Assembly (NCBI GenBank): GCA_016283935.1
Contig: JAEENX010000002.1
Span: 1-64,000, forward strand
Direction: 5' to 3'
From: Bacilli bacterium
GTDB taxonomy: Bacteria; Bacillota_I; Bacilli_A; RF39; UBA660
Length of the DNA stretch: 64,000 nt
In this document: positions 1-64,000 of the stretch, in pieces
Position numbering within the stretch: the first letter of the stretch is position 1
How the letters are laid out: every line of letters begins with the position of its first letter
The notes under the pieces: generated by a model
Seen by the model: only the letters and a program-made list of their open reading frames with translations
What the model was told of the DNA's origin: nothing
Database searches by the model: none
Position numbers and translations under genes: made by a program

Positions 1-1428
1 AATCTTCGCAAGTGGACTCTCTCCTGTTTCTGTTGGTTCATATTCCGCAACATCAGGAAGTAACAATGGTAAATCTTCTTCCTTCATTGGTTGCCATCCA
101 CATTTTTCACAATAAATCATTGGAATAGGTTCTCCCCAGAATCTTTGTCTAGAGAAAATCCAATCTCTCATCTTATAATTATTAACTCTTCTACCGATTC
201 CTTTTTCTTCTAACATATCAGAGATTTTTTCTCTAGCTTCATCAACTACCATACCATTGAATTCTTCTGAGTTAATCATCTTATATCCATGACCACCCAT
301 ATAATCTCCTTTTTCAATAGCATGTTCAGAAATATCACCACAGTCAATTACTTGGATAATCTCTAAGTTATGTTCTTTAGCATATTCAAAGTCTCTTTGA
401 TCATGTGAAGGTACAGCCATAACTGCTCCTGTACCATAATCTCCTAATACGAAATCTCCTAAGAAAATTGGAACTTCTTTTCCATTAACAGGATTAATTG
501 CTTTAACACCTTTAACTTCTACACCTGTTTTACCTTTATTTAATTCAGTTCTATCCATTGCAGATTTCTTTTTAGTTTCTTCTATATAAGCATTTACTTC
601 ATCAACATTTTCTACTCTTGGCATTAATTCTTTAATTAATTTACCATCAGGTGCAATTACAAAGAATGTAATACCATATATAGTTTCAGGACAAGTAGTA
701 AATATACTAAACTTTCCTCCACCTACTATATCAACATTAACTTCCACACCAGTAGATTTACCAATCCAATTGATTTGACCTAATTTTACTTTTTCAGCAA
801 AATGAGTATCATCTAATCCTTTAAGTAAGTCTTCTGAATAAGAAGCCATCTTTAACATCCATTGACTCTTTTCTTTTTGTTCTACTTGAGAACCACATCT
901 TTCACATACTCCACCAGCAGCATCTTCATTTGATAATACTGTCTTACATGTAGGACACCAGTTTACTGGAATAGTATCCTTGTATGCCATATCATGTTTG
1001 TAGAATTGTAAGAATTGCCATTGAGTCCATTTATAATATTCAGGATCAGTTGTAGAGAATTCTCTACTCCAATCAAATGAGAAACCTAAAGTTTTCATTT
1101 GTCCTTTAAATGTTTTAATATTTTCTTTAACAGCATCTTTTGGATGAATATGATTCTTTATTGCATATTGTTCAGCAGGTGCACCAAATGCATCCCATCC
1201 CATTGGATATAATACATTATATCCTTGCATACGCATCATTCTTGCTATAGCATCTTGAGCAGTATAACTTCTAACATGTCCAACATGTAATCCTGCTCCA
1301 GATGGATATGGGAATTCAACTAATATGTAATAAGGATTTTTTCCTTCATTTTTACATTCAAATGTTTTATGTTCATCCCAATATTGTTGCCATTTCTTTT
1401 CAATTTTTAATGTTTCTTGTATTTCCAT
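1..1428 (-). CDS. leuS: Leucyl-tRNA synthetase, N-terminal part (C-terminus beyond window)
   Basis: Class I synthetase that charges tRNA-Leu. 476 codons are present; the frame is still open at base 1, so the C-terminus lies outside the window. The HIGH signature appears as HVGH (residues 48-51) after the LeuRS-typical EFPYPSGAGL. A zinc-ribbon-like CPTC...CERC pair and most of the CP1 editing domain follow. KMSKS would lie beyond the edge. The ATG at 1428 is 2 nt after the stop of the small gene at 1431-1790. Its SD-like AAAGAAAGG lies in that gene's tail, so the two are almost certainly cotranscribed and probably translationally coupled. Expression should be governed by the Leu T-box leader at 1808-1998. 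Confidence 0.97.
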   Translation of the reverse strand, partial: MEIQETLKIEKKWQQYWDEHKTFECKNEGKNPYYILVEFPYPSGAGLHVGHVRSYTAQDAIARMMRMQGYNVLYPMGWDAFGAPAEQYAIKNHIHPKDAVKENIKTFKGQMKTLGFSFDWSREFSTTDPEYYKWTQWQFLQFYKHDMAYKDTIPVNWCPTCKTVLSNEDAAGGVCERCGSQVEQKEKSQWMLKMASYSEDLLKGLDDTHFAEKVKLGQINWIGKSTGVEVNVDIVGGGKFSIFTTCPETIYGITFFVIAPDGKLIKELMPRVENVDEVNAYIEETKKKSAMDRTELNKGKTGVEVKGVKAINPVNGKEVPIFLGDFVLGDYGTGAVMAVPSHDQRDFEYAKEHNLEIIQVIDCGDISEHAIEKGDYMGGHGYKMINSEEFNGMVVDEAREKISDMLEEKGIGRRVNNYKMRDWIFSRQRFWGEPIPMIYCEKCGWQPMKEEDLPLLLPDVAEYEPTETGESPLAKI

Positions 1429-1430
1429 TT

Positions 1431-1790
1431 TTACCAACCTTTCTTCTTTAGTATCTTTCCTATCATGTTATATGATAATAATACAAATACTACACAAAAT
1501 ACGAATGTTATTGCAAATAATATAATCATTCTTGTTACACTACTCATATCTAAAACAAATAGACACATATAAATAGGTACTGATAATAAGAATGAGTCAT
1601 TAAAGACTAATATCTTAGCTAATGTATTTGCTCTCTTTTCATCCATATTTAAATTATATCTTTTTTCTATAAATCTAAATCCGGCAGATCCACCTAATTT
1701 ATTTTTTTTCTTTCTCAGGATATAAGATCCTATATACATGATTAAAAATATAATAAATAATACTATAAAATAATATCCTACATATCTCAT
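1431..1790 (-). CDS. Small three-helix membrane protein between T-box and leuS
   Basis: 119-aa protein of unknown function. It has a hydrophobic N-terminal helix (about residues 5-24), a basic stretch IRRKKKN-like around 25-32, a short soluble segment and two further hydrophobic helices (about 62-80 and 87-110), ending in a Lys-rich tail. The start is supported by a strong AAGGAGG 6-8 nt upstream. It is the first gene after the Leu T-box and stops 2 nt before leuS, so it should be induced with leuS when Leu-tRNA is uncharged. No catalytic motif is seen and I do not recognise the family. A role in leucine or amino-acid stress is inference from position only. Confidence 0.8.
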   Translation of the reverse strand: MRYVGYYFIVLFIIFLIMYIGSYILRKKKNKLGGSAGFRFIEKRYNLNMDEKRANTLAKILVFNDSFLLSVPIYMCLFVLDMSSVTRMIILFAITFVFCVVFVLLSYNMIGKILKKKGW

Positions 1791-1807
1791 ATATTTTCCT
1801 CCTTAAA

Positions 1808-1998
1808 ATTAAAAAAGCCATTTCATCCAAAGGACGAAATGACTCGTGGTACCACCTTAATTTATACTCATTAAACTATAAAGCGTTTAACCTAACACAT
1901 CCGAAAACAAGTTCATAAATATCTAAATACTATCTTACACCAACCGATAGCTCTCTTTGATTTATCCATTTATTACTACTTTTTCTTCACTTGCTTGA
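1808..1998 (-). promoter_or_regulatory. T-box leader, leucine-specific
   Basis: The minus strand carries the T-box core GGTGGTACCACG (1845-1856) followed by a terminator stem (1832-1843 paired with 1817-1828) and a U-run. Upstream are the stem I elements GAGAG and GGTTGGTG and the specifier region GAACTTG. The GAA-NNN pattern places a CTT (Leu) codon at 1909-1911, which agrees with leuS as the target. Uncharged tRNA-Leu should stabilise the antiterminator. The leader controls the 119-aa membrane protein and leuS. Confidence 0.93.
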
Positions 1999-2003
1999 AA
2001 TAA

Positions 2004-2032
2004 ATTATACTAAACTTCAGCCATATATTCAA
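2004..2032 (-). promoter_or_regulatory. Promoter for the leuS T-box operon
   Basis: TTGAAT (2027-2032), a 17-nt spacer and TATAAT (2004-2009) on the minus strand, just upstream of the T-box leader. The -35 box lies inside the last codons of the glycosidase gene and the spacer starts at its stop codon. Confidence 0.85.
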
Positions 2033-4418
2033 GAAGTTTTAGGAATAATGTAATATATTTTTGGTTAATACCTAATCTTCTTAACTTACGTACTTGAATA
2101 CGTTTCTCTTGAATTGATTTATCACTGAATAATATTTCACCAATAACATTTTTAGTTTCTGTTTTAATTGGTAAGTCATTAAGAATAGAATCAAAGTCAT
2201 CATTAACTAATCTTAATCCATCTATTTCAATGTTTTTACCCTTTAAGTTAACAGTAATTTGTTTTAATGTCGAAATAGCAGGTAATTCTACAATGAAATC
2301 GTTTTCATCATTGTATGTTACTTCACCTTTTACTTTTTCATCACCTACATGGATAATAATTTCATCTGGTTCTTTAGTATTTCTAAATCTTATTCTATAA
2401 CTTCTGAATTTAGGAATAATTCCTGATTTACCAGCTAATGGTCTAATAGTAACAGTAAAATTATTCTTTTGATATGTATAATCTATACCAGTTACTATAA
2501 AGAATCCCTTTTCAAATAATGAACTTAATCCATCATCTTCATATAATTCATATGATGAAGATGCTCCTGGGAATACTTGTATTTCCATGTCTTTAGGTGG
2601 TGTTGTATTATTTAAATCTTTTTCATCTAGTATTGCCATTGGAATAATAGTTCCTGCTTTAGCAAATACTGGATAATCTTCTCTTTTATAGAATGTAGTA
2701 TATCTTCTACCACCTGTATATCTTTTACCATTTGTAAAATCATACCAAGTTCCTTCTGGTAAGAATAGTTTAACAACTGTTCTATCCATGATTGGATCAC
2801 CTTTTGTTGTAATTGGAGCAACAAATAATTGAGATCCAAAGTGATATTCATTTTTATATAATGGTTCATCATATATTTCTGGATATCTATAATATAAAGG
2901 TTGTACTAAAGGTAAACCTGTCTTTGTATATCTATATGCTTCTGAATATATATATGGAATAAGACTATGTCTTAATCTCATATATTGAGCAGTTACAGAT
3001 TGAGTTGTAATATCCCATTTCCATGGTTCTCTTTTATAATATTTACCATCATCTGAAGATAATCTTAATATTGGAGAGAAACATCCAAATTGAACAAATC
3101 TAGAATATAATTCTCCATCTTCAGTTCCTAACTTAAATCCACCTATATCATTTGATATCCATGATAATCCTAAGTTAGATGCTGTTGAATTATATTGAGG
3201 TAACATTTGTAAGTTCTTCCAAGATACAATAGTTTCTCCAGTATATTGAATTGGATATCTATGTGCAGCAAGTAATCCATTTCTTGCAAATGTAATACCA
3301 CGTCTATTTTGAATTTGTTTAAAGTCATTAAAATGATAATGTGTTAATGCTCTTAAAGAAGCTAAATCATTTGGATTGTTATAATCTATCCAGAAGAAAT
3401 CAACACCATAGTTCATAAGTGGATGTATTAAATAATCTAAATATGCTTCTACTATATTTGGATTAAATACATTAAATGGAAGAATTCCTTCTTCTGTTTG
3501 TCTTGTTGCTGCTTTATATGGTAAAAAATAATCTTCTTTAGGAGATATACCTTCTAAAGGATTAACTTTAACAGCAAATCTTATATTTTTACTATGTAAG
3601 AAATCAGTTATTCTTTTTGGTCTTTTAAATAATCTTTCATCAAATGATAATCCTGATTTCATTCTTGGGTTTTGTCTATGCCAGTTATTACCTAACATAA
3701 TAATTGAAACTGGTATTCTATATTTAGTAAATTGATATACTAATTTTTCTAAGTCTTTAGCATTATATTCAACAGTTTTATTCCACCATACACCTAATGC
3801 ATATCTAGGTATTAAAGATGGATAACCAGTTAATTTAAAGTAATCTCTTAAACATGCACCAAAGTCTCTTCTATACATGAATACATATGTATCTATTCTT
3901 GTATCACTTCTCTTACCTAATGAACCATCTTCATTAAAGATTAAGCTATTTGAATCATCAATTGATACAAATCCATCTGTAGAATATAAGCCTTTGTTAT
4001 ATCTTGCATTTCCATCTGCCCCATCAAGTGAATAAGATGTACCACCAAAATTACGAACTTCTGGATGATTAAAATACCAGAATTTATCTGTATTTTTAAG
4101 ATTAATTCTTAAGTTTTGATCAGGTGTCATTCTTGGACCAGCAAATGGTGCTTCTTTTCTATATGTTAATTGAAAATATGAAGTTTCAATTGTTACAAAT
4201 GTTGAATCTTCTTTTCTTTCAAATTTTACTTCTGGAAAGTTTCTAGATTGAACTAATTCAGTTGGTCTATCTTCAAATAATCCTGTTTCAGAATATTCTA
4301 ATCTAATTAGTAATTCTGATAATATGGTAATTCTAAATTTATTACCTCTTATAATATTATTAGTTAAAGGTAATACGCTTTTATAATCGACTTTAAAATG
4401 TTCTTGTAAACCAGCCAT
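2010..4418 (-). CDS. Glycoside hydrolase family 31 (alpha-glucosidase/xylosidase type)
   Basis: 802 aa with GH31 order: N-terminal beta domain (about 1-200), TIM barrel (about 205-530), proximal beta domain and a DUF5110-like distal domain (about 605-680, VFPGASSSYELYEDDG). The nucleophile motif is FFWIDYNNP with Asp345. The usual acid/base motif SGD reads YTGET here, so Glu395 replaces the Asp. No signal peptide is visible, so the enzyme should be cytoplasmic and act on imported oligosaccharides with alpha-linked glucose or xylose. The substrate cannot be read from sequence. A C-terminal helical basic extension (about 745-802) is extra. The ATG at 4418 has GGGTGA upstream. It appears monocistronic; the next promoter overlaps its 3' end. 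Confidence 0.88.
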   Translation of the reverse strand: MAGLQEHFKVDYKSVLPLTNNIIRGNKFRITILSELLIRLEYSETGLFEDRPTELVQSRNFPEVKFERKEDSTFVTIETSYFQLTYRKEAPFAGPRMTPDQNLRINLKNTDKFWYFNHPEVRNFGGTSYSLDGADGNARYNKGLYSTDGFVSIDDSNSLIFNEDGSLGKRSDTRIDTYVFMYRRDFGACLRDYFKLTGYPSLIPRYALGVWWNKTVEYNAKDLEKLVYQFTKYRIPVSIIMLGNNWHRQNPRMKSGLSFDERLFKRPKRITDFLHSKNIRFAVKVNPLEGISPKEDYFLPYKAATRQTEEGILPFNVFNPNIVEAYLDYLIHPLMNYGVDFFWIDYNNPNDLASLRALTHYHFNDFKQIQNRRGITFARNGLLAAHRYPIQYTGETIVSWKNLQMLPQYNSTASNLGLSWISNDIGGFKLGTEDGELYSRFVQFGCFSPILRLSSDDGKYYKREPWKWDITTQSVTAQYMRLRHSLIPYIYSEAYRYTKTGLPLVQPLYYRYPEIYDEPLYKNEYHFGSQLFVAPITTKGDPIMDRTVVKLFLPEGTWYDFTNGKRYTGGRRYTTFYKREDYPVFAKAGTIIPMAILDEKDLNNTTPPKDMEIQVFPGASSSYELYEDDGLSSLFEKGFFIVTGIDYTYQKNNFTVTIRPLAGKSGIIPKFRSYRIRFRNTKEPDEIIIHVGDEKVKGEVTYNDENDFIVELPAISTLKQITVNLKGKNIEIDGLRLVNDDFDSILNDLPIKTETKNVIGEILFSDKSIQEKRIQVRKLRRLGINQKYITLFLKLLEYMAEV

Positions 4419-4462
4419 ATCAATTCACCCTATTCTCTTTAATATTCTATCATATATAGGAA

Positions 4463-6187
4463 TTATTTTCTATATATATTAGTTTTTATAAATGTTAAAA
4501 TTGTTGCTAATGGAAAAATAATTATCATTGGTAATACATATCTAGGATCTTGAGATGGTAAAGATATATATAACAATAATTGAATAATTATTATTGGTAA
4601 TAAAAATAAAATTTTCTTTTTTTCTTTATTTAAAATAGATATAACTATATATATTAAATATATAAATTGATAGAATCCACCACGCCATAGAATATCTTTT
4701 ATCACTGCTATTTCTCCTGTAGTATTTTCTATTATATTAGTTAAATGATGAAAAAAGTTATTATGAGAGAAATCATTTACAACTTCATAATGAATAGAAT
4801 GATTTCTAACTGGAGCCCAATCATATCCATCTACTGGAGTTGATATTTCAAATAATATGGAATCTATATGTGATAATTTAATTATATATTTCATTGGATT
4901 ATCCAATAATAATCTTATATTTGTTTTAACAAATACAGGACCAAGATTATATTGTTCCATTCTCTTTTCTTTTCCTTCTAATATCCATTTTCTACTTAAT
5001 GTATCAGCCCAATATTTATCATAATAAGTTTTCCATTCCTCTGTAGATAAATATTTTTCTAAATCGTTCATGTTATCAAATTCATAATCATCTTTCATAT
5101 AAGAACCTATCATATATGCAGGAGTTGTATATTTTATATAGTATTCATTTTGTACAGCATGTAATATATAATCCCCTATAAAATATGTAATGAACGAAAA
5201 TGATGCTATACACAAGACAATACATGAAATAAATATTCTTGTGAACTCTTTATTTTTTCTATATACTATAACAGCAACAATAAGTGTAAGAACAACCGCT
5301 ATAATTGCAGCATGTCTAAATATAGATGTTAATATTGAAAAAACAAATAAATATATAATATTTCTCTTTGTAATTTTCTTAGAAGTTAATATATCAAAAA
5401 ATGCTGCTGCTAATCCAAATATACTTAAAGAAAATATTGTATCTTTAGGTGCTAGATGATTAAATACATATGGTTGAAAAAATAACATATTCATTATTAA
5501 ATAAACCAATATATTTTTATTATTGAATCTTTCATCTATGATATCTATTATGTATTTATTTATCATTATAAATAATAATCCTTGAATAAATAAGACTCCT
5601 AATAATCCAAATGGCTTAGTAAATATCCACATATATATTTCATATCCTATTGTATGCCAATGAGACCAATAGCCATGATTTACCCAATTTAAAACTCCAT
5701 TTATATCTGGATAAGAATTTAATGACATATTACCAACAAAAGACAATATTGATAATAATGTAATTATTAATAAAGATATTTTTTTAATATCAAAAGACAT
5801 TTCTTTATTAATAATATTTGTTATTTTATTTCTATTATCTATCAAATACGAAATATTTATATATGATGATAATAATATTAATAATGGCAAAGTCGTATAA
5901 AAAATAAACACTTTAGCACCAATAGTAGATGTTAAACATAATTCACTATTTAATACCGATCTATATGATAAAGATATAATATAATATATAGATAATAAAA
6001 TAGAACTAATATTTATTCTGTTATTCTTTATTAAAGTGTATTTTTTTAATACTATTATTGTGATTATAAAAGAGATAACAATAAAATAATAAGCAGAAGA
6101 TATTTCATTTCTAGATATCATACATATTAATATAGATAAAAAGCCAAATATAAATTGTAACAACTTTTTCAAATCAATCTTTTTCAT
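4463..6187 (-). CDS. Polytopic membrane protein, GT-C-like topology
   Basis: 574 aa with roughly 12 hydrophobic helices across the protein and a long extracytoplasmic loop around 340-460. The region near residue 165 (WVNHGYWSHWHTIGYEIYMW) resembles the acidic/His-rich first loop of GT-C-type glycosyltransferases and of uncharacterised families such as DUF6020, but I see no definitive DxD site. A lipid-linked sugar transferase for envelope glycans is plausible but unproven. The gene is divergent from rpsD. A TATAAT with an extended TG (6205-6210) lies 18 nt before its start and faces the rpsD promoter. Confidence 0.65.
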   Translation of the reverse strand: MKKIDLKKLLQFIFGFLSILICMISRNEISSAYYFIVISFIITIIVLKKYTLIKNNRINISSILLSIYYIISLSYRSVLNSELCLTSTIGAKVFIFYTTLPLLILLSSYINISYLIDNRNKITNIINKEMSFDIKKISLLIITLLSILSFVGNMSLNSYPDINGVLNWVNHGYWSHWHTIGYEIYMWIFTKPFGLLGVLFIQGLLFIMINKYIIDIIDERFNNKNILVYLIMNMLFFQPYVFNHLAPKDTIFSLSIFGLAAAFFDILTSKKITKRNIIYLFVFSILTSIFRHAAIIAVVLTLIVAVIVYRKNKEFTRIFISCIVLCIASFSFITYFIGDYILHAVQNEYYIKYTTPAYMIGSYMKDDYEFDNMNDLEKYLSTEEWKTYYDKYWADTLSRKWILEGKEKRMEQYNLGPVFVKTNIRLLLDNPMKYIIKLSHIDSILFEISTPVDGYDWAPVRNHSIHYEVVNDFSHNNFFHHLTNIIENTTGEIAVIKDILWRGGFYQFIYLIYIVISILNKEKKKILFLLPIIIIQLLLYISLPSQDPRYVLPMIIIFPLATILTFIKTNIYRK

Positions 6188-6204
6188 ATCTTCACCTATA
6201 GTAA

Positions 6205-6210
6205 ATTATA
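6205..6210 (-). promoter_or_regulatory. Extended -10 for the membrane protein divergent from rpsD
   Basis: TGTGCTATAAT on the minus strand gives an extended -10 (TATAAT at 6205-6210). A clear -35 is lacking. Its upstream region overlaps the -35 of the rpsD promoter on the other strand, so the two promoters could interfere. Confidence 0.5.
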
Positions 6211-6231
6211 GCACATTTTACTGTTAATTCA

Positions 6232-6260
6232 TTGACATTTTAATGTATTTAGTGTATATT
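6232..6260 (+). promoter_or_regulatory. rpsD promoter
   Basis: Consensus TTGACA (6232-6237), a 17-nt spacer and TATATT (6255-6260). Transcription should begin near 6267 and leave an untranslated leader of about 150 nt before rpsD. Confidence 0.85.
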
Positions 6261-6266
6261 ACTAAA

Positions 6267-6417
6267 TGCGTAGTGACTGGCAGTGGTCTACTATAATTAC
6301 TAATGCGTTTGATCTAGATGTTTAGTAACTTGGACTGCCCAAGGGAAAAACTTATCAAACACCCTAGTAAAAGTAGAGACTTCCTTACTATGAAATATAT
6401 AGAAAGGAGAATTATAC
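6267..6417 (+). promoter_or_regulatory. rpsD leader RNA (S4 autoregulatory leader candidate)
   Basis: About 150 nt of G/C-richer, structured untranslated RNA lies between the rpsD promoter and start codon, which is unusual for this compact genome. In Firmicutes, monocistronic rpsD is repressed by S4 binding a structured leader, and both position and length fit. The exact fold was not computed. The leader ends with the SD AGAAAGGAG. Confidence 0.65.
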
Positions 6418-7020
6418 ATGGCAAGATATACAGGACCTGCTTTCAAGAAATCTAGAAGATATGGTTTTTCTACACTTGAAAATGGTAAAGACTTAGCTAA
6501 GAGACCTTATGCACCTGGACAACATGGTGTTGATAGAAGAAGAAAATCTTCAGAATATGGTACTCAATTAAATGAAAAACAAAAAATCAGATTCATGTAT
6601 GGTTTAAATGAAAAACAATTTAAACGTTTATTCCAAAAAGCTGGCAAAATGGCTGGTGTACATGGTGAAAACTTCTTAAAATTACTTGAAGCTAGATTAG
6701 ATAACGTTGTTTACAGAATGGGATTAGCTCCTACAAGAAGAGCTGCTCGTCAAATTGTTAACCATGGACATATTTTAGTTGATGGTGTTAAAACTGACAT
6801 TCCTTCATTCGAATGTAAACCAGGAATGGTTATCTCAGTTAAAGAAAATTCATTAGAACATCCAGTAATTAAAGCTTCTATTGAAGCTAAATTACCTGTA
6901 GCACCAAATGTTGAATTTGATGCTAAGAAGATGGCTGGTACTTTTGTAAGATTCCCAGAAAGAACTGAACTTTCTGCAGATATTAAAGAAGCATTAGTAG
7001 TTGAATTCTATAACAGATAA
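6418..7020 (+). CDS. rpsD: 30S ribosomal protein S4
   Basis: 200 aa, normal length. S4 nucleates 16S rRNA 5' domain assembly and represses its own mRNA in Firmicutes. The N-terminus [18 protein letters not shown] lacks the CxxC zinc pairs, so this is the zinc-independent paralogue type. The S4 RNA-binding domain spans about 92-155 ([20 protein letters not shown]). The ATG is preceded by AGAAAGGAG at good spacing. It is the only plus-strand gene in the first 31 kb. It is monocistronic and closed by a terminator at 7031-7048, which fits an autoregulated unit. Confidence 0.98.
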
Positions 7021-7026
7021 TAAAAT

Positions 7027-7054
7027 AAAAACTAGGTATTTACCTAGTTTTTTT
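7027..7054 (+). terminator. rpsD terminator
   Basis: Perfect stem ACTAGGTA/TACCTAGT (7031-7048) followed by a run of T, directly after the rpsD stop. Confidence 0.85.
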
Positions 7055-7069
7055 ATTGCATAAAAAAAG

Positions 7070-7531
7070 CTAAGCTGCATCAAAGCTTGGCTTTCTATTT
7101 AATTCTTTAGTTTTAATGATTTCAGTTATCATCTTAAGCATTTTCTTTGCTGCTCTAAAACTGTGATCATCAAATGGATTAACTGAGTTAGCTATGTAAT
7201 ATCTTACATCTGCTAATTCTGTAACAGTTAATGTTGATAAGTAATTGTAATATAAATCTTTACTAATACTTTCTTTAAGTAAAATAATTAATTCTGACTT
7301 ACCTATTTTATATAGTTTATCATCAATAGCCTTAGTAACAAGAGGTTCACATCTTAAAAACTTATCTAATATTAAACCATTTTCTTCATAGAATACTTTT
7401 TCTTTAAATACTTCTAATTCTTGTTTATTTAATATAGATAATAGTTTAACAAGTGAATCTGTATCAAATGATTTAATACCATTTTCTCTTATAGCACTAA
7501 GAACTTGATTAATCTTAGCTTCACTTATCAT
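7070..7531 (-). CDS. Unknown cytoplasmic helical protein
   Basis: 153 aa, predicted almost entirely alpha-helical and charged, without membrane segments or cysteine motifs. I do not recognise the family. It starts 5 nt after the stop of the 173-aa gene upstream, so the two form a pair, probably cotranscribed. The 3' end contains a small hairpin (AAGCT...AGCTT) followed by a T-run on the minus strand that may terminate the pair. Confidence 0.65.
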   Translation of the reverse strand: MISEAKINQVLSAIRENGIKSFDTDSLVKLLSILNKQELEVFKEKVFYEENGLILDKFLRCEPLVTKAIDDKLYKIGKSELIILLKESISKDLYYNYLSTLTVTELADVRYYIANSVNPFDDHSFRAAKKMLKMITEIIKTKELNRKPSFDAA

Positions 7532-7536
7532 ATTAA

Positions 7537-8058
7537 CTATCCTTTCATATATTCTGATATTGATTTATCAATATTTTTTTCAAATTCTTTATAAGATTGC
7601 ATAAATACTCTTACAAATACATTAAAATGTCTTTTATTAAATATAGGATATATTCTTCTATATACTTCATCAACTGCTACTATTCTAGCTTTAATACCAT
7701 CATTAGGAGAATATGCTTTTGTTTTTCTTACTAATGAATTATATTGCTCTACTAACTTAGTTAAATCAATTTCTACTTTATATATAGATTTTAATTTAGC
7801 TTGATTATATGAACTAGCTCCTGTAATAATAGCTTTTAATATTTCGTTTCTTGTATCATCATCATATTTTTTCATATTAGATACAATATATAAATTCATA
7901 AAGTAATAACCTAATATTACTATTTCATTAAATGAATAAGGGTCTACAATAAACTTTTCTTTTCTTTCAATACCTTTAGAATCAAGTTCTTTGATTATGG
8001 AATAAACCCAATTTATGTTTTCTTGATATAACTTTTTAGTGAGAACATCAAATTCCAT
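7537..8058 (-). CDS. Unknown cytoplasmic helical protein, first of a pair
   Basis: 173 aa, helical, with no signal peptide or transmembrane segment. The central region (about 95-135) is rich in Lys/Arg and Tyr. No family is recognised. It precedes the 153-aa gene by only 5 nt, which suggests joint function. It lies between rpsD and a BRO/DinD-like gene, and neither neighbour points to a role. Confidence 0.65.
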   Translation of the reverse strand: MEFDVLTKKLYQENINWVYSIIKELDSKGIERKEKFIVDPYSFNEIVILGYYFMNLYIVSNMKKYDDDTRNEILKAIITGASSYNQAKLKSIYKVEIDLTKLVEQYNSLVRKTKAYSPNDGIKARIVAVDEVYRRIYPIFNKRHFNVFVRVFMQSYKEFEKNIDKSISEYMKG

Positions 8059-8113
8059 AATACCACTCCTTATCCTATATAAAGTATAACATATTTATAA
8101 TTATAAATACATA

Positions 8114-8965
8114 TTATTTGATGATTTTATTATTATCAATATATTTATATTTTAGATTATTTTTATTTGAAATAGCAGATTTTTTTGTTATATCTTCATA
8201 TGAATCTTTTGCACTTTTTGCAACAGTTCCTCCAAGAATAGCAATATCTTTATTTCCCTTTAAGCCTTTAGGCTTATTTATATTTGCTATGTCTCTTGTA
8301 GCAACTTCACCTAACGTTGTAAGAACTACCTCTATATCAGTCATATTATCTCTTAAGTTTTCTTTTCTTATTCCTTTAAATGATTTATATTCTTGTGCTG
8401 TCATCCCTGACCATGTCTTATATATTTCATTTGTTAGGATTGCATATTCATATGATTCATTTATTCCTCCTTCTTTCCATGTGTTTGTTAGTTTCTTTCT
8501 ATCTATAATTGCTTTTATTCTAATCTCTATCCATTCAAGTGTATATCCTTTCATTAGATAGAAATCTATCATTTGATCTATTCCTTTTGATGGGTCAAAT
8601 ACTTCATCTACTTTCTCTCTTCCTAATCTAGCTAACCATAGTTTAAATGGTTCTGCTTTAGGTGATGGAACAGATTCAATTAATCTAAATATACCTTCTG
8701 TATCAAGAGTATCCGTTAACCTCATTTTCCTATCTGAAGCTCTCATTTTGAATTGGTTAGTATTACTAACCAATTCACTTCCTTCACTGTTTAATTTAGA
8801 TTTCAACCACTTCCAATAATTTCTAGATTTCTCATATGTACTATCAGTTAATGCTTCAATTACATCAACCACACTAAAATGATAATCCTCCAATTCTGAA
8901 TCCCATATACTTCTTATTTGATGCCCTTCAAATAAATTAGATATAGTATTTACTTTTTCTTGCAT
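8114..8965 (-). CDS. BRO-N/DinD-like protein (antirepressor-type)
   Basis: 283 aa. The N-terminal about 110 residues match the BRO-N fold (IRSIWDSELEDYHFSVVDVI...). The C-terminal part resembles bacterial DinD and phage antirepressors, with ILTNEIYKTWSGMTAQEYK and RKENLRDNMTDIEVVLTTLG. BRO-N domains bind DNA, and E. coli DinD is SOS-induced and inhibits RecA. A very strong AAGGAGG precedes the ATG. No phage genes surround it, so it looks like a domesticated or lone gene. I see no SOS box (GAAC-N4-GTTC) upstream, unlike the lexA region. The basic, Asn-rich C-terminal tail may be disordered. Confidence 0.75.
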   Translation of the reverse strand: MQEKVNTISNLFEGHQIRSIWDSELEDYHFSVVDVIEALTDSTYEKSRNYWKWLKSKLNSEGSELVSNTNQFKMRASDRKMRLTDTLDTEGIFRLIESVPSPKAEPFKLWLARLGREKVDEVFDPSKGIDQMIDFYLMKGYTLEWIEIRIKAIIDRKKLTNTWKEGGINESYEYAILTNEIYKTWSGMTAQEYKSFKGIRKENLRDNMTDIEVVLTTLGEVATRDIANINKPKGLKGNKDIAILGGTVAKSAKDSYEDITKKSAISNKNNLKYKYIDNNKIIK

Positions 8966-9086
8966 ATATAAAACCTCCTTCTAGAGTGAGTGCAAGAAAC
9001 TACTCCCTCTACTTTATATATACACGGCGGATATATCATTTTACTCGAAATTTTTTTATAAAATGTTAATATTTTTACAAATAAAA

Positions 9087-9108
9087 AAGAACTAGTTAAC
9101 TAGTTCTT
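9087..9108 (-). terminator. ileS terminator containing the stop codon
   Basis: Perfect 22-nt palindrome (9087-9108, AAGAACTAGTT and its complement) followed on the minus strand by a T-run. The ileS TAG lies inside the stem. Confidence 0.8.
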
Positions 9109-12100
9109 TTCAATTTTAATAAATACTTCATGACCATTGATGTCTGTAGCTTCTCCATCTTTCTTGTTTTCATATACAAGGGCAAGTGTTTCAGACATTA
9201 TATAATCACTGAATTTTTCAAATGCTTTATTAGTATCAGCATCTCCATCATAATATAACTTAATTCTATCAGCTATATCTAATCCTGAAGATTTTCTTAA
9301 GTTTTGTACTTTAGATACAAATTCTCTTGCTAATCCTTCATAAATTAAATCTTCTGTTAATTCAGTATTTAAAATGATGAATTTATTATTTTGCATTCCA
9401 ACATTAAAGCCTTCTTTAGCATCAATTCTGATATCAACCATATCTGGAGTAATGTCTAATCTTTCTCCATCAAAGTCTACAGTAATTGTTTCTTCTTGAA
9501 GTAATAATGTTTCATCTTCTTCAGATAAATCTTGTAATAATTGTTGATATTCTTTCATCTTAGGACCAAACATTGCACCACAAACTTTGAAGTTTGGTTT
9601 AATGTTGAAATTCATGTATTTAGATAAATCATCTACATATACTACTTCTTTAACATTTAATTCTTCTTTAATTAAGTTAACTAAGTCTCCTAAGATAGAT
9701 TCATATTTACCATCAATTAAGCATTCACTTAATGGTTGTCTAACTTTAATCTTATTTTCTTCTCTTACATATCTACCTGTAGAAATTAAGTCTCTTACTA
9801 AATCCATCTTAACTTCGATTTCTTTATTAATAGCTTTAGTATCAACTGTTGGGAATTCAGCTAAATGAACTGATTCTTCTCCAGTTAAGTTCTTATAGAT
9901 TTCTTCAGTTGTATATGGAATAATTGGAGCAGCAAGCTTACATACACCAGTTAATACTTCGTATGTAGTCATATATACGCTCTTCTTAGAATCATCTAGT
10001 TTAGATGACCAGAATCTATCACGGTTTCTTCTAATATACCAGTTAGATAAATCATCTGATACAAATGAAGTAATTAGTTTAACTACTTGATTTAAATCAT
10101 ATACATCATATGCAGCAGTTACATTTTCAACTAACTTATTATATTTAGATAATAACCATTTATCTATTTCTTCTCTATTTTCATATTTAACATTACATTC
10201 AGAAATATCAATTTCATCGATGTTAGCATATGTTTGGAAGAATGAATATGTATTCTTAAATGGATTAAAGAATTTACTATGAACTTCTTTTAATCCATCT
10301 TCATCAAATTTTAATGGAGTCCAAGTTGGTGATACATAAGCTAAATACCATCTAACTGTATCAGCGCCATATTTTTCAATAGTAGTAAATGGTTCAACAG
10401 CATTACCTTTAGATTTATGCATCTTATGACCAAATTTATCTAATAATAATTCATTTACTAATACATTCTTATAAGGACTCTTACCTGTCATGAATACACC
10501 AATTACGATTAATGAATAGAACCAACCTCTTGTTTGGTCAATTCCTTCAGCAATGAAATCAGCTGGATATTGAGATTCCCATAATTCTTTATTTTCAAAT
10601 GGATAATGATATTGAGCAAATGGCATAGCTCCTGAATCGAACCAGCAGTCAATTACTTCTGGAACTCTATTCATTGTCTTACCACATTCAGGACAAGTCA
10701 TATGAATATCATCAACAAATGGTCTATGTAAATCGATAGTAGCTGGATCAACTTCTTCAATTGCTCTTTCAGCTAATTCTTCTCTAGAGCCAATCATTTC
10801 CATATGTCCACATTCACATCTCCATAATGGTAATGGTGTTCCCCAATATCTTGATCTTGAAATGGCCCAATCATTCATGTTTTCTAACCAGTTTCCAAAA
10901 CGTTTTTCTCCAACGAATGATGGATACCAGTTAACTTTCTTATTTTCAGCTATAATCTTATCTTTTAACTTAGTAACTTCTAAGTAATAAGAAGGTCTTG
11001 AATAATATACTAATGGACTATCACATCTCCAACAATGTGGATAATCGTGTTTAAGTTTTTGTTTCTTAAATAATTTATCATTTTCTTTTAACCATTTAAT
11101 TACTTCAAGGTCTGCATCAAAGATTAACATACCTTTCCATGGTCCTTCAATATAATGAGCATCTTCTCCTACTGGATTAACATATGGTAATTTATATTTC
11201 TTACCAACTTGAGCATCGTCTTCACCAAATGCAGGAGCGATATGAACGATACCTGTACCATCTGACATAGTTACATAATCATCACATGTAACAAAGAATG
11301 CTTTACCAGATACTTTAATATCTGAAGGAATTAATTGTTCATATTCAATATATTCTAAATCTTTACCTTTATATGTTTCTAATACTTTATAATCATCACC
11401 TAATACAGCATTACATAATGCTTTAGCTAAGATGAATTTATAACCCATAGATTCTACTTTTACATATTCTTCTTTTGGATTAACACATAATGCAACATTT
11501 GATACTAATGTCCATGGTGTTGTTGTCCATACTAAGAAATATACATCTTCATCTTTCTTTTTGAATGGAACTATAACTGTGTTAGCATCTACTTCTTTAT
11601 ATCCTTGTGCTACTTCATGTGAAGCTAAACCTGTTCCACATCTAGGACACCAAGGTAAAATCTTAACACCTTCATAGAATAATCCTTCATCAAAGAATTT
11701 CTTTAAGATATACCATTCTGTTTCAATATAATTATTATCATATGTAATATATCTGTTATCTAGATCAATGAATTGTCCCATTTGTTCAGTTAATTTTCTG
11801 AAGGCATTTTCATTGTCCCATACTGTTTCTTTACATAAAGCATTAAATTCTTTAATACCATATTTTTCGATATCAGATTTACCAGTAAAACCTAATTTCT
11901 TTTCAACATTAACTTCTACTGGAAGTCCATGAGTATCCCATCCGATTTTTCTTAATACTCTATGTCCTTTCATTGTTTGATATTTACAGAATGAATCTTT
12001 TAAGAACTTAGCTAACATATGATGTAATCCTGGCATACCATTTGCAGTAGCAGGTCCATCATAGAATACCCAATTATCTTTATCATTCTTAGAATCAATT

Positions 12101-12195
12101 GTTTTGTTTAAGATGTCTTGTTTTTTCCATTCTTCTAAAATTGATTGTTCAACTTCAAAAGTTTTTCTTTTGTCTAATTCTTTAAAACCTTTCAT
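9100..12195 (-). CDS. ileS: Isoleucyl-tRNA synthetase, IleS2 type with GxHH signature
   Basis: 1031 aa; charges tRNA-Ile. Class I features: WVFYDGPATANG, WDTHGLPVE, an editing domain with LVWTTTPWTL (about 221-230), zinc-type CPxC pairs and a KMSKS-like KMHKS at 591-595. The length and sequence style are those of the IleS2 (archaeal/eukaryote-like) branch, which in other bacteria is insensitive to mupirocin. The HIGH position reads GLHH (residues 56-59, bases 12019-12030), with first and third residues swapped relative to HxGH. The same GxHH variant has been described in hyper-resistant IleS2 enzymes. It is preceded by an Ile T-box, and its stop codon lies in its own terminator stem. Confidence 0.97.
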   Translation of the reverse strand: MKGFKELDKRKTFEVEQSILEEWKKQDILNKTIDSKNDKDNWVFYDGPATANGMPGLHHMLAKFLKDSFCKYQTMKGHRVLRKIGWDTHGLPVEVNVEKKLGFTGKSDIEKYGIKEFNALCKETVWDNENAFRKLTEQMGQFIDLDNRYITYDNNYIETEWYILKKFFDEGLFYEGVKILPWCPRCGTGLASHEVAQGYKEVDANTVIVPFKKKDEDVYFLVWTTTPWTLVSNVALCVNPKEEYVKVESMGYKFILAKALCNAVLGDDYKVLETYKGKDLEYIEYEQLIPSDIKVSGKAFFVTCDDYVTMSDGTGIVHIAPAFGEDDAQVGKKYKLPYVNPVGEDAHYIEGPWKGMLIFDADLEVIKWLKENDKLFKKQKLKHDYPHCWRCDSPLVYYSRPSYYLEVTKLKDKIIAENKKVNWYPSFVGEKRFGNWLENMNDWAISRSRYWGTPLPLWRCECGHMEMIGSREELAERAIEEVDPATIDLHRPFVDDIHMTCPECGKTMNRVPEVIDCWFDSGAMPFAQYHYPFENKELWESQYPADFIAEGIDQTRGWFYSLIVIGVFMTGKSPYKNVLVNELLLDKFGHKMHKSKGNAVEPFTTIEKYGADTVRWYLAYVSPTWTPLKFDEDGLKEVHSKFFNPFKNTYSFFQTYANIDEIDISECNVKYENREEIDKWLLSKYNKLVENVTAAYDVYDLNQVVKLITSFVSDDLSNWYIRRNRDRFWSSKLDDSKKSVYMTTYEVLTGVCKLAAPIIPYTTEEIYKNLTGEESVHLAEFPTVDTKAINKEIEVKMDLVRDLISTGRYVREENKIKVRQPLSECLIDGKYESILGDLVNLIKEELNVKEVVYVDDLSKYMNFNIKPNFKVCGAMFGPKMKEYQQLLQDLSEEDETLLLQEETITVDFDGERLDITPDMVDIRIDAKEGFNVGMQNNKFIILNTELTEDLIYEGLAREFVSKVQNLRKSSGLDIADRIKLYYDGDADTNKAFEKFSDYIMSETLALVYENKKDGEATDINGHEVFIKIEKN

Positions 12196-12219
12196 ATTAT
12201 CACCTTTCTTTTATATAAA

Positions 12220-12452
12220 ATAAAAAAACTCAATGAGTTAAGGGCGATGTGAGTTACACCGTGGTACCACCTTAATTCATGAGTTTTATTCATGCACTTA
12301 ATCTCGTAACGTGAGTTAATCCGTACTAAACTTATCCTTTAGTCACATCAGAAGTGATCTATATATATCTTTTCTTAATTTATCTTTCACCAATACGATA
12401 AACTCTCTTGTAAGTACTTAATATATACCGTCTTCGTCATTTGTTTTATACT
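12220..12452 (-). promoter_or_regulatory. T-box leader, isoleucine-specific
   Basis: T-box core GGTGGTACCACG on the minus strand (12260-12271), with stem I hallmarks GAGAG and TATTGGTG upstream. The candidate specifier is ATC (12356-12358) in AGATCACTTC, which agrees with ileS. Competing terminator and antiterminator helices around 12222-12275 end in a T-run. Uncharged tRNA-Ile should allow read-through into ileS. Confidence 0.92.
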
Positions 12453-12457
12453 TGATA

Positions 12458-12486
12458 ATTATATAGTTTTTACTATTAAAAGTCAA
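12458..12486 (-). promoter_or_regulatory. ileS promoter
   Basis: TTGACT (12481-12486), 17-nt spacer, TATAAT (12458-12463) on the minus strand, placing the start near 12451 at the head of the T-box. Confidence 0.88.
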
Positions 12487-12491
12487 CCATA

Positions 12492-13574
12492 TTAGTCTAA
12501 ATCATCTTTATTAGCATCATCTAATTTTTTAGATGATATCATCATTAAACCATTTTTTCCTTCTTTAACATTTTTTCTATCTATCTTCTTAGCTTTTGTT
12601 AACTTAGGCATATCTTTTTTTGTTACTTTCTTCTTAGGTGTTTCATCAACTAATTCTTCAATCTTTTCTTCCATCTTAGGTGTTTCTACTACATTAGCTT
12701 TTGATGAATTAAATACACTTACATCAACTGCTCTGAAATCACGTGAAGAATCAAATTTAACATCTTCTCTTTTAGCAACATTATCTTTAAATGGATCAAA
12801 TGCACCTAATTCTAATTTATTCTTAGGCTCTTCTTTAGGCTTCTCACCTATTTGTTTAATTTCTTCTATATTAAATCTATAGTCATCTCTATTAAAGCGT
12901 TTACTTGTAACTTTCTTAGACATTTCTCTTTCTCTATGAGTTCTAAATATATCATTCTTAGTTGGTAATAATACTATTAATAATAATATTAAACATATTA
13001 TTGCTACTACTATTAAGAATCTTGTTAAATACTCAGAGATTGTATGTTTTATTCTTAAATTAGTATTTATATCTGTATAAGATAGAGATACTCTATTTAA
13101 TGTTTCACGATTAATATCAATTTCTATACCATCATATTTATATTTAGATATATTATCACTTGAATAAGCTTTAATATCTTTTATATCAATAAAATCATCT
13201 TTACCTATTTTAAATGAATTTAAAGCTTTGAAAGTTAAAACAGCATATTCTACTCCATCATAGTCTTGATCTAATTTACTTTCAATTTTTACTTTTCTAT
13301 ATCTTCCATCTTTTATTAATGTACCAGTTTCAATAGAAAAACTATTTAATGGTTTAGCATCAATAAATTCTAAGTTTCTACCATTATATGTGATTTCTTG
13401 TTCAATTGAACTTACATATTCTCCTGAATACGAAAGAATAATATAAAAATAATTACTCTTATCTAATTCTTCTGTTTGTAACGAAGCTTTAGGAGAAAAC
13501 TTAGATGACTCTGCATATACAGGTAAAGTAATTACCATTAATAAAACTAATAATATTTTAAATACATTCTTCAT
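12492..13574 (-). CDS. Membrane-anchored cohesin-like protein
   Basis: 360 aa. A signal peptide (about 1-21, ending PVYA) precedes a beta-rich extracellular domain (about 25-155). Its EFIDAKPLNSFSIETG and VEYAVLTFKAL segments look like a cohesin or carbohydrate-binding-type fold. A single transmembrane helix (about 185-203) leads to a long Lys/Glu-rich cytoplasmic tail (about 160 aa). It is a shorter relative of the gene upstream, which has the same N-terminal architecture and stops 10 nt before this start, so the pair is an operon. A link between an outside protein-binding domain and a cytoplasmic partner is plausible. No partner is identified. Confidence 0.7.
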   Translation of the reverse strand: MKNVFKILLVLLMVITLPVYAESSKFSPKASLQTEELDKSNYFYIILSYSGEYVSSIEQEITYNGRNLEFIDAKPLNSFSIETGTLIKDGRYRKVKIESKLDQDYDGVEYAVLTFKALNSFKIGKDDFIDIKDIKAYSSDNISKYKYDGIEIDINRETLNRVSLSYTDINTNLRIKHTISEYLTRFLIVVAIICLILLLIVLLPTKNDIFRTHREREMSKKVTSKRFNRDDYRFNIEEIKQIGEKPKEEPKNKLELGAFDPFKDNVAKREDVKFDSSRDFRAVDVSVFNSSKANVVETPKMEEKIEELVDETPKKKVTKKDMPKLTKAKKIDRKNVKEGKNGLMMISSKKLDDANKDDLD

Positions 13575-13584
13575 ATATTTCCTC

Positions 13585-15858
13585 CTATTTCATTACACAA
13601 TCTGTGCCTTCTATTTTTACATCAAATACATATCTATAACCATTGAATGCTATACCCGCTTCTGACATAGATGTTTTTTCAACTGATTTTGGATTAATTA
13701 CTGTAGAACCACAATACAACTTCAAGTTAGAAGTAAATGATGATTCAAATAATGTTATTCCCTTAACAGTAGAATGATATTCTCCAGTAGTTGAATATAT
13801 CTCACGATTATTATATGTGAATCTTTGAGTATATTTCTTTGGTTTCATATTAATTGTACATGTACCACTATACTCTGCAATACTACCAGAGAATTTTCTA
13901 GTATTTGGATCAAAACTATAATCTTTGAATCCACCATTACATATTACATTTTGATATTCATAATGATCATCAAATTTTACTGTACTAGTAATCATTGTAT
14001 CAACAGCTTGATTCTTCATATTTATTACATTATTTTCTATTCTACGATCACTATCATGATAATTTATATTAACATTTGCATTAATTGAATTAGATTTACC
14101 AAAGGTAATGGAACAATTTGATTGATTAATTACATTTGAAATTGTAACAGTATATCCATTATGAGTGATATTACCTGATGTACAGAATAATCCATTTAAA
14201 TTTTGATATCCTTCACCATTTGGATATACATTGAATGTGATTGATCCATCATATGGTAATTCAACACTGTCATAATCACCAGAACCATTAAAATATGATA
14301 TTTGAACTTTATATTTTGTTGTTTCACCATTAGATGCATCTTTTGTAACTGGTGTTTTAGTTGTAAATTCTTTAGGAGTATAAACAACTTCTCCATCTGA
14401 ATTTCTAGTCTCACCACTTGTAGTTGTTCCACCATTATTATTAATTGGTGGATTAGTATTATCGTGTTTCCATTTACCATTTGCTGTAGTTCTTACTTTA
14501 GTTGTTCCATTCTTAGTTGTTCTAACATACCTACTTGTTGATTTTAAGTTAAATGTTGCTTGTGGTTTACTATCTGAAACTGTCATAGTATCTTGAATAA
14601 TAGTTATATTATTTATATCTTTAAGAGCAATAATATCTAACATATCAATAGAATTATCATTATTGATATCATATTCAGCACTCCAAGCCATATTTCCTAA
14701 AATCATATTTCTTAGATTATTCATTTCATCATCTGAAATAGCTTTTACTGATGATAAATTAAATAATCCAAATACTAATAATAATCCTAAGAATACTCCT
14801 AATTTTGAATTATTATCATCTTGTAAACTTTGATTTGTTAAATTATCTAAATTAACAGCACCTTCTGTTGATATTTCAGATGTTGTTGTATCATCATCAT
14901 ATGCATATCCATTTGATGATTCAGTAAATGATGAAAAATCATCTGGTAACATATTTTCATCACCAGTATCTTGATTTCCAATGAATACTCCTCTTTCAGG
15001 AATAATTTCTTGTTGAACTGGTGCTACTGGTTCTGCTTTCATCAAATCATTTATATTAGCTTGATGTGCTTGAACAGGTTGTTCTTTAACTTTTTTCTTT
15101 CCCCATTTACCAAGTTTAGCAATTCTAATTTTTTCAGGTTTGTCATCATCATCTATAGTTTTAAATTTCTTTGGTACTTTAGCAAATCTCATCTTTTTAA
15201 CTATATGATTATGATCATGTTTTTTATTATATTCTCTTAAATCTTTAGTAATAATTGTATATCTTATAATTATAAATGCAAATATAATAGCACCTAAGCA
15301 ATATAATACTTTTTTCCAGTTATTATTTAAGTACATATTAATTTGAGTCATGAAAGTTTGTTCTTGAGCAACATAAGATACTGTTCCATCTTTATCATAG
15401 AATACTGTAAAAGTCATAGATGGAGCAGTTTTTAATAACTCATCTGCTGTAGCAACTTTATTATTTGAAAAGTATATCTCAGTTCTTTCACCTGGTTTAA
15501 AATCTTCTTTAATTCTAAAAGTTAAATTAGCATAGTATACTTTTTGAAATCCATAGTCTGAATCTGCTAATATTTTAAATGATTTAAATACTCCATTTGT
15601 TAAATCTTTTCCTTTAGTAACAGTAAAATAATCATTTCCTTCAATACTTACAAATTCTAATTTTTCTTGATTATATACAACAGAGCTCATTACGGCCATT
15701 GTACTTTCTTCTCTTAAACCAAGTTGGATAGTAAATGTATTATCTTTAAGTTCATTTTCCATTTTATATAATACTTCATATTGAACATCTGAAGCATATA
15801 CATTAGATATAAAGAATGTAAAAATCAAAGTTATTATTAATAATAATTTCTTCTTCAT
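13585..15858 (-). CDS. Two-part surface protein: cohesin-like domain, two membrane segments, dockerin-like motif
   Basis: 757 aa. Order: signal peptide (1-22); cohesin-like beta domain (about 27-155, EKLEFVSIEGNDYF... YYANLTFRI); transmembrane helix (about 183-201); Lys-rich then acidic cytoplasmic linker (about 202-350); a second hydrophobic segment that itself looks like a signal peptide (KLGVFLGLLLVFGLFNLSSV, 352-371); a dockerin-type calcium loop (DINNDNSIDMLD, 397-408: D-x-N-x-D-x-x-I-D-x-x-D); a Thr/Gly/Asn linker; and Cys-containing beta repeats to the end. Only one dockerin half-repeat is visible. The layout suggests fusion of a cohesin-membrane protein with a secreted dockerin-bearing protein. 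It forms an operon with the 360-aa relative downstream. Confidence 0.7.
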   Translation of the reverse strand: MKKKLLLIITLIFTFFISNVYASDVQYEVLYKMENELKDNTFTIQLGLREESTMAVMSSVVYNQEKLEFVSIEGNDYFTVTKGKDLTNGVFKSFKILADSDYGFQKVYYANLTFRIKEDFKPGERTEIYFSNNKVATADELLKTAPSMTFTVFYDKDGTVSYVAQEQTFMTQINMYLNNNWKKVLYCLGAIIFAFIIIRYTIITKDLREYNKKHDHNHIVKKMRFAKVPKKFKTIDDDDKPEKIRIAKLGKWGKKKVKEQPVQAHQANINDLMKAEPVAPVQQEIIPERGVFIGNQDTGDENMLPDDFSSFTESSNGYAYDDDTTTSEISTEGAVNLDNLTNQSLQDDNNSKLGVFLGLLLVFGLFNLSSVKAISDDEMNNLRNMILGNMAWSAEYDINNDNSIDMLDIIALKDINNITIIQDTMTVSDSKPQATFNLKSTSRYVRTTKNGTTKVRTTANGKWKHDNTNPPINNNGGTTTSGETRNSDGEVVYTPKEFTTKTPVTKDASNGETTKYKVQISYFNGSGDYDSVELPYDGSITFNVYPNGEGYQNLNGLFCTSGNITHNGYTVTISNVINQSNCSITFGKSNSINANVNINYHDSDRRIENNVINMKNQAVDTMITSTVKFDDHYEYQNVICNGGFKDYSFDPNTRKFSGSIAEYSGTCTINMKPKKYTQRFTYNNREIYSTTGEYHSTVKGITLFESSFTSNLKLYCGSTVINPKSVEKTSMSEAGIAFNGYRYVFDVKIEGTDCVMK

Positions 15859-15913
15859 ATATTTTCCCTCTATTATAAATATTATATCAAATATAAAGAG
15901 GACATAATTAAAA

Positions 15914-15940
15914 AAAGTATTAGTTTTACACTAATACTTT
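15914..15940 (-). terminator. gap terminator
   Basis: Stem AAAGTATTAGT/ACTAATACTTT (15914-15940) with a T-run on the minus strand; the gap stop codon lies within the loop region. Confidence 0.8.
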
Positions 15941-16924
15941 CATAGTTCTAATCATTTGGTTAGTATAACCAAGTTCGTTATCATACCAAGCAACTACTTT
16001 TACTAATTTCTTACCTTCATATTCAACTACTTCAGTAAGTAATCCATCTACTAAAGCTCCTCCAGTAAATCCTACTACATCTTGAGATACAATTGGATCT
16101 TCTGTATAAATTAATGTTTCATTTTGAGCTCTTGCAAAAGCAAAATTAATATCTTCTTTTGTTACATCTTTTTCTACTTCAATCGTTAAATCAACAACTG
16201 AACCATCTATAGTTGGAACTCTAAATGCTCCACCTTTTAATTTACCATCTAACTTAGGCATTACTTTTCCAATTGCTTTTGCAGCTCCTGTTTCAGCAGG
16301 AATAATATTAACCATTGCACTTCTACCACGTCTAGAATATGCTCCTTTTTTATGCATAACATCTAATGTTGTTTGATCATTAGTAGTAGCATGAATAGTT
16401 GTCATATATCCACCTAATACATTGAAATTGTCATCTAATACTTTTAATACAGGTGCTAAGCAGTTAGTTGTACAAGATGCAGCTGAAATAATATTTTCAG
16501 TTCCATCTAAAATATCATGGTTAACATTGTATACTACTGTCTTGCATTCACCTTTAGCTGGTGCTGAAATAATAACTTTTTTAGCTCCAGCAGTAATATG
16601 TGCTTGTGCTTTTTCAACATCAGTATAATGTCCTGAGCATTCTAATACTACATCTACTCCTAATTCACCCCAAGGTAAATTAGTAGCATCTGCTTCTTTA
16701 TAAACTTTAATTTCTTTTCCTGCAAATACTATTGCATCTTCTGTATAACTAATTTTAGATGCATCAAATCCTCTAAAATTAGAATCATATTTAAGTAAGA
16801 AATATAAATCTTCTACACTTCCTAAATCATTGATAGCAACACATTCTAATTCATCATCTTTCATCAATTCTCTGAATGCTAATCTACCAATTCTACCAAA
16901 TCCATTAATTGCAATTTTTTTCAT
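15926..16924 (-). CDS. gap: Glyceraldehyde-3-phosphate dehydrogenase
   Basis: 332 aa, typical length. Oxidative phosphorylation of GAP to 1,3-bisphosphoglycerate in glycolysis, cytoplasmic. The N-terminal Rossmann motif AINGFGRIGR, the catalytic SAASCTTNCLAP with Cys151, and the C-terminal WYDNELGYTNQM are all intact. The Asp after INDL near residue 33 fits NAD+ preference. It starts 3 nt after the stop of the uridine-kinase-like gene, so the two are cotranscribed. It is closed by a strong terminator at its 3' end. Confidence 0.98.
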   Translation of the reverse strand: MKKIAINGFGRIGRLAFRELMKDDELECVAINDLGSVEDLYFLLKYDSNFRGFDASKISYTEDAIVFAGKEIKVYKEADATNLPWGELGVDVVLECSGHYTDVEKAQAHITAGAKKVIISAPAKGECKTVVYNVNHDILDGTENIISAASCTTNCLAPVLKVLDDNFNVLGGYMTTIHATTNDQTTLDVMHKKGAYSRRGRSAMVNIIPAETGAAKAIGKVMPKLDGKLKGGAFRVPTIDGSVVDLTIEVEKDVTKEDINFAFARAQNETLIYTEDPIVSQDVVGFTGGALVDGLLTEVVEYEGKKLVKVVAWYDNELGYTNQMIRTMKVLV

Positions 16925-16927
16925 TTT

Positions 16928-18376
16928 CTACTCTCCTCTTTCAAATATAGAACCACCAATAAATTCTCTTAAAACATTGTCCGGTTGAATATACTCACTT
17001 GATATTGTATAACTACTCTTTAAGTTATCTAATAATCTTCTAGCTTCATTATAGTATGGTGAATCCATTTTTATATCATATAGTAATGGTTCAACAAAAA
17101 CCTTTAATACACCAATTTCATATACATATGCTGTATTAATAATTCCATCTACTGTATCAGTATATGGGAAGATATATTTTTCTTCTCCATCTCTTACAGA
17201 TTGCCATGAAGCTATAGATTGTTCAGCACTTCTTCCTCTTGTTCTAAAATCTCTTATTATTCTTCTTAATAATCTATTATCTGTAGTACTAATATAATTA
17301 TGTCTATCTACTGCTAATGGAGTAAGTGGACTAATATATACTTTATATACTACTTGAGTATCTAATCTTTTTAATATTTCTGGATTTATTGCATGTAATC
17401 CTTCAATTACTAACATTTGATTTTCTTTTAATTTTACTGGAGCATTGTTAAATTCTTTAACACCTTTAACGAAGTTATATGTTGGTAATTTAACCTCTTC
17501 TCCCTTAAGTAAATTATTTAGTGAATTAGTAAATAAATCTAAATCTAATGCTCTTACTGATTCGAAATCTTTATTACCATTTTCATCTAATGGAGTTTCA
17601 TCTTTTTCTAAGAAGAAATCATCTAAACTAAGTGGAATTGCATCATATCCCATTGCTGATAAGCAAAGAGATACTCTCTTACTTGTTGTAGTTTTTCCAC
17701 TTGAAGATGGTCCAGCTAGTAATACAATTCTTTTATTGTTATCAATAATTTGCTTACATATATCATGAATATCCATATCACTTTTAAGATTGTTTTTAGT
17801 GATTAAATCATTTATTTTACCTTGAGAAACAACTTTATTAACATCATCTACAAAGTTAATTCCAATTCTTTCTGCCCATGTATTATATTCTTTAAATGCA
17901 TTATAAATTCTATTTCTAAATGTGAAATCAATTTTATCATGCATTGGATATACAAGAACTAATTCATTATCAGTTATATAGTATAAATCAAATATCTTTA
18001 ATTCTCCTGATGTTGCAGGCATATCATGTGAATAGAAGTAATTGTATTGTCCTTCAAATTCATACATGGAAACTGTAACATTACTAATAGCTAAAATGTT
18101 ATTTGCTTTTTCAATATATCCTTTCTTTAAATAGAATTCATAAGCTTCTTGTTTAGAGACTACTTTCTTATTAAATGGGATATTTTGATCAGCCATTTTT
18201 TTCATGTATTGTTTGATTTTTTCTACTTCTACTTTTGTTATATTTGTATCTGCAAATATTTTTACACATATACCATGATCTAGCGAATGTCTAAATTCTA
18301 CTTCACCATCATACAATCTTTTTACCGCATTACATAACATGAATTTTAATCCAGATTGATATATCTTTATATTCAT
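16928..18376 (-). CDS. Uridine kinase-like nucleoside kinase with N-terminal extension
   Basis: 482 aa. The C-terminal half is a P-loop kinase of the uridine kinase/phosphoribulokinase family, with Walker A GPSSSGKTTTSKR (about 225-237), PLSLDDFF and VIEGLHAINPEI. The N-terminal about 200 residues resemble the ThrRS-like editing/TGS-type region seen in long uridine-kinase-like proteins of Firmicutes (YFYSHDMPATSG). It probably phosphorylates a nucleoside, but the true substrate is uncertain. I place the start at the ATG at 18376 (AGGTGATACT upstream). The frame is open to 18499, but that extra part runs through the terminator of the preceding gene. It is cotranscribed with gap. Confidence 0.85.
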   Translation of the reverse strand: MNIKIYQSGLKFMLCNAVKRLYDGEVEFRHSLDHGICVKIFADTNITKVEVEKIKQYMKKMADQNIPFNKKVVSKQEAYEFYLKKGYIEKANNILAISNVTVSMYEFEGQYNYFYSHDMPATSGELKIFDLYYITDNELVLVYPMHDKIDFTFRNRIYNAFKEYNTWAERIGINFVDDVNKVVSQGKINDLITKNNLKSDMDIHDICKQIIDNNKRIVLLAGPSSSGKTTTSKRVSLCLSAMGYDAIPLSLDDFFLEKDETPLDENGNKDFESVRALDLDLFTNSLNNLLKGEEVKLPTYNFVKGVKEFNNAPVKLKENQMLVIEGLHAINPEILKRLDTQVVYKVYISPLTPLAVDRHNYISTTDNRLLRRIIRDFRTRGRSAEQSIASWQSVRDGEEKYIFPYTDTVDGIINTAYVYEIGVLKVFVEPLLYDIKMDSPYYNEARRLLDNLKSSYTISSEYIQPDNVLREFIGGSIFERGE

Positions 18377-18413
18377 AGTATCACCTATAATAAATTTTAA
18401 CACAAAAGAAAAG

Positions 18414-18434
18414 AGATATGTTTTAAACATATCT
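18414..18434 (-). terminator. Terminator after the 454-aa surface protein
   Basis: Stem AGATATGTTT/AAACATATCT with T-rich flanks on both sides, located in the gap between the surface-protein gene and the kinase gene. Confidence 0.75.
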
Positions 18435-18503
18435 TTTATTCTTTTTAATTTACAATTATAGATTATTATTTTACATAAAATATCGTTATTTATAATCAAT
18501 TAA

Positions 18504-19868
18504 CTAGTATATTGCCCATGAATATCTGGCATAATATCGATTGTTTTCACACTTTTCATCTAAATTATATTCATTATAATCTTCATCAAATATTTCAGGA
18601 TAAAGATCACCATAGTTTTCCAGTTCTTTTTTATATTCATCACAACTAATAAATCTAATTGAAACGTCTGATCCATGAGGATGTTCCATTAAAGTTGTAT
18701 GCAAGTTTTCTAACTTGTTTATTATATTTTCATTAGTTGTCATCAAGCCTTTAACTTCTTTTTCTTCGGCTTTAAACCAACTATATCTTGGGTCAACTAT
18801 ATTTAATTCAGTTCCATGCTCATTATAATAACTATCAGCTATCTGTTGTAAATCTGGTGATAATGTATATGAATAATCTGCATTATCAAGCGGTACAGAT
18901 ATTGATTCTTTAGATAAGTCTAAAGTTTCTTCTATAGCATAATATGGTTTTGGAAATGAGTCAATTGTAACAGTTTGAATTAAATTAGTTTTATTTAAAT
19001 CTGAATATACATTTATATATGATTCATTAGTAAAATAAGTACGATCAATATTTAATGTGAAATATTTATATACAGGCGCCTTGATTCCAAGCATATCCGG
19101 ATAATATTTAAATACATAATCATCAAATACATCTTTCGATGTTAAACATAATTCTTTTTCGTCTGCAGTTAAAGAAAAACTTCCTTCTTCAGTTATTAAT
19201 ATAGCTTTGCATTGATTAATAGTTATTGTAGATTGGAAAGAAAATTCAGTTTTACATGAAGCATTAACTATATATGGAATTAATATAATTATAATAACAC
19301 TTATTGCTTTAAATAACTTTCTTCTTTTATTTACTGCCATATTTAACATAATCATAATAACTATAACAGGTATTGCATATATTAAATCAGCTACTCCTGT
19401 AGGTGGATTTTCTGCTACTTTTGTTGGATTAAATGATAAGTTAAAATTTTGTTTTTCGCCAAATACATATTCTTTATATTCATTTGCAGGAATTTCTTTT
19501 TTATAAGAAATACTAAATCTCATTTTTTTAGATTCACCTGGTTTAATTATTGTCTCTTTTGTATCAAATATATATTCGAAATAATCGGATATATTTTGAA
19601 AAGATGATTTATCTAAAGCATAATCTTCTTCAGTACCATTTTTAACAAATATTTCATAAGTTAAATAATCTCCAACTGATGCCATTTCAATATTTAAATT
19701 AATTTTTTTATTTTCTAGTTTTGCAGATTCTAATTCTTTTGCTTCTGCACTTTTATCAACTAATTTAATTTCTTCAATAGTAATATTATTGTCAGTACAT
19801 GTTTCTGCAAATACTACTGTTGGAATTATTAATAAAATTGAAATAATTAATAATAACACCTTTCTCAT
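18504..19868 (-). CDS. Surface protein with internal NPPTG segment, paralogue 1
   Basis: 454 aa. Signal peptide (1-21, VVFA) then an extracellular beta domain (about 22-150). ENPPTGV (153-159) is followed by a hydrophobic helix (about 161-178) and KRRK, the layout of a sortase cell-wall sorting signal, but in mid-protein. A second hydrophobic segment (about 187-203, ending VNA) resembles a signal peptide and leads to a Cys-containing extracellular domain to the end. Two downstream-numbered genes (19980-21284 and 21315-22634) share this layout and sequence. The function is unknown. It may be a two-domain membrane hairpin protein or a polyprotein cut by sortase and signal peptidase. Confidence 0.75.
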   Translation of the reverse strand: MRKVLLLIISILLIIPTVVFAETCTDNNITIEEIKLVDKSAEAKELESAKLENKKINLNIEMASVGDYLTYEIFVKNGTEEDYALDKSSFQNISDYFEYIFDTKETIIKPGESKKMRFSISYKKEIPANEYKEYVFGEKQNFNLSFNPTKVAENPPTGVADLIYAIPVIVIMIMLNMAVNKRRKLFKAISVIIIILIPYIVNASCKTEFSFQSTITINQCKAILITEEGSFSLTADEKELCLTSKDVFDDYVFKYYPDMLGIKAPVYKYFTLNIDRTYFTNESYINVYSDLNKTNLIQTVTIDSFPKPYYAIEETLDLSKESISVPLDNADYSYTLSPDLQQIADSYYNEHGTELNIVDPRYSWFKAEEKEVKGLMTTNENIINKLENLHTTLMEHPHGSDVSIRFISCDEYKKELENYGDLYPEIFDEDYNEYNLDEKCENNRYYARYSWAIY

Positions 19869-19888
19869 AAACTCACCTACTATATATT

Positions 19889-19903
19889 TATTATAAACTA
19901 ATA
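19889..19903 (-). promoter_or_regulatory. Shared promoter motif (TATTAGTTTATAATA)
   Basis: Contains TATAAT and is identical or one base off at 22655-22669 and 52478-52492, each time a few dozen bases before a surface-protein gene. A canonical -35 is not evident, so an activator or alternative sigma factor may be involved. Confidence 0.5.
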
Positions 19904-19936
19904 TGTAATATACATTTATATTAATTTTTTATAATA

Positions 19937-19950
19937 TACATTTTTATGTA
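19937..19950. repeat. TACAT-N4-ATGTA palindrome, copy 1
   Basis: Perfect 14-nt palindrome, exactly repeated at 22703-22716, upstream of two of the three paralogous surface-protein genes. It looks like an operator, or may be carried along by the gene duplication. Confidence 0.5.
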
Positions 19951-19957
19951 AATAAAA

Positions 19958-19979
19958 AAAGAAACTATTAAGTTTCTTT
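19958..19979 (-). terminator. Terminator after the 434-aa surface protein
   Basis: Stem AAAGAAACT/AGTTTCTTT with a T-run on the minus strand. Confidence 0.75.
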
Positions 19980-21284
19980 TTATCTACCTTCCCATACAGC
20001 ATAATAAGTTGTTCCTGTACATTTTTCAGGTTCTACCATTGCCTTTCCCAACTTTTTAGTATTTCCACCATCTTCTTGTGTATTTTCGCAATTAGTAAAA
20101 CTAATGATATCTACATTTTCAAAAGAAGAATCAAGATATTCAATTTTATTGATAATATTAATATTACTTATTGCAAATTCTCCTTCACCAGTAAATGATG
20201 ATTCATGATATTCGCTAGATTTACCATATCCAATACCAACCATTATTTTATTTTTTAAATCTTCAGATACAGTAAAATATATTTTATTATAATCTCCAAT
20301 TTTATATATAAAATCAGAATCTGCTGAATGAGCTCCTAACAAATTATAGTAATAATGACTAGGAACATCTGATTTTGTTATTATTTTTATTAATTGTGTT
20401 TTATTTTCATCAGAATATACTTTTATATATGAATTATCATTAAATACTGGCCCAATAATTTTAGGATATACGCGATAATATAAAAATGCTGTTGGATTAT
20501 TCGCATCCCACATTCCATAATAACTCCATACGGAATTTATTTTAATAGTAGATCCATCTATCACATCATCATTGCCTAAACATAATTCTTTTACATCTTT
20601 ATCTTCTTCAAAAGATCCAATATCAGTTACTATTTTATAGGCACAATTTTCAACTGTAACTTTGGAATCTATTTTTATATTACATTTGCATACAGCTTTT
20701 ACTATAGTTGGTGCAATAATTGCAAATACTAAGATAATTGCTATTGTTTTAAATGCTCTATTCTTTTTGGAAACATAAAAAACTATAAATCCTAGTATTA
20801 ATAATACAGGAATAAAATATAACAAGCTTTTTACTCCTGTAGGTGGATTAACAATCTTGCCTCCAGTTAATTCTAAATCAAAAGAATTTGTTTCTGAAAA
20901 CATTCCAATAGTAGCATCATTTTTTAATGAAACACTTAATACTATTTCTTTAGTTGAACCAGCAGTTATTGTTTTATTACTACTTGAAATCTTATATTCC
21001 ACATTTTTATAGTTTTTATTAAACATAGATTCATCTAATACATATTCATCTTCAGTATTATTCTTTATAATCAATTTATAATTTATATAATCATTTACTT
21101 TAGTAAATGAAATATCTAAATTAATATTTGTTCCATTTGCTTTTGCTGAATTTAATTCATTTGATCCATCAGATTTTCCAATCATTTCTATTGATTGAAT
21201 TGTAATACCACTTGGATCGCATGTTTCAGCAAATACATTAAATGGTATTAAAAGTATTATTAACAAAACAATTAATCTTTTCAT
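19980..21284 (-). CDS. Surface protein with internal NPPTG segment, paralogue 2
   Basis: 434 aa, with the same plan as its neighbours: signal peptide (1-19, NVFA); extracellular domain with a conserved ETC...GITIQSIEMI opening; NPPTG at 146-150; hydrophobic helix (about 153-171) and SKKNR; then a second signal-peptide-like helix (about 178-195) ending IVKAVCKC; then an extracellular Cys-containing C-terminal domain. It is closest to the gene upstream, which stops 30 nt before its start, so the two are cotranscribed. The repeated SYIKVYSDxNKT-like stretch (about 280-292) is shared by all three paralogues. No enzyme motif is seen. Confidence 0.75.
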   Translation of the reverse strand: MKRLIVLLIILLIPFNVFAETCDPSGITIQSIEMIGKSDGSNELNSAKANGTNINLDISFTKVNDYINYKLIIKNNTEDEYVLDESMFNKNYKNVEYKISSSNKTITAGSTKEIVLSVSLKNDATIGMFSETNSFDLELTGGKIVNPPTGVKSLLYFIPVLLILGFIVFYVSKKNRAFKTIAIILVFAIIAPTIVKAVCKCNIKIDSKVTVENCAYKIVTDIGSFEEDKDVKELCLGNDDVIDGSTIKINSVWSYYGMWDANNPTAFLYYRVYPKIIGPVFNDNSYIKVYSDENKTQLIKIITKSDVPSHYYYNLLGAHSADSDFIYKIGDYNKIYFTVSEDLKNKIMVGIGYGKSSEYHESSFTGEGEFAISNINIINKIEYLDSSFENVDIISFTNCENTQEDGGNTKKLGKAMVEPEKCTGTTYYAVWEGR

Positions 21285-21314
21285 ATAAACTCACCTACTT
21301 TATATATAAAAATA

Positions 21315-22634
21315 CTATTTATAACTCCAAGTTGCATAATAAATATTCCCTGAACATGTAATATTATCACCGCTATGGAACTCAGTATATCCTACTTCAT
21401 ATTCGTATTTTCCTTGACTATTTCTACAATTACTAAAGTACATAGTTGTACTGCTTGTATTCGTATGATTTCTTAAATATTCTATCTTATTTCCTATATC
21501 GTTATTACTAATAATTTCGAAATTTTCAAATGTTTGTGTATAAATATTATTGTCATTTGTATATTTAATATCTAATTCTAATTTATCTGTTAAATCAGAT
21601 GATATATCAAAATATATTTTTTCATAGTTTCCAATAATTATTACTGCATAACTATCTAGATAATCAGAAACAACTATATCATGAGTTTTAAGTAAATAGT
21701 AATAATGATCATATATATCATCTTTAGTTATAGTTTTAATAAGATTTGTCTTTCCTGGATCAGAATAAACTTTAATATATGATGTATCATTAAAGAAAAC
21801 ATCACTAGTTTTATTCTTTAATTTCAAATAAATTATTTCATAATATCCTAAATCATATGAATACGATTCATCCATACTTCTTTGTTGTATTTTATTATAT
21901 TTTTCAAGAATATCTTCAGAAACAATACAAACTTCTTTAGTATCCTTATCAGGTTCAAAGCTACCCTCTGGAGTTCTTAAAATATATTTACAATTTTCAA
22001 CAGTAATTGTTGAATTAATTTTCATATTACATTTGCATACAGCTTTTACTATTGTAGGAATAATTATCAGAAAAGCTAATATTACTGCCACCATTTTAAA
22101 AACATTATTCTTTTTAGCAATTATAAATACCATCAATCCTATTACTATTAATATAGGAATTAAATATATTAATGTTTTTACTCCTGTAGGTGGATTTTCT
22201 ATTTTTCCACCTGTCAAATCTAAATTAAATGTATTTGTTTCTTTAAATCTACTTTCTGTTGGAGTATTTATTAAAGAAACATTTAAAGTTAAATCTTTTG
22301 TTGTTCCTGCTTTTACAACTTTATCATTTGTTTCAAAAGTATATTGAATGTTGCTATATTTTTTATTAAACATAGATTCATCTAATACATAATCATCTTC
22401 TGTATTATTTTTTATTGTTGTTTTATATTTAATAAAATCTTTTTCTTTGGAAAACATAATATCTAAATTTAAAGTTGTTCCATTTACCTTAGCTTCTGTT
22501 AGTTCCCTTGTACTATCAGATTTTTCAATCATTTTTATTGATTGAATTGTAATACCATCAGGATTACAAGTATCTGCATATACGGTTATAGGTATTAAAA
22601 TTATAGCTAATAATAATATACATATATTTCTCAT
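21315..22634 (-). CDS. Surface protein with internal NPPTG segment, paralogue 3
   Basis: 439 aa. Signal peptide (1-20, TVYA), extracellular domain opening DTCNPDGITIQSIKMIEKSD, NPPTG at 147-151, hydrophobic helix with AKKN tail, and a second helix ending IVKAVCKC near 200. The C-terminal extracellular domain has conserved Cys. It is very close to paralogue 2 throughout, so recent tandem duplication is likely. It is the first gene of the two-gene unit, with the shared promoter motif at 22655-22669 and a palindrome at 22703-22716. No sortase gene is in the window. Confidence 0.75.
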   Translation of the reverse strand: MRNICILLLAIILIPITVYADTCNPDGITIQSIKMIEKSDSTRELTEAKVNGTTLNLDIMFSKEKDFIKYKTTIKNNTEDDYVLDESMFNKKYSNIQYTFETNDKVVKAGTTKDLTLNVSLINTPTESRFKETNTFNLDLTGGKIENPPTGVKTLIYLIPILIVIGLMVFIIAKKNNVFKMVAVILAFLIIIPTIVKAVCKCNMKINSTITVENCKYILRTPEGSFEPDKDTKEVCIVSEDILEKYNKIQQRSMDESYSYDLGYYEIIYLKLKNKTSDVFFNDTSYIKVYSDPGKTNLIKTITKDDIYDHYYYLLKTHDIVVSDYLDSYAVIIIGNYEKIYFDISSDLTDKLELDIKYTNDNNIYTQTFENFEIISNNDIGNKIEYLRNHTNTSSTTMYFSNCRNSQGKYEYEVGYTEFHSGDNITCSGNIYYATWSYK

Positions 22635-22654
22635 ATACTCACCTACTATAACTA

Positions 22655-22669
22655 TATTATAAACTATTA
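22655..22669 (-). promoter_or_regulatory. Shared promoter motif, copy 2
   Basis: Minus-strand TAATAGTTTATAATA, one base different from the copies at 19889-19903 and 52478-52492. It contains TATAAT about 20 nt before the gene start. Confidence 0.5.
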
Positions 22670-22702
22670 TGTAATATGTAATTATAATATTTTCTAATAA
22701 TG

Positions 22703-22716
22703 TACATTTTTATGTA
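22703..22716. repeat. TACAT-N4-ATGTA palindrome, copy 2
   Basis: Identical to 19937-19950, at a similar distance upstream of a paralogous gene. Confidence 0.5.
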
Positions 22717-22725
22717 AATAAAAAA

Positions 22726-22747
22726 AAGAAACTAATTAGTTTCTTTT
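22726..22747 (-). terminator. whiA terminator containing the stop codon
   Basis: Perfect palindrome AAAGAAACTAA/TTAGTTTCTTT followed by a T-run on the minus strand; the whiA TAG lies inside. Confidence 0.8.
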
Positions 22748-23646
22748 TCTTTTGCTTTATTAACTAAATCTTTTATTTTTCTAAAGTGATGATTAATACC
22801 TGATTTAGTAATATTATAATCTGTTTCTAATGAAATAATCTCAGCTAATTCAGACATAGATGTTTCTGGATATTTAAATCTATAATCTGTTACTATTCTT
22901 GTTTTATCATCTAATAAGACTAATAAATCATTGTCTTTTAGATAATTAATATTATCTATTTGTTCACGACAAGTTTTCATACTTTTTTCAACATTTGCTT
23001 GTTCACAGTTATTAAGCCTATTAACCATATTTTTATGATCTCTATAAATTCTTATATCTTCATAATAGAATAAAGCTTCTACTGTACCTAATAATTTTAT
23101 AAAGTCAGATATTTCTTCTGAAGATTTAATATATACCATATATCCTTTATCTCTTTTTAACATCTTAGCTTTAAAGTTAAATGTACTTAATAAATTAACT
23201 ATTAGTAATGATAAATCTTCATCATTAACTAAAAATTCTAAATGATATTTAGATTTAGATGGATCATTTATTGATCCATTTGCTAAGAACAATCCTCTTA
23301 TATATCCAGTTCTTTCTTCATCAGAATAATCTAATATATTTCTATAAGTATTATTAATATCTGATTCTATAATATCTATCTTTTCATGTATTTCTAAAAT
23401 ATAGATTGTTTTAACAGTAAATTTCTTTTGTGTTCTTATTGTTAATTTAATATTAATACCATATATCTTTTTTAATAATATAAAAATTCTTCTTGCTACT
23501 CCAGAATTTTCAAATGTAATTATTATTGCATCATTTGAAAATTTTGCATTAGATTTTAAATAAGCACATACTTCTGACATACTTTCTAACTTATTAGTTT
23601 CAAGTCTTGTCATTTCATCTTTAACTTTTGTAGTAAATGATGCCAT
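22732..23646 (-). CDS. whiA: Sporulation/cell-division regulator WhiA
   Basis: 304 aa, family length. WhiA is a DNA-binding protein with a degenerate LAGLIDADG homing-endonuclease fold (N-terminal about 200 aa) and a C-terminal helix-turn-helix (YPETSMSELAEIISLETDYN... SGINHHFRKI). In Bacillus it affects cell division and chromosome segregation without sporulation. I use the ATG at 23646: it encodes the conserved MASFTTKVKDEM start and has AAAGGAG 8 nt upstream. The in-frame GTG at 23655 overlaps that SD. Upstream partners yvcJ/yvcK are not in this window, so the gene appears alone. Confidence 0.93.
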   Translation of the reverse strand: MASFTTKVKDEMTRLETNKLESMSEVCAYLKSNAKFSNDAIIITFENSGVARRIFILLKKIYGINIKLTIRTQKKFTVKTIYILEIHEKIDIIESDINNTYRNILDYSDEERTGYIRGLFLANGSINDPSKSKYHLEFLVNDEDLSLLIVNLLSTFNFKAKMLKRDKGYMVYIKSSEEISDFIKLLGTVEALFYYEDIRIYRDHKNMVNRLNNCEQANVEKSMKTCREQIDNINYLKDNDLLVLLDDKTRIVTDYRFKYPETSMSELAEIISLETDYNITKSGINHHFRKIKDLVNKAKEKETN

Positions 23647-23689
23647 GATAATCACTCCTTTAATGATTTTAACATGTTTTATACATAAA

Positions 23690-23714
23690 AAAAAGGATTT
23701 TATAAATCCTTTTT
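23690..23714 (-). terminator. Terminator after the DUF4190-type gene
   Basis: Stem AAAAAGGATTT/AAATCCTTTTT with a T-run on the minus strand, overlapping the stop at 23714. Confidence 0.75.
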
Positions 23715-24859
23715 TAATCTTGCATTACATATGTTGAACCAGATTTTTTAACTGGAATTTGAATTAATTCAATATCATTATAACTAGTTACATCTTCACA
23801 TATATAATAATCAAATAATTTATCTTGTTTAGTTCCGTTTACATATACTTCAAAATAATTATGTGAATATCTTGGTGTTGTTTCTTCTATTTCAGATTTA
23901 ACATATACTAATTTAATAACATCTGATCCAATTAATGTTTCATTCAAATTATGTTTCTTATCGAAATATGCATATGTATATTTTGAATAAGTATTAACAA
24001 TTTGATTCTTAGAATTAACTAAAATATAATCTCTAGCATCATTTGCATTTAAACTATAAGCGTTTGTAATATCAGTTGCTGATGTTATTTCTTCAAAAGA
24101 TAATGCAGTTTTGTTAGCTTCTTCCATATTGAATAATCTGTATGTTTTATTAATTAAATCAACAAATATTACATCTTGATATCCAGCTTGTCCATATTCA
24201 ACAACAAAAACTTTTTTAACGTTTTTAACTATTAAATTAACATTTTTACCATTTATTACAGAATCGGTATCTATTTTTCTTGGAAATTTATCAGTTATAT
24301 GTCCATATAAATTATTATCTTTTAAATAGAATACATCAACATAATATGGTGCACCACTATCAGTATCTAATTCATATACTATTGCATCTTTAGTATTAGT
24401 TTTACTTGTTGTAGTTGTAGTTGTTGTTGTTTTCTTAGTAGTTGTTGCTGGACATGATATAGTAATATCTACTCCATTATCTGATTTGTATTTACAACTA
24501 GCATATCCATATTCATTAGGTTCTCCACATTCATAAGCCATTGAACAATATGTTTCTTGATTAATGGCTGCTCCAAATAATGTAGCAAATAAACCACCTA
24601 ATAATAAAACTAATAATACTTCAGCAATTAGTTTTAAAACTGAAATAATAATACCTGCAATTGCCATTCCCTTTCCACTATTTAGCTTCTTAGCTTTGCT
24701 TAGTCCAACAATCGATAATATTAAACCAATAACTGCACTTACTAAAATAGATACAATTAAACCTGCTATAGCAAATCCATTTGTTTGACTTTGTTGTTGT
24801 ACAGGTTGATATGGTTGTTGATTATTAATTGGTTGTCCTGTATTTGGATCATAATTCAT
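23714..24859 (-). CDS. DUF4190-type membrane protein with Thr-rich stalk
   Basis: 381 aa. Gln/Pro/Asn-rich cytoplasmic N-terminus (about 1-27), then a DUF4190-like double helix (NGFAIAGLIVSILVSAVIGLI... KKLNSGKGMAIAGIIISVL). A Cys-containing loop and a long run of Thr (about 138-152) form a stalk before an extracellular beta-rich domain (about 158-381). The Thr run is encoded by a simple ACA/ACT-type repeat near 24405-24445 that could vary in length. The function is unknown. The cytoplasm-helix-Thr stalk-outside layout recurs in genes at 40986, 51470 and 53605. Confidence 0.7.
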   Translation of the reverse strand: MNYDPNTGQPINNQQPYQPVQQQSQTNGFAIAGLIVSILVSAVIGLILSIVGLSKAKKLNSGKGMAIAGIIISVLKLIAEVLLVLLLGGLFATLFGAAINQETYCSMAYECGEPNEYGYASCKYKSDNGVDITISCPATTTKKTTTTTTTTSKTNTKDAIVYELDTDSGAPYYVDVFYLKDNNLYGHITDKFPRKIDTDSVINGKNVNLIVKNVKKVFVVEYGQAGYQDVIFVDLINKTYRLFNMEEANKTALSFEEITSATDITNAYSLNANDARDYILVNSKNQIVNTYSKYTYAYFDKKHNLNETLIGSDVIKLVYVKSEIEETTPRYSHNYFEVYVNGTKQDKLFDYYICEDVTSYNDIELIQIPVKKSGSTYVMQD

Positions 24860-24907
24860 ACAATCTCTCCTCCTATCCTTCTTTTATTATAACACTTATA
24901 AAATAAA

Positions 24908-24929
24908 AAAGAAGCACTTATGCTTCTTT
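24908..24929 (-). terminator. Terminator of the GT-C-like gene
   Basis: Stem AAAGAAGCA/TGCTTCTTT with a T-run on the minus strand, overlapping the 3' end of the gene. Confidence 0.75.
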
Positions 24930-26408
24930 ATTTTTATATAAATAATAATAACCGTATTCTACATTCAATAATTCATACTTATCATTATCTTTTAAATACT
25001 TGTACTTTTTACTATCTTTTCCTACTAAATAATAATTAAATTGATATTTATCAACTAATTCTTCAAAATTCATATTAAAGTAATCAATCATTATATCTTC
25101 TTTACCATTGAATTCTTTTAAATAAACTTCTACTCTAGAATCAATAAAAACAGGTATTTTTCTATAAGCTAAATAACTTCCTTGAGCAAACTCATTATAC
25201 AGTCTTATATTTTTATAATCCAAATTATTAACAATATAATCTGCTGTCTCTACTGGTTCTCCTCCATGATCTATACCATATTCAAATGTTTTAAAATCTA
25301 ATGCATTTATAATCATTCCAATTGCTATTATTTCCATGATAATAAATGTAGAAACTATTACATTTTCATTAACATTTAGTTTCTTAATTTTTATATTTTT
25401 AAATTTGAAATCAGAAAATATATTAATTGTTAATATTATTATGAAATATGTATATAAATATACTGTATTTCTATAAAGCATTAATCCATATAATCCTAAT
25501 CCTAATAAATAAAATAAATCATATAGTTTTATTTTCTTTTTAGAAACAATTAAGATTAATGCAATAACTAATAACAATGCAACAAATGGATATGATAAAA
25601 GACTAACATGTTTCATTTCACCTATATTACCATATACAGTTGAATAATAATTCATAACTTTAAATCCAAATGTGTAATTCAATATACCATATGGAGATAT
25701 AAAGCACGATAATAAAATCATTATAAAAGTTATTATAAATAATTTTGTAGATTTGCAATCTTCAATTATAAATTTATTATCTAATAGTTTTATATTATAT
25801 TTATCTTTAATATATTTAATAATAATTTGAACTATATATGGAAGAAAAAATACAGGTACTAATATCCACATAGGAAAATGAATATTAACTATAAATATGG
25901 ATATTAATATACTTATAACTGAATATTTTATTTCTCCTTTTTCATATAATTTATTAATTATTATAAATAATAATAACATTAATAAATAACTTACTGATTG
26001 TACTCTAGGATAATAAAATATACTAGTAAAATAGATTAATACAATTGTTGATATTAATGATATTAATTTATTATTTATATGTTTATTTATAAATGTATAT
26101 GCTAACAAACTAAATAAGAAAAATACTATTACAAAGAATATAAATAATAAAGGTGCTCCACCCAATTTAAATATTGGATAAATTATTAAATCATATAACC
26201 AATGATGATATAAATATTTTAATCCTTCATGCATACTCATATGATCTTTAAAGTCTAAACCGTATGTTAATATATCTTTTGCTGATCTTAAATCAAAGAA
26301 TAAATCAGAATCTAATATTTTATTTATACAAAAAAAGTTGGATAAAAGAATAAATACATATATACATATATTTGTAAGTATATTAGTTATTTTATTATCT
26401 TTCTTCAT
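24918..26408 (-). CDS. Polytopic membrane protein, GT-C glycosyltransferase-like
   Basis: 496 aa with about 11-12 hydrophobic helices and a C-terminal soluble extracytoplasmic part (about 385-496). The first outside loop has DSDLFFDLRSAKDIL and HEGLKYLYHHWLYD, an Asp-x-Asp plus His/Trp pattern typical of GT-C (PMT-like) glycosyltransferases that use lipid-linked sugars. The C-terminal region contains RLYNEFAQGSYLAYR and FIDSRVEVY, which are common in this superfamily. I start it at the ATG at 26408 with GGTGAATAAA upstream; the in-frame ATG at 26420 has no SD. The donor and acceptor are unknown. Confidence 0.72.
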   Translation of the reverse strand: MKKDNKITNILTNICIYVFILLSNFFCINKILDSDLFFDLRSAKDILTYGLDFKDHMSMHEGLKYLYHHWLYDLIIYPIFKLGGAPLLFIFFVIVFFLFSLLAYTFINKHINNKLISLISTIVLIYFTSIFYYPRVQSVSYLLMLLLFIIINKLYEKGEIKYSVISILISIFIVNIHFPMWILVPVFFLPYIVQIIIKYIKDKYNIKLLDNKFIIEDCKSTKLFIITFIMILLSCFISPYGILNYTFGFKVMNYYSTVYGNIGEMKHVSLLSYPFVALLLVIALILIVSKKKIKLYDLFYLLGLGLYGLMLYRNTVYLYTYFIIILTINIFSDFKFKNIKIKKLNVNENVIVSTFIIMEIIAIGMIINALDFKTFEYGIDHGGEPVETADYIVNNLDYKNIRLYNEFAQGSYLAYRKIPVFIDSRVEVYLKEFNGKEDIMIDYFNMNFEELVDKYQFNYYLVGKDSKKYKYLKDNDKYELLNVEYGYYYLYKNKEA

Positions 26409-26437
26409 TTTATTCACCATATAAATTATAACATAAA

Positions 26438-26465
26438 AAATAGAATGTTTATTAACATTCTATTT
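26438..26465 (-). terminator. Terminator of the REC/HD-GYP-like regulator
   Basis: Stem AAATAGAATGTT/AACATTCTATTT with a T-run on the minus strand, overlapping the stop. Confidence 0.78.
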
Positions 26466-27977
26466 TACTTTAATATCTTTAATATCTTTTCTCTTTAGAT
26501 CAATTATATCTAAGATATCTTTATTATATTTATCAAATTCATTGTTGATAATTTGATCAATGTCAGCTAATACTTCTTTACCATTTCTTCTTGAATTTAA
26601 TCTAACTGCAATAGAAACTATTTGAGCTTCAATTGGTATTTTATTACCAACTAATTTATTTGGTAATCCAGTACCATTGAATAATTCAAATGCATTTTTA
26701 ATAATATTCTTAGCTATCTTTTTATCTTCTTTTAAATTATCGTCTATATAAGTTTCAAGTATAGTTAAACCATATTCTACTTCTTCAAATATAGTTCTAT
26801 ATGTTACTTTAGTTTCATTTTTCATAGCTATAGCACCTACATTATATAAAGGAGCATATTTAACTATCTTATTAACTATGTCATGATCTATTTTATATTC
26901 TGGAATAAATTTCATTTCAGTAGCAATTATTCTAACTATTCTCTTTAAATCTTTTGAAGATTCAGTATCACATATATTATCAACAATCTTATTCATGATT
27001 AAGTTTGTATTCTTTAAATCTTTAGAATCTCTTCTAACTTCTGATACTTTTTCTTGTTTATCTTTTATAACTAATTCTTGTTTATTAATTATTACATTCA
27101 TGTTTCTAGAATCTAAATAAACATTAATTAGATTATTCATTCTTTTTCTTATATGATCTACATTGAATGGTTTAATTAATAAATCAGCTATATCATATGT
27201 ATACATTCTTTTTCTAGTTGCTTTTGTTTCATCACCTGAAATGATTGATACAGGTACTTTCTTAAATAAATCATTATCTTTTAAGAAATCTAATACTACA
27301 AATCCATCTGCAACTGGCATTATTATATCTAGGAAAATACCAACTATATTAATATCAGATTTATTCATTAAATGTTCTTTAATTAATTCAATTGCTTCAT
27401 TTCCATTTTTAGCAGTAATAATATTATATTGATCAACAAATATTTTTTTAACTGCATTTCTCATGATAGAAGAATCATCTACAATTAATAATGTTGGATT
27501 AGTAATTTCCATAGATTTTTTCTTTTTACTTTCTTCTATTTCATTTACTTGTCTTTTTAATTTATTGTTTTCTATTTCAGTTCTATCTAAATCATCTTGA
27601 ATATCTTCAGATGCTAAGAATAAGAATTCATTTCCACTTATAGTTATATATCTAATTATTTGATTATAATATGAATATTTACCATCTTTATCTATTTTTC
27701 TATATTTAAATCTTACTTCATCATTACCTTTGAAATGTTCTTGTCTAGCTCTTTCAAATTTTAAGTAATCAACAAACATAGAAAAATCATCTTTATGTGT
27801 TGTTTTATGTAGAGAAGATACAAAACTATCTAAACTCATTCTTGAAACTATTTCTAATTCGTTTTTTGAATTGTGATTCATTATTGTTACAATTAATCTC
27901 TTCATATCAATTGAAACTAAATTAGTATAGTTATTATTAAGTGTCGCTTCAAAATTTTCTATTATCTTCTTGTCCAT
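26460..27977 (-). CDS. Response-regulator protein with degenerate HD-GYP domain
   Basis: 505 aa. The N-terminal about 130 residues look PAS-like (VRFKYRKIDKDGKYSYYNQI); then a coiled Lys/Glu linker; a receiver domain (about 160-285, TLLIVDDSSIMRNAV, phospho-acceptor in FLDIIMPVADG, and KPF); and a C-terminal helical domain that aligns with HD-GYP. The HD pair is missing (YNVGAIAM where LHDIGKIAI is usual), and the HHExxDGxGYP region reads AFELFNGTGLPNKL. c-di-GMP hydrolysis is therefore unlikely. A ligand-binding or partner-binding role is inferred. The start at 27977 has GAGGG 10 nt upstream. No cognate kinase is adjacent. Confidence 0.78.
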   Translation of the reverse strand: MDKKIIENFEATLNNNYTNLVSIDMKRLIVTIMNHNSKNELEIVSRMSLDSFVSSLHKTTHKDDFSMFVDYLKFERARQEHFKGNDEVRFKYRKIDKDGKYSYYNQIIRYITISGNEFLFLASEDIQDDLDRTEIENNKLKRQVNEIEESKKKKSMEITNPTLLIVDDSSIMRNAVKKIFVDQYNIITAKNGNEAIELIKEHLMNKSDINIVGIFLDIIMPVADGFVVLDFLKDNDLFKKVPVSIISGDETKATRKRMYTYDIADLLIKPFNVDHIRKRMNNLINVYLDSRNMNVIINKQELVIKDKQEKVSEVRRDSKDLKNTNLIMNKIVDNICDTESSKDLKRIVRIIATEMKFIPEYKIDHDIVNKIVKYAPLYNVGAIAMKNETKVTYRTIFEEVEYGLTILETYIDDNLKEDKKIAKNIIKNAFELFNGTGLPNKLVGNKIPIEAQIVSIAVRLNSRRNGKEVLADIDQIINNEFDKYNKDILDIIDLKRKDIKDIKVK

Positions 27978-28048
27978 ATAATTCATACCCTCTTCTATCT
28001 TTATACATTGAAAATTATAACATTAAAAAGTAATCTTGGCAAATTAAA

Positions 28049-28071
28049 AGATTCAAGAAAATCTTGAATCT
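28049..28071 (-). terminator. Weak terminator after upp
   Basis: Stem AGATTCAAGA/TCTTGAATCT at the upp stop, followed on the minus strand by only a short, broken T-run. Confidence 0.55.
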
Positions 28072-28696
28072 ATTTAGTACCGAAAATTCTATCTCCTGCA
28101 TCACCTAAACCTGGTACAATGTACTTATTTTCGTTTAAATGATCATCAATATGAGCTGCATATATTTGAACATCTGGATGAGTTTCTTCTACTGCTTTTA
28201 GTCCTTCAGGTGCAGCTATTATACATAAAAATTTAATTTTCTTTACACCTATGCTTTTTAATTCAGCTATAGTATCTAATGCTGAACCTCCTGTTGCAAG
28301 CATTGGATCAAGAATAATTACTTCACGATTAACTATATCTTTTGGTACTTTAAAGAAATATCTATGAGGAACAAAAGTTTCTTCATCACGATACATCCCT
28401 ATATGTCCTATTTTAGCATTTGGTAATACTTTTAAAACACCATCAACCATTCCTGTACCAGCTCTTAAGATTGGTAAAAATGCATAGTTGTCTTCATTTA
28501 ATCTTCCTGTCTTCATCTCAGTGATTGGTGTTTCGATAGTTATATCATCTAACTTAGCATCTTTAAAAGCTTCATATAATAAGAATATTCCTATCTCTGA
28601 TACTAGTTCTCTAAATTCTTTAGTTCCTGTATCTTTACTTCTTAAAATTGATAATTTATGAGTTATCAATGGATGATTTAATTCAATTGTCTTCAT
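28070..28696 (-). CDS. upp: Uracil phosphoribosyltransferase
   Basis: 208 aa, normal length. Converts uracil and PRPP to UMP (pyrimidine salvage). The PRPP-binding loop [16 protein letters not shown] and the C-terminal [16 protein letters not shown] are conserved. It starts 9 nt after the stop of the uracil permease gene, so import and salvage are cotranscribed. Both should be controlled by the leader at 30162-30311. Confidence 0.97.
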
Positions 28697-28705
28697 ATTT
28701 ACCTC

Positions 28706-30127
28706 TTATTTTTTCTTTGTTGTTTTTTTCTTAGCAGGCGCTTTTTTTGCTACTGCTTTTTTTACTTCCTTTTTTACTTCATTTTTAATTGTATTAACAG
28801 CAGCTTCTGTTTCAGATGGAATTTCCCAGTCTAATTCATTTTGAAGTGTTTCTTTATCAGCAGGAATTATTAAGTTTAAAATAATACCTACTATTGCAGC
28901 TAAACTCATTCCTGAGAAAGCAATGTCTAAATCTCCATTTGCAATTGAGATTGTAGCTCCTCCTAAACCAATTACTAACATAGCAGCTGCAACTGCAACG
29001 TTTTTATTATCATCAAAGTTAACTTGATTTTTGATTAATACTTTTAAACCATTTACTGCAATAAATCCATATAATAAGATTGATACTCCACCTAAAACTG
29101 GTGCTGGTATTAATTGTACTAATGCAGTAAATTTGCCAAAGAAACCTAAGATGATAGCAAATATAGCAGCTAATCCAATTACTTTAACAGATGCAACTTT
29201 AGTAATACCAACTACTGCAGTATTTTCACCATAAGTAGTATTAGCAGGTCCTCCTAATGCACCAGCAACAAATGTTGCTAAACCATCACCTAATAATGTT
29301 CTATCAAGTCCTGGATCTTGGATTAAATCTCTACCAATAATATTTGATAAAGATGTATGATCTCCAATATGTTCACACATAGTTACAAGTGCAATTGGTG
29401 CAATTGTAATAAGTGCAGCAAAGCTTACTTCATAATGTACAAATGGAATTTGGAAATTAGGAACTTGTAACCAAGCTGCTTCTACTACTTTTGTAAAATC
29501 TACTAATCCTAAACAAGCAGATAATACATATCCTGATATAATACCAATTAAGAAAGGTATAACTTTCCATAAACCTTTTGCTCTAGTCATTACTAAAGCA
29601 GTAACTAAGAATGATACTAATGCAACTACTGCATTTTTCCATTCAAATACTTGTCCTTCTGCAATTCCAATATTTGAGATTGCTGATGAAGCAAGTCCTA
29701 AACCTATAACCATAATCATTGGTCCAATAACTACTGGTGGTAATAGTTTCTCTAACCAATTTTTTCCAGTGAAGTGAATGATAGTAGCAACTATAATATA
29801 AATTAAACCTACTGCCATTACTCCAGTCATTGCTCCGGATATGCCACCTTTAACATAAGCAGCAGCTATTGGTGCAATGAATGCAAATGAACTTCCTAGG
29901 TAAACTGGTGATTTACCTTTTGTACATAAAATATAAATTAATGTACCAATACCAGATGCAACTAATGCAACTGGAATAGTTAATACTTCTGCTCCTGCAG
30001 CTGCGTTAACAAGAATTGGAACTAATACTGTAGCTCCGAACATTGCGAAGACATGTTGGAATGCTAAAATAATCCACTTTGCTATAGGTGGAGTTTCTTC
30101 AACATCATATGTCATTCTTTTTTTCAT
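28706..30127 (-). CDS. uraA: Uracil permease (NCS2 family)
   Basis: 473 aa, about 14 membrane segments. Imports uracil, probably with protons. NCS2 features: ILAFQHVFAMFGATVLVP near the start, CEHIGDHTSLSNI with the conserved Glu, and GLGGPANTTYGENTAVVGIT. The C-terminus carries an extra Lys/Ala-rich tail (about 445-473, KKAVAKKAPAKKKTTKKK). I start it at the ATG at 30127 with GGAAGAG 7 nt upstream; the longer frame from a TTG at 30166 would begin inside the attenuator. It is the first gene of uraA-upp. Confidence 0.95.
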   Translation of the reverse strand: MKKRMTYDVEETPPIAKWIILAFQHVFAMFGATVLVPILVNAAAGAEVLTIPVALVASGIGTLIYILCTKGKSPVYLGSSFAFIAPIAAAYVKGGISGAMTGVMAVGLIYIIVATIIHFTGKNWLEKLLPPVVIGPMIMVIGLGLASSAISNIGIAEGQVFEWKNAVVALVSFLVTALVMTRAKGLWKVIPFLIGIISGYVLSACLGLVDFTKVVEAAWLQVPNFQIPFVHYEVSFAALITIAPIALVTMCEHIGDHTSLSNIIGRDLIQDPGLDRTLLGDGLATFVAGALGGPANTTYGENTAVVGITKVASVKVIGLAAIFAIILGFFGKFTALVQLIPAPVLGGVSILLYGFIAVNGLKVLIKNQVNFDDNKNVAVAAAMLVIGLGGATISIANGDLDIAFSGMSLAAIVGIILNLIIPADKETLQNELDWEIPSETEAAVNTIKNEVKKEVKKAVAKKAPAKKKTTKKK

Positions 30128-30161
30128 ATAATCTCTTCCTTTCGTTTTAGGTGTAATTTTG

Positions 30162-30198
30162 CTCAAAAAAAAGAAGATATGCCACCAATATCTTCTTT
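30162..30198 (-). terminator. Attenuator terminator upstream of uraA
   Basis: Stem AAAGAAGATAT/ATATCTTCTTT (30170-30180 and 30188-30198) with a 7-nt loop and a run of eight T on the minus strand, ending about 35 nt before the uraA start. The proximal arm overlaps the stop codon of the leader ORF (30197-30199), so a ribosome finishing the leader would prevent stem formation. Confidence 0.85.
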
Positions 30199-30286
30199 AA
30201 TTGAAAAAATAAAAATTAGAAAAAATAAACCCTATATGTTTTCTAGTTGCTAAAATTGATTGTTGTAAACATATAGCATTTCTCAT
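30197..30286 (-). CDS. Leader peptide of the uraA-upp attenuator
   Basis: 29-aa ORF starting MRNAICLQQS and ending GFIFSNFYFFN. The ATG at 30286 has a good SD (AAGGGTG, 6 nt away). Its last dozen codons are very U-rich (Phe, Ile, Tyr) and it stops within the first arm of a terminator. In enterobacterial pyrBI, a U-rich leader ORF like this senses UTP: low UTP makes polymerase pause in the U tract, the ribosome catches up and blocks the terminator. The same logic fits here. No PyrR-binding consensus was seen. Function is inferred from arrangement. Confidence 0.7.
   Translation of the reverse strand: MRNAICLQQSILATRKHIGFIFSNFYFFN
30232..30276 (-). promoter_or_regulatory. Perfect 10-bp hairpin inside the uraA leader ORF
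   Basis: CTATATGTTT (30232-30241) and AAACATATAG (30267-30276) can pair around a 25-nt loop, just before the U-rich tract. It may act as a polymerase pause hairpin and would be unfolded by a translating ribosome. Confidence 0.6.
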
Positions 30287-30305
30287 ATTTAACACCCTTA
30301 AAAGA

Positions 30306-30334
30306 ATTATATAAAATTATATTTTATTTTTCAA
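30306..30334 (-). promoter_or_regulatory. uraA-upp promoter
   Basis: TTGAAA (30329-30334), 17-nt spacer, TATAAT (30306-30311) on the minus strand. Predicted start near 30299, only a few nt before the SD of the leader peptide. Confidence 0.85.
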
Positions 30335-30337
30335 TAA

Positions 30338-30365
30338 AAAAAGAAATGTTTTTACATTTCTTTTT
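30338..30365 (-). terminator. cmk terminator
   Basis: Stem AAAAAGAAATGT/ACATTTCTTTTT with flanking T-run on the minus strand at the cmk 3' end, immediately upstream of the uraA promoter. Confidence 0.78.
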
Positions 30366-31024
30366 TAATCATTTGCTTCAATAATTGTTCTTGGTTTATT
30401 TGGATCAATTTTTTCAATCATTTCTCCAAATACTTGTTCTAATGTTTTATTAGATGTTTCAATTTCAAATGCACCCATTGGTCTAACAAAATTACCTCTT
30501 AAGTCATATAAATCTCTTGCATCTAATTCTTTTTCTATTTCTACTCTATCAACATCAGGTTTTTCTGCCATTAATCTTTTAACACGAGTTTCTTTATCGG
30601 CATATATATAGAATTTATAATCAGCATCTGGTGCTACTCTTGTTCCTACATCTCTTCCATCTAATACAACATTGTTTTTATCTAAATAATGTCTTTGTAA
30701 TAAAGTAACAATATTTTGTACATCTTTATTATTTGCTACCTTAGAAGAATTAATTGATACTTCTTTTGTTCTAATAGCATCAGTTACATTTATTCCATTT
30801 AATAATACATTATTGTTATCATCATATGATATATCTAATGTATTTAAATATTCTATAGTTTGATCTCTATTATTATCTATATCTAGTCCTTTTGTTAACA
30901 TTTCATATGTTATACATCTAAAGAAATCTCCTGCTGAAACTCTTTTAAATCCTAAATGATTTGCAATCATATCAGCTAATGTTGTTTTTCCATTTCCAGA
31001 TAATCCATCTATTGTAATTACCAT
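30365..31024 (-). CDS. cmk: Cytidylate kinase
   Basis: 219 aa. Phosphorylates CMP/dCMP with ATP. The P-loop is GLSGNGKTT (residues 7-15). The NMP-binding FKRVSAGDFFR and NNVVLDGRDVGTRVAPDADY segments are conserved, as is the Arg-rich lid (ARDLYDLRGNF). It has its own terminator and lies directly before the uraA-upp unit, giving a small pyrimidine-nucleotide cluster. Confidence 0.95.
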   Translation of the reverse strand: MVITIDGLSGNGKTTLADMIANHLGFKRVSAGDFFRCITYEMLTKGLDIDNNRDQTIEYLNTLDISYDDNNNVLLNGINVTDAIRTKEVSINSSKVANNKDVQNIVTLLQRHYLDKNNVVLDGRDVGTRVAPDADYKFYIYADKETRVKRLMAEKPDVDRVEIEKELDARDLYDLRGNFVRPMGAFEIETSNKTLEQVFGEMIEKIDPNKPRTIIEAND

Positions 31025-31139
31025 ATAATCACTTCCTATAATAATTATAGTATATATATATTTTGGTGCAACAAATTATTATTTGTCTTTACATATATAA
31101 TAGATGGATAAATAATATTATCTAATATATAATATACAT

Positions 31140-31697
31140 GTGATGTATATGAAATATATTGTAAGAAATATAAATGATATAGATAAAAATATACTTGATG
31201 AATTCTATAATAAAATATATGAAATAAAAAGAAATAGAATTAGTAAAGACAATTATTTATCTATATATGCTGAATATCTATTATGTAATTTATTAAAAGA
31301 ATATAATATAGATTATGACAATATTTCTATATTAGAAAACGAAAATGGTAAACCATATATCAAAGATAGTAATATATACTACTCTATATCTCATTCAGGT
31401 AAATATGTAATTGTATGTATAAATGATTTACCTATAGGAATAGATATTCAAGAAAGAAAAAATAGTAAGAAAAATGATTTTATATTAAATGAATCAGAAT
31501 ATAAATATGATTATATAGATATATTTTCTTTAAAAGAATCATATATAAAATGTATTGGTTCTAATATTAATCATATGAAAGATATTACTTTTAATTTAGA
31601 TAATAAAATATTATCTAATAAAGATGGATATGAATTTATACAAATTAAAGATATACCTAATTATGTTATATCTATATGCATAAAAAAAACTAACTAG
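31140..31697 (+). CDS. 4'-phosphopantetheinyl transferase (Sfp type)
   Basis: 185 aa. Transfers phosphopantetheine from CoA to a carrier-protein Ser. The family motifs are present: ISHSGKYVIV (His), PIGIDIQE (Mg-binding Asp) and FSLKESYIKCIG (Glu/Lys). It is short for the Sfp group (usually about 200-240 aa) but complete. The start is uncertain: GTG at 31140, ATG at 31143 and ATG at 31149 are all in frame and no good SD is visible, so translation may be from a very short leader. It is a lone plus-strand gene. With no NRPS/PKS in the window, the fatty-acid ACP is the likely substrate. Confidence 0.85.
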   Translation: MMYMKYIVRNINDIDKNILDEFYNKIYEIKRNRISKDNYLSIYAEYLLCNLLKEYNIDYDNISILENENGKPYIKDSNIYYSISHSGKYVIVCINDLPIGIDIQERKNSKKNDFILNESEYKYDYIDIFSLKESYIKCIGSNINHMKDITFNLDNKILSNKDGYEFIQIKDIPNYVISICIKKTN

Positions 31698-31710
31698 TAA
31701 TAGTTAGTTT
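31687..31710. terminator. Bidirectional terminator
   Basis: Stem AAACTAACTA/TAGTTAGTTT between the convergent PPTase gene (+) and the ORF remnant (-), with T-runs in both directions. Confidence 0.78.
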
Positions 31711-31926
31711 TTATTTGCTTTTTTTATTTTGATTTTGACTTTCATAGAACTCTTTCATTTCTTCTACAGTTCCACCCATATGGATTGCTATGTTTTTATC
31801 TGAATCAAACATACCACATATTATTTGGCCAAAGTCAGCACCTGATAATTTACCAATTAATCCAGCTCCAATTGCAATAGATGAAATAGGTACATCATTA
31901 TCAACAGGGATATTATTAAAGCAATA
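31711..31926 (-). pseudogene. 5'-truncated ORF remnant downstream of tRNA-Leu
   Basis: About 72 codons of good-looking coding sequence (VPISSIAIGAGLIGKLSGAD ... MGGTVEEMKEFYES), but with no ATG/GTG/TTG start after the tRNA-Leu terminator. The frame stays open back through the tRNA, where the only Met (32007) lies. The first usable ATG would leave only about 35 residues. It looks like the 3' end of a gene cut off next to the tRNA. A non-standard ATT start cannot be excluded. Family not recognised. Confidence 0.45.
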
Positions 31927-31930
31927 AAAA

Positions 31931-31950
31931 AGATTAACATTAGTTAATCT
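31931..31950 (-). terminator. Terminator after tRNA-Leu
   Basis: Stem AGATTAAC/GTTAATCT followed on the minus strand by TTTTTATTG. Confidence 0.8.
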
Positions 31951-31963
31951 TTTATAAACTATA

Positions 31964-32050
31964 TGGTGCCCCAAGCCGGACTCGAACCGGCACGTTATCG
32001 CTAACAATGGATTTTGAGTCCATCGCGTCTACCAATTCCGCCATTGGGGC
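31964..32050 (-). tRNA. tRNA-Leu (CAA)
   Basis: 87 nt including an encoded CCA. Acceptor GCCCCAA/TTGGGGC, a class II long variable arm, T-loop GGTTCGAGTCC and anticodon loop CTCAAAA give anticodon CAA, which reads TTG. It is on the same strand as tRNA-Gln and scpB and is closed by a terminator. Confidence 0.96.
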
Positions 32051-32113
32051 ATCACATAAAAAATTATATCATATTTTAATAAAAAAACAATGTGTAATAC
32101 ATTGTTATTTTTA

Positions 32114-32189
32114 TGGTTACCCAAGTTGGATTCGAACCAACGGAATGGAAGATCCAGAGTCTTCTGCCTTACCACTTGGCTATTGGGCA
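32114..32189 (-). tRNA. tRNA-Gln (CTG)
   Basis: 76 nt with encoded CCA. U1-A72-type acceptor TGCCCAA/TTGGGTA, T-loop GGTTCGAATCC and anticodon loop CTCTGGA give anticodon CTG, which reads CAG. Its first 10 nt overlap the last codons and the stop of scpB (32180-32189), so RNase P maturation would cut the scpB message before its stop codon. Confidence 0.95.
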
Positions 32190-32773
32190 GTATCATCATC
32201 TTCTACATCTTTATATGTAGAAGTAAATAGATCTGTTTCATCATCTTTTGATGGTTCTTCTTTCTTTACTTCAGGTAAATCTTCTATAGTAGCTAATCCA
32301 AAATAATCTAAGAACTCAGATGTTGTTCTATATAAATTTGGTCTACCAGGCATATCACTTTTACCTGCTTCTTTTATTAATCCTTTTGCAACTAATTTTC
32401 TAATTAATCCTCTTGTATCTACTCCTCTTAATTCAGAAATTTCAACTGTACTAATTGGTTGATTATAAGCAATTATAGCAAGTGTTTCTAATGCTGCTTG
32501 ACTTAATTTGTTAGTACCAGGATTAACTACTAATTTTTGATAGTATTCTTTATGTTCTTCTTTTGTTGTTAATTTAAAAGCATTACCAAGATATGAAATT
32601 CTTAATCCTCTTGATTTGTCTTCATATCTTTTCTTTAATTCAGATAGTAATTCTTTTACTTGATCAGGTTCTAAAGACATTATTTCAGTTATACTTTCTA
32701 ATGATACTCCTTCATCCCCCATTACAAATAAAATACCCTCTAATATTCCTAATAATTCTTCTTTGTTTTCCAT
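32180..32773 (-). CDS. scpB: Segregation and condensation protein B
   Basis: 197 aa. Kleisin partner of SMC-ScpA, with two winged-helix domains. Diagnostic stretches are ILEGILFVMGDEGVSLE, AALETLAIIAYNQPIS, ELRGVDTRGLIRKLVAKGLI and GRPNLYRTT. I start it at the ATG at 32773; a GTG at 32782 overlapping the scpA stop is an alternative. The C-terminal tail is acidic (VEDDDTAQ). Its final Ala-Gln codons and TAG lie within tRNA-Gln. It is an operon with scpA. Confidence 0.94.
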   Translation of the reverse strand: MENKEELLGILEGILFVMGDEGVSLESITEIMSLEPDQVKELLSELKKRYEDKSRGLRISYLGNAFKLTTKEEHKEYYQKLVVNPGTNKLSQAALETLAIIAYNQPISTVEISELRGVDTRGLIRKLVAKGLIKEAGKSDMPGRPNLYRTTSEFLDYFGLATIEDLPEVKKEEPSKDDETDLFTSTYKDVEDDDTAQ

Positions 32774-32778
32774 GCTGA

Positions 32779-33498
32779 TCACTTCATTTCTAGGTATATG
32801 TCTCCAAAGTTTTTATCTTGAGTTATATTAATTTCATTATTTTTACTCATATTTAATACAGATAAGAATGTAACTACAACATATGGCTTAGTTACTTGTT
32901 CAAAAAGTGATGTGAATTCACATTTCTTTTTAGTTTTTAATATATTTCTTATTTGTACTGTTCTATCTCCTACAGATAACTCTTTTTTTGTTATTTTAGT
33001 ATTAAGAGGTTTATTTAATTTTTCTCTTTCTAAAAATAACTTTAATGCATTTACTAAATCATCAACTGATACATCACCAGGATTTACTGATGCTCCTTCT
33101 TCACGGAAGTCAGATAAATCACTTGGTAATTTAGTATAGAAATCACTTCTTCTATCTTCTAGTTCTTTAAATGTAGAAGTTACTTCTTTCATTTGTTGAT
33201 ATTCTAATAATCTATCTCTTAAATCTTCTGCTGAATTTAATTCATATTCATCAGATTCTTCTTCATCGTCTTTATGAAGTAATGTTCTAGATTTTAAATG
33301 AATTAATTCTGCTGCCATGACTAAATAGTCTGCAGCTATATCCATATTCATTTCTTTTGAATTATTAATAAAATCTAAATATTGTTTAGTAATAGATTCT
33401 ATGTTTATATCATAGATATCCATCTTACTACTTCTTATTAAATGCAATAGAAGGTCCAAAGGACCTTCAAAATCATTTACTGTAAAATTATATATCAT
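32779..33498 (-). CDS. scpA: Segregation and condensation protein A
   Basis: 239 aa. Kleisin subunit of the SMC condensin complex. The N-terminus FEGPLDLLLHLIRSSKMDIY is diagnostic; the middle is acidic (DDEEESDEYE) and the C-terminus is a winged helix. Its ATG overlaps the TGA of the 324-aa membrane protein (ATGA), and its own TGA overlaps the scpB start region, so translation is coupled along the operon. Confidence 0.95.
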   Translation of the reverse strand: MIYNFTVNDFEGPLDLLLHLIRSSKMDIYDINIESITKQYLDFINNSKEMNMDIAADYLVMAAELIHLKSRTLLHKDDEEESDEYELNSAEDLRDRLLEYQQMKEVTSTFKELEDRRSDFYTKLPSDLSDFREEGASVNPGDVSVDDLVNALKLFLEREKLNKPLNTKITKKELSVGDRTVQIRNILKTKKKCEFTSLFEQVTKPYVVVTFLSVLNMSKNNEINITQDKNFGDIYLEMK

Positions 33499-34469
33499 TT
33501 ACAATCAAATCCTTTACCAGTTTCAGCATAATGAATAACCTTGGCTTTAGAATCCTTTTCGTAATAGTTATTATCTGTTACTGTTTCAGGTATCATGTAT
33601 CCATGTTCTAAATCTAATGATGCTTTAAATGTGAATCCATCAGCATCTTCTTCTGTACTAGATACACCAGCACCTAAGTTAGTAGATTTAGTTTGATACT
33701 CTGAATATAATTCTAGATATGCTGAATCATCATAGTCAGATTTAACAAACTTATATGTTTCTTCAATTGATAATAAGTAATCATTTTTAAATGTATATTT
33801 AATAATATGATTATTATTACTACATACAAATGAACCTATTTCTTGTTCATTCTTTGTATATGTAATATCTGGATAAGTGGCATCAGTCATCTTTACCATT
33901 TTTCCAAAATATTTGAAGTTAGTGTTAAATGTCAAACCACCTGCTGTTAAGATAGTATCTTTTGGAGTAAAGTCATATATTCCTGATAATTTAATAGCAG
34001 CGATTTTTTCTAGACTATTTGAATATATTTCTAAATAATATTCTTCTTCATCAAAATCGATTTTTTCATTTAAACTGAATATTCTACAATTAATTGTACT
34101 TTCATTTAATTTGAAAGCTTGAATAACAATTCCATTGTATTTCATATTAGTAGATGTATCTAATAATTGATATGTACTACCATCTAAGTATTTAGTTTCA
34201 GTTGGTTCTGGTTCATCAACTACAACTACATCTTTATGTAACCATTTATATACAAAAGATTTTTCATCATTGGCAATTGTATATACTAATGGAAGTGCAA
34301 TTAATACAATACCAAACATTACTAACATTTCTAGAACTAGAATTGGTTTACCAATTCTATCCTTTCTTAATTCTCCAATTACTGCTGGTTGAACAGTTTT
34401 TGGATCAAAAGGTGCTTCTACTTGTTGATTAGTAGTTTGATTGTTTGGAGTTTGAATATTGTTATTCAT
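33495..34469 (-). CDS. Single-pass membrane protein upstream of scpA
   Basis: 324 aa. Asn/Gln-rich cytoplasmic N-terminus (1-35), transmembrane helix (about 44-64), then an extracellular beta-rich domain. The part around 225-300 (YKFVKSDYDDSAYLELYSEY) resembles DUF1307/YehR-like lipoprotein sequences, but the match is weak. The C-terminus ends in Cys-Lys. It overlaps scpA by 4 nt and so is the first gene of a three-gene unit. A functional link with ScpAB is not evident. Confidence 0.65.
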   Translation of the reverse strand: MNNNIQTPNNQTTNQQVEAPFDPKTVQPAVIGELRKDRIGKPILVLEMLVMFGIVLIALPLVYTIANDEKSFVYKWLHKDVVVVDEPEPTETKYLDGSTYQLLDTSTNMKYNGIVIQAFKLNESTINCRIFSLNEKIDFDEEEYYLEIYSNSLEKIAAIKLSGIYDFTPKDTILTAGGLTFNTNFKYFGKMVKMTDATYPDITYTKNEQEIGSFVCSNNNHIIKYTFKNDYLLSIEETYKFVKSDYDDSAYLELYSEYQTKSTNLGAGVSSTEEDADGFTFKASLDLEHGYMIPETVTDNNYYEKDSKAKVIHYAETGKGFDCK

Positions 34470-34527
34470 GTCTATCCCCTCAATTCTCTACTTTATTATA
34501 GCAAAAATAGTTAGTAAAGAAAATAAA

Positions 34528-34548
34528 AAAGTAGAATTATTCTACTTT
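34528..34548 (-). terminator. miaB terminator
   Basis: Stem AAAGTAGAA/TTCTACTTT with T-run on the minus strand, overlapping the miaB stop. Confidence 0.78.
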
Positions 34549-35940
34549 TCCATCTAAACTAAAGCTTTTTGCATCTGTTATTTTAACATCAACAATCTCA
34601 CCTATTAATCTTTTTCCACCTTCAACATTTACTAGTTTAAATGTATCAGTGTAACCGCATAATTTATCATTATCTTTTTCAGATACTCCTGTTATTAAAA
34701 CAGGTACTGTTTTATCAAGATATTTTTGATTGTTCATATTTGAATATTTATTAACAATTTCATTTAATTTATGTAATCTATCTTCTTTAGTTTTTAAATC
34801 TATGTTATCTTCCATCTTAGCAGCTGGAGTACCTTCTCTTGGTGAATAAATAAATGTAAATGCTCCATCATACTTACAATGTTCTACTACTTTTAAAGTT
34901 TCTTCAAAGTCTTCATCAGTTTCATTTGGGAAACCAACAATTATATCAGTCGTAATTGCTACTCCTGGAATACGTTCTTTCATTTTATCAAATAGATTTA
35001 AATATTCTTCTTGAGTATAACGTCTACCCATCAATTTAAGAATTCTATCTGATCCTGATTGAAGTGGTAAGTGAATATATGGCATGATGTTATCATACTT
35101 AGCAATAACATCAATCATTTCATCAGTAAAGTTCCATGGATGAGATGTTACAAATCTAACTCTATCAATTCCAATTTCAGCTACTTTAGTTAATAATTCT
35201 GCAAACGATATTTCTTCTTCTCTATCTCTTCCATATGCATTTACATTTTGGCCTAATAAAGTAACTTCTTTATATCCTAATTCTTTTAACTTTTTAACTT
35301 CTTTAATAATATCTTCAGATTTTCTAGATCTTTCTTTTCCTCTTGTATATGGAACTATACAATAAGTGCAGAATTTATCACATCCATACATGATATTAAC
35401 CCATGCAGATATTTTAGAATCTCTTTTATAGTTTTCTCCTACTTCATATACATTATCTTCTGAAGATTTAACTTCTACATTTAAACCTTCATGTAAGTTT
35501 AATAAGTAATTAGGTAATTCATGAATATTATGAGTACCAAATACTAAGTTAATGTATTTATGATGTTTTTCAATTTCTTCAACAACTGAAGTTTCTTGAG
35601 CCATACAACCACATAAACAAATAATTAAATCTTTGTTTTTCTTTTCTTTTATATGTTTACATCTTCCTAAGAATCCAAATACTTTATCATGAGCATTTTC
35701 TCTTACAGCACATGTATTTAAAATAACAATATCAGCTGTTTCTTCAGAATCAGTTGGTAAAAAACCTAAGTTTTCAAGTATTCCTGCCATTTCTTCTGAA
35801 TCGTGAACATTCATTTGGCATCCATATGTTCTAATATAATACTTCTTTCCATCATATTGATTGCTTAAAATAGGATCTACTTCAATAAATTCAGTAACTC
35901 TATTTCTTTTTCTAGCTTCGCTTAATACTGGTTTATTCAT
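34537..35940 (-). CDS. miaB: tRNA-2-methylthio-N6-dimethylallyladenosine synthase
   Basis: 467 aa. Radical-SAM methylthiotransferase acting on A37 of tRNAs reading UNN codons. The UPF0004 domain has Cys in TYGCQMNVHDSE, NTCAVRENA and CLCGCMAQ. The radical-SAM triad is YGCDKFCTYCIVPYTRG. The C-terminal TRAM domain is present. It has its own terminator and lies downstream of the SOS micro-gene. Confidence 0.96.
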   Translation of the reverse strand: MNKPVLSEARKRNRVTEFIEVDPILSNQYDGKKYYIRTYGCQMNVHDSEEMAGILENLGFLPTDSEETADIVILNTCAVRENAHDKVFGFLGRCKHIKEKKNKDLIICLCGCMAQETSVVEEIEKHHKYINLVFGTHNIHELPNYLLNLHEGLNVEVKSSEDNVYEVGENYKRDSKISAWVNIMYGCDKFCTYCIVPYTRGKERSRKSEDIIKEVKKLKELGYKEVTLLGQNVNAYGRDREEEISFAELLTKVAEIGIDRVRFVTSHPWNFTDEMIDVIAKYDNIMPYIHLPLQSGSDRILKLMGRRYTQEEYLNLFDKMKERIPGVAITTDIIVGFPNETDEDFEETLKVVEHCKYDGAFTFIYSPREGTPAAKMEDNIDLKTKEDRLHKLNEIVNKYSNMNNQKYLDKTVPVLITGVSEKDNDKLCGYTDTFKLVNVEGGKRLIGEIVDVKITDAKSFSLDGKVE

Positions 35941-35982
35941 AAAACCATCCCTTTCAAATCATGTTAGATTATAACATAAAAA

Positions 35983-36013
35983 AATCTCTACTTCCATCTA
36001 TTTAGTAGAGATT
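35983..36013 (-). terminator. Terminator of the SOS membrane peptide gene
   Basis: Stem AATCTCTACT/AGTAGAGATT followed by a T-run on the minus strand, 15 nt after the small gene's stop. Confidence 0.8.
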
Positions 36014-36027
36014 ATCAACATTTATAA

Positions 36028-36177
36028 TTATTTATTCTCATAGACTATTTGATTAGTAGAACTATTCATTTGTTTAATAGTATTGTATTCAACACTTTTT
36101 AAATATCCAAATGTACATAGTACTATGGTAATCAAAAATATAACCACTCCTCTCTTATCTTCTTTTGTTTTTGTCAT
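36028..36177 (-). CDS. 49-aa SOS-controlled membrane peptide (yneA-like position)
   Basis: A small gene with strong signals: AAGGGAGTG SD, ATG at 36177, 49 codons and its own terminator. The peptide starts MTKTKEDKRG (basic, cytoplasmic), has one hydrophobic helix (VVIFLITIVLCTFGYL, about 11-26) and a polar outside tail. Its promoter overlaps a perfect SOS box and is divergent from lexA, as for yneA in Bacillus, an SOS cell-division inhibitor. Unlike YneA it lacks a LysM domain. It may be a minimal SidA/YneA-type division inhibitor; this is inferred from context. Confidence 0.78.
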   Translation of the reverse strand: MTKTKEDKRGVVIFLITIVLCTFGYLKSVEYNTIKQMNSSTNQIVYENK

Positions 36178-36202
36178 ATAAATCACTCCCTTCGACATAT
36201 TA

Positions 36203-36231
36203 AATTTATCACGAACGTGTGTTCGTGTAAA
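36203..36231 (-). promoter_or_regulatory. Promoter of the SOS membrane peptide
   Basis: TTTACA (36226-36231), 17-nt spacer, TAAATT (36203-36208) on the minus strand; the SOS box fills the spacer. Confidence 0.8.
36210..36227. promoter_or_regulatory. LexA SOS box
   Basis: Perfect 18-nt symmetric CACGAAC-GTGT-GTTCGTG, containing the Bacillus-type CGAAC-N4-GTTCG operator. It lies between the -35 and -10 of the small-gene promoter in the lexA divergent region. Confidence 0.93.
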
Positions 36232-36268
36232 TATAATTTTTATACTTTTACACTATAAAAACAAATGT

Positions 36269-36297
36269 TTGACATTACTACATATGTTTGATATTAT
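36269..36297 (+). promoter_or_regulatory. lexA promoter with degenerate SOS box
   Basis: TTGACA (36269-36274), 17-nt spacer, TATTAT (36292-36297). Within the spacer, CTACATATGTTT (36278-36289) resembles GAAC-N4-GTTC with mismatches and could be a weak autoregulatory LexA site. Confidence 0.75.
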
Positions 36298-36316
36298 TTT
36301 ATTAGGAGGATAAGTT

Positions 36317-36976
36317 ATGAAAAAGGAAGAATTATTAAAGAATAAACATAAAGATTTAACTACTAAACAAGCAGAAACTTTAGAATTTATTAAGAAGTAC
36401 ATGGTAGCTCATGGATACCCACCTTCAGTTAGAGAAATTGGTGCTGGTATGGGATTAAGCTCCCCTGCTACTGTTCATACTCATTTAAAAGAACTTGAAA
36501 GTAAAGGATTCATTAGAAAAGAAAACTCAAAGTTTAGAACTATTGAATTACTTGTAGATAATGAATTTGATACTAAAGCATCTAATAACGAAGAAGAAGT
36601 AGTATCTGTTCCACTTTTAGGAAGAGTTGCATGCGGTAATCCAATTGAGGCTATTGAAAATCCAAATGATTTCTTCTCACTTCCTGCTTCACTTATACCT
36701 AGTAGAGAATCTATATTCACATTACAATGCTCTGGAGATTCAATGATAGACGCTGGAATATTTGATGGAGATATAGTTATAGTACAAAAACAAGAAAGAG
36801 CTAATAATGGAGATCTTGTAGTAGCAATGACTGATGAAGGAGATGTTACTTTAAAAAGATTATTTGTTGAAGAAGATCACGTTAGATTACAACCTGAAAA
36901 CTCTTCTTACTCTCCTATTATATTAACAAGCGTTAGAATATTAGGAAAAGCAATTGGTTTATATAGAAAAATATAG
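36317..36976 (+). CDS. lexA: LexA repressor (SOS regulator)
   Basis: 219 aa. The N-terminal winged helix-turn-helix (about 10-78, GYPPSVREIGAGMGLSSPAT) binds SOS boxes. The C-terminal S24 peptidase has Ser142 (CSGDSM) and Lys180 (DVTLKRL). The self-cleavage site reads RVACGNPI, so the scissile bond is Cys106-Gly107 rather than the usual Ala-Gly, as in UmuD. A strong AGGAGG precedes the ATG. It is divergent from the SOS peptide gene and converges with the rhomboid gene on a shared terminator. Confidence 0.96.
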   Translation: MKKEELLKNKHKDLTTKQAETLEFIKKYMVAHGYPPSVREIGAGMGLSSPATVHTHLKELESKGFIRKENSKFRTIELLVDNEFDTKASNNEEEVVSVPLLGRVACGNPIEAIENPNDFFSLPASLIPSRESIFTLQCSGDSMIDAGIFDGDIVIVQKQERANNGDLVVAMTDEGDVTLKRLFVEEDHVRLQPENSSYSPIILTSVRILGKAIGLYRKI

Positions 36977-36982
36977 AAAAAT

Positions 36983-37006
36983 AAAAGAGACTAAATAGTC
37001 TCTTTT
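36983..37006. terminator. Bidirectional terminator between lexA and the rhomboid gene
   Basis: Stem AAAAGAGACT/AGTCTCTTTT between convergent genes, with T-runs on both sides. Confidence 0.78.
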
Positions 37007-37009
37007 TTA

Positions 37010-38131
37010 TTATCTAAATAATAACATATATAATAGGAATCCAATTAATATAGTTGTTACTATAAATCCATTTACTCTATCTTTAGTTTCAGTATATCCT
37101 TCTACTCCTACTATTAATGAAGCAAATAAACCACCTATTAATCCACCTATATGTCCAAAGTTATCAATTCCAGGAATTGCAAATCCTATAAATAAGTTTA
37201 ATATAATAACTGGTATTAATTGAGTCTTTAATGCATTACCTAAATATAATCTATAATGATATCCAAAGTATAATAATGCACCACATAAACCAAATATAGC
37301 ACCAGATGCCCCTATTGAGCCATTTGTATTTAATAATCCTGATACTAAACCTGCAACTATTGCACTTAGGAAATATAATACTATATATTTAACTTTTCCA
37401 TATACTTGTTCTATTTGAGAACCAATTATATAAAGTGAATACATATTACATAGTAAGTGAATAATATCACCATGGAAGAATGCATATGTAATTACTCTCC
37501 AAAATTGTCCTTGTTTAAAATATTCACCAGACATATAGAATAATCCGTTACCTATTATACCAGCTGTATTTAATAAGAATATTAATATATTAATTGCCAT
37601 TAATACATAAGTAATAATTGGTAATTTCTTACTAAATATTTTTTCATATAATCTATTCTTTTTAGTTGTAGATTCATTAATATCTTTAGTAACATTTAAG
37701 AAGAATTCAATTGGATCTTGATCTTCTAGTTTATCTTCTTTCATTGCTGGGAATATTTCATTTATTGTTTTATTATTTCTTAATTCTTTAATAGATGAAA
37801 TACTACATGTAGTTATATGTTTATCTTCTGCTTTATCTAGATTAACATTTTCTCCTACATCTAATAATATACTTAACATATCTATATTAATAGATAATGT
37901 TTTCTTTTTTATTTCTTTTATAACTGCTTTAGCTTTAAATTTATCATATTCTAATTGTTCATTATTATGAATATAGTTATTATTAATTCGAATAACACTG
38001 AAAGGTTTATCAGTATTTTCTAACCATATTTCGTTTTCTAAACCAGTTACAACAATTGGTTGATAATTTTCTTTTGTTATTAAGTAATGAACTAACTTCA
38101 TTGTAATTTCATCAGATATAGATAGATTCAT
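37010..38131 (-). CDS. Rhomboid intramembrane serine protease
   Basis: 373 aa. A cytoplasmic N-terminal domain (about 1-170) is followed by a six- to seven-helix rhomboid core. The catalytic GASGAIFGLCGAL carries Ser, the HIGGLIGG motif supplies His, and the HLLCNMYSLY segment (His/Asn oxyanion region) is intact. It cleaves transmembrane substrates; the substrate is unknown. The N-terminal domain resembles that of Bacillus GluP-like rhomboids in position, but I see no TPR repeats. The gene is monocistronic. Confidence 0.92.
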   Translation of the reverse strand: MNLSISDEITMKLVHYLITKENYQPIVVTGLENEIWLENTDKPFSVIRINNNYIHNNEQLEYDKFKAKAVIKEIKKKTLSINIDMLSILLDVGENVNLDKAEDKHITTCSISSIKELRNNKTINEIFPAMKEDKLEDQDPIEFFLNVTKDINESTTKKNRLYEKIFSKKLPIITYVLMAINILIFLLNTAGIIGNGLFYMSGEYFKQGQFWRVITYAFFHGDIIHLLCNMYSLYIIGSQIEQVYGKVKYIVLYFLSAIVAGLVSGLLNTNGSIGASGAIFGLCGALLYFGYHYRLYLGNALKTQLIPVIILNLFIGFAIPGIDNFGHIGGLIGGLFASLIVGVEGYTETKDRVNGFIVTTILIGFLLYMLLFR

Positions 38132-38161
38132 ACCATAACCTTCCTTTCTTTAGATATTATA

Positions 38162-39076
38162 CTATACTTCTTCTAATTTTGATAAAAATTCTTCAAATTC
38201 CTTAGGAGGTTCAACTTCAAAATGAAGATGTTCTCCAGTAATTGGATGATTAAAATCAATCGATGTTGAATGTAAGAATTGTCCAAATGAAGTACATGTA
38301 TCATTTGTATAAACAGGATCATTTACAATTGGGAATCCTATATATGACATATGTACTCTTATTTGATGTGTTCTACCTGTTTCAAGAGAACATTTAACTA
38401 AAGTATACCCTTTATATTTCTTTAATACTTTAACATGTGTTATAGCATCTTTAGAATTATCTGCTGTAACAGCCATTTTCTTTCTATTGATTTTATCTCT
38501 TCCAATTGGAGCATCAATAGTTGCTGTATCAGATGTAAATTCACCTTTAACTATAGCAATATAATCTCTTTTAATTTCATGTCTAGATAACATATCTGAT
38601 AATATTTGATGTGCTTTATTATTTTTAGCTACTACTATTAAACCAGATGTATCTTTATCTATTCTATGAACTATACCAGGTCTTACTTCTCCATTTAAAT
38701 CAGATAAATTATTAGTATGATACATAAGTGCATTTACTAATGTTCCTGTTTGGTTTCCATTTCCTGGATGTACTACCATTCCTGATTTTTTATTAACAAT
38801 AATAATATCATCATCTTCATATACTATATCTACAGGAATATTTTCAGGAGTTATTTCTACATCTTCATTATAACCATCAAATACAGTTATAACGTCTCCC
38901 TTTCTACATTTGTAATGTGCACTTGTTTTTTTATCATTTACAAGTATAAATTCATTATCTATTAGTTTTGCTATTGTTGTTCTTGATTCTTCCAGTTGAC
39001 TTATTAGATACTTGTCTAGTCTTTCCTCTAGATTCTCCTCCACTGGAATTGTCATCATTATTTCTCTTTCTTCCAT
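38162..39076 (-). CDS. rluD: 23S rRNA pseudouridine synthase, RluD family
   Basis: 304 aa. N-terminal S4-like domain (about 10-70) and catalytic domain with HRIDKDTSGL, whose Asp is catalytic, plus RTHQIRVHM. It makes pseudouridine in large-subunit rRNA (RluD/YlyB type). I start it at the ATG at 39076 with AAGGGTGAG 5 nt upstream; an in-frame GTG at 39085 lies in that SD. Its first 122 nt overlap, out of frame, the C-terminus of lspA. The lspA-rluD order is the common Firmicute one. Confidence 0.93.
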   Translation of the reverse strand: MEEREIMMTIPVEENLEERLDKYLISQLEESRTTIAKLIDNEFILVNDKKTSAHYKCRKGDVITVFDGYNEDVEITPENIPVDIVYEDDDIIIVNKKSGMVVHPGNGNQTGTLVNALMYHTNNLSDLNGEVRPGIVHRIDKDTSGLIVVAKNNKAHQILSDMLSRHEIKRDYIAIVKGEFTSDTATIDAPIGRDKINRKKMAVTADNSKDAITHVKVLKKYKGYTLVKCSLETGRTHQIRVHMSYIGFPIVNDPVYTNDTCTSFGQFLHSTSIDFNHPITGEHLHFEVEPPKEFEEFLSKLEEV

Positions 39077-39503
39077 CAATCTCACCCTTTATTGTAATTA
39101 TAAGTAATATAGCTACACCAACAACTATTGCTGAATCAGCTATATTAAATACTGGATAATCACCAATACTTATAAAATCTCTTACATATTGAAATATTAC
39201 TCTATCAATTAAATTACCAAATATACCACCATACATAAATCCAAATGCTATATCAGTTGATATATCTTCTTTATATGAATACATTAATTTATATAAGAAT
39301 ACTGTTATAGCAAATGTTATAAATATTAATACAATTGGATGGCCTGATAATAAAGAAAATGCAGCACCATCATTTTGAACATATTTTAAACTAAACATGT
39401 TATCTATTAATACTATATTCATATTAATTACTTGAGCTATATGTTTTATTAATTGATCTAATAATACTACTATAATTGTAACTATCATTTTTCTTAAATT
39501 CAT
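38955..39503 (-). CDS. lspA: Lipoprotein signal peptidase (SPase II)
   Basis: 182 aa, four membrane helices. Cleaves prolipoprotein signal peptides. The catalytic Asp motifs are FGNLIDRV and VFNIADSAI, and the substrate-side YVQNDGAAFSLL is conserved. The enzyme core ends near residue 145. A further hydrophilic tail of about 37 residues rich in Asn, Ser, Lys and Arg is encoded in the region overlapping rluD. The overlap of 122 nt is unusually long. Confidence 0.93.
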   Translation of the reverse strand: MNLRKMIVTIIVVLLDQLIKHIAQVINMNIVLIDNMFSLKYVQNDGAAFSLLSGHPIVLIFITFAITVFLYKLMYSYKEDISTDIAFGFMYGGIFGNLIDRVIFQYVRDFISIGDYPVFNIADSAIVVGVAILLIITIKGEIDGRKRNNDDNSSGGESRGKTRQVSNKSTGRIKNNNSKTNR

Positions 39504-39544
39504 ACGAACTCACCTACTTAATTATACTATTTTTAGGGAAAATA

Positions 39545-39565
39545 AAAAAGTCTTATAGACTTTTT
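39545..39565 (-). terminator. Terminator of the VAGE-repeat zinc-ribbon gene
   Basis: Stem AAAAAGTCT/AGACTTTTT with T-run on the minus strand. Confidence 0.75.
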
Positions 39566-40915
39566 TTATTTTGTTACCATTGCTGATATTATTTCATTAG
39601 TAATTGGCTCTCCACCTATTACTTGAGTATTTCTTCTTATTTCAACATTTTCACCTTTAACAAAATCATTTGTTACTTGGCAATAAGTAATAGTATTATT
39701 TTCAAATGTAATTGGACATTGAGTAATACTTGAACCATCTAATGAATAAGTTGTAACTACTTTTTCAATTCTACTAAATGCACCATTTTTTAATATTAGT
39801 ATAGTTGTTGGATTACCTAATTGGAAGGTAGAAGCTTTTGTATATAATACTACTCCTCCATCAAATTGAACTGCTAAATACGAATTAATCATATTAGTTA
39901 TTAGGTCTTCATTATATTTAGTATAGTTTCTATTTATACCACTTATTTTAGCATCTTGATATAAGAATGATACATCATCTCTATATTGATTACCATCATA
40001 TGATCTATTTAATTTAACACTGAACTTTTGACCACCTACAAGTGTTCCATAGTTTAATGTTATATCAACGTTTTCCATATCCTTATTATAATCAAAATTA
40101 TATTTTTTTAATTGAGTAATAATTGTTTCATCATTAAACTTTGCATCTAGTTCAACAGTACCAGTTGTTTTACTTGATGAAGATGGATCCATTGGTTCAT
40201 AGTCATCTATTATTTCAGTAGTACCACCTTTAGGCGTTGGTTTTATTTTAGGTAATATAACTTTTGTATAATACATTACTCCTGCAAAGAATAATACAGA
40301 TATTAATGCAGCTATTCTTGCAACCATCATTCCTGTATTACCTTTAGGTGCTTCTTTTTCCATTTTCTTTAATGCATCATCTTTAGCTATGAAATTTGTA
40401 ATAAATTCATCTTCTTCAGTCATTTCAATTTTAACATTATCTTTTTCTACTTTTGCTGTTTCTCCAGCAACATTTGATGCAACCATTTCACCAGCAACGC
40501 TTGATCCAACTATTTCACCCGCAACATTTGAAGCAGGTATTTTTTCCACTGATTCCGATTCAGATGTATCAACTTTTGCAATATCTTCTTCTGGTTCAGC
40601 AATTGCTTCTTGTTTATCTTCAATGATTTCACCAGCAACGCTTGATCCAACTGTTTCTCCAGCAACATCAGATCCATGTTCTTCTTTTATATTATTATCT
40701 AAAGATTTAATATCATTAATATTAATAACCTCTGTTGGTTCTTCTCTAGGCTTTTCTACAACAGGTGATTCAACAACCTTTTTTTTCTTTTTCTTTTTTG
40801 TTGGAAGTTCAAATCCGTCTGACTTTTTTTCAGGTTCATCAAATACAGACTTACGACAATTTGGGCAAACTGTCTTATCATCTTCAAATACAAATTTACA
40901 ATGTCTGCATTTCAT
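39566..40915 (-). CDS. Zinc-ribbon membrane protein with VAGE repeats
   Basis: 449 aa. N-terminal zinc ribbon (KCRHCKFVFEDDKTVCPNC), a Lys-run (KKKKKKKVV), then a long acidic low-complexity region with five copies of a short S-x-VAGE unit (GSDVAGETV, GSSVAGEII, ASNVAGEIV, GSSVAGEMV, ASNVAGETA). A transmembrane helix (about 200-220) leads to an extracellular beta domain. I start it at the ATG at 40915 with AGAGGGTG upstream. The N-terminus should be cytoplasmic. Function unknown. It is the first of three consecutive zinc-ribbon genes. Confidence 0.7.
   Translation of the reverse strand: MKCRHCKFVFEDDKTVCPNCRKSVFDEPEKKSDGFELPTKKKKKKKVVESPVVEKPREEPTEVININDIKSLDNNIKEEHGSDVAGETVGSSVAGEIIEDKQEAIAEPEEDIAKVDTSESESVEKIPASNVAGEIVGSSVAGEMVASNVAGETAKVEKDNVKIEMTEEDEFITNFIAKDDALKKMEKEAPKGNTGMMVARIAALISVLFFAGVMYYTKVILPKIKPTPKGGTTEIIDDYEPMDPSSSSKTTGTVELDAKFNDETIITQLKKYNFDYNKDMENVDITLNYGTLVGGQKFSVKLNRSYDGNQYRDDVSFLYQDAKISGINRNYTKYNEDLITNMINSYLAVQFDGGVVLYTKASTFQLGNPTTILILKNGAFSRIEKVVTTYSLDGSSITQCPITFENNTITYCQVTNDFVKGENVEIRRNTQVIGGEPITNEIISAMVTK
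40455..40680 (-). repeat. Short degenerate coding repeats (VAGE units)
   Basis: Five copies of a roughly 27-nt unit in two clusters (about 40455-40545 and 40625-40680) encode S-x-VAGE-x-V. The units are near-identical at DNA level, for example the repeated GCAACGCTTGATCCAAC on the plus strand, so recombination or slippage could vary copy number. Confidence 0.6.
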
Positions 40916-40960
40916 CACACGCACCCTCTTCCCTATTATTAATATATTATATCATAATAA

Positions 40961-40983
40961 AAAGAAGTATTAAATACTTCTTT
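40961..40983 (-). terminator. Terminator of the 340-aa zinc-ribbon gene
   Basis: Stem AAAGAAGTATT/AATACTTCTTT with T-rich flank on the minus strand. Confidence 0.7.
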
Positions 40984-40985
40984 TA

Positions 40986-42008
40986 TTATTTCCAAAAACC
41001 TTTAATAATTTCTCCATCTTCAAATGTAATTTCGTCATTTGCTATATTAGCAATTTGCTCAATTCCATTTTCAGCATCATATTCTTTTATGTATGAATAC
41101 TTACCTTCTTTAATTAATGAAGATTTATTATTGTATATGCTTTCTATATCTTCTGTTGAGAATAATCCAGTTATATTTGAATATATAACTTGAGTTTCAT
41201 TTATTACATATACATAGAATTTATTATTAATAAATACATTTATATAATAATAATCTTTATCAGTTCCTTTTATTACTTGATCTTCTATTGTATATATTTC
41301 AGTTTTTAAGATAGTGTCATATAAACTCATTAAGTTATAACTGTTATCTTGAATAATAGGTTCTCCTATCATTGTATTATCTAAGAATATCTTTAAAACT
41401 GGTTTATATGAAGTATTATCTTTAGTTATTTCATAACTATATTTTAATGTATGGCTATTACTATTTAATATAACTTCTTTAGAAGAATTTCTTATTTCAG
41501 TATCTACATTTACCATTGCTGTTGTAGTAGTTTCAACAGTAGTTGTTGTTGTTTCTTTCTTATTAGTAAAACATAATACATCTTTTTGGCATAAATAATA
41601 TGTTATTCCTAATGCACTTGATAAGAATAAAACTACTAATATTATTATTAATAAAACTGGTCTTTTCTTTCTTGGTTTCTTAACTGATTCTAATTGTTTT
41701 ATATTAACTTTTACTTGTTCCATTTCAGATGTATACATTAATTCATCTCTCATGGCTTTTCTTCTTTGTTCTTCTTCATCAGGAGTAAGTTTTTCTACAA
41801 CTACTTCCTCACTTACAACAGGAATAACAGAAGTTTTTTCTTCTTCTTCCTCTTTTGACATTGGTTCAATTGGTTTAACTACAACTGGTACAGCTTGAGT
41901 CTTACCAAAGTCAATTGGTTCAACTATATTACTAGCTATAGGATTACCACATGCTTTGCAAAAATTTATTTTATTTTCATTTTCAGCACCACATCTAGGA
42001 CAAATCAT
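40986..42008 (-). CDS. Zinc-ribbon membrane protein with Thr-rich stalk
   Basis: 340 aa. N-terminal zinc ribbon (MICPRCGAENENKINFCKAC), an acidic cytoplasmic region (EEEEEKTSV), a basic KKPRKKR stop before one transmembrane helix (about 120-140), a Thr-rich stalk (KKETTTTTVETTTTA) and an extracellular beta domain. I start it at 42008, where the zinc ribbon begins and AAAGG lies upstream; the frame is open to 42062 but no SD supports it. Function unknown. The layout matches the neighbours at 39566 and 51470. Confidence 0.7.
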   Translation of the reverse strand: MICPRCGAENENKINFCKACGNPIASNIVEPIDFGKTQAVPVVVKPIEPMSKEEEEEKTSVIPVVSEEVVVEKLTPDEEEQRRKAMRDELMYTSEMEQVKVNIKQLESVKKPRKKRPVLLIIILVVLFLSSALGITYYLCQKDVLCFTNKKETTTTTVETTTTAMVNVDTEIRNSSKEVILNSNSHTLKYSYEITKDNTSYKPVLKIFLDNTMIGEPIIQDNSYNLMSLYDTILKTEIYTIEDQVIKGTDKDYYYINVFINNKFYVYVINETQVIYSNITGLFSTEDIESIYNNKSSLIKEGKYSYIKEYDAENGIEQIANIANDEITFEDGEIIKGFWK

Positions 42009-42056
42009 ACAACCAAACCTTTCTACTATAAAAATTATATAATCATTACATAAAAA

Positions 42057-42077
42057 AAGCAATCAATATGATTGCTT
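42057..42077 (-). terminator. Terminator of the SPFH gene
   Basis: Stem AAGCAATCA/TGATTGCTT preceding a T-run on the minus strand. Confidence 0.72.
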
Positions 42078-42090
42078 ATTTTTATAAAAT

Positions 42091-43269
42091 TTATTTAATT
42101 TCAGCTCCACAGTTTGAACAGAATTTTCCACTTACTGGTTGTCCACATTGTGAGCAAAACTTAGCAGCTACTGTTTCAACATTTTCTTTAACTGGAACTT
42201 CTTGAGTTAGGTTAACTTCACCTGGTTGTGCAGTAGGAACAGATCCTCCAGCAACTTCTCCAGTTTGCATTCCAGCAGCAGCTCCCATAGCAGTTGCACC
42301 AAATGCTTGAGTCATGTTAGCTCCCATGAATCCCATCATTGCTCCATTTTCATTTGCAGCAGCTTTCTTCATTGCTTCACCAGTAGCAGCAGCCATTGTT
42401 CCAGCCATATTGTCTGAGTAAGCTTTACCCATTCTCTTAGTAGAAGCAATTTCTTTATCCATTTCTCTAACGATTTCTCTAGATTCTTCAGAAGCATTAA
42501 CGTTTAATGCCATATCGATTATTTCTAATCCATATTGACTTCTCCATGAATCATCTAATAAATCGTTCATTAATTTAACAATGTCATTTTTGTATCCTTG
42601 TACTTGAGTAAATGATACATTATTTTGAATCATTAAGTTACTAATTGCAGTTGATACATTTGAACTAAATTGTTGTTTTAATTGTCCTCCTACTACTTCG
42701 TCAGCTGTAACGATATCAGCAGCATTACCACCAATAACTTCAGCAACTAATACAGTTGGATCAACTACTTTGAATGAATAATCACCATTGAATGTAATTT
42801 CAATTGATTCATAAATTGGATCTTGAATTGTTACAGGTTGTTGAGAACCAAAATGGTTATTCATTACTTTCTTTATATTAATATAATATACTCTTTGATC
42901 TTTTGCAGGTTGTCCACCATAAGTAATACGATCTCCAATTCTCTTAATTGAATCTCCTATTCCTTTGAAGAAACCACCTTCAAATACTGATGGTTCTGAA
43001 GAAGTATCCCAAATAAATTCTCCAGCTTCAGCACTAAATTCTTTAATTGCACCATTTTCAATGATCATCATTGCATATCCTTCTGGTACAGCAATTTTAC
43101 TACCATTAGAAATAATTCCTTCAGTAGCACCTTTGTTAGCATCTCCATGATTAACTGTTCCTCTGATAACTAAGGCTCTATCATCAACTTGTGGCATAGT
43201 CACATACTCTTTAAATTGATCGCCTACTACTTGAGAAGCAGAATCAGTTATAGCTTTAATTAATCCCAT
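42091..43269 (-). CDS. SPFH/band 7 protein with C-terminal zinc ribbon (YdjI-like)
   Basis: 392 aa. The N-terminal and central parts match the YdjI-type SPFH family (VPEGYAMMIIENGAIKEF, FFKGIGDSIKRIGDRITYGG). An Ala/Met/Gly-rich stretch (about 285-335) precedes a C-terminal double zinc ribbon (KFCSQCGQPVSGKFCSNCG). In Bacillus, YdjI works with YdjG/YdjH in membrane-stress responses (PspA recruitment). No pspA is seen here, but the two zinc-ribbon membrane proteins downstream are possible partners. There is no signal peptide; it should sit on the cytoplasmic face. Confidence 0.88.
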   Translation of the reverse strand: MGLIKAITDSASQVVGDQFKEYVTMPQVDDRALVIRGTVNHGDANKGATEGIISNGSKIAVPEGYAMMIIENGAIKEFSAEAGEFIWDTSSEPSVFEGGFFKGIGDSIKRIGDRITYGGQPAKDQRVYYINIKKVMNNHFGSQQPVTIQDPIYESIEITFNGDYSFKVVDPTVLVAEVIGGNAADIVTADEVVGGQLKQQFSSNVSTAISNLMIQNNVSFTQVQGYKNDIVKLMNDLLDDSWRSQYGLEIIDMALNVNASEESREIVREMDKEIASTKRMGKAYSDNMAGTMAAATGEAMKKAAANENGAMMGFMGANMTQAFGATAMGAAAGMQTGEVAGGSVPTAQPGEVNLTQEVPVKENVETVAAKFCSQCGQPVSGKFCSNCGAEIK

Positions 43270-43359
43270 ACTATTTCTCCTTTTAAATTAATCTAATATT
43301 ATTATAGCATATATAAATTATAAACAAGTATTTTTTTCATTTAGTTTACTATAAAATAA

Positions 43360-43381
43360 AAACTCCTTTTATAAGGAGTTT
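43360..43381 (-). terminator. gltX terminator
   Basis: Stem AAACTCCTT/AAGGAGTTT with T-rich flank on the minus strand, overlapping the gltX stop. Confidence 0.75.
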
Positions 43382-45012
43382 ATTCTTTTAACTATCTCTT
43401 CTTTTCCAAGAAGTTTCATAATTTCATAAAGGTCTGGAGTTTGATCTTTAGATGTAAGAGCTACTCTTATAACAGTAGATACATCTGCAACATTACCTTT
43501 ATAGTTATCTGGATTTTCTTTATATGCTTTCATATCAGAAGTATATCCATCTAAACTTTCAGTTAATTCTTTAACATGATTGAACCATGCTTCTTTATCA
43601 TCAGATTCATTATAGAAATTATTAATATATTTATCTAAGATATCTTTAATTTCATTTAAATCATTTATCTTACCCCAAGCATAACTTTCAGGTTTATATA
43701 AATCATTATACATATACCAAATAGAATTTTTAACATCAGACCAACAAGAATAATCTTTTCTTGGTTTCTTTTGTTCTCTTTCAATATTTAATATAGCTTT
43801 TGTATAATCAACATCTTTGTTAATAACTGCATTGAATTCTTCATCATATTCTTTAGTCCATGTATTTAGGAAATCAAATACTTGGTCTTTAGTTAATCTA
43901 GAAATATAATTCTTAGAAATATTATCTAACTTATCTAAATCGAATAATGCTCCTGATGGACTCATCTTTTTAGCAGAGAATTCGAAATCAGTAAATGGAG
44001 CATCTGGATGTCCTTCTCTCCATGCTTCATAGTTAGAGTTAGCTATAGTCATGATAGCTTCAATAACTGCATAGATTGGATATCCTTTTTCTTCATAGTA
44101 AGTCATTCTTGCTTCTGGATCTAAACGTTTAGAAATCTTTCTAATCTTATCTCCATCTTTCTTTAAGATTAATGGAGTATGAACATATTTAGGCATTTTG
44201 AATCCGAATGTTTTGAATAATTCATAATGAGTTGGAATAGATGACATCCATTCTTGTCCTCTTATAACATGAGTAGTTCTCATTAAATGATCATCTACTA
44301 AATGAGCAAAGTGATATGTTGGAAGTTCAGTTGATGATTTATAGATAATTGTATCTATATCATTTTCATGTAAATCCATTTCTCCATTTGCTAAATCATT
44401 AAATTTGAATTTATTATTGAAGTTTCCTTCACTCTTTAATCTAACTGTATATTGTTCACCAGCTTTAATCTTTTCAGCTGCTTCATCTGGAGTTAGATTT
44501 CTACTCTTAGCAAATTTACCATATATACCAATTCTTACTTTTGCTTTTGATTGATTTTCTCTTATAACATCCATTTCTTCTTGAGTCATGAAACATGGAT
44601 ATGCTTTCCCTTCAGCAATTAAATATTTAATAAATGCTTTATAAATATCTTTTCTTTCAGATTGGATATAAGGACCATATGAACCTTTAGTTTCTCCACC
44701 CTTAATTTCATATTCATCTGGATGGAATTCGTAATGATCTAATACATGCATGATGTATTCAACAGCACCTTCTACTTCTCTTGCTTGGTCTGTATCTTCA
44801 TTTCTTAAGAAGAATACTCCATTTGATCTTTTAGCAATTACATAGTCACATACTACTGAATAGAAATTACCAATATGCATAAATCCAGTTGGAGATGGAG
44901 CATATCTTGTTACTACAGTTCCTTCTGGTCTTTCAGGATATTCTTTTTCATAATCTTCTATAGTTTTTGTAATATCAGGGAACATTAAATCCGCTAATTC
45001 TTTAGTTGTCAT
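43369..45012 (-). CDS. gltX: Glutamyl-tRNA synthetase
   Basis: 547 aa, longer than the usual about 485. The HIGH motif is in RYAPSPTGFMHIGNFYS; KMSKS reads KISKR (about residue 290); the C-terminal anticodon-binding region is extended. Charges tRNA-Glu, and perhaps tRNA-Gln if a GatCAB route is used; no glnS or gat genes are in the window. It has a consensus promoter at 45040-45068 and no T-box. The KISKR-type long form resembles a second GluRS branch found in some Clostridia and Bacilli. Confidence 0.95.
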   Translation of the reverse strand: MTTKELADLMFPDITKTIEDYEKEYPERPEGTVVTRYAPSPTGFMHIGNFYSVVCDYVIAKRSNGVFFLRNEDTDQAREVEGAVEYIMHVLDHYEFHPDEYEIKGGETKGSYGPYIQSERKDIYKAFIKYLIAEGKAYPCFMTQEEMDVIRENQSKAKVRIGIYGKFAKSRNLTPDEAAEKIKAGEQYTVRLKSEGNFNNKFKFNDLANGEMDLHENDIDTIIYKSSTELPTYHFAHLVDDHLMRTTHVIRGQEWMSSIPTHYELFKTFGFKMPKYVHTPLILKKDGDKIRKISKRLDPEARMTYYEEKGYPIYAVIEAIMTIANSNYEAWREGHPDAPFTDFEFSAKKMSPSGALFDLDKLDNISKNYISRLTKDQVFDFLNTWTKEYDEEFNAVINKDVDYTKAILNIEREQKKPRKDYSCWSDVKNSIWYMYNDLYKPESYAWGKINDLNEIKDILDKYINNFYNESDDKEAWFNHVKELTESLDGYTSDMKAYKENPDNYKGNVADVSTVIRVALTSKDQTPDLYEIMKLLGKEEIVKRINSL

Positions 45013-45039
45013 AAAAACACCTCTTTTTTGTACTATATA

Positions 45040-45068
45040 ATTATACTCGTAAAGTATAATTTATTCAA
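45040..45068 (-). promoter_or_regulatory. gltX promoter
   Basis: TTGAAT (45063-45068), 17-nt spacer, TATAAT (45040-45045) on the minus strand; short leader with AGAGGTG before the ATG. Confidence 0.82.
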
Positions 45069-45081
45069 TAATTAAATAAAA

Positions 45082-45102
45082 AAGGAAGAATTAATCTTCC
45101 TT
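45082..45102 (-). terminator. Terminator of the 249-aa membrane protein gene
   Basis: Stem AAGGAAGA/TCTTCCTT with T-run on the minus strand, overlapping the coding end. Confidence 0.72.
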
Positions 45103-45840
45103 CTTTTTACCAACTTGTTTTTTCTTATTTTTAATTTGTTTACTTTCACCTACTGCAATAGCATCTTGAACAGCCATATAACCAATTATGTAAGCTACAC
45201 CTAAACAAATAGCTGCAAGTAACATAGCCCATGCATATGCAAATAATGTTGCTATTACAAAGTATAGAATCATAATACCAAATGTATTAAATACTATAGT
45301 TACTAATAAATGTCTTAAGTATTCTTCATCATATAATTTTCCAAGTTTAGCAAGTGAATATAATACACATATACCTGGAAGAATTAAATAAATGATATAT
45401 AAAGTAAATTTAATATTTGATTGACTATCTTTCATAAAGTTGAAATATAGAACTCTATAAACTAATTGTCCTAAATTATTTTGATCATAGAACATTGCTA
45501 TGTAAGTACATACACCAGCAAATATTGTAAGTATTAATGTAATTACTAAGAATACACAAAATTTAATATCTTTCTTTTCTTTTGATAAGAAATATCTAGC
45601 AATTATTAATATAATATATATTAATATTAGTCCTACAAATATTTTAACGAATTCATCATTAAATAAATGAGGTAAAACTACACTTCCTAAATTATCCATT
45701 AATCCTTTGAATGAACCTATTGCTTTATATGAAGTAACAAAGGCAACAATAAGATTTATTTCAGATATAATATAAATCAATATTAAAGGTGCATATTCAG
45801 AAAAAATTAATGTTTTTAAACTTTCCCAAATTTTCTTCAT
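45091..45840 (-). CDS. Six-helix membrane protein, unknown
   Basis: 249 aa with about six hydrophobic helices and a Lys-rich C-terminal tail (KQIKNKKKQVGKKKED). No transporter or enzyme motif is recognised. I start it at the ATG at 45840, preceded by GAAGGGATG; a GTG at 45843 is also in frame. It is flanked by its own terminator and by the unit containing trpS, so it is probably monocistronic. Confidence 0.65.
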   Translation of the reverse strand: MKKIWESLKTLIFSEYAPLILIYIISEINLIVAFVTSYKAIGSFKGLMDNLGSVVLPHLFNDEFVKIFVGLILIYIILIIARYFLSKEKKDIKFCVFLVITLILTIFAGVCTYIAMFYDQNNLGQLVYRVLYFNFMKDSQSNIKFTLYIIYLILPGICVLYSLAKLGKLYDEEYLRHLLVTIVFNTFGIMILYFVIATLFAYAWAMLLAAICLGVAYIIGYMAVQDAIAVGESKQIKNKKKQVGKKKED

Positions 45841-45883
45841 CACAAATCATCCCTTCTTGGCTTTATTATACAACAATTATATA

Positions 45884-45909
45884 AAAAAGTGCAAAAATTT
45901 GCACTTTTT
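45884..45909 (-). terminator. Terminator after the 35-aa membrane peptide
   Basis: Stem AAAAAGTGCAAA/TTTGCACTTTTT with T-run on the minus strand, overlapping the small gene's stop codon. Confidence 0.8.
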
Positions 45910-46015
45910 ATACTGTAATAATTTTTAAATTAACTAGAATAAAGAAAGTTAATAAAACTAATATTCCAGCTACTATTATTATCTTTGTTACAACACTCGA
46001 TTTATTCTTTTTCAT
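45908..46015 (-). CDS. 35-aa single-helix membrane peptide
   Basis: Small ORF MKKNKSSVVTK... with one hydrophobic helix (about 12-29). The ATG at 46015 has AGGTGATAAT upstream and follows the 168-aa gene by 8 nt. Its stop lies in a strong terminator, so it is the last gene of trpS-168 aa-35 aa. Function unknown. Its regulated position and SD support real translation. Confidence 0.65.
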   Translation of the reverse strand: MKKNKSSVVTKIIIVAGILVLLTFFILVNLKIITV

Positions 46016-46023
46016 ATTATCAC

Positions 46024-46530
46024 CTATTTTATAAAAATATCATGAATTGTTTTACCATCTAGTTTAATTTTATTATCTTCTAATACTTCTATTTTAACTT
46101 CTTCTGAAACTTCAACTGTCTTATCACCATTTACTCTACTATTAAAATTTATAGTATTTTCATCTACTAAAGTACCTTTATATATTACTTTAGACTCTGA
46201 TTTTAAAACACAGTTATCAACAGAAATATTACATTCATATGTTTTGCTACCATAGATATATTCTACTTCATTATTATCATTAAATGTAACTGAACTATTT
46301 GGTAAATATCTCATAACTATTTTACTATTAGTTGGATTATTAACATAACTACTATTAGCTTCTTTAAATGCTTTCCAATTCTTATCAATATCATATTCAT
46401 TATATTGATAATTCCATGTTCCTAAATACTTGTTTTTAGTTTTAGTATTTTTATTTATTATAATAAATCCACCTACTAATATGGCTATTATTAACAAAAT
46501 AATTACTATTATTAATATTTTCTTTTTCAT
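46024..46530 (-). CDS. Membrane-anchored small extracellular protein
   Basis: 168 aa. Basic start MKKKI, a hydrophobic helix (about 4-24) with no lipobox Cys, then an extracellular beta-rich domain with NKYLGTWNYQY and a TLVDENTINFN-like end. It is reminiscent of lipocalin-like or DUF4923-like stress lipoproteins, but unassigned. It starts 7 nt after trpS and continues to the 35-aa peptide. Confidence 0.6.
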   Translation of the reverse strand: MKKKILIIVIILLIIAILVGGFIIINKNTKTKNKYLGTWNYQYNEYDIDKNWKAFKEANSSYVNNPTNSKIVMRYLPNSSVTFNDNNEVEYIYGSKTYECNISVDNCVLKSESKVIYKGTLVDENTINFNSRVNGDKTVEVSEEVKIEVLEDNKIKLDGKTIHDIFIK

Positions 46531-46537
46531 ATAAAGC

Positions 46538-47608
46538 CTATCTATAATTAGATGCTATATCATCATTGTCAAAGTAGTTTATTTTCATATTTCTTCTTAA
46601 TCTATCAACTACTTGATCACAGTGAGCTGAAGCTTCTTCAGTTCCTTTTTTAAGAATTGCAATTACTTCATCTATATGTTCTTCATAGTATTTACGTTTT
46701 TCTCTAACTGGAGCCAATTCTTCATTAAGAACTTCAAATAAGAATTTCTTAATTTTAACATCTCCTAAACCGCCTTGTTGATATTTAGCTTTAAGTTCAT
46801 CTAAATTTTTAAATTCTGGTAAATATTTTTCAAATGAATCTTCTTTAACAAAAGCATCTAAGTAAGTAAATACTGTATTACCTTCTACTTTACCAGGATC
46901 TTCAATTCTAATATGATTTGGATCAGTATACATACTCATAACTTTTTTCTTAATAGTTTCTTCATCATCTGCTAAATAAATACAATTGCCTAAAGACTTA
47001 GACATCTTTGCATCTCCATCAGTTCCAGGTAATCTTCTACATGCTTCATTTTCAGGTAATACTGCTTTTGGTTCATATAAAGTATCACCATATATATTAT
47101 TTATACTTCTAACTATTTCTCTAGTTTGTTCAATCATAGGTAATTGGTCATCACCTACTGGTATAACTGTTGCATCAAATCCTGTGATATCAGCAGCTTG
47201 ACTAATTGGATAAGTTAAGAATCCAACTGGAATTGATTCTCCAAAGTTTCTCATCTTTAATTCTGATTTAATAGTTGGGTTTCTTTCAAGTCTTGCAAGT
47301 GTTACTACATCCATGTAGAAACATGTAAGTTGATATAATCCTTTAACTCCTGATTGAATGAAAATTGTTACTTTAGATGGATCTATTCCTACTGATAAAT
47401 AATCCAATGCAACTTCAATAATATTTTGTCTAACTTTTTCAGGATTATCCCAGTTATCAGTTAAAGCTTGTACATCCGCAATCATGATATAAAATTTATC
47501 ATAGTCACCTTTATTTTGTAATTCTACTCTACTTCTTAAAGATCCAACATAATGTCCGATATGTAATCTTCCTGTTGGTCTATCACCAGTTAATATAACT
47601 TTATCCAT
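46538..47608 (-). CDS. trpS: Tryptophanyl-tRNA synthetase
   Basis: 356 aa. HIGH motif in TGDRPTGRLHIGHYVGSL; KMSKS in DAKMSKSLGNCI. It starts at the ATG at 47608, the conserved MDKVILTGDRP start, with AAAGAG upstream; the ATG at 47617 overlaps that SD. No T-box is seen upstream, unlike leuS and ileS. Confidence 0.97.
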   Translation of the reverse strand: MDKVILTGDRPTGRLHIGHYVGSLRSRVELQNKGDYDKFYIMIADVQALTDNWDNPEKVRQNIIEVALDYLSVGIDPSKVTIFIQSGVKGLYQLTCFYMDVVTLARLERNPTIKSELKMRNFGESIPVGFLTYPISQAADITGFDATVIPVGDDQLPMIEQTREIVRSINNIYGDTLYEPKAVLPENEACRRLPGTDGDAKMSKSLGNCIYLADDEETIKKKVMSMYTDPNHIRIEDPGKVEGNTVFTYLDAFVKEDSFEKYLPEFKNLDELKAKYQQGGLGDVKIKKFLFEVLNEELAPVREKRKYYEEHIDEVIAILKKGTEEASAHCDQVVDRLRRNMKINYFDNDDIASNYR

Positions 47609-47645
47609 ATTCAACATCTCTTTCTTGTTTAATTATAGCATAAAA

Positions 47646-47670
47646 AAATTAGGAAATATATTCCTAATTT
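47646..47670 (-). terminator. Terminator after the cysteine desulfurase
   Basis: Stem AAATTAGGAA/TTCCTAATTT with T-run on the minus strand, overlapping the stop. Confidence 0.75.
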
Positions 47671-48788
47671 AATTTTGATAACTCTTCATAATGCTTATCA
47701 AATGATGCTAAGAATTCACTTATTTCAGATGGAAGTGTTAAATGACTAAAACTGATTCTAATAGTAGTAGTACTTCTTCTATCATCATGATACATTGCAT
47801 CTACTGATGTACTTGGTTTACCACTTGAACAAGCTGTATTAGATGAAACATATATTTCATCTTTTTCTAAAGCATGAATAAATGTTTCAGGTTTAATATT
47901 CATTAAACTAATATTTAATATATGAGGTATACAGTATTTAGAACTATTTATCATTACATTTGGATATTTAGATAAATGTTCTATTACTCTATCTCTATGT
48001 TTAATAATTTCTTGTTCTTTTTTATCCATATCTTTAAGTGCTAATCTTAATGCTTTTGAAAAAGCTACAATTAAAGGTAATGGTTTTGTTCCAGGTTTTA
48101 AATCACCTTCATGTGATCCATACATAAGTGGTGTTAATACTAAGTTTTTAGTTTTATATAATATACCTATTCCTGCAGGTCCATATATTTTAGTACCAGC
48201 AATTGTTGCTATATCTACATCATTTAATCTAATATTAACTTTACCTATTGCTTGAGACATATCTGAATGTAATATTACATTTTCATTTTCTTTATGTATT
48301 ACTTGTCTAATAGTTTTAAGAGGTTGTCTTACTCCTGTTTCTGAATTAACAGCGGATATAGATACTAATATAGTATCTTTAGTAACTTTTTCTCTTAAAT
48401 CATCAAAATCTATTACGCCTTCATTTGTAACATTAACATAGTCAATTATAAAACCATTTTTTTCTAAATACTTACATATACCAAACATAGAAGGATGTTC
48501 CATCTTTGATATACATATTCTATTACCATATCTTCTATATGACTTAGCTACTCCTATAAGTGCCATGTTATTTGCTTCTGATGAACCACTTGTATAAACA
48601 AACTCATCTTCACCTATGCCAAGTAATTCAGCAACTTGTTTAGTAGCTGATTCTAATAGTTCTTTAGATTTTATACCAAATGAATGTAAGCTATCAGGAT
48701 TTGCAAAATAATCTTCTGTAACTTTGTTGTAACTATCTAGAACTTCAGGTAAAACTGGAGTTGCAGCAGCATAATCTAGATATACCAT
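47664..48788 (-). CDS. Cysteine desulfurase, NifS/IscS family (NifZ-like)
   Basis: 374 aa, PLP enzyme that removes sulfur from cysteine. N-terminus VYLDYAAATPV; PLP Lys region ATIAGTKIYGPAGIGILY; active-site Cys loop SSNTACSSGKPST. In Bacillus the ezrA-nifZ-thiI neighbourhood supplies sulfur for tRNA thiolation; here ezrA ends 11 nt upstream, so this is probably the NifZ-type desulfurase. No thiI follows; a terminator closes the unit. Confidence 0.93.
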   Translation of the reverse strand: MVYLDYAAATPVLPEVLDSYNKVTEDYFANPDSLHSFGIKSKELLESATKQVAELLGIGEDEFVYTSGSSEANNMALIGVAKSYRRYGNRICISKMEHPSMFGICKYLEKNGFIIDYVNVTNEGVIDFDDLREKVTKDTILVSISAVNSETGVRQPLKTIRQVIHKENENVILHSDMSQAIGKVNIRLNDVDIATIAGTKIYGPAGIGILYKTKNLVLTPLMYGSHEGDLKPGTKPLPLIVAFSKALRLALKDMDKKEQEIIKHRDRVIEHLSKYPNVMINSSKYCIPHILNISLMNIKPETFIHALEKDEIYVSSNTACSSGKPSTSVDAMYHDDRRSTTTIRISFSHLTLPSEISEFLASFDKHYEELSKLN

Positions 48789-48799
48789 TTTATCACCTA

Positions 48800-50530
48800 C
48801 TAACTTTCTTCTTTATTATATTCTTCTAATAATCTATCTTGTATTCCAGGTTCATATACATTTATAGATCTTATTGCTTCTCTTAATGAATTATTATATT
48901 CACCTTTAAAGAAATATCTTTCAGCACGATATAAACCATTATCAATTTCTTTATTTAAAGCTCTATATCTATTTCCATATACAATAGCATTTTCTGCCAT
49001 TGATGCACATTTAACTATATTAATAGATGTATTATATAATTTCAATACTAAATCTCTAGCAGTATCTACTCTTACATTTAATGTTTTAATAGAAATAGGT
49101 TTCTTCTCTAATTCTAAAATCATATCTTGCATTGCTTGAGATGCTTCTTCTTTTTGTACATAATAATCTTTTGGAACAATTGGTAATTTATAAGTATTCA
49201 TATGTTCAGATGATTGTTTATAAATACTCTTAATTTCAATTAATTGTTCTCTTGCTCTTATTTCATCTTCTTTTAAAGATCCTAATCTTCTTAATGTGAA
49301 ATCTAATTTTTCTTCTGCTTTTTGTAATCTAGAATTAGTTATTTCCATATGATTGTTTAATTTAGAAAATTGAACTTCTTTACTTCTATAATCAACCATA
49401 GTTTTATCATATGCTTCTTCACATGATAATATTTCAGTTTCTAATTCACCAATTATTTTTACATCATCATCTGTTAAATCAAATGAATATTTAATATCTT
49501 GAATCTTAGAAGATAAATCTCCTACTATTCTTTTTAATTTCTTACATTTTAAAATAACTGTTCTTTTATAATCTTCAAACAATTTCTTAGATAATCTTTC
49601 TTTTTCAAAACCTTGATATAGTTTATCAAAATAATCCATGATAGTACGTAATTCAAATATTGAATCTTCTAAGTTTAATACTTTCAATCTATCAAATATA
49701 TCAGCAACTTTCTTTTCAGATTCTGAAATATTATAATCGATTTTTAAATAATCTAAGTTATATCCTTCTGATAACATCTTTTGTTGAATCTTTTTAACAT
49801 CTTCAATTTTAGATGGGATCATTGTTTCACCCATCAATATAATTGAAGGAGATTCTTCAATAACCATTTTTAAATTTCCAATTGAATCATCTAATGCTTT
49901 AACAATCTTACCAACTTCTGAATACACATTATTTTCCATGGCCATTTCAAAAGCAGAAAATAATTTATCAATATTTTCAAATTGTAAATCAATTGGCTTT
50001 TCAATCATTTTATATTCTGATTTATTACTATTATTATATTGTAAGAATATAGCACGATAATCAGCTTTTAATTTAGTTACTATTTCTCTATTCTTTTGTT
50101 CTGACAATGTAATTTCTTTAATATCATCTAATAATTTAGATGCTTTAGATTTAGCTATATATATTTCAAATTCAATTCTAGCTAATTCTTCATTTATACC
50201 TTTTTTATCTTTATCTTTTAATCTTGTTTCAACTTCAATTAATTCATCAGTTATCTTAGGTACATCAGTATCTTTAATTTCTTTAAAGATAGATTTCCAA
50301 TAATTATATTTTTCTTCAAGTTCTTTATTGTTAATTAAAGCTTCTACTTTGTTTAATTCAGCTAAAATAGAACCTGATATTATTAAGTTTTTATCTCTTT
50401 CTAATTGTGTTAGTGTATCTTCATATTGTTTATTAATATTTCTAATTGTAAATACAACTAAAACAATTACAACTATAATTGCAATGAATAAGTATAAAAC
50501 AGTTAATAAACTAGCTAAAGCTGCACTCAT
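48800..50530 (-). CDS. ezrA: Septation ring formation regulator EzrA
   Basis: 576 aa, about the family length. One N-terminal transmembrane helix (about 10-28), then four to five long coiled-coil/spectrin-like repeats to the C-terminus. EzrA links FtsZ to the membrane and prevents extra Z-rings. Neighbourhood support: the desulfurase gene follows 11 nt downstream, the conserved ezrA-nifZ order. The C-terminal ERYFFKGEYNNSLREAIRSI is typical. Confidence 0.93.
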   Translation of the reverse strand: MSAALASLLTVLYLFIAIIVVIVLVVFTIRNINKQYEDTLTQLERDKNLIISGSILAELNKVEALINNKELEEKYNYWKSIFKEIKDTDVPKITDELIEVETRLKDKDKKGINEELARIEFEIYIAKSKASKLLDDIKEITLSEQKNREIVTKLKADYRAIFLQYNNSNKSEYKMIEKPIDLQFENIDKLFSAFEMAMENNVYSEVGKIVKALDDSIGNLKMVIEESPSIILMGETMIPSKIEDVKKIQQKMLSEGYNLDYLKIDYNISESEKKVADIFDRLKVLNLEDSIFELRTIMDYFDKLYQGFEKERLSKKLFEDYKRTVILKCKKLKRIVGDLSSKIQDIKYSFDLTDDDVKIIGELETEILSCEEAYDKTMVDYRSKEVQFSKLNNHMEITNSRLQKAEEKLDFTLRRLGSLKEDEIRAREQLIEIKSIYKQSSEHMNTYKLPIVPKDYYVQKEEASQAMQDMILELEKKPISIKTLNVRVDTARDLVLKLYNTSINIVKCASMAENAIVYGNRYRALNKEIDNGLYRAERYFFKGEYNNSLREAIRSINVYEPGIQDRLLEEYNKEES

Positions 50531-50578
50531 TCAGATACACTCCTATTCTATAAAAAATTATAACATATAAAATAAAAA

Positions 50579-50597
50579 AAGACTATATAATAGTCTT
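50579..50597 (-). terminator. mutM terminator
   Basis: Stem AAGACTAT/ATAGTCTT with T-run on the minus strand. Confidence 0.7.
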
Positions 50598-51414
50598 ATT
50601 TTTGGCAATTATCACACAAGTAAGTTCCCCTTCCACCTACTCTTGTCTTCTTTATTATGTTGCCACATACTGGACACTTTTGGTTTACTTTTGTATGTAC
50701 ATTTAAATACTTTTGATAAGTTCCTTCTACACCTAATGAAGAAGTATAACTTCTAATTGTTGTACCACCACATTCAGTTGCTTTTTTTATAATTTTAGAA
50801 CCTTCTTTTCTAATACATTCACATTCATCTAATGTAATTGTATTACCTAACCTTGTTGGTAATATATGTGATGCAAATAACACTTCATCTACATATATAT
50901 TACCAAATCCATTTATAATAGATTGATCTAATAATAGTTCTTTTATAGGCAGTTTACTATCATGTATTTTATTATAAATATATTCTTTAGTTAAATCTTT
51001 ACTATCAGGTTCTATTCCTAATTTTGATATTTCTAGAGTATTATAAATATCTTTTGTTTTAGCTAATATCATTACTCCAAATTTTCTAACATCTTTATAT
51101 CTTAAATCATATCCATCATCTAAATTAAATATAATATGTTCATGTTTTTCATATTCTTCAGTAGAAGGTTTTATATAATACTTACCTTCCATTCTTAAGT
51201 GAGATAGTATTGTATAATCATCTAATTTTATAAATAACCATTTACCAAAGTTATCAACATCAGTTATAGTTTTACCTATAAGAATATTCTTAAATTCTTC
51301 TTTATCAGATTTAATAATACCATCATATCTATAAGATATATTAGTAATTGTTCTACCAACTAATCTATCTTTAAGTACTTTTCTAACTGTTCTTACTTCT
51401 GCTATTTCTGGCAT
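50596..51414 (-). CDS. mutM: Formamidopyrimidine-DNA glycosylase
   Basis: 272 aa. Removes 8-oxoguanine and FapyG and cleaves the abasic site. The catalytic N-terminus requires Pro right after Met: MPEIAEVRTV at 51414 gives Pro2/Glu3, so I choose this start over 51423. C-terminal zinc finger CPVCGNIIKK ... CDNC is intact. The usual MPELPEVE is altered to MPEIAEVR, but catalytic Pro2 and Glu3 are kept. Monocistronic. Confidence 0.95.
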   Translation of the reverse strand: MPEIAEVRTVRKVLKDRLVGRTITNISYRYDGIIKSDKEEFKNILIGKTITDVDNFGKWLFIKLDDYTILSHLRMEGKYYIKPSTEEYEKHEHIIFNLDDGYDLRYKDVRKFGVMILAKTKDIYNTLEISKLGIEPDSKDLTKEYIYNKIHDSKLPIKELLLDQSIINGFGNIYVDEVLFASHILPTRLGNTITLDECECIRKEGSKIIKKATECGGTTIRSYTSSLGVEGTYQKYLNVHTKVNQKCPVCGNIIKKTRVGGRGTYLCDNCQK

Positions 51415-51447
51415 ATATATCACCTAGGTGTATTATAACATATAAAA

Positions 51448-51470
51448 AAGAATACATAGATGTATTCTTT
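51448..51470 (-). terminator. Terminator of the 326-aa surface protein gene
   Basis: Stem AAAGAATACAT/ATGTATTCTTT with T-run on the minus strand. Confidence 0.75.
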
Positions 51471-52450
51471 TATATTTCAGGAACATAACAATCAAAACTA
51501 TCTGATAGCTTTTCTTCTTTTGAATTTTCCTTATTTAAATCAAAATATTTAACACTGCATTTTGTCATAGTATTTTCTTCGGCATCTTCTTCATCATAGT
51601 TAATATAATAAAGAATATTATCTTTTATAATCATAGGAGTAAATCTTTGGTCAGATTCAGATATAAGAGTGTAATTTCTATAATGTCCATCTACTATTTT
51701 ATTATTGTTTTCATCTTCAATTTTAAAAACATGATTAAAACCAATACTACAACCAGCAGTATAATTTATATAATAATAACCATTTGTGAATTCCTTCCAT
51801 GTATTGCAAGTTGTTTCTGTTTCTTTATGGAATTTATATTTATCATTTACAACAATGTCAGCAATCCACTCTTTTTGTCCCCATGAAGAATCATTACTAA
51901 TTTCAGCTAACTTACAAGTGAATTTTACTTTTGATTTCTTGTATGTATAAGAAACTTCTTGTCCATCATTTTGACATCTTTTATATAAGTTATATTGAAT
52001 ATCATAAAAGTCTGTACTTAGATTAGCAACAGCTATCCTATCTTCTTGACTAGCTGTTGTTTGTTCAACATATTTAATATAATCATCAATATTTTTAATA
52101 TCAAGTAATTTAATTTCCTTTTTAGTAGTAATAGTTGTTGTAGGTTCTGTTGTAGTTGTTGTTTCTACGCCACTAGTTTGTTTTGGTTCATTTTTAATAT
52201 TGTTTGAATAATAATAGTAACCACCATATGAACCTCCTCCTAATATAATAATAGTAAATAAAACTATAACTATTGTTTTAAATGGTGATTTTTTTTCAAT
52301 AACTTGTTCACCAACTGGTTGAACAGCCTCTTGTTGAATTGGTATTTGTTCTTGCACAACTGGTTCTTCAACTTGAGATGGTTGAACATTTTGTACTGGA
52401 GGTACAGCTTGTTGTTCTCCTGAAGTTTTAAATAAATCTTCTTCTTTCAT
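51470..52450 (-). CDS. Single-pass surface protein with Thr stalk, paralogue A
   Basis: 326 aa. Gln/Val/Pro-rich cytoplasmic N-terminus (1-52), one helix (about 57-77), a Thr-rich stalk (VETTTTTEPTTTITTKK) and an extracellular Cys-containing domain. The domain shares FYDIQYNL-x-RCQNDG, WG-x-KEWIAD and other stretches with the gene at 53605-54699. Function unknown. The upstream motif TATTAGTTTATAATA (52478-52492) is shared with the NPPTG-type surface genes. Confidence 0.7.
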   Translation of the reverse strand: MKEEDLFKTSGEQQAVPPVQNVQPSQVEEPVVQEQIPIQQEAVQPVGEQVIEKKSPFKTIVIVLFTIIILGGGSYGGYYYYSNNIKNEPKQTSGVETTTTTEPTTTITTKKEIKLLDIKNIDDYIKYVEQTTASQEDRIAVANLSTDFYDIQYNLYKRCQNDGQEVSYTYKKSKVKFTCKLAEISNDSSWGQKEWIADIVVNDKYKFHKETETTCNTWKEFTNGYYYINYTAGCSIGFNHVFKIEDENNNKIVDGHYRNYTLISESDQRFTPMIIKDNILYYINYDEEDAEENTMTKCSVKYFDLNKENSKEEKLSDSFDCYVPEI

Positions 52451-52477
52451 ATAATCTTATACTCACTTTCTTAATAA

Positions 52478-52492
52478 TATTATAAACTAATA
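52478..52492 (-). promoter_or_regulatory. Shared promoter motif, copy 3
   Basis: Minus-strand TATTAGTTTATAATA, identical to 19889-19903, upstream of an unrelated surface-protein family. Confidence 0.5.
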
Positions 52493-52532
52493 CTTAAATA
52501 TATTATTAATTATATAGTTTAGTTTACATATA

Positions 52533-52556
52533 AAAACTACACTAATGTGTAGTTTT
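52533..52556 (-). terminator. Terminator of the 331-aa gene
   Basis: Stem AAAACTACAC/GTGTAGTTTT with T-run on the minus strand; it includes the gene's stop region. Confidence 0.75.
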
Positions 52557-53537
52557 TTGTTCTTGATTTCTTTTAGCTAATTCAACATTTTTTTCATGTG
52601 TTAATAATTCTTGATCCATTGATGAAGTACTATCTAATACAGCTTCATCACATTTAGATGATACTACTTGAACTATATCAATTCCTTCTCTTATCTTCTT
52701 TAATGCTTCTAATAATTCTTCTTTATTTGATGATTCTTCTATTGAATCAAAAGTCTTATCTAATTCTTGATATGCTTTTTCTATATCACTTAACGAAAGA
52801 CTTAAATCAACAGAGTTTTTCATTGCTTTATTAGATGACTCTAATGTTGATGCTTTCCTTAATATTTCTTCATATGTTGTTTCACGATTAATTCTTTGAG
52901 GTAATCTATTTGGATTAAAATACAATGATTGAAGTTTAATTATTTTTCCTCTTACACCTTCGGGATATGATGTTGGTTTTAGAGTAATTTCATATATAGA
53001 ATCATTAGTTATATATTTTACTTTATCATCTGAATATGATGGTATTGTTACTAAGTTTTCAACATAGAAGAATTTATCATTTTTATTTAATTCCTTATCC
53101 ATTTCATATACTGTATCAATAAAGTCATATTCTTGATGATATGAAATTTGATGAATATCTAAATACTCTAATTTGAACAATACATTTAATGCTTTAAATG
53201 CTTCATCTCGATTATCTTGTAATAATTCATGAAATTCTTTAATATCACCTTTAGGTTCACCTAAGTACGTAAATGCATCATTTAGAAAATCAGATATTCT
53301 AATATGATTATTTATATTATGTAATTGTTCTTGATATTTGTAATATAATGGTTTTACTCTCTTATCCACTCTTGAACTAGTATCATTTACTAATCTATCA
53401 ATGCTAATAATGATATTATGAACATTTTTTATTTTCATGAATAATTGTTTAAAGTCTAAACGAAATTCATCATATTCATCAATTATAAAACATAGTCCAA
53501 TAAAAGTATTTGTATATATTTTTAATTCTTTTGCCAT
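52542..53537 (-). CDS. Unknown cytoplasmic protein between two surface paralogues
   Basis: 331 aa, soluble, mostly helical with a mixed central region (FFYVENLVTIPSYSDDKVKY) and a coiled-coil-like C-terminal part (about 245-330). No membrane segment, no recognised family. It is flanked by paralogues A and B but has its own terminator, so a shared function is only suggested by position. Confidence 0.6.
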   Translation of the reverse strand: MAKELKIYTNTFIGLCFIIDEYDEFRLDFKQLFMKIKNVHNIIISIDRLVNDTSSRVDKRVKPLYYKYQEQLHNINNHIRISDFLNDAFTYLGEPKGDIKEFHELLQDNRDEAFKALNVLFKLEYLDIHQISYHQEYDFIDTVYEMDKELNKNDKFFYVENLVTIPSYSDDKVKYITNDSIYEITLKPTSYPEGVRGKIIKLQSLYFNPNRLPQRINRETTYEEILRKASTLESSNKAMKNSVDLSLSLSDIEKAYQELDKTFDSIEESSNKEELLEALKKIREGIDIVQVVSSKCDEAVLDSTSSMDQELLTHEKNVELAKRNQEQKTTH

Positions 53538-53581
53538 ATAAACTCACCTCTATATATAGATTATATCAAATTCAATGAAAA

Positions 53582-53605
53582 AAAGAATACAATACTGTAT
53601 TCTTT
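53582..53605 (-). terminator. Terminator of surface paralogue B
   Basis: Stem AAAGAATACA/TGTATTCTTT with T-run on the minus strand. Confidence 0.72.
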
Positions 53606-54699
53606 TATGCTATCTCATTATTATAACAAGTTCCTTCAACATTCATATTCTTGATTGATGGATTTTCTTCATTAAAATCAATATATTTTATTCTACATGT
53701 AGATGTTGTACTTTCATCATATGTATCTGCAGCAACAAAATATACAATATTATCTTTAATTATTATTGGAGTATAATTATTGTAAGCATTTTCATCTGAA
53801 TTTGGATCACTTGTAAAATAGAATGTTGAATAATTACCATCATATAATTTTTCATTATTTTCAGTTTCGATAGTAACTTTTTGAGTACCAGCAACACATA
53901 CATGTTCTGTATTAATATAATATTTTCCATTTGTATATTCAGCCCATGAAAGACATGTTGTCATAGTTGTTTTATGTTTATTATATTTACCATTAACTTT
54001 AACATCAGCAATCCATTCTTTAGTTCCCCATTCTGGTTCAAGATTTGGATCTGATTGGCAAGTATATTCTACTTGTGAATTTCTAATAGTATAAGTAACT
54101 AAATCTCCATCGTTTTGACATCTTTCATTTAAGTTATATTGTATGTCATAGAAAGAATCATCTAGCAACAATGCATGTCCAGTTTCTCCATTAAAATTAT
54201 TATCTTTAACAAGTTTAGAATATTCTTCAATTGTACTAAATTTTAATAGTTTAGATTCAACTGTTGTAGTTGTTGTAGTTTCTGTTGTTGGTTCATTAGT
54301 ATTATTTGTTTTATTTAGCATAGGTAAAACAAATTTCCAGCATGCAAATCCTCCACCGCATAATAGAACTAAAACTATTAGTATAACAGGTAAAGCACTT
54401 TTCTTCTTTGTAGGTGATGGTACTTGTTGTACTGGAATTGCAACATTAGTTCCAAATGATGGATCAATTTGTGGTTCAACTTGTTGAACTGGTTGAGCAG
54501 TTTGTTGAACAGGTTGTTGTGCTATAGTTGGTTCAACTGGAGCTTTAACTGGTTCAGCTGGTGGAACTAAATTTTCCTTCATCATTTCTTGTTCCATTTG
54601 AGCAACTTTTTGATCAAGTGGATTAACTGGATTAGGTACAACGTTTGGTTGTGGATTTAAATTTGGTTGTACATTATTTAAATTATTTCCTTCGTTCAT
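53605..54699 (-). CDS. Single-pass surface protein with Thr stalk, paralogue B
   Basis: 364 aa. Asn/Pro/Gln-rich cytoplasmic N-terminus (1-97, many PVQQ units), one helix (about 103-123), Thr-rich stalk (TNEPTTETTTTTTVESK), then an extracellular domain that shares SFYDIQYNLNERCQNDG and EWGTKEWIADVKV with paralogue A. Several Cys suggest disulfides. Function unknown. Lies just downstream of the SipW-like operon but has its own transcription signals. Confidence 0.7.
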   Translation of the reverse strand: MNEGNNLNNVQPNLNPQPNVVPNPVNPLDQKVAQMEQEMMKENLVPPAEPVKAPVEPTIAQQPVQQTAQPVQQVEPQIDPSFGTNVAIPVQQVPSPTKKKSALPVILIVLVLLCGGGFACWKFVLPMLNKTNNTNEPTTETTTTTTVESKLLKFSTIEEYSKLVKDNNFNGETGHALLLDDSFYDIQYNLNERCQNDGDLVTYTIRNSQVEYTCQSDPNLEPEWGTKEWIADVKVNGKYNKHKTTMTTCLSWAEYTNGKYYINTEHVCVAGTQKVTIETENNEKLYDGNYSTFYFTSDPNSDENAYNNYTPIIIKDNIVYFVAADTYDESTTSTCRIKYIDFNEENPSIKNMNVEGTCYNNEIA

Positions 54700-54744
54700 T
54701 AGATATCCCTCTATTCTTACTTATATTATATATCATAAATAAAA

Positions 54745-54770
54745 AAATATGAACTAAAAAGTTCATATTT
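54745..54770 (-). terminator. Terminator of the SipW-like operon
   Basis: Stem AAATATGAAC/GTTCATATTT followed by a T-run on the minus strand, just after the last operon gene. Confidence 0.82.
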
Positions 54771-56297
54771 TTATATATCTACTGACATATATTCATATAA
54801 TATTGGATGTTCTCTAGTTCCAAATGATGATATACATGCTTCATATTCTTCATATGATGCTATACCATTGCAATCGTACATACTATTATACCAGTTATTT
54901 TCAAGTTCTTCTGCGTCAAAATTAACAACAGGTCTAATCCCTAATAATTCAGTAGAGTTAACTTGAATAATATTATTTTTGTTTCCTACTGCCCAAATCT
55001 TATTATTAGATGCACCAGTCATAGTCCAATATGCTGCATTTGTACCAATATAAGTATTATTGGATTCATTTATTGTTAATCCATGAATGTTTGCTTCATC
55101 TGCAGTTAATAAACCTACTGGATATTCCAATATATCTTCTTCATTACATTTGTTACTTGGATTATTTGGCTCATATGTATTAGAGTTACACATCTCAACA
55201 TCTTTTAAATATCTTCTGTTTTCTTCATCAAATGTTTCATAAAACCATGTTTCAATTGTATCTAACACATCACTTTCTTCAAAATTAAATGAACCATTTG
55301 AACTATATGATGATTTACCAATAAAAACATCTTCACCTGTATCCATACATTGACCTTGATCATTTGGATGACCATTGTACAAAGCTCTAATATAGAAAGG
55401 ATATCCATAATCTGATACAGCACCCTTTGTACCAGAACTAGATTTTAATTTAGAAGTATCGCCTCCTTTTACGCCTCCTCCACCAGATGATCCACCTGAT
55501 GTATATGAACTTGTAGATAGATATTTCCAACATATTCCATTAAAAATAAAATTATTATGATCATCTATATTATCTCTATGATATGAATAAATATGTGTAG
55601 GAGACCCATATTCATCTAATTCATAATCATATACCATCATAGTTTTTGTTGGGTTCTTTGAAAAATCAACAGAATGAATAAATACTCTTGAACTCTCTTC
55701 AGATTCATGAGTTGGGTCAATATCTAACATTTCTAGTAAGTAATCTTCATTGATAATATTTTCATATTCAAAAGTGAAATTCATAGTTAAATCAAATGAT
55801 TTACCAGTATTATTTAAATCTTCTAATGTTATATCATCTGGTAAATCATATGATATCTTTATTTTTCCATGTTTTATTTTATTATCTAAGAAATGAATTA
55901 TTAAACCTTCTTCTAATGGTTGATCATTTTCATCTAATATTTCTATATTTACTAAGTTCACTATATCAGGATCAGATATACCAAGATCAATTTTAGTTAA
56001 TCTTGCAATTAATGTTCCAACATTAACCATATTAAAATCTATAACGAAATAATCATCTGGATTTTCTAAATTTAAATTAAAATTCATTTTTGTTCTATCA
56101 TTACTATCTATTGTAGCTGTGTCTGTTGGATGAATGTTATTACCTGATAATCTTACATTATCAAATATTACTAAATAACTTACTTCAGCTAAGTTAGTAG
56201 TTCCATTTACTTTAAGAATAGTTGATAAAGTAGCATATCCAACTGTTATAAGTAATAGTAATATTAAAACTATAAATGATATTCTCCTTTTATTCAT
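54771..56297 (-). CDS. SipW-type secreted protein with shared C-terminal module, 4
   Basis: 508 aa. SipW-cognate signal region (VGYATLSTILKVNGTTN, about 19-35), a TasA/camelysin-like beta domain (about 36-185, DDYFVIDFNMVNVGTL), a Gly-rich linker (SSGGGGVKGGDTSK, near 270) and the operon's C-terminal module: CWKYLSTSS, a Cys pair, YPVGLLTADEANIHG, AYWTMTGA and RPVVNF. Unlike its siblings the final GTxxNPYxI is degenerate (GTREHPILYEYM). Last gene of the operon, 3 nt after the previous stop. Confidence 0.78.
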   Translation of the reverse strand: MNKRRISFIVLILLLLITVGYATLSTILKVNGTTNLAEVSYLVIFDNVRLSGNNIHPTDTATIDSNDRTKMNFNLNLENPDDYFVIDFNMVNVGTLIARLTKIDLGISDPDIVNLVNIEILDENDQPLEEGLIIHFLDNKIKHGKIKISYDLPDDITLEDLNNTGKSFDLTMNFTFEYENIINEDYLLEMLDIDPTHESEESSRVFIHSVDFSKNPTKTMMVYDYELDEYGSPTHIYSYHRDNIDDHNNFIFNGICWKYLSTSSYTSGGSSGGGGVKGGDTSKLKSSSGTKGAVSDYGYPFYIRALYNGHPNDQGQCMDTGEDVFIGKSSYSSNGSFNFEESDVLDTIETWFYETFDEENRRYLKDVEMCNSNTYEPNNPSNKCNEEDILEYPVGLLTADEANIHGLTINESNNTYIGTNAAYWTMTGASNNKIWAVGNKNNIIQVNSTELLGIRPVVNFDAEELENNWYNSMYDCNGIASYEEYEACISSFGTREHPILYEYMSVDI

Positions 56298-56300
56298 AAA

Positions 56301-57707
56301 CTAAAAACCTCCCTGTTCAATTCTATATGGATCATATATTGAACCTGAGCCATAGTTAAAAATATCATCAGTAACATGTATTACTGGCCTATAAGCTGTA
56401 GAATCTCCGAAATATTTTAATGTGTCAATAGAATCATATCTATAATATTCAAGAGGTGAGCTTCTATTTGAATATGTATAGCTTCCTAAAATATAATATT
56501 CACATTTACTATTAAACCAATAATACTCACTATAGTTTGCTTGACCAGGTGAAATATAAGTATTATTAAATCCAGCAAATACTAATTCCATAATATCAAC
56601 TGCTGCTATTGGATATGTTAATTCTCCTGTTGCAACACTAAATTGATGACCATTTGTACATTCTAAATTAATATCTTCTTTTGAAAATCCTTCTTCTGGC
56701 ATAGGAGTTTCACAAAAAGGTTCATCAACAATATAATTAGAATAAGATGACAAATTATTTTCATACCAAGTATTGACTTTATTAATTCCATCCATATTTT
56801 GATAATATGTATCTTCATCAGTATTTATATCTCTTAGTAATCGTATAGCAAAACCAGGTACAGTTACATGATAATCATGATATAAACAATAACCGTTTGC
56901 ATCTGGATCACCATTATATAAAAGTTTAACATTTCCGTTTGATGTTGTTCTTATAATTTTCCAACAATGACCTGCAAAGTATGCATGATTTAAAACTTCT
57001 TTATTTCCTCTATAAAATAATATAGGATGTTCATCATTTTCGGTTGGAGCATATACATACAATCCATTATATTCATTATGTGATGTTGAATCGAATAATA
57101 ATGCTCGAGAATTCATATACTCTGTTGGTTGATGAACCCCTAAATAATAATCATTAATATATGATTGATTTACATTTTTAAATTCTATTTCATAAGTAAC
57201 AGTGGTAGATATTTCACCTTTATTTAAATATGTTTCATCTAATGTACTATCTAAATAAAATCTAGTACGAAAAGCAAGTGCTACTCTTGAATGAGGTTGT
57301 ATTTTTTCACCAACTTTAAGAACTTTCCCAGTACTTTTATTATTAACAGATGCATTAATTATAGCCGAAACAGAATCTTCTTTTGTAATTGTTATATTTG
57401 TAATTTCAATTGCAATATCACTATCATTAACTAATTCAGCATATACATAATATTCATCACCAACATCATTGAAAGTTGGTGTTACTGTTATAGTTTTTCC
57501 ATCATTGTTTAAAGAATATAAATTAACGTATTTAGTATCATTAAACATATCATATACATTTTCATAATGAGCACTATATTCATTACGATTAAGCATCATT
57601 TCTCCATTAAAATTAGAAGATATAACAATAGATGCAAATCCAATAGTCATCAAAAATAATACTGGAATTATAATAAACAATTTATATGATTTTATTTTTT
57701 TCTTCAT
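56301..57707 (-). CDS. SipW-type secreted protein with shared C-terminal module, 3
   Basis: 468 aa. Signal segment with MTIGFASIVISSNFNGEM-type SipW pattern (about 20-37), TasA-like domain (about 38-185, GDEYYVYAELVNDSDIAIEI), then the C-terminal module: HCWKIIRTTSNGNVKLLYNG, a Cys-containing DEPFCETPMPEEG, YPIAAVDIMELVFAG and RPVIHVTDD ending GSGSIYDPYRIEQ. The recurrent CWKIIRTT and YNG blocks mark a family I recall as DUF6273/FGE- or lectin-like in gut Firmicutes; exact assignment unsure. Confidence 0.78.
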   Translation of the reverse strand: MKKKIKSYKLFIIIPVLFLMTIGFASIVISSNFNGEMMLNRNEYSAHYENVYDMFNDTKYVNLYSLNNDGKTITVTPTFNDVGDEYYVYAELVNDSDIAIEITNITITKEDSVSAIINASVNNKSTGKVLKVGEKIQPHSRVALAFRTRFYLDSTLDETYLNKGEISTTVTYEIEFKNVNQSYINDYYLGVHQPTEYMNSRALLFDSTSHNEYNGLYVYAPTENDEHPILFYRGNKEVLNHAYFAGHCWKIIRTTSNGNVKLLYNGDPDANGYCLYHDYHVTVPGFAIRLLRDINTDEDTYYQNMDGINKVNTWYENNLSSYSNYIVDEPFCETPMPEEGFSKEDINLECTNGHQFSVATGELTYPIAAVDIMELVFAGFNNTYISPGQANYSEYYWFNSKCEYYILGSYTYSNRSSPLEYYRYDSIDTLKYFGDSTAYRPVIHVTDDIFNYGSGSIYDPYRIEQGGF

Positions 57708-57729
57708 ATTGTATATCTCCTTTCATTTT

Positions 57730-59007
57730 TTATTCTTCGTCTATATAATATGGGTTACTAATAGTTCCCTCACCAGAAATCCTAAATCCTCCATGTAAAT
57801 AAATAACTGGTGTAATATAATATTGTTGTGTATTTCCATATCCTTGTGACACATAAAATTCTTGATCTTGATTTAACAAACCTACATTTTGATTAGTTAT
57901 TGCAGTTCCAGCAAAAAGCACATCATCTATAGATGGTATAGCAACTGGATATACTAATTTTCCATTTGTAATTGAATATTCATCACTGCAATCTCCCCAA
58001 TTCAAATCACTAAGATTACTTGTATTACAAAAAGGTTCATCTGATAGATATGCCTGATACTTAATTAAATTTTTAAAATACCATGCATCTATATCTCTTT
58101 GTCTTATTGAACCAACATATGGCTCTCCTGTAGCAGTATAAAAATAATTAATATAATTACCGAATATATCATCACAAGATGTTCCATTATATGATAATTT
58201 TAATCCACCAGTTGATGTCGTTCTTATTATTCTCCAACATCTATCACCAAATAACATAAAATTTGTATTATTTACGGTACCCCAGCTACCTTTATAATTA
58301 TTAAAGAAAAATATAGGATTTGGATCATCTAAGGTATTATCGATAACATAAAATCCCATGGAATTATATCCATATTCTTCAGAACTTATAAGTTTTGCTT
58401 CTCTATTTAATAATCTACTATATGTTTTACTTGTATTATGTGTTTCTTCATAAGATTTCATTGAACTGTTAACAAAGTTCAATGAAATACTAGAACTAAA
58501 ATAAGAATCTGTATCTATTGAACGAGTATCAGTTACATCATCAGCAACTCTATATCTTATTTCAAATATAATTGATGTAGTTGAATTACCTTCAAAAAAG
58601 TCTTCTTCTTTTACTTCTAAATAACTATCTGCGTAGAACATTCTAATATTAAACATGTCATATCCATTAGTGTGATTAATATTTATATCTGATAACTTAG
58701 CACCTAAATTACCATGATTAACAACGTCAAATTGAAATCTATATACATCTCCTACTTTTAATAATTCAATATCAAAATCTATAACATTATGTTCTGCATC
58801 AGTTATATGTGCATCTTCTGTAACACTTGCAGTATTTTCTAATATTTGAATATTTTCAATACGTACATCATAATTAACTGTTCCTGTTGCTACTGTTCCG
58901 TTTATTGTTAATTTAGTTGTTATTGCAGCATATCCAATTATCATTGAAAGCATTAATAATAAAATAATTAATACTCTTAGTCCTTTTTTTCTAGGTCTAA
59001 TTTTCAT
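57730..59007 (-). CDS. SipW-type secreted protein with shared C-terminal module, 2
   Basis: 425 aa. SipW-cognate signal (IIGYAAITTKLTINGTV), TasA-like domain (about 40-180, GDVYRFQFDVVNHGNLGAKL), C-terminal module with RCWRIIRTTSTGGLKLSYNG, DEPFCNTSNL, YPVAIPSIDDVLFAG and TPVIYLHGGFRISGEGTI SNPY-type ending. The start overlaps the preceding stop (ATGA), so translation is coupled. It is the shortest of the four module proteins. Confidence 0.8.
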   Translation of the reverse strand: MKIRPRKKGLRVLIILLLMLSMIIGYAAITTKLTINGTVATGTVNYDVRIENIQILENTASVTEDAHITDAEHNVIDFDIELLKVGDVYRFQFDVVNHGNLGAKLSDININHTNGYDMFNIRMFYADSYLEVKEEDFFEGNSTTSIIFEIRYRVADDVTDTRSIDTDSYFSSSISLNFVNSSMKSYEETHNTSKTYSRLLNREAKLISSEEYGYNSMGFYVIDNTLDDPNPIFFFNNYKGSWGTVNNTNFMLFGDRCWRIIRTTSTGGLKLSYNGTSCDDIFGNYINYFYTATGEPYVGSIRQRDIDAWYFKNLIKYQAYLSDEPFCNTSNLSDLNWGDCSDEYSITNGKLVYPVAIPSIDDVLFAGTAITNQNVGLLNQDQEFYVSQGYGNTQQYYITPVIYLHGGFRISGEGTISNPYYIDEE

Positions 59008-60479
59008 TTGGGACCACCTCCACCACCAGATGATGAAGAATCAGGTTCTAAACCTTCAACTATATATGGGTTTGAAGGTGTACCTTCACCAGATATTTTT
59101 ACTGTAGATTTCAATGTAATTACTGGGTATACTTTTAATTGATTTATATTAGGTAATGAAGATGTTGTATCATATCCAATTAATCCAAGTGCTTTTGTTT
59201 TATAATTAACACTTCCTGTCATTGTCCAATAGTTTTGCCAAGAATCTTCAACACTTAACCATGAATTAGATGGTTCATAAACATTGTAACCACATAAATT
59301 TGCTTCAGGAACATCGATTAGAGCAATAGGTCTATATAATTTGCCATTAGCTACATTCATTCCTCTTCCTTCATCACATGTTAAATCTGTTATATCATCT
59401 TTATAAAAACGATAATTATTACAATATGTATAATCTTCTATTAATTCATTACTTGATAGATCACATATACTACCTTCTGGTTCTATTGTAGCTGCTCTAT
59501 TTCCTCTTGCTACGGATCCACCTCCACCACCACCATCAGAGCTACAATCCATAAACATTTGATTTATTAAACTTTCACTATAATCAACATTATCTTCTTC
59601 CGAATAATAACTATATGTATATGTGTCTCTATAAGTATCACACATTCCATCATATTGATAACCATTATAAATTAATTTGATTCCACCAGTTTCAGTTGTT
59701 CTAATAATTCTCCAACAATAATTATTTGTAATCAAATAATTATTTGTTGAAGTACTATTTCCTCTATAGAAATATATTGGAACTTCATTTTCTTTTTTTA
59801 GTTCAAATAAACCTGATGTTCCATTTTTAAAACTTCTATTAAAATCTATCTTATTTGATGAATATATATTATTTTGATTTATTCTTATTAAATCATTAAT
59901 TGGATCTGTTACTGTAGTAAGTGATGCTATGTCTGATACACCAGTTTTTCTTGTATTTACATATTTAATACTAGTTTTGACTGTAATAGGATTACTTGTA
60001 TCAGGTAATTCTTCAACAAGTCCATCAGGCATCATATAACCAATTATTATTTTTACTGGTACTATATCTCCAGGATCTAACACATCTCCAACTCTTAATT
60101 CAGTTCCCCATTCATATATTGTTCTTGTAAAAATATACTCAGATAAATTCTCAGGTATTCCAGTTAATTTTATTTCTTCAATTTCTCCTGCAATTGTTCC
60201 ATCATTAACAATATTTGCATTTAAAGAAACCATTGAACCTAATTCATCTAAACTAATCTCAAAATTTATCTCAGTTTGTTTTTCATCTGTATATGTAGGT
60301 GCACTAATTACAGTAAAATCATTTCCTTCAAGTACTGGATTTGCAAAATGAATATTAAATATTTGTCTTCTTAATCCAATAACTGAATTTAGATCAAAGG
60401 TAGATGCTAAAATAGCATATCCAATAGACATGAACAATACTACTAATAAAACAATTAATATTGATTTATTTTTTTTCAT
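59004..60479 (-). CDS. SipW-type secreted protein with shared C-terminal module, 1
   Basis: 491 aa. SipW-cognate signal (SIGYAILASTFDLNSVI), TasA-like domain (about 38-178, GSMVSLNANIVNDGTIAGEI), C-terminal module with YCWRIIRTTETGGIKLIYNG, several Cys (YTYCNNYRFY, LTCDEG), YWTMTGSV, VYPVITLKSTVKISGEG and a SNPYIVEG end. Adds a Gly-run insert (GGGGGGSVARGN) and a Ser/Gly-rich tail. First of the four module proteins, 22 nt after the small membrane protein gene. Confidence 0.8.
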   Translation of the reverse strand: MKKNKSILIVLLVVLFMSIGYAILASTFDLNSVIGLRRQIFNIHFANPVLEGNDFTVISAPTYTDEKQTEINFEISLDELGSMVSLNANIVNDGTIAGEIEEIKLTGIPENLSEYIFTRTIYEWGTELRVGDVLDPGDIVPVKIIIGYMMPDGLVEELPDTSNPITVKTSIKYVNTRKTGVSDIASLTTVTDPINDLIRINQNNIYSSNKIDFNRSFKNGTSGLFELKKENEVPIYFYRGNSTSTNNYLITNNYCWRIIRTTETGGIKLIYNGYQYDGMCDTYRDTYTYSYYSEEDNVDYSESLINQMFMDCSSDGGGGGGSVARGNRAATIEPEGSICDLSSNELIEDYTYCNNYRFYKDDITDLTCDEGRGMNVANGKLYRPIALIDVPEANLCGYNVYEPSNSWLSVEDSWQNYWTMTGSVNYKTKALGLIGYDTTSSLPNINQLKVYPVITLKSTVKISGEGTPSNPYIVEGLEPDSSSSGGGGGPK

Positions 60480-60501
60480 TTAACATCTACCTCCTATCTA
60501 A

Positions 60502-61122
60502 TTATTTTTTCTTCTCTTTTGGTATCTCTACATCTCTAATTGGAGATACTACAAAAGATCTATTATTGAATTTGATAATTGTTGTATTTTCAATTCCATC
60601 TAATATTTTAGAATCTTTATCATAATTATCTAATTCTCTATTTTCTCTTTCTAATCTTATTTGTTTCTTCTTTTCTTCCTCCCTTAGCATTCCATCAAGA
60701 ACTGCTACTACATCTTTGTTTTTTCTTAGAATAAAGAAACAATATTCTCTTCGATCTAATAATACAAAAGTACAAGAATTAACATCTAAATAATAAAATA
60801 TAGGTTTTCTTACTTCTACCTGAGCATCTATTAAATCTTCAATACTATTTACTTTTATAATATTTCTTTTTTCAATACTAGGTACTTCATCAACTTTTAT
60901 TAATACAGCATCAAATGTTTTTAATATTTCTTTTAAATTACTTTTATATATCTTATTTTCATCTTTACTTTCAATATAAGCTATAAGCCATAAAGTAAAA
61001 GAAAAAGCAAATGCTATACCAGTCACTAAAGTATATTCAAATAAATCAAATACACATAAAGGAATAGTAAAAACTAAAGCTAATATCCATAATACTAGAA
61101 GTTTATTCTTATAAATAATCAT
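60502..61122 (-). CDS. Two-helix membrane protein of the SipW-like operon (DUF5305-like)
   Basis: 206 aa. Two N-terminal hydrophobic helices (about 6-24 and 31-49), then a soluble, probably cytoplasmic domain. The stretch IIKVNSIEDLIDAQVEVRKP resembles DUF5305-type proteins found next to SipW-like peptidases. A basic/acidic coil (REEEKKKQIRLERENREL) and a final VVSPIRDVEIPKEKKK follow. It stops 1 nt before the peptidase stop region and is coupled to it. Possibly an accessory or scaffold factor for export; assignment is tentative. Confidence 0.6.
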   Translation of the reverse strand: MIIYKNKLLVLWILALVFTIPLCVFDLFEYTLVTGIAFAFSFTLWLIAYIESKDENKIYKSNLKEILKTFDAVLIKVDEVPSIEKRNIIKVNSIEDLIDAQVEVRKPIFYYLDVNSCTFVLLDRREYCFFILRKNKDVVAVLDGMLREEEKKKQIRLERENRELDNYDKDSKILDGIENTTIIKFNNRSFVVSPIRDVEIPKEKKK

Positions 61123-61123
61123 A

Positions 61124-62272
61124 TTATCCTATCCTTTCTGTTAACCATACTGTAGGCCATGCTAAATATGGTATTGTAAATGTGATTTTACCAACTAATT
61201 CATTGTCAGTTACTTCAACATTATCGTTTGTATTATTTGCATCTCCTTTAGTATCAACTGCTATAATTCCATCTTGATTCATTTCCTTTGATACAATTCT
61301 ATGAATGATGATTCTATCATCTTTTCTATATGCAATGATATCTCCAACTTTAAGATCTTCTATCTTTTGCTTTTTATCTACCATTACTGCATCACCTTTT
61401 TTAATAGATGGATACATAGAACCTGATGCAATACCTATTAATTGAAATCTAAAATAACCAGATATAAATATAACTAATACGAGTACAATGAAACCAATAA
61501 CTATATCAACTACATTAAATACTCTATGGTTAAACTCTGGTGTTGTTTTATCATAATATTCGCCTATCATACGAGAAGCAAATATATAGATTGCATATGG
61601 TAATAGTATTCCTAATAAACTAACCACATAATCATTTAAATTTGGGAATACAGGTATAACAAACATATAAATTGACATTATTATGTTATATATAAGAGGT
61701 GGTACAACTCCTAAGTTATAACTTAAATAACTTAATAATAAGTTCTTAGCAAAAGCTGGTAATATAGCTTTTGTGATTAAATTAAATATAGATACTATTC
61801 CACCTATATTTGAGAAGTCTAATGTTAAATTTATTTCTATTAGAGTTGCCACGATTGTAAATAACACGATCAAATATTTTTTGTCTCTATTTCCTGATAT
61901 AAATATATATCTTAAAAATTCAGCACATGCTATATATACTATTAACCCAAATGAACTATCAAATACTCCTTTTATTGAGTATTCAAAATTTGTTGTTTTA
62001 TATCCTGTAAGTATTCCTATGCCATATATACCTATAAAATATATAGTTGTAACAATAAATACTAGGATTGTAACATTTCTTTTAATATTATTAATTTTGC
62101 ATTTTTTATAACCAAATAATAAAAATGCTATAAATACCATCAATATCATAAAAGCAGATATTAAGGCATACGAAATATGTGAAAAATGATTTATCAGGAT
62201 AGTTCTATAAATTATAGTAAATAATGTCATTACTATAAGTAATATTATCCCCCTAATATCTCTTTGATTCAT
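61124..62272 (-). CDS. SipW-like signal peptidase I with long N-terminal membrane domain
   Basis: 382 aa. The first about 275 residues hold about eight hydrophobic helices, far more than the one or two of SipW. The catalytic part follows: SGSMYPS with Ser285, a IIIHRIV with His324 (ER/archaeal/SipW-type Ser-His instead of Ser-Lys), TKGDANNTND with Asp344. It should release TasA-like proteins from their signal peptides. Neighbours on both sides are such proteins. The N-terminal domain is unassigned. Confidence 0.88.
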   Translation of the reverse strand: MNQRDIRGIILLIVMTLFTIIYRTILINHFSHISYALISAFMILMVFIAFLLFGYKKCKINNIKRNVTILVFIVTTIYFIGIYGIGILTGYKTTNFEYSIKGVFDSSFGLIVYIACAEFLRYIFISGNRDKKYLIVLFTIVATLIEINLTLDFSNIGGIVSIFNLITKAILPAFAKNLLLSYLSYNLGVVPPLIYNIIMSIYMFVIPVFPNLNDYVVSLLGILLPYAIYIFASRMIGEYYDKTTPEFNHRVFNVVDIVIGFIVLVLVIFISGYFRFQLIGIASGSMYPSIKKGDAVMVDKKQKIEDLKVGDIIAYRKDDRIIIHRIVSKEMNQDGIIAVDTKGDANNTNDNVEVTDNELVGKITFTIPYLAWPTVWLTERIG

Positions 62273-62293
62273 ATTGATCTTTCCTTTTAATTA

Positions 62294-62857
62294 TTAAACA
62301 CTTGTAAATGTCATTGAATAACTTAAAGTGAATGTTTCATCATCTTCTGGTAAAACATCAGATTCTTTATAAGAAATTGAAACAGTTACTGTTTTTTCAC
62401 TTCTTTTATTTAAAGTGAATCCTTCAGCTACTTCATTATTATCAGAATCTTTAACTGTATAAGAAATATAGTCTGGTAATTCAGCTGTTTCAGTTCCTTT
62501 TTTTATTACTAATACAGGATCACTTGTTAATGTTGCATCATATGAACTTTGATTTTCAATTACTGCATCAAATGTATAAGTGTCTCCTAATTCTTCTAAA
62601 TTAACTGCAAATGTAATTTCTTTCTTATCTGAAGAAATAGCAGCAGCTGTTTCAGGAGTAATATTTCCTGTCTTATTGTCATCTACACTTTTGAAGAATA
62701 CCTTCCAAACTGTTTTGCTAACACCAATACTAGAACCGTTAATTCCTACTATTGTTGATAATGTTGCATAACCAATAGAAATAAATAATACTCCTATTAA
62801 TAGAACTAAAATTACTATAGCTCTTCTCTTTTTTGATTTTTGTTTTTGTTTTTCCAT
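62294..62857 (-). CDS. TasA-like SipW-dependent protein
   Basis: 187 aa, just signal plus one domain. SipW-cognate signal (SIGYATLSTIVGINGSSIG, about 25-43), then the TasA/camelysin-type beta domain (WKVFFKSV, ITFAVNLEELGDTYTFDAVI, NQSSYDATL), ending in a beta strand near 187. In Bacillus such proteins form matrix fibres. It lies directly before the peptidase gene, as TasA lies next to SipW in Bacillus. The absence of any extra domain makes it the likely main fibre subunit. Confidence 0.85.
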   Translation of the reverse strand: MEKQKQKSKKRRAIVILVLLIGVLFISIGYATLSTIVGINGSSIGVSKTVWKVFFKSVDDNKTGNITPETAAAISSDKKEITFAVNLEELGDTYTFDAVIENQSSYDATLTSDPVLVIKKGTETAELPDYISYTVKDSDNNEVAEGFTLNKRSEKTVTVSISYKESDVLPEDDETFTLSYSMTFTSV

Positions 62858-62869
62858 ATAAACTCTCCT

Positions 62870-63916
62870 TTATCTTCCTATTTCCGGATTTAATATATAA
62901 AAATCCCTTGTGGAATTTGTATAATACGGTACATTAACAGCATCAACTCCATCAGGGACTGTTAAATAACCATTCGTACTAAACTCTTCATACACCTCCT
63001 CTGCACTCTTTCTACTCACAATTGTATTATTATTTAAATATGTAATAAATACACCATCAGTAGTTCCTTCGGATCCATTTGAATCTTTACTTTCAAATGA
63101 ATTTGCTTTTATATGATCACCAGGTATAACAGGAATCACTATAGATTCATCTATACCTTCTATAATTGATAATTTACCATTTTCATCATATGCTTTCTTT
63201 AATGTAAATTCATTATTTCTTACAAGAAACTTTTTATAACGATTTGTATATGCATGATTAAAGTATGACGAATTACTTGGATTATTATAAATGGCATATG
63301 GATTATAAGAAAAACGTTCTGCTCCATTTATGTTTACACCCTGTGTATCTTGATAAGAATTTTGTTTAATATTGACTGTAAAGCTTAATGATAAAGATTG
63401 TCCAGAAAGTGCTTCTAAAGCTTGAGTTGAACCCTCTAGATAATAACATACAGTTGGTATGGTTGTATTATTCTTTTTAATATAACCGTGATAATATGAA
63501 TTAGAATATGTTGCACTTTTAAATCCAAAGTAAGTTTTTACACCTGATGGAATTGATCCATTATTGGTAATAGTTACATCTACAGGAATAGTTCCACTAT
63601 TTTCAACTGCAAAGTTAATACAAACAGTTTCTCCCACTTCACCTAAAACACCATTCCAAGTAATTGTTTTTCCATCATCTGATAAAGTTATGGTTGATTC
63701 GTCATTGTAATTTTCATCTGAAGTATCAGTAAAATTAACACTTTCAGGAACAATACGAACTCCCCAAGTTATATTTCCAACAGTAATATTACTAACCGAA
63801 TTTACTGTTAATTCCAACAAACTATATCCAATTGTAATCGCTAAAACGGGCACTAAAATAAGCAGAAAAACCCACTTATTGCGCTTCACGTTCCACGACT
63901 TGCGCATCTTTAACAT
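62870..63916 (-). CDS. SipW-type secreted protein, first gene of the operon
   Basis: 348 aa. N-terminal basic segment (KRNKW), hydrophobic helix and ITIGYSLLELTVNSVSN, a SipW-cognate pattern, then a TasA-like domain (about 45-140, TITWNGVLGEVGETVCINFA). The rest (about 150-348) is unlike the other module proteins: NPYAIYNNPSNSSYFNHA and a beta-rich C-terminal part without the CWRIIRTT block. AGGAGTGA is 8 nt before the ATG. Possibly an anchor or adaptor of the fibre, by analogy with TapA; this is inference. Confidence 0.72.
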   Translation of the reverse strand: MLKMRKSWNVKRNKWVFLLILVPVLAITIGYSLLELTVNSVSNITVGNITWGVRIVPESVNFTDTSDENYNDESTITLSDDGKTITWNGVLGEVGETVCINFAVENSGTIPVDVTITNNGSIPSGVKTYFGFKSATYSNSYYHGYIKKNNTTIPTVCYYLEGSTQALEALSGQSLSLSFTVNIKQNSYQDTQGVNINGAERFSYNPYAIYNNPSNSSYFNHAYTNRYKKFLVRNNEFTLKKAYDENGKLSIIEGIDESIVIPVIPGDHIKANSFESKDSNGSEGTTDGVFITYLNNNTIVSRKSAEEVYEEFSTNGYLTVPDGVDAVNVPYYTNSTRDFYILNPEIGR

Positions 63917-63942
63917 ATAAACTCACTCCTATATTACATATA

Positions 63943-63971
63943 AATATACTATCAATAAAAAGTCATGTAAA
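63943..63971 (-). promoter_or_regulatory. Promoter of the SipW-like operon
   Basis: TTTACA (63966-63971), 17-nt spacer, TATATT (63943-63948) on the minus strand, about 27 nt before the first start codon. It defines the operon's upstream end inside the window. Confidence 0.75.
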
Positions 63972-64000
63972 TATATCAAATGTAAATTTGCGTAAATGTG

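Follow-up and report, generated by a model that had tools for sequence, protein, structure and literature searches.

Does the ileS gene in this stretch of DNA (the window, 64,000 nt in its whole length) code for the cell's own isoleucyl-tRNA synthetase (IleRS), and is mupirocin insensitivity to be expected from its unusual class I signature? The first-pass annotation had placed the enzyme beside a published type 2 group with an exchanged signature and extreme mupirocin resistance. Such a group does exist. In the accessible text of Brkic et al. 2023 (PMC10485003), to which all our statements on that paper refer, 379 IleRS were analysed; the type 2 enzymes (IleRS2) comprise 86 with G/AxHH and 77 with HxGH, and all IleRS1 have HxGH. 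In the swapped IleRS2 the first and third motif positions are exchanged, the first being Gly or rarely Ala, and the group is linked to a Ki for mupirocin in the mM range.

Signatures and predicted properties of the enzyme

The window protein scores 938.5 bits against TIGR00392 (isoleucine--tRNA ligase, NCBIfam; cut-off 621.4) and has all domains (Pfam tRNA-synt_1, Anticodon_1 and DUF5915). Its best PDB sequences are 8c8w, 8c8u, 8c8v and 8c9d, aligned over residues 5–1028. In the translated open reading frame the signature stands in the context DGPATANGMP-GLHH-MLAKFLKDSF; its coding DNA, GGATTACATCAT, forms the final part of a pattern match at 12019–12060 on the minus strand (Table 1). More specifically, the counterpart of GLHH is GVHH in the P. 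megaterium IleRS2 chain 8c8w, and HVGH both in the other chains of that enzyme (8c8u, 8c8v, 8c9d) and in T. thermophilus 1ile. The column is therefore homologous, and the annotated reading, an exchange of the first and third residues of HIGH after DGPATANGMP, is correct. KMHKS, also recognised in the annotation, aligns with KMSKS of P. megaterium IleRS2. The enzyme is without an ordinary KMSKS, which is a general class I feature and, in the accessible text of PMC10485003, not a stated definer of the G/AxHH group; KMHKS is a further departure from consensus, beyond GLHH. For KMHKS, open-access PMC literature gave no related paper.

Table 1. Features of the ileS locus in the window
Feature	Position	Strand	Details
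ileS, type 2 isoleucyl-tRNA synthetase	9100..12195	(-)	1031 aa; TIGR00392, Pfam and PDB matches
Class I HxGH signature in swapped form, GLHH	12019..12030	(-)	residues 56–59
KMHKS, variant of the KMSKS signature	10411..10425	(-)	residues 591–595
T-box leader of ileS	12237..12449	(-)	RF00230, full model 1–219
Likely T-box specifier codon AUC (Ile)	12356..12358	(-)	sequence and RF00230 alignment, placed by eye

The type of the enzyme was read from two trees. Out of 219 loci, 196 had an IleRS ORF of ≥500 aa and >250 bits, and 189 were left after identical copies had been dropped. Tree 1 holds 136 rows of ≥880 aa, leaving out shorter pieces limited by contig edges or flanks and copies of the window; in tree 2 (122 rows) only 10 IleRS1 rows were kept, two copies and L218 were removed and newly searched family rows were added. 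Both were made by a quick method with midpoint root and SH-aLRT support only, and placements of long branches (L216, L217, L218 and others in tree 1, the divergent DGPITANN clade L232–L236 in tree 2) are unsure. In both trees IleRS1 is split from IleRS2 at support 100, and the window enzyme lies inside a family-wide GxHH clade that adjoins Acetoanaerobium noterae. Its separation from all 35 IleRS1 rows agrees with the annotation as IleS2. Judged by its sequence, the window enzyme is a type 2 IleRS of the G/AxHH group.

The enzyme shares type 2, Gly/Ala in the first position and His in the third with the G/AxHH IleRS2 of S. griseus and D. radiodurans (PMC10485003), for which a sole housekeeping role is possible too; their hyper-resistance is predicted for the window enzyme. 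Unlike them, it carries KMHKS, belongs to a small-genome uncultured lineage and is known from sequence; in the accessible text neither of the natural hyper-resistant enzymes studied, D. radiodurans (ALHH) and S. griseus, is stated as KMHKS. Natural IleRS2 of Priestia megaterium differs in having HVGH and KMSKS, and that species carries IleRS1 besides IleRS2 (PMC10485003). The IleRS2 of A. noterae (NZ_CP154629.1, L215; 56.1% identity over 100% of query) has GIHH as well; it differs in coming from Clostridia and in having KMSKS, and the database entry labels its 2.6-Mb replicon a 'plasmid'.

According to PMC10485003, natural D. radiodurans IleRS2 has a mupirocin Ki of 6.6 mM, which falls 823-fold on conversion to the canonical motif, and GVHH placed in two canonical IleRS2 raises Ki ~200-fold or more. 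The third His sits at the place of the catalytic nitrogen of the first and clashes with mupirocin. It is most likely that His58, the third motif position of the window enzyme, stands in for the absent first histidine in the transition state, which would be feasible because in IleRS2 the motif helix is shifted and leaves room; the side chain of His58 would clash with mupirocin. The predicted outcome is near-normal isoleucine activation with a mupirocin Ki of about the mM range. Note that in P. megaterium and T. thermophilus the GVHH mutation lowered activity, with a loss of up to 10-fold in kcat or KM (PMC10485003); an insensitive enzyme is therefore not bound to be fully active in every background. 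Mupirocin insensitivity is the most likely property of the window enzyme, carried over, like its predicted catalysis and geometry, from published enzymes; sequence, family, sole detected copy, T-box and lineage-wide conservation are seen directly. We consider it highly probable that this is the cell's own T-box-regulated IleRS, of type 2 and the G/AxHH group, and that it would be active and mupirocin-insensitive as the studied enzymes are. In open-access PMC literature on IleRS2 and GXHH since 2023, the motif is treated only by PMC10485003 among the matches listed.

Spread and variation of the signature in the family

The spread of GxHH was followed with the exact pattern D-G-P-x-x-A-N-x-x-P-[G/A]-x-H-H (42 bases); the counts apply to the genomes sampled, and an exact pattern gives underestimates. 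In the window's family 221 of 291 genomes matched, mostly judged from the 42-base match, and reversed-pattern control columns gave zero matches in the same search. An HxGH pattern matched 33 genomes, 32 of them with IleRS1-type enzymes and one (G057) with an enzyme of IleRS2 length and HVGH. The remaining 37 genomes were searched with TIGR00392 and their motifs then read. Eight further GxHH enzymes were found (G015, G082, G083, G089, G119, G144, G153, G254), together with four that have Lys or Arg first (G094, G154, G204, G222), two IleRS1 with HCGH (G053, G284), one IleRS1 with HIGT (G108) and two IleRS2 ending before the motif (G140, G148); 20 genomes had no ileS match above cut-off. The 291 genomes hence comprise 229 GxHH, 4 K/RxHH and 1 HxGH IleRS2, 34 HxGH and 1 HxGT IleRS1, 2 cut and 20 without. 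GxHH is the usual ileS state in most sampled genomes of the family. In a sample of the class it occurs in 29 of 296 genomes, all of them among the 38 from this family, and the exact pattern found none in the other 258; IleRS2-type HxGH occurs in 10 of the 296, none from the family.

An assembly error at the motif codons, which the annotation had kept in mind, or chance is ruled out, since an IleRS of 97% identity from a second genome in the genus (G009, L025) also has GLHH and KMHKS and many relatives share the swapped motif. The two signatures do not travel strictly together. KMHKS accompanies 60 of the 96 GxHH rows of tree 1 and is lacking in 36, and therefore it cannot be a prerequisite of GxHH; it is also found in one HIGH row. 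The supported branches force at least five changes of the KMHKS-with-GxHH label, which means that KMHKS comes and goes. Near the window enzyme there are seven rows with GIHH and KMSKS, five from the same genus. A separate acquisition of these same-genus DGPIYANAKP-GIHH enzymes is rejected, as both trees nest them beside the window enzyme.

Near-fixation of GxHH across the main IleRS2 clade of the family can be read in another way. The swap may be a neutral lineage marker inherited from an ancient IleRS2, with no present mupirocin-like selection and with insensitivity as a by-product. This departs from our best explanation solely in the reason given for the motif's retention. Record titles of many relatives point to samples from animal gut or rumen, and we know of no mupirocin producer in these habitats. 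However, L054, an enzyme nested in the clade, reads HIGH, showing that the motif can change; near-fixation is then not due to a lack of variation. On balance we give neutral retention about an even chance.

L054 comes from a MAG (genome G625, contig of 3,204 bases, titled as one of the 'Lapin' series), has HIGH at about 424–435 together with KMHKS inside the GxHH clade, and is accompanied by no further ileS above cut-off in G625. It appears to be a nested natural reversion to HIGH in a sole ileS. The change, HIGHLFGK as compared to GLHHMLAK in the window enzyme, spans several adjacent codons and for this reason is not one sequencing error, but it was seen in one contig only.

Two other variants were noticed. 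A basic first position is found in L229 (G204, RVHH), L231 (G154, KLHH), L235 (G222, KIHH) and L236 (G094, KIHH), that is in 4 of 291 family genomes from three genera; the tree requires three changes, and supported branches force two. This is different from the Gly or rarely Ala of PMC10485003, and among the matches listed in open-access PMC literature no description of a K/RxHH signature was found. In the divergent DGPITANN-type IleRS2 clade (L232–L236; G057, G089, G119, G222, G094) HVGH, GIHH and KIHH coexist, and no KMSKS-like string was found there by pattern. The second variant, HxGT, with Thr in place of His at the fourth position, was found by pattern search in IleRS1-type frames of 23 of 255 class genomes from six families, and was read within two full IleRS1 proteins (L031, L223). 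IleRS1 of PMC10485003, in contrast, are HxGH throughout, and neither an isoleucyl-tRNA synthetase with HIGT nor a tRNA synthetase with HXGT turned up in open-access PMC literature. With the catalytic His in the third position, the first would be freed and may even turn basic. Tentatively, at a little under even chances and provided that such variants are active, we suggest that HIGH in IleRS2 stands for a histidine movable in both directions and not for a fixed string. GLHH itself is an expected member of the published group, and it is K/RxHH, the HIGH reversion and HxGT that go beyond the 2023 paper as far as its accessible text extends.

Copy number, control and meaning for the family

According to PMC10485003, IleRS2 can be either the sole or the second ileS of a genome. 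A profile search of the contigs of the window's own genome (a draft of 1,291,637 bases in 27 contigs, 96.52% complete) gave a single match above the TIGR00392 cut-off. A second, canonical ileS above cut-off was thus not found, within the limit set by 96.5% completeness. Other matches reach ≤193 bits, are partial and lie in other open frames; one of them is leuS at the window start. The 5' part of this leuS (window 1–1437, minus strand) has the canonical HVGH. A second T-box (1827–1999, minus strand) lies upstream of leuS, with a 119-aa ORF (1431–1790) in between.

The leader of ileS scores 90.9 bits against RF00230, slightly below the Rfam gathering score of 93 (E 1.1e-20 over 411 bases). A T-box directly upstream of ileS was found in all six relatives tested (chosen from 80 loci), at 93.8–112 bits, in line with the annotated T-box regulation. 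Five ORFs flanking ileS (153, 173, 283, 360 and 757 aa; 7070–8965 and 12492–15858 (-)) have no NCBIfam match, and the 360- and 757-aa ORFs start with signal-like hydrophobic N-terminal stretches.

It could be argued that the IleRS2 serves for resistance as an accessory gene, the main enzyme being a canonical IleRS1 missed in the draft. At 96.5% completeness a gene could be missing, and G119 pairs a GIHH IleRS with a second, partial IleRS match on a separate contig. This is very improbable given the T-box control of ileS in the window and in six of six relatives; moreover, a comparison of the tables by eye showed that none of the 33 HxGH-pattern genomes also matches GxHH among the matches listed. 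An accessory gene of MupA/MupB type is rejected, as the sole ileS detected misses both NCBIfam cut-offs (890.1 bits for MupA and 885.9 for MupB; exception cut-off 1900). Staphylococcal plasmid MupA (L216) lies on the IleRS2 side like the window enzyme (41.8% identity over 94% of query) and differs in having HTGH and in being plasmid-borne. A plasmid origin is likewise rejected, all 274 plasmid records matched being below 60% identity to the window IleRS. The sole detected copy, the MupA/MupB scores and the T-box leader bear out the annotation of ileS as housekeeping and not accessory. Least probable of all is a degenerate or repurposed synthetase paralogue marked by GLHH and KMHKS, because, even with both class I signatures deviating from consensus, the gene is the sole ileS above cut-off in its genome, all domains are present and GxHH with KMHKS recurs in 60 of 136 tree rows.

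Based on these results, the housekeeping IleRS of the window is most likely insensitive to mupirocin. A motif published as an extraordinary means of resistance is the usual ileS state in most sampled genomes of this small-genome family, and the bacteria concerned should, by analogy with the published enzymes, tolerate mupirocin naturally. K/RxHH, the HIGH reversion and HxGT in IleRS1 provide a natural series on how class I synthetases tolerate relocation of the key histidine.

Follow-up and report, generated by a model that had tools for sequence, protein, structure and literature searches.

Three tandem genes with a sorting signal in mid-protein

A sortase signal is usually taken to lie at the C-terminus. 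Three tandem genes on the minus strand of the window (the whole stretch of 64,000 nucleotides analysed here, from a Bacilli-type bacterium that is uncultured and has a small genome) encode proteins that continue for ~280-300 residues after an NPPTG motif, and the relative L077 for more than 2000, which raises the question of what becomes of the two parts of such a protein. In all three ORFs, an N-terminal signal peptide and a domain of ~125 aa are followed by NPPTG, a hydrophobic helix and K/R-rich residues ending FK, and then, according to hydropathy, by another hydrophobic segment and, last, a Cys-containing domain. This is the arrangement that a sequence-only reading of the locus had described, with an internal sorting-like segment and a second signal peptide-like segment in each protein. 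Each ORF is preceded by a gtaggtgagt-type ribosome-binding site, and the protein 3 gene comes first in the order of transcription.

Protein 3 (21315..22634, minus strand, 439 aa), supported by its ORF, ribosome-binding site and a profile match of 4.7e-66, was divided into seven parts. The first signal peptide (aa 1-20, 22575..22634) ends V-Y-A|D-T-C, and A20 is found in 36 of 38 homologues in a 39-row alignment. It is followed by an Ig-like N domain (aa 21-146, 22197..22574), recognised by AlphaFold and structural matches, which is the predicted wall-anchored half and has a lone Cys23. The motif NPPTG (aa 147-151, 22182..22196) was located by pattern match, its N, P and T being among the lowest-entropy columns, and TM helix 1 with the basic residues KKNNVFK (aa 152-180, 22095..22181), taken from hydropathy, resembles the C-terminal sorting-signal tails of the genome. 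The second, internal signal peptide (aa 181-198, 22041..22094) ends I-V-K-A, with A198 in 35 of 39 aligned rows. The start of the predicted C chain (aa 199-214, 21993..22040) contains Cys200 and a conserved amphipathic, donor-like strand, for which hydrophobicity alternates in up to 65 homologues and DSSP gives a strand in the AF2 model, and the remaining Cys-containing cargo domain (21318..21992) had no Pfam/NCBIfam match over cut-off.

Protein 2 (19980..21284, minus strand, 434 aa; ORF and profile match) has its internal NPPTG at aa 146-150 (20835..20849, pattern match), a second signal peptide ending I-V-K-A at aa 180-197 (20694..20747, hydropathy and sequence reading) and a predicted C chain with a V-C-K-C-N-I-K-I... 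strand and a Cys-containing domain (19983..20693, homologue comparison). Protein 1 (18504..19868, minus strand, 454 aa; ORF and profile match) is the most diverged of the three; on the same kinds of evidence its NPPTG lies at aa 154-158 (19395..19409), its second signal peptide, basic lead-in included, ends I-V-N-A at aa 184-203 (19260..19319), and its predicted C chain has an S-C-K-T-E-F-S-F... strand and a Cys-containing domain (18507..19259). Pfam/NCBIfam searches with the three proteins gave sub-cut-off matches only.

The second segment is hydrophobic as first read, and its end, first given as A-x-C/A-S-C, is corrected here to V-K-A|V-C or V-N-A|S-C, a V-x-A site of the signal-peptidase-I type. 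A lipobox for signal peptidase II was rejected at this point, KAV or NAS standing before the Cys; the homologues also contradict it, with the Cys absent at the second-cut point in 53 of 65. Translation starting internally, at the second signal peptide, was rejected because protein 1 has no Met there.

Occurrence of the module and its sortases

The module architecture is far commoner than the three window genes. Seven proteins of the same genome, the three included, have the internal NPxTG layout, next to 9 ordinary proteins with C-terminal NPxTG, and the internal signals match these, even in the KK..xFK tail. Three sortases were found in this genome, two of class B above the NCBIfam TIGR03064 cut-off and a third of class C/D type, and it also encodes PBP transpeptidases and signal-peptidase-type S24/S26 proteins. 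The search for NPPTG substrates and sortases that had been proposed from the sequence thus returned both.

In total, 66 full modules were read, all in one bacterial family, comprising the 36 that built the profile and 30 found independently. Beyond the three genes, at least 60 relatives encode such proteins. With this many copies the layout is beyond chance. A profile scan of genome contigs gave one relative, L100. Order- and class-level samples (385 and 395 genomes) yielded, at the thresholds applied, no match beyond the family to which the window belongs, and PDB sequences gave none to the module profile. None of 16 sortase-free genomes matched, a weak result that follows in part from the profile itself, which includes a sorting signal. 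The cargo is diverse, with LRR_5, List_Bact_rpt and DUF285 among the domains seen. Over 60 proteins whose cargo is unrelated have a complete sortase signal inside the chain and a second signal peptide directly after it, with both sites strictly kept.

The sortase could also couple the N domain to another protein in a pilus-like manner instead of to peptidoglycan. Contig C7, on which a class C/D-like sortase adjoins an LPxTG-like protein and which also encodes one internal-signal protein, would fit such coupling. We consider it very improbable, as the module motifs are NPxT, as in the ordinary single anchors that these genomes also encode, and the class C/D-like locus comes with its own VPNTG signal.

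Conservation of the two predicted cleavage sites

In 39 aligned modules the lowest-entropy columns were N76, N147, P148, A20, T150 and A198, of which N76 is an Asn of the N domain, and A20 and A198 are the alanines of the first and second signal-peptidase sites. NPxT/SPxT was present in 64 of 66 full modules and a second V-x-A-type site at the aligned position in 62 of 66, counts from homologues retrieved with profiles that include the NPxT and V-x-A positions; within the profile, these positions are conserved above nearly all other columns. The 30 modules outside the profile set had NPxT/SPxT in every case, and the V-x-A-type site in 27 (exact) or 29 (within the window of tolerance). For comparison, a V-x-A-type site was found at 26 of 150 (17%) polytopic helix ends, even when a 12-residue tolerance window was allowed. 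The fifth motif residue was other than Gly in 34 of 64 modules.

Because NPxT and V-x-A are near-invariant in otherwise diverged proteins, against the 17% of the control, site conservation speaks for double processing and against a plain hairpin. An uncut protein with two helices, whose two external parts together form one permuted Ig-like domain, would account for the two close hydrophobic segments and the short basic loop between them, and the permuted domain would fold just as well without a cut. It leaves both invariant sites without explanation, given how infrequent V-x-A is at ordinary helix ends, as well as the match to the C-terminal sorting signals of the genome, and we regard it as improbable. 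Of the two possibilities first raised from the sequence, a hairpin protein or a split polyprotein, the split is thus favoured and the uncut hairpin disfavoured, with the cleavages themselves deduced from the sites. Rather than a genome without a sortase or a plain transmembrane segment, we found class B sortases and two near-invariant sites.

A single cut, by signal peptidase or by sortase, would leave the complex held in the membrane by the remaining helix, with transfer to the wall slow or conditional. Two modules of the L072 genome have the hairpin and the second V-x-A site yet no NPxT, as expected from such a course, and the hairpin may sometimes stay in the membrane in modules of this type. 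As a general account a single cut seems unlikely, since most members have both sites in near-invariant form, whether they belong to the profile set or to the independent one.

A constant strand and paired cysteines

Whatever the cargo, the first ~14 residues behind the second cut follow a single beta-strand pattern of alternating hydrophobicity: columns 204/206/210/212 were hydrophobic in 93-100% and columns 203/205/207/209/211 in 5-15% of up to 65 homologues. In an AF2 model of protein 3 (aa 1-215), built like our other AF2 models on 4 sequences, residues 200-213 formed a strand by DSSP, with a mean pLDDT of about 77 over 201-215, and the N domain (pLDDT about 71-93 over residues 31-140) was its sole available partner. 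AlphaFold thus predicts pairing between the post-cut strand and the N-terminal Ig-like domain. The N domain gave PapD/HYDIN-like structural matches, and single Ig/PapD-like domains aligned across the hairpin (2e6j: 111 residues, Z 8.7, rmsd 2.8, model range 19..215). The VIA Z-scores of 7-9, obtained with a 4-sequence model, indicate a common Ig-like arrangement only and give no family assignment.

A permuted profile that starts with the strand and continues with the N domain raised the scores of stand-alone homologues from 46.0 to 50.1 bits, compared to 46.7 +/- 0.6 (maximum 48.5) bits for column-shuffled controls, a test that rests on a 13-column strand. No gain was seen when the strand was appended after the N domain as a last strand (45.9 vs 46.0 bits). 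In the stand-alone homologues the leader is TasA-like and the first strand reads LxINGxAxI, and only weak DUF11/HYDIN/BsaA-like matches were seen. The profile test suggests that the post-cut strand is the displaced first strand of the N domain, which would make this domain circularly permuted.

The lone N-domain Cys and the Cys just after the second cut occurred together in 12 modules, neither occurred in 53, and neither was found singly; rows L112, L116 and L124 were placed in this count by reading the sequences, alignment gaps having shifted them. The pair changed 3 times on the tree, with at least 2 changes forced by supported branches. We infer a disulfide between the two halves in some members, with Cys23-Cys200 as the candidate pair in protein 3. 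The fate of the second half, with its predicted strand pairing and putative disulfide to the N half, went unforeseen in the sequence-only reading.

Both cuts could also occur and the C chain simply be released, so that each gene makes a wall protein and an equal amount of a secreted one. The conserved sites for sortase and signal peptidase agree with this, and the cargo chains read have no C-terminal anchor. Release gives no reason for the constant first ~14 residues across unrelated cargo or for the co-occurrence of the two cysteines, and AF2 pairs both parts; we think it unlikely.

A proposed route to two-chain display

With somewhat better than even confidence, we propose that a transmembrane hairpin is cut out of a circularly permuted Ig-like domain by sortase and signal peptidase I together, and that the cargo remains on the wall-anchored half through strand complementation. 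One gene would give one precursor with a two-helix membrane hairpin and its two large parts on the outer side. The first signal peptide would be taken off by signal peptidase I, a class B sortase would cut NPxT|x and link the N-terminal Ig-like domain to peptidoglycan, and a second signal peptidase I cut would follow the V-x-A that closes helix 2, so that the hairpin of about 48 residues is cut out by both enzymes. Because the hairpin sits inside the permuted domain, the new N-terminus of the cargo chain would be the displaced first beta strand of that domain. Strand complementation, reinforced by a disulfide in some members, would hold the cargo chain to the N domain, and otherwise unanchored cargo would be displayed on the wall. 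The architecture, the conserved sites, the sortases, the ordinary C-terminal signals, the interchangeable cargo with its constant strand and the paired cysteines are read from sequences and counts; strand pairing and circular permutation are predictions, and both cuts, attachment to the wall and retention of the cargo are inferred.

If true, this would explain how cargo without its own anchor is fixed to the wall, and it would link sortase anchoring to donor-strand complementation, a natural design for two-chain display from one gene. Since one constant strand goes with variable cargo, the module might even serve as a general surface-display pathway in which cargo swaps between wall-anchored acceptors in trans. 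This is a speculation that we hold to be rather unlikely; were it true, a handful of tandem genes could produce combinatorial surface coats.

Comparison with known systems

The module shares with sortase-anchored proteins the N-terminal signal peptide, the motif with hydrophobic helix and basic residues, and a candidate sortase in the genome; its signal does not stand at the C-terminus. Known class B sortase substrates have C-terminal signals, NPQTN in S. aureus and (S/P)PxTG in C. difficile. The NPxT core, loose fifth residue, TM helix and basic tail are alike, and the window's genome has class B sortases, whereas nothing follows the signal in those substrates and the module signal is internal.

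In TasA/TapA donor-strand-exchange fibres, the N-terminal strand of another chain completes a beta-sandwich (PMC9674648), and a strand-completed beta-sandwich is also predicted for the module from AF2 strand pairing, structural match ranges and the permuted profile, all derived from 4-sequence models or a 13-column strand. TasA differs in that it is not sortase-anchored and its donor comes from another subunit, while donor and acceptor of the module belong to one precursor; the module proteins had no Pfam/NCBIfam match to the TasA/CalY (camelysin) family.

The closest known system is the N-terminal LPXTG of M26 IgA1 proteases/Zmps. Streptococcal and Gemella M26 proteins (IgA1P, ZmpB, ZmpC, ZmpD) have an LPXTG near the N-terminus that is sortase A dependent, and the mature enzyme is reported to start 56 residues downstream of it (PMC9637739), the original work being that of Bender & Weiser 2006, which PMC7695701 cites. 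In both systems the sorting motif lies near the N-terminus with two hydrophobic segments after it, and the 56 residues compare with 51 in the module (N147 to A198); in the M26 protein L205 the two segments are adjacent and the second ends V-R-A. The differences are that M26 proteins use LPXTG and sortase A, while the module has NPxT and class B, that their N part is short and without the module's Ig-like domain, and that they form a single enzyme family, while the module is reusable with unrelated cargo. Module proteins had no Pfam match to M26 or G5 domains, M26_N had no match in the window's genome, and the literature found on these proteases does not describe strand complementation or paired Cys for M26/Zmp. 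Judged by sequence layout, the module appears to work like the M26/Zmp N-terminal signal, although it is not a member of that family. If our proposal is true, it also offers a testable account of the N-terminal LPXTG in IgA1 protease/Zmp proteins, a signal that is poorly understood.

Internal sorting signals and sortases in the genome

Three tandem genes on the minus strand, at 18504-19868, 19980-21284 and 21315-22634, encode open reading frames of 454, 434 and 439 aa (module proteins 1 to 3), and a ribosome-binding site of one type precedes all three. The sequence-only reading had described an internal NPPTG signal, a second hydrophobic segment and a Cys-containing second domain, and this layout was seen in all three proteins: a signal peptide, a domain of ~125 aa, NPPTG, a hydrophobic helix, basic residues ending in FK, a second hydrophobic segment terminating in V-K-A or V-N-A, and a Cys-containing C-terminal part of about 240-250 aa. 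Similar leader sequences, TTTACATAAAAATGTA.. or ATTACATATTA..AGTTTATAAT, lie 3' of a terminator-like hairpin upstream of several module genes (window about 19870-19960 and 22640-22740; upstream of 9854 in another stretch, L027), and are possibly a shared operator.

The host assembly is a low-GC draft of 1.29 Mb in 27 contigs. A genome-wide search for NPxTG substrates and sortases, which the same reading had proposed, returned 9 ordinary C-terminal sorting signals and 7 internal ones, together with 3 sortases, 2 of which exceeded the class B cut-off. Besides the three in the window, internal signals were found in two tandem copies on contig C4, in a protein with LRR_5 cargo on contig C10, and in one with InlB-type repeats on contig C7. 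The C-terminal signals end in KK..xFK, and an identical KK..xFK stands in the internal signals directly before the second hydrophobic segment. Class B sortases of studied species use NPQTN- or (S/P)PxTG-like motifs (PMC5118464). PBP transpeptidases are also encoded in the genome.

On contig C7, which bears one of the internal-signal proteins, a class B sortase (L026:4439-6178) has an apparently cytoplasmic N-terminal domain of ~270 aa ahead of its TM helix, and frames for similarly long sortases, about 540-580 aa, are present in further genomes of the family. Also on this contig, a class C/D-like sortase is adjoined by a 541 aa surface protein (L026:402-2631) whose C-terminal signal is VPNTG; the two are possibly a pilus-type pair.

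Conservation of the module and its two predicted cutting sites

Genomes were searched with a profile built on the first ~200 residues; the module was found in many genomes of the window's family, and sampling of the order and class gave no matches beyond that family. The lineage probably belongs to the RF39-type Bacilli, a group described as having peptidoglycan and srtA/B genes (PMC10868615), and of 145 family genomes sampled, 129 encoded a sortase. We read 66 full modules, 36 from the first alignment (39 rows, including three incomplete modules) and 30 found afterwards. In the 39-row alignment, numbered by module protein 3, the lowest-entropy columns were N76 in the domain, the motif residues N147, P148 and T150, and the alanines A20 and A198 at the predicted first and second signal-peptidase sites.

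NPxT or SPxT was present in 34/36 modules of the profile set and 30/30 of the later set, and the second site, [VITASGC]-x-A, stood at the aligned position in 35/36 and 27/30 (29/30 within a small window). As a control, such a triplet occurred anywhere in a 12-residue window at 26 of 150 transmembrane-segment ends of polytopic proteins from the same loci. Since the search profiles include the motif and cut-site columns, these absolute frequencies are somewhat inflated, and how the site columns rank within the whole profile can be stated more safely. The fifth motif residue was Gly in 30/64; one genome (G082) has ordinary C-terminal signals including NPMTK and NPQTT, and an internal NPLTK. Two neighbouring giant modules (L072:1242-5828 and 5923-9765) have the hairpin and second V-x-A without NPxT (NSRL), and two other modules of their genome keep NPNTG.

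The precursor most likely enters the membrane as a hairpin with both large parts outside. Signal peptidase I would remove the leader, a class B sortase would cleave NPxT and attach the N domain to the wall, and a second signal peptidase I cut would follow the second helix, so that the hairpin would be lost after both cuts. It is also possible that the hairpin, with its two hydrophobic segments, stays uncut, or that only a single cut is made at one of these conserved sites.

In another window protein (13585-15858, minus strand, 757 aa), a signal peptide is followed by an exodomain judged cohesin-like by eye, a TM segment and a cytoplasmic loop of ~140 aa. After the loop come a second signal-peptide-like segment, which ends in SSVKA, and a dockerin-like repeat. 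The protein contains no NPxTG and gave no Pfam match over cut-off; it may represent a related layout in two parts that lacks the sortase signal.

A constant strand after the predicted second cut

Cargo types differ and are unrelated between members (LRR_5, List_Bact_rpt/Flg_new, DUF285 and unknown), and yet the first ~14 residues past the predicted second cut form one kind of strand in every member. In up to 65 proteins, hydrophobic residues occupied positions 204, 206, 210 and 212 in 93-100%, and positions 203, 205, 207, 209 and 211 in 5-15%. AlphaFold models of residues 1-215 (4 sequences) gave a confident Ig-like N domain and a strand at 200-213 with a mean pLDDT of about 77, predicted to pair with the N domain, the only possible partner in that construct. 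Structural alignments to solved single Ig/PapD-like domains ran from about residue 22-27 to 210-215, spanning the hairpin (2e6j: 111 residues, Z 8.7, rmsd 2.8), as if the post-cut strand completed the N domain. After both cuts the cargo would most likely stay on the wall-anchored half through this strand; free release of the cargo is a possible alternative.

In ten first-set modules, a lone N-domain Cys 3-5 residues past the first cut accompanies a Cys 2 residues past the second; the pair recurs in two later modules (L116 and L124), and the other 53 modules have neither Cys at those places. A disulfide joining the two halves would be the simplest reading. Because the pair requires three changes on the tree, and supported branches force at least two of these, the co-occurrence is explained partly, but not clearly wholly, by shared descent.

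The N domain also has stand-alone relatives (about 165-200 aa, with TasA-like leaders), which carry an additional first strand, LxINGxAxI, absent from the module N domain. These relatives averaged 46.0 bits against the N-domain profile alone, 50.1 bits when the post-cut strand preceded it and 45.9 bits when the strand followed it; shuffled strand columns gave 46.7 +/- 0.6 bits (maximum 48.5, n=20). From this gain a circular permutation is predicted, in which the first strand was relocated to a place downstream of both the sorting signal and the second signal peptide. TasA fibres are an established case of strand complementation between chains (PMC9674648).

The window also contains a run of secreted TasA-like proteins with GYATLSTxLxxNG leaders (54771-63916, minus strand), within which lies a SipW/archaeal-type membrane signal peptidase (61124-62272; TIGR02228, 92 bits against a cut-off of 51.85). 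Two of the TasA-like proteins (57730-59007 and 62294-62857) weakly match the module N-domain profile.

Comparison with M26 proteases

The nearest known case is that of the M26 IgA1 proteases/Zmps with an N-terminal LPXTG, in which the mature enzyme reportedly starts 56 residues past the motif (PMC9637739, PMC7939560). No closer precedent for an internal sorting signal followed by a second signal peptide was found in searches of the open-access literature. An M26 homologue from another family (L205, G560 contig C5) has the same order of leader, short N part and two adjacent hydrophobic segments, the second ending V-R-A, although it showed no LPxTG motif. An M26_N-like match (G190 contig C1, 4102-4794) lies within an open frame of 26,554 aa, which, if real, would be an extraordinarily long surface protein. 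The window-type proteins are not M26 members and differ in motif class, in N domain and in their many cargo types; we therefore regard them, by analogy, as working like the M26/Zmp system without belonging to that family.

What the first reader, a model, noticed from the sequence alone, without database searches (positions are those of the whole stretch)
54745..63971. Complete eight-gene SipW-like export operon with modular TasA-type proteins
Promoter (63943-63971) and terminator (54745-54770) bracket eight close or overlapping genes: a lead secreted protein, a TasA-like protein, a Ser-His signal peptidase, a DUF5305-like membrane protein and four proteins with SipW-cognate signals, TasA-like domain and a shared Cys-rich C-terminal module (CWRIIRTT...YNG, DEPFC, RPVI.L, GEGT.SNPY). 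Bacillus tapA-sipW-tasA has one fibre subunit; here four fused variants suggest a decorated or multi-ligand fibre. What is seen: gene order, motifs, signals. What is inferred: fibre/matrix role.
Basis: partly seen in the sequence, partly recalled or inferred. Interest (0 to 1): 0.88.

Follow-up and report, generated by a model that had tools for sequence, protein, structure and literature searches.

The report
SipW–TasA-like operon with adhesin-headed subunits
A small uncultured bacterium carries an eight-gene unit with its own dedicated export enzyme and six secreted proteins that share a filament-type domain, four of them tipped with a domain that gut phages also put on their tails, so it probably builds a sticky surface fibre; this is a new variant of a known kind of system.

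Summary
Eight co-directional genes (63916 to 54771, minus strand) form one unit: short gaps or overlaps, a hairpin terminator directly after the last gene, and another terminator just upstream of the promoter region, beyond the window's edge. The third gene is a SipW/Sec11-type Ser-His signal peptidase carrying an extra ~250-residue, eight-helix N-terminal domain. Six secreted proteins share a SipW-type signal and one beta-sandwich domain, related by profile to archaeal bundling-pilus protein AbpX and more weakly to TasA. Four carry a second, homologous C-terminal module. Across the taxonomic family, TasA-like protein + long SipW + DUF5305 is a conserved core (25 of 26 loci have DUF5305 next door). 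The module is a family-wide domain (105 of 145 genomes), DUF6273-like by transitive evidence, and also forms the C-terminus of a phage tail-tip protein: probably a C-type-lectin-like binding head. The operon was recently exchanged between two species (synonymous divergence 0.02-0.10 against 0.26-0.78 elsewhere), and its secreted subunits evolve with omega about 0.9 against 0.08 in housekeeping genes. Best reading: a fibre with four adhesive subunit types. Fibre formation and binding are inferred. Multi-subunit SipW operons are known (C. perfringens, B. cereus), so this is a new variant.

The parts
63943..63971 (-). putative sigma-70 promoter (TTTACA-17-TATATT), 27 bases upstream of the first start codon
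   Evidence: sequence and (10/12 match; not above chance by count); placed in the 111-base gap after an upstream terminator
62870..63916 (-). lead secreted protein, 348 aa: SipW-type signal (ITIGYS), TasA-like beta domain, unique C-terminal part, no module
   Evidence: groups with the TasA-like set; no Pfam or NCBIfam family
62294..62857 (-). P2, single-domain TasA-like protein, 187 aa, signal SIGYA; candidate main fibre subunit
   Evidence: profile A2 matches AbpX in PDB E 6.5e-7
61124..62272 (-). long SipW/Sec11-type signal peptidase, 382 aa: about 8 N-terminal helices (invariant E118, R121, P210) plus S26 catalytic domain with Ser285 and His324
60502..61122 (-). short-form DUF5305 membrane protein, 206 aa: two-helix hairpin plus conserved cytoplasmic domain, ectodomain missing
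   Evidence: (39.9 bits, profile 125-217 only)
59004..60479 (-). M1, 491 aa: SipW-type signal (SIGYA), TasA-like domain, C-terminal module
57730..59007 (-). M2, 425 aa: SipW-type signal (IIGYA), TasA-like domain, C-terminal module; overlaps M1 by 4 bases
56301..57707 (-). M3, 468 aa: SipW-type signal (TIGFA), TasA-like domain (modelled beta sandwich 46-180), C-terminal module
54771..56297 (-). M4, 508 aa: SipW-type signal (TVGYA), TasA-like domain, divergent C-terminal module with insert
54745..54770 (-). intrinsic terminator hairpin with U tract, beginning directly after the M4 stop codon
   Evidence: z = -6.0

Best explanation
The operon encodes a dedicated-peptidase filament system of the SipW/TasA/AbpX class whose subunits carry adhesive heads. 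Six precursors pass the Sec translocon with a signal ending in GYA or similar; the long SipW-type Ser-His peptidase cleaves them. P2 is the bulk filament subunit: the freed N-terminal strand (TLSTIVGING-like, L-x-T-x-L-x-I-x-G in relatives) completes the beta sandwich of the next subunit by donor-strand exchange, as in TasA. M1-M4, with the same N-terminal domain, enter or cap the filament and display a C-type-lectin-like DUF6273-type head that binds glycans or surface proteins. The lead protein may start or anchor the filament, and the DUF5305 protein with the membrane domain of the peptidase forms the assembly platform. Shown: gene order, unit boundaries, homologies, catalytic residues, shared N-terminal domain, conserved core, phage use of the module, recent inter-species exchange and raised omega. 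Inferred: cleavage, polymerisation, roles of lead and DUF5305, fold and binding activity of the head.
For: Conserved core in 26 long-SipW loci: DUF5305 next door in 25, TasA-like directly upstream in 20 and in the cluster in 23. All six secreted proteins of the window align with the family TasA-like domain without signals (hhalign 99.7%, E 2e-25; controls below 0.5%). That profile hits AbpX E 6.5e-7 and 2e-5; single relatives hit TasA 6e-4, camelysin 5e-4, BsaA 8e-3. M3 model: N-terminal beta sandwich, pLDDT mostly 60-87; Foldseek hits include TasA fibre 8aur and a Sulfolobus thread. Peptidase closest to Sec11, 3e-22. Module relatives match DUF6273 (10 of 43, best 2.7e-7); DUF6273-like domains were modelled as C-type lectin folds in phage receptor-binding proteins (PMC10743442). 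The module is the C-terminus of a phage gene between a collagen-like tail fibre gene and a holin-sized gene plus CHAP lysin. Secreted subunits omega 0.92, machinery 0.29 (Fisher 3e-5), housekeeping 0.08.
Against: No window protein matches TasA, camelysin, BsaA or DUF6273 models directly. The camelysin link rests mostly on the signal region: without signals hhalign falls to 16%. Foldseek hits for M3 are dominated by generic Ig-like folds. The module could not be modelled (mean pLDDT 44) and its Foldseek hits are meaningless. Nothing shows polymerisation. Omega near 1 can also come from relaxed constraint or short divergence time.
Confidence: 0.5

Rival explanations
1. Membrane- or wall-bound surface lectins without a fibre: SipW processes or fails to process each precursor, and the TasA-like domain is only a stalk that holds the module at the surface.
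For: In related genomes the same signal + TasA-like + module proteins are dispersed single genes, not in SipW operons; filament formation is untested.
Against: Here a single-domain TasA-like protein sits next to the peptidase, as in most core loci, which fits a bulk subunit; the L-x-T-x-L-x-I-x-G strand after the cleavage region is conserved.
Confidence: 0.28
2. Biofilm-matrix or S-layer-like coat: the secreted proteins form a protective layer or matrix, with the modules joining cells or fibres together rather than binding a host or environmental ligand.
For: TasA and BsaA proteins form biofilm matrix (PMC9674648, PMC7395162); subunit diversity and raised omega fit immune or phage pressure on a coat.
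Against: The phage tail-tip use of the module favours ligand binding; no exopolysaccharide gene lies in the operon.
Confidence: 0.15
3. The module is an enzyme or inhibitor (for instance a formylglycine-type enzyme in a lectin-like fold) rather than a binding head.
For: Lectin-like folds also occur in enzymes (own knowledge); invariant or near-invariant Cys, Trp, Arg, Glu and Gly positions exist in the wider family.
Against: Cys sets differ between M1-M4; few polar residues are conserved between the framework motifs; the phage tail context points to binding.
Confidence: 0.07

Closest known systems
tapA-sipW-tasA operon, Bacillus subtilis (PMC9674648, PMC10151520)
   Same: Dedicated SipW-type peptidase, co-encoded precursors with SipW-type signals, beta-sandwich subunits
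   Different: SipW here has an extra eight-helix domain; a DUF5305 partner is present; no TapA or TasA family match; six secreted proteins, four with a second module
sipW-bsaABCRSD, Clostridium perfringens (PMC7395162)
   Same: One SipW-type peptidase followed by several secreted proteins; BsaA forms filaments and needs SipW
   Different: No two-component regulator here; window proteins do not match the BsaA model; module proteins and DUF5305 added
TasA/CalY/CapP filaments, Bacillus cereus (PMC13082335)
   Same: More than one structural subunit in one filament system, sortase-independent
   Different: No direct sequence-family match; no such module seen in what was read of that paper (abstract and outline)
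Archaeal bundling pili, AbpX (PDB 9sj2, 9rhp)
   Same: Profile match E 6.5e-7 over the mature domain
   Different: Archaeal; gene neighbourhood of AbpX not examined here
DUF6273 C-type-lectin domains, tentaclins (PMC10743442)
   Same: Module relatives match DUF6273; the module is also found on phage tail-tip proteins
   Different: Here C-terminal and fused to a TasA-like domain in bacteria; no retroelement was looked for around the window copies; window copies themselves fall below detection

Membership tests
SipW / ER- and archaeal-type signal peptidase (TIGR02228) | score above curated cut-off | tested here: met
   92.0 vs 51.85 bits; 96.3 in the genome scan
SipW / ER- and archaeal-type signal peptidase (TIGR02228) | Ser-His catalytic residues, no Lys general base | tested here: met
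   Ser285 and His324 at least 90% conserved in 25 homologues; best PDB relatives Sec11A/C
Bacillus SipW equivalog (NF046067) | score above 190 bits | tested here: not met
   66.3 bits
TasA / camelysin family (PF12389, NF046066) | profile score above cut-off | tested here: not met
   no match in own genome or in the proteins; only single relatives weakly
TasA/AbpX filament superfamily | homologous mature beta-sandwich domain | tested here: met
   PDB AbpX E 6.5e-7; window domains vs family profile 99.7%; camelysin without signals only 16%, so the TasA branch is less certain
TasA/AbpX filament superfamily | polymerisation by donor-strand exchange | not testable with these tools
   candidate donor strand conserved after the signal; no experiment
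DUF5305 (PF17231) | score above cut-off | tested here: met
   39.9 vs 29 bits, but profile positions 125-217 only
DUF5305 (PF17231) | full-length form with the N-terminal half of the profile (ectodomain) | tested here: not met
   protein is 206 aa and starts with a helix hairpin; the second locus of this genome has the full form
DUF6273 (PF19789) | score above cut-off | tested here: inconclusive
   M1-M4 give no match; 10 of 43 homologous modules match at E<0.01, best 2.7e-7
C-type-lectin fold | fold | tested here: inconclusive
   model too poor (pLDDT 44); fold taken from DUF6273 models in PMC10743442
BsaA / sipW-bsaABCRSD | BsaA model TIGR04090 match and linked two-component system | tested here: not met
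   no match in window proteins; no regulator among the eight genes
TapA (accessory subunit) | profile match of the lead gene | tested here: not met
   no family for the lead protein

The most novel reading that the evidence does not exclude
A lineage-wide surface-adhesion strategy of genome-reduced gut Bacilli: donor-strand filaments whose subunits are fused to a large family of lectin-like heads, using the same head that phages of this habitat use on the tail tip, assembled by a membrane complex of DUF5305 and a SipW with its own eight-helix platform domain (retained even where the peptidase is dead), with whole operons moving between species and heads diversifying quickly.
Probability: 0.3. 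Interest if true: 0.75.

Novelty: new variant of a known kind. Interest (0 to 1): 0.52.

Why it matters
Uncultured small-genome Bacilli have few known ways to hold on to surfaces. A conserved TasA-like + long SipW + DUF5305 core, with subunits that add a head domain shared with phage tail tips, would give this group a testable adhesion apparatus, suggest a role for DUF5305 and for the module, and tie bacterial and phage receptor binding to one domain family. The core can be tested in a laboratory Bacillus.

Tried and rejected
Consensus promoter counts (not above chance). Rfam search of the operon: nothing. PADLOC: no defence family among the five proteins tested. PDB profile hit of the module to antibody light chains: rejected, it fades to E 3.9 with the deeper alignment. 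Amino-acid permease, PknB and MgtC matches: weak, membrane-helix noise. Structure of the module in two attempts: too weak to use. DNA-level cassette switching inside the window: no repeat above 80% over 56 bases between the modules, so no evidence of phase variation here. Contig mis-binning as the cause of low divergence: rejected, both contigs carry polA at the same flank with normal divergence. tblastn of M3 and of the phage module against GenBank phages: no match.
Full report
WHAT IS THERE. The window is bases 1-64000 of an 85.6 kb contig of a 1.29 Mb draft genome. The nearest named relative is a MAG contig titled 'uncultured Bacillales bacterium' (CAMOID010000025.1), which has the same length and gene coordinates as genome G009's contig. 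On the minus strand eight ORFs follow one another from 63916 to 54771 with gaps of 12, 21, 1, 22, -4, 22 and 3 bases. A strong hairpin with a U tract starts directly after the last stop codon. Upstream, a TPR protein gene ends in its own perfect hairpin terminator at contig 64040-64008, and about 110 bases separate its stop from the first start codon. The promoter-like site at 63971-63943 lies in that gap; its match count alone means nothing. So the unit is bounded on both sides.

PEPTIDASE. The third protein is a SipW/archaeal/ER-type signal peptidase: TIGR02228 92 bits against a cut-off of 51.85, SipW equivalog 66 bits against 190. Its nearest solved relatives are Sec11A and Sec11C (3e-22), far better than LepB. 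It carries an N-terminal region of about 250 residues with eight predicted helices that matches no Pfam family beyond chance. In 25 homologues this region keeps E118 and R121 and a P207-x-x-P210 element. Two homologues (L050 13969-15210, L052 9735-10940) have lost both catalytic residues (aligned Ser to Ala, His to Asp) yet keep the N-terminal region; both lie near an intact homologue in the same genome. This suggests (inference) that the membrane domain has a task other than peptide cleavage.

SECRETED PROTEINS. All six have a hydrophobic N-terminal segment ending in GYA, GFA or GYS. Their mature N-terminal domains align with a family profile of TasA-like proteins from relatives (99.7%, E 2e-25, signals removed; controls below 0.5%). 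That profile finds AbpX of archaeal bundling pili in the PDB (E 6.5e-7 and 2.4e-5) and TasA itself only at E 2.2; single members find TasA, camelysin and BsaA models at 5e-4 to 8e-3. Against camelysin-like proteins of other Bacilli, full-length profiles match (94%, E 1.5e-7) but mature parts alone do not convincingly (16%). The relation is therefore to the TasA/AbpX class, not membership of the TasA family. AlphaFold gives the M3 N-terminal domain as a beta sandwich (residues 46-180, pLDDT mostly 60-87), and Foldseek lists the TasA fibre and a Sulfolobus thread among many Ig-like folds.

CONSERVED CORE. Of 26 long SipW homologues with readable context, 25 have a DUF5305 protein directly downstream and 20 a TasA-like protein directly upstream (23 counting the whole cluster). 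The four-module extension is rarer: G000 and G009 have it; G002 and G007 have one giant fourth protein with a module, in G002 also with repeat and glycine-rich domains. This genome has a second core locus at C4 (L041) with full-length DUF5305 and a 518-residue protein bearing a very distant module tail. In the window the DUF5305 protein has only the membrane and cytoplasmic half.

MODULE. The four C-terminal modules are homologous to each other and to a family-wide domain: 105 of 145 genomes of the family have it, up to about 20 scored copies per genome (candidate counts up to 112). Only one genome outside the family matched among 149 sampled from the class. In most relatives whose N-terminus was read it is fused to a SipW-type signal and a TasA-like domain, in one to a type IV pilin signal. 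Ten of 43 modules match DUF6273 (best 2.7e-7). A published study found DUF6273-like domains of phage receptor-binding proteins to have C-type lectin folds (PMC10743442). Independently, an IMG/VR phage contig of 49.5 kb (L165) has this module as the C-terminus of a gene that follows tail and collagen-like tail fibre genes and precedes a holin-sized gene and a CHAP lysin. This is the strongest contextual reason to call it a binding head. Its fold could not be modelled here.

EVOLUTION. Between G000 and G009, homologous genes elsewhere differ by dS 0.26-0.78; the eight operon genes differ by only 0.016-0.097. The low-divergence tract starts between polA and the lead gene and runs to the end of the G009 contig. 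Because both contigs carry polA at normal divergence, this looks like recent exchange of the operon between species. Within it, P2 and M1-M4 have omega 0.92 (237.5 replacement, 66.5 silent differences), the other three genes 0.29, and polA plus enolase 0.08; modules change twice as fast as the N-terminal domains in replacement rate (0.064 vs 0.032). Relaxed constraint or youth of the split could contribute; the internal contrast with the machinery genes (Fisher 3e-5) argues for surface-driven change.

INTERPRETATION. TasA subunits polymerise by an N-terminal donor strand that completes the next subunit (PMC9674648). P2 and its relatives keep an alternating hydrophobic strand right after the cleavage region. 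The most likely working is a donor-strand filament with P2 as bulk subunit and M1-M4 as head-bearing subunits, released by the dedicated peptidase; lead and DUF5305 roles are guesses. Precedents exist for several secreted proteins in one SipW operon (PMC7395162; B. cereus, PMC13082335), and other Bacilli genomes sampled here show SipW-type genes with two or more cognate proteins beside them. What is new is the long SipW, the DUF5305 partner and the lectin-like heads. No paper in the held library mentions DUF5305.

Noticed in passing
G000:C4:65944-67065 (L041 7237-11775): A second TasA-like + long SipW + full-length DUF5305 + 518-aa secreted protein locus in the same small genome; at normal divergence from G009.
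   Followed up: partly
L042 (G000:C4:166000-185999): A cluster with several short SipW-type peptidases and secreted proteins with TYAWF-type signals; the 1.29 Mb genome has eight TIGR02228 matches in all, six above the cut-off.
   Followed up: no
L050 13969-15210 and L052 9735-10940: Long SipW homologues with both catalytic residues lost, near an intact homologue in the same genome: pseudo-peptidases that keep the membrane domain.
   Followed up: partly
L124/L166 and L125/L167 (IMG/VR contigs): Two phage contigs are 100% identical for about 3 kb up to a point inside the module, then only about 65% alike and with different downstream genes: recombination of the receptor-binding head or an assembly chimera.
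   Followed up: partly
L126-L145 (genomes G123, G082): Many dispersed signal + TasA-like + module genes per genome at about 75-80% DNA identity, many at contig ends: a large lineage-specific surface family.
   Followed up: partly
window 53605-54699 and 51470-52450: Two paralogous membrane proteins with a Pro/Gln-rich start (shared FYDIQYNL..RCQNDG motif) flank a third gene just downstream of the operon terminator; no Pfam family above cut-off.
   Followed up: no
L001 1027-2616 (contig 64027-65616): A TPR protein gene between polA and the operon is absent at that place in G009.
   Followed up: no
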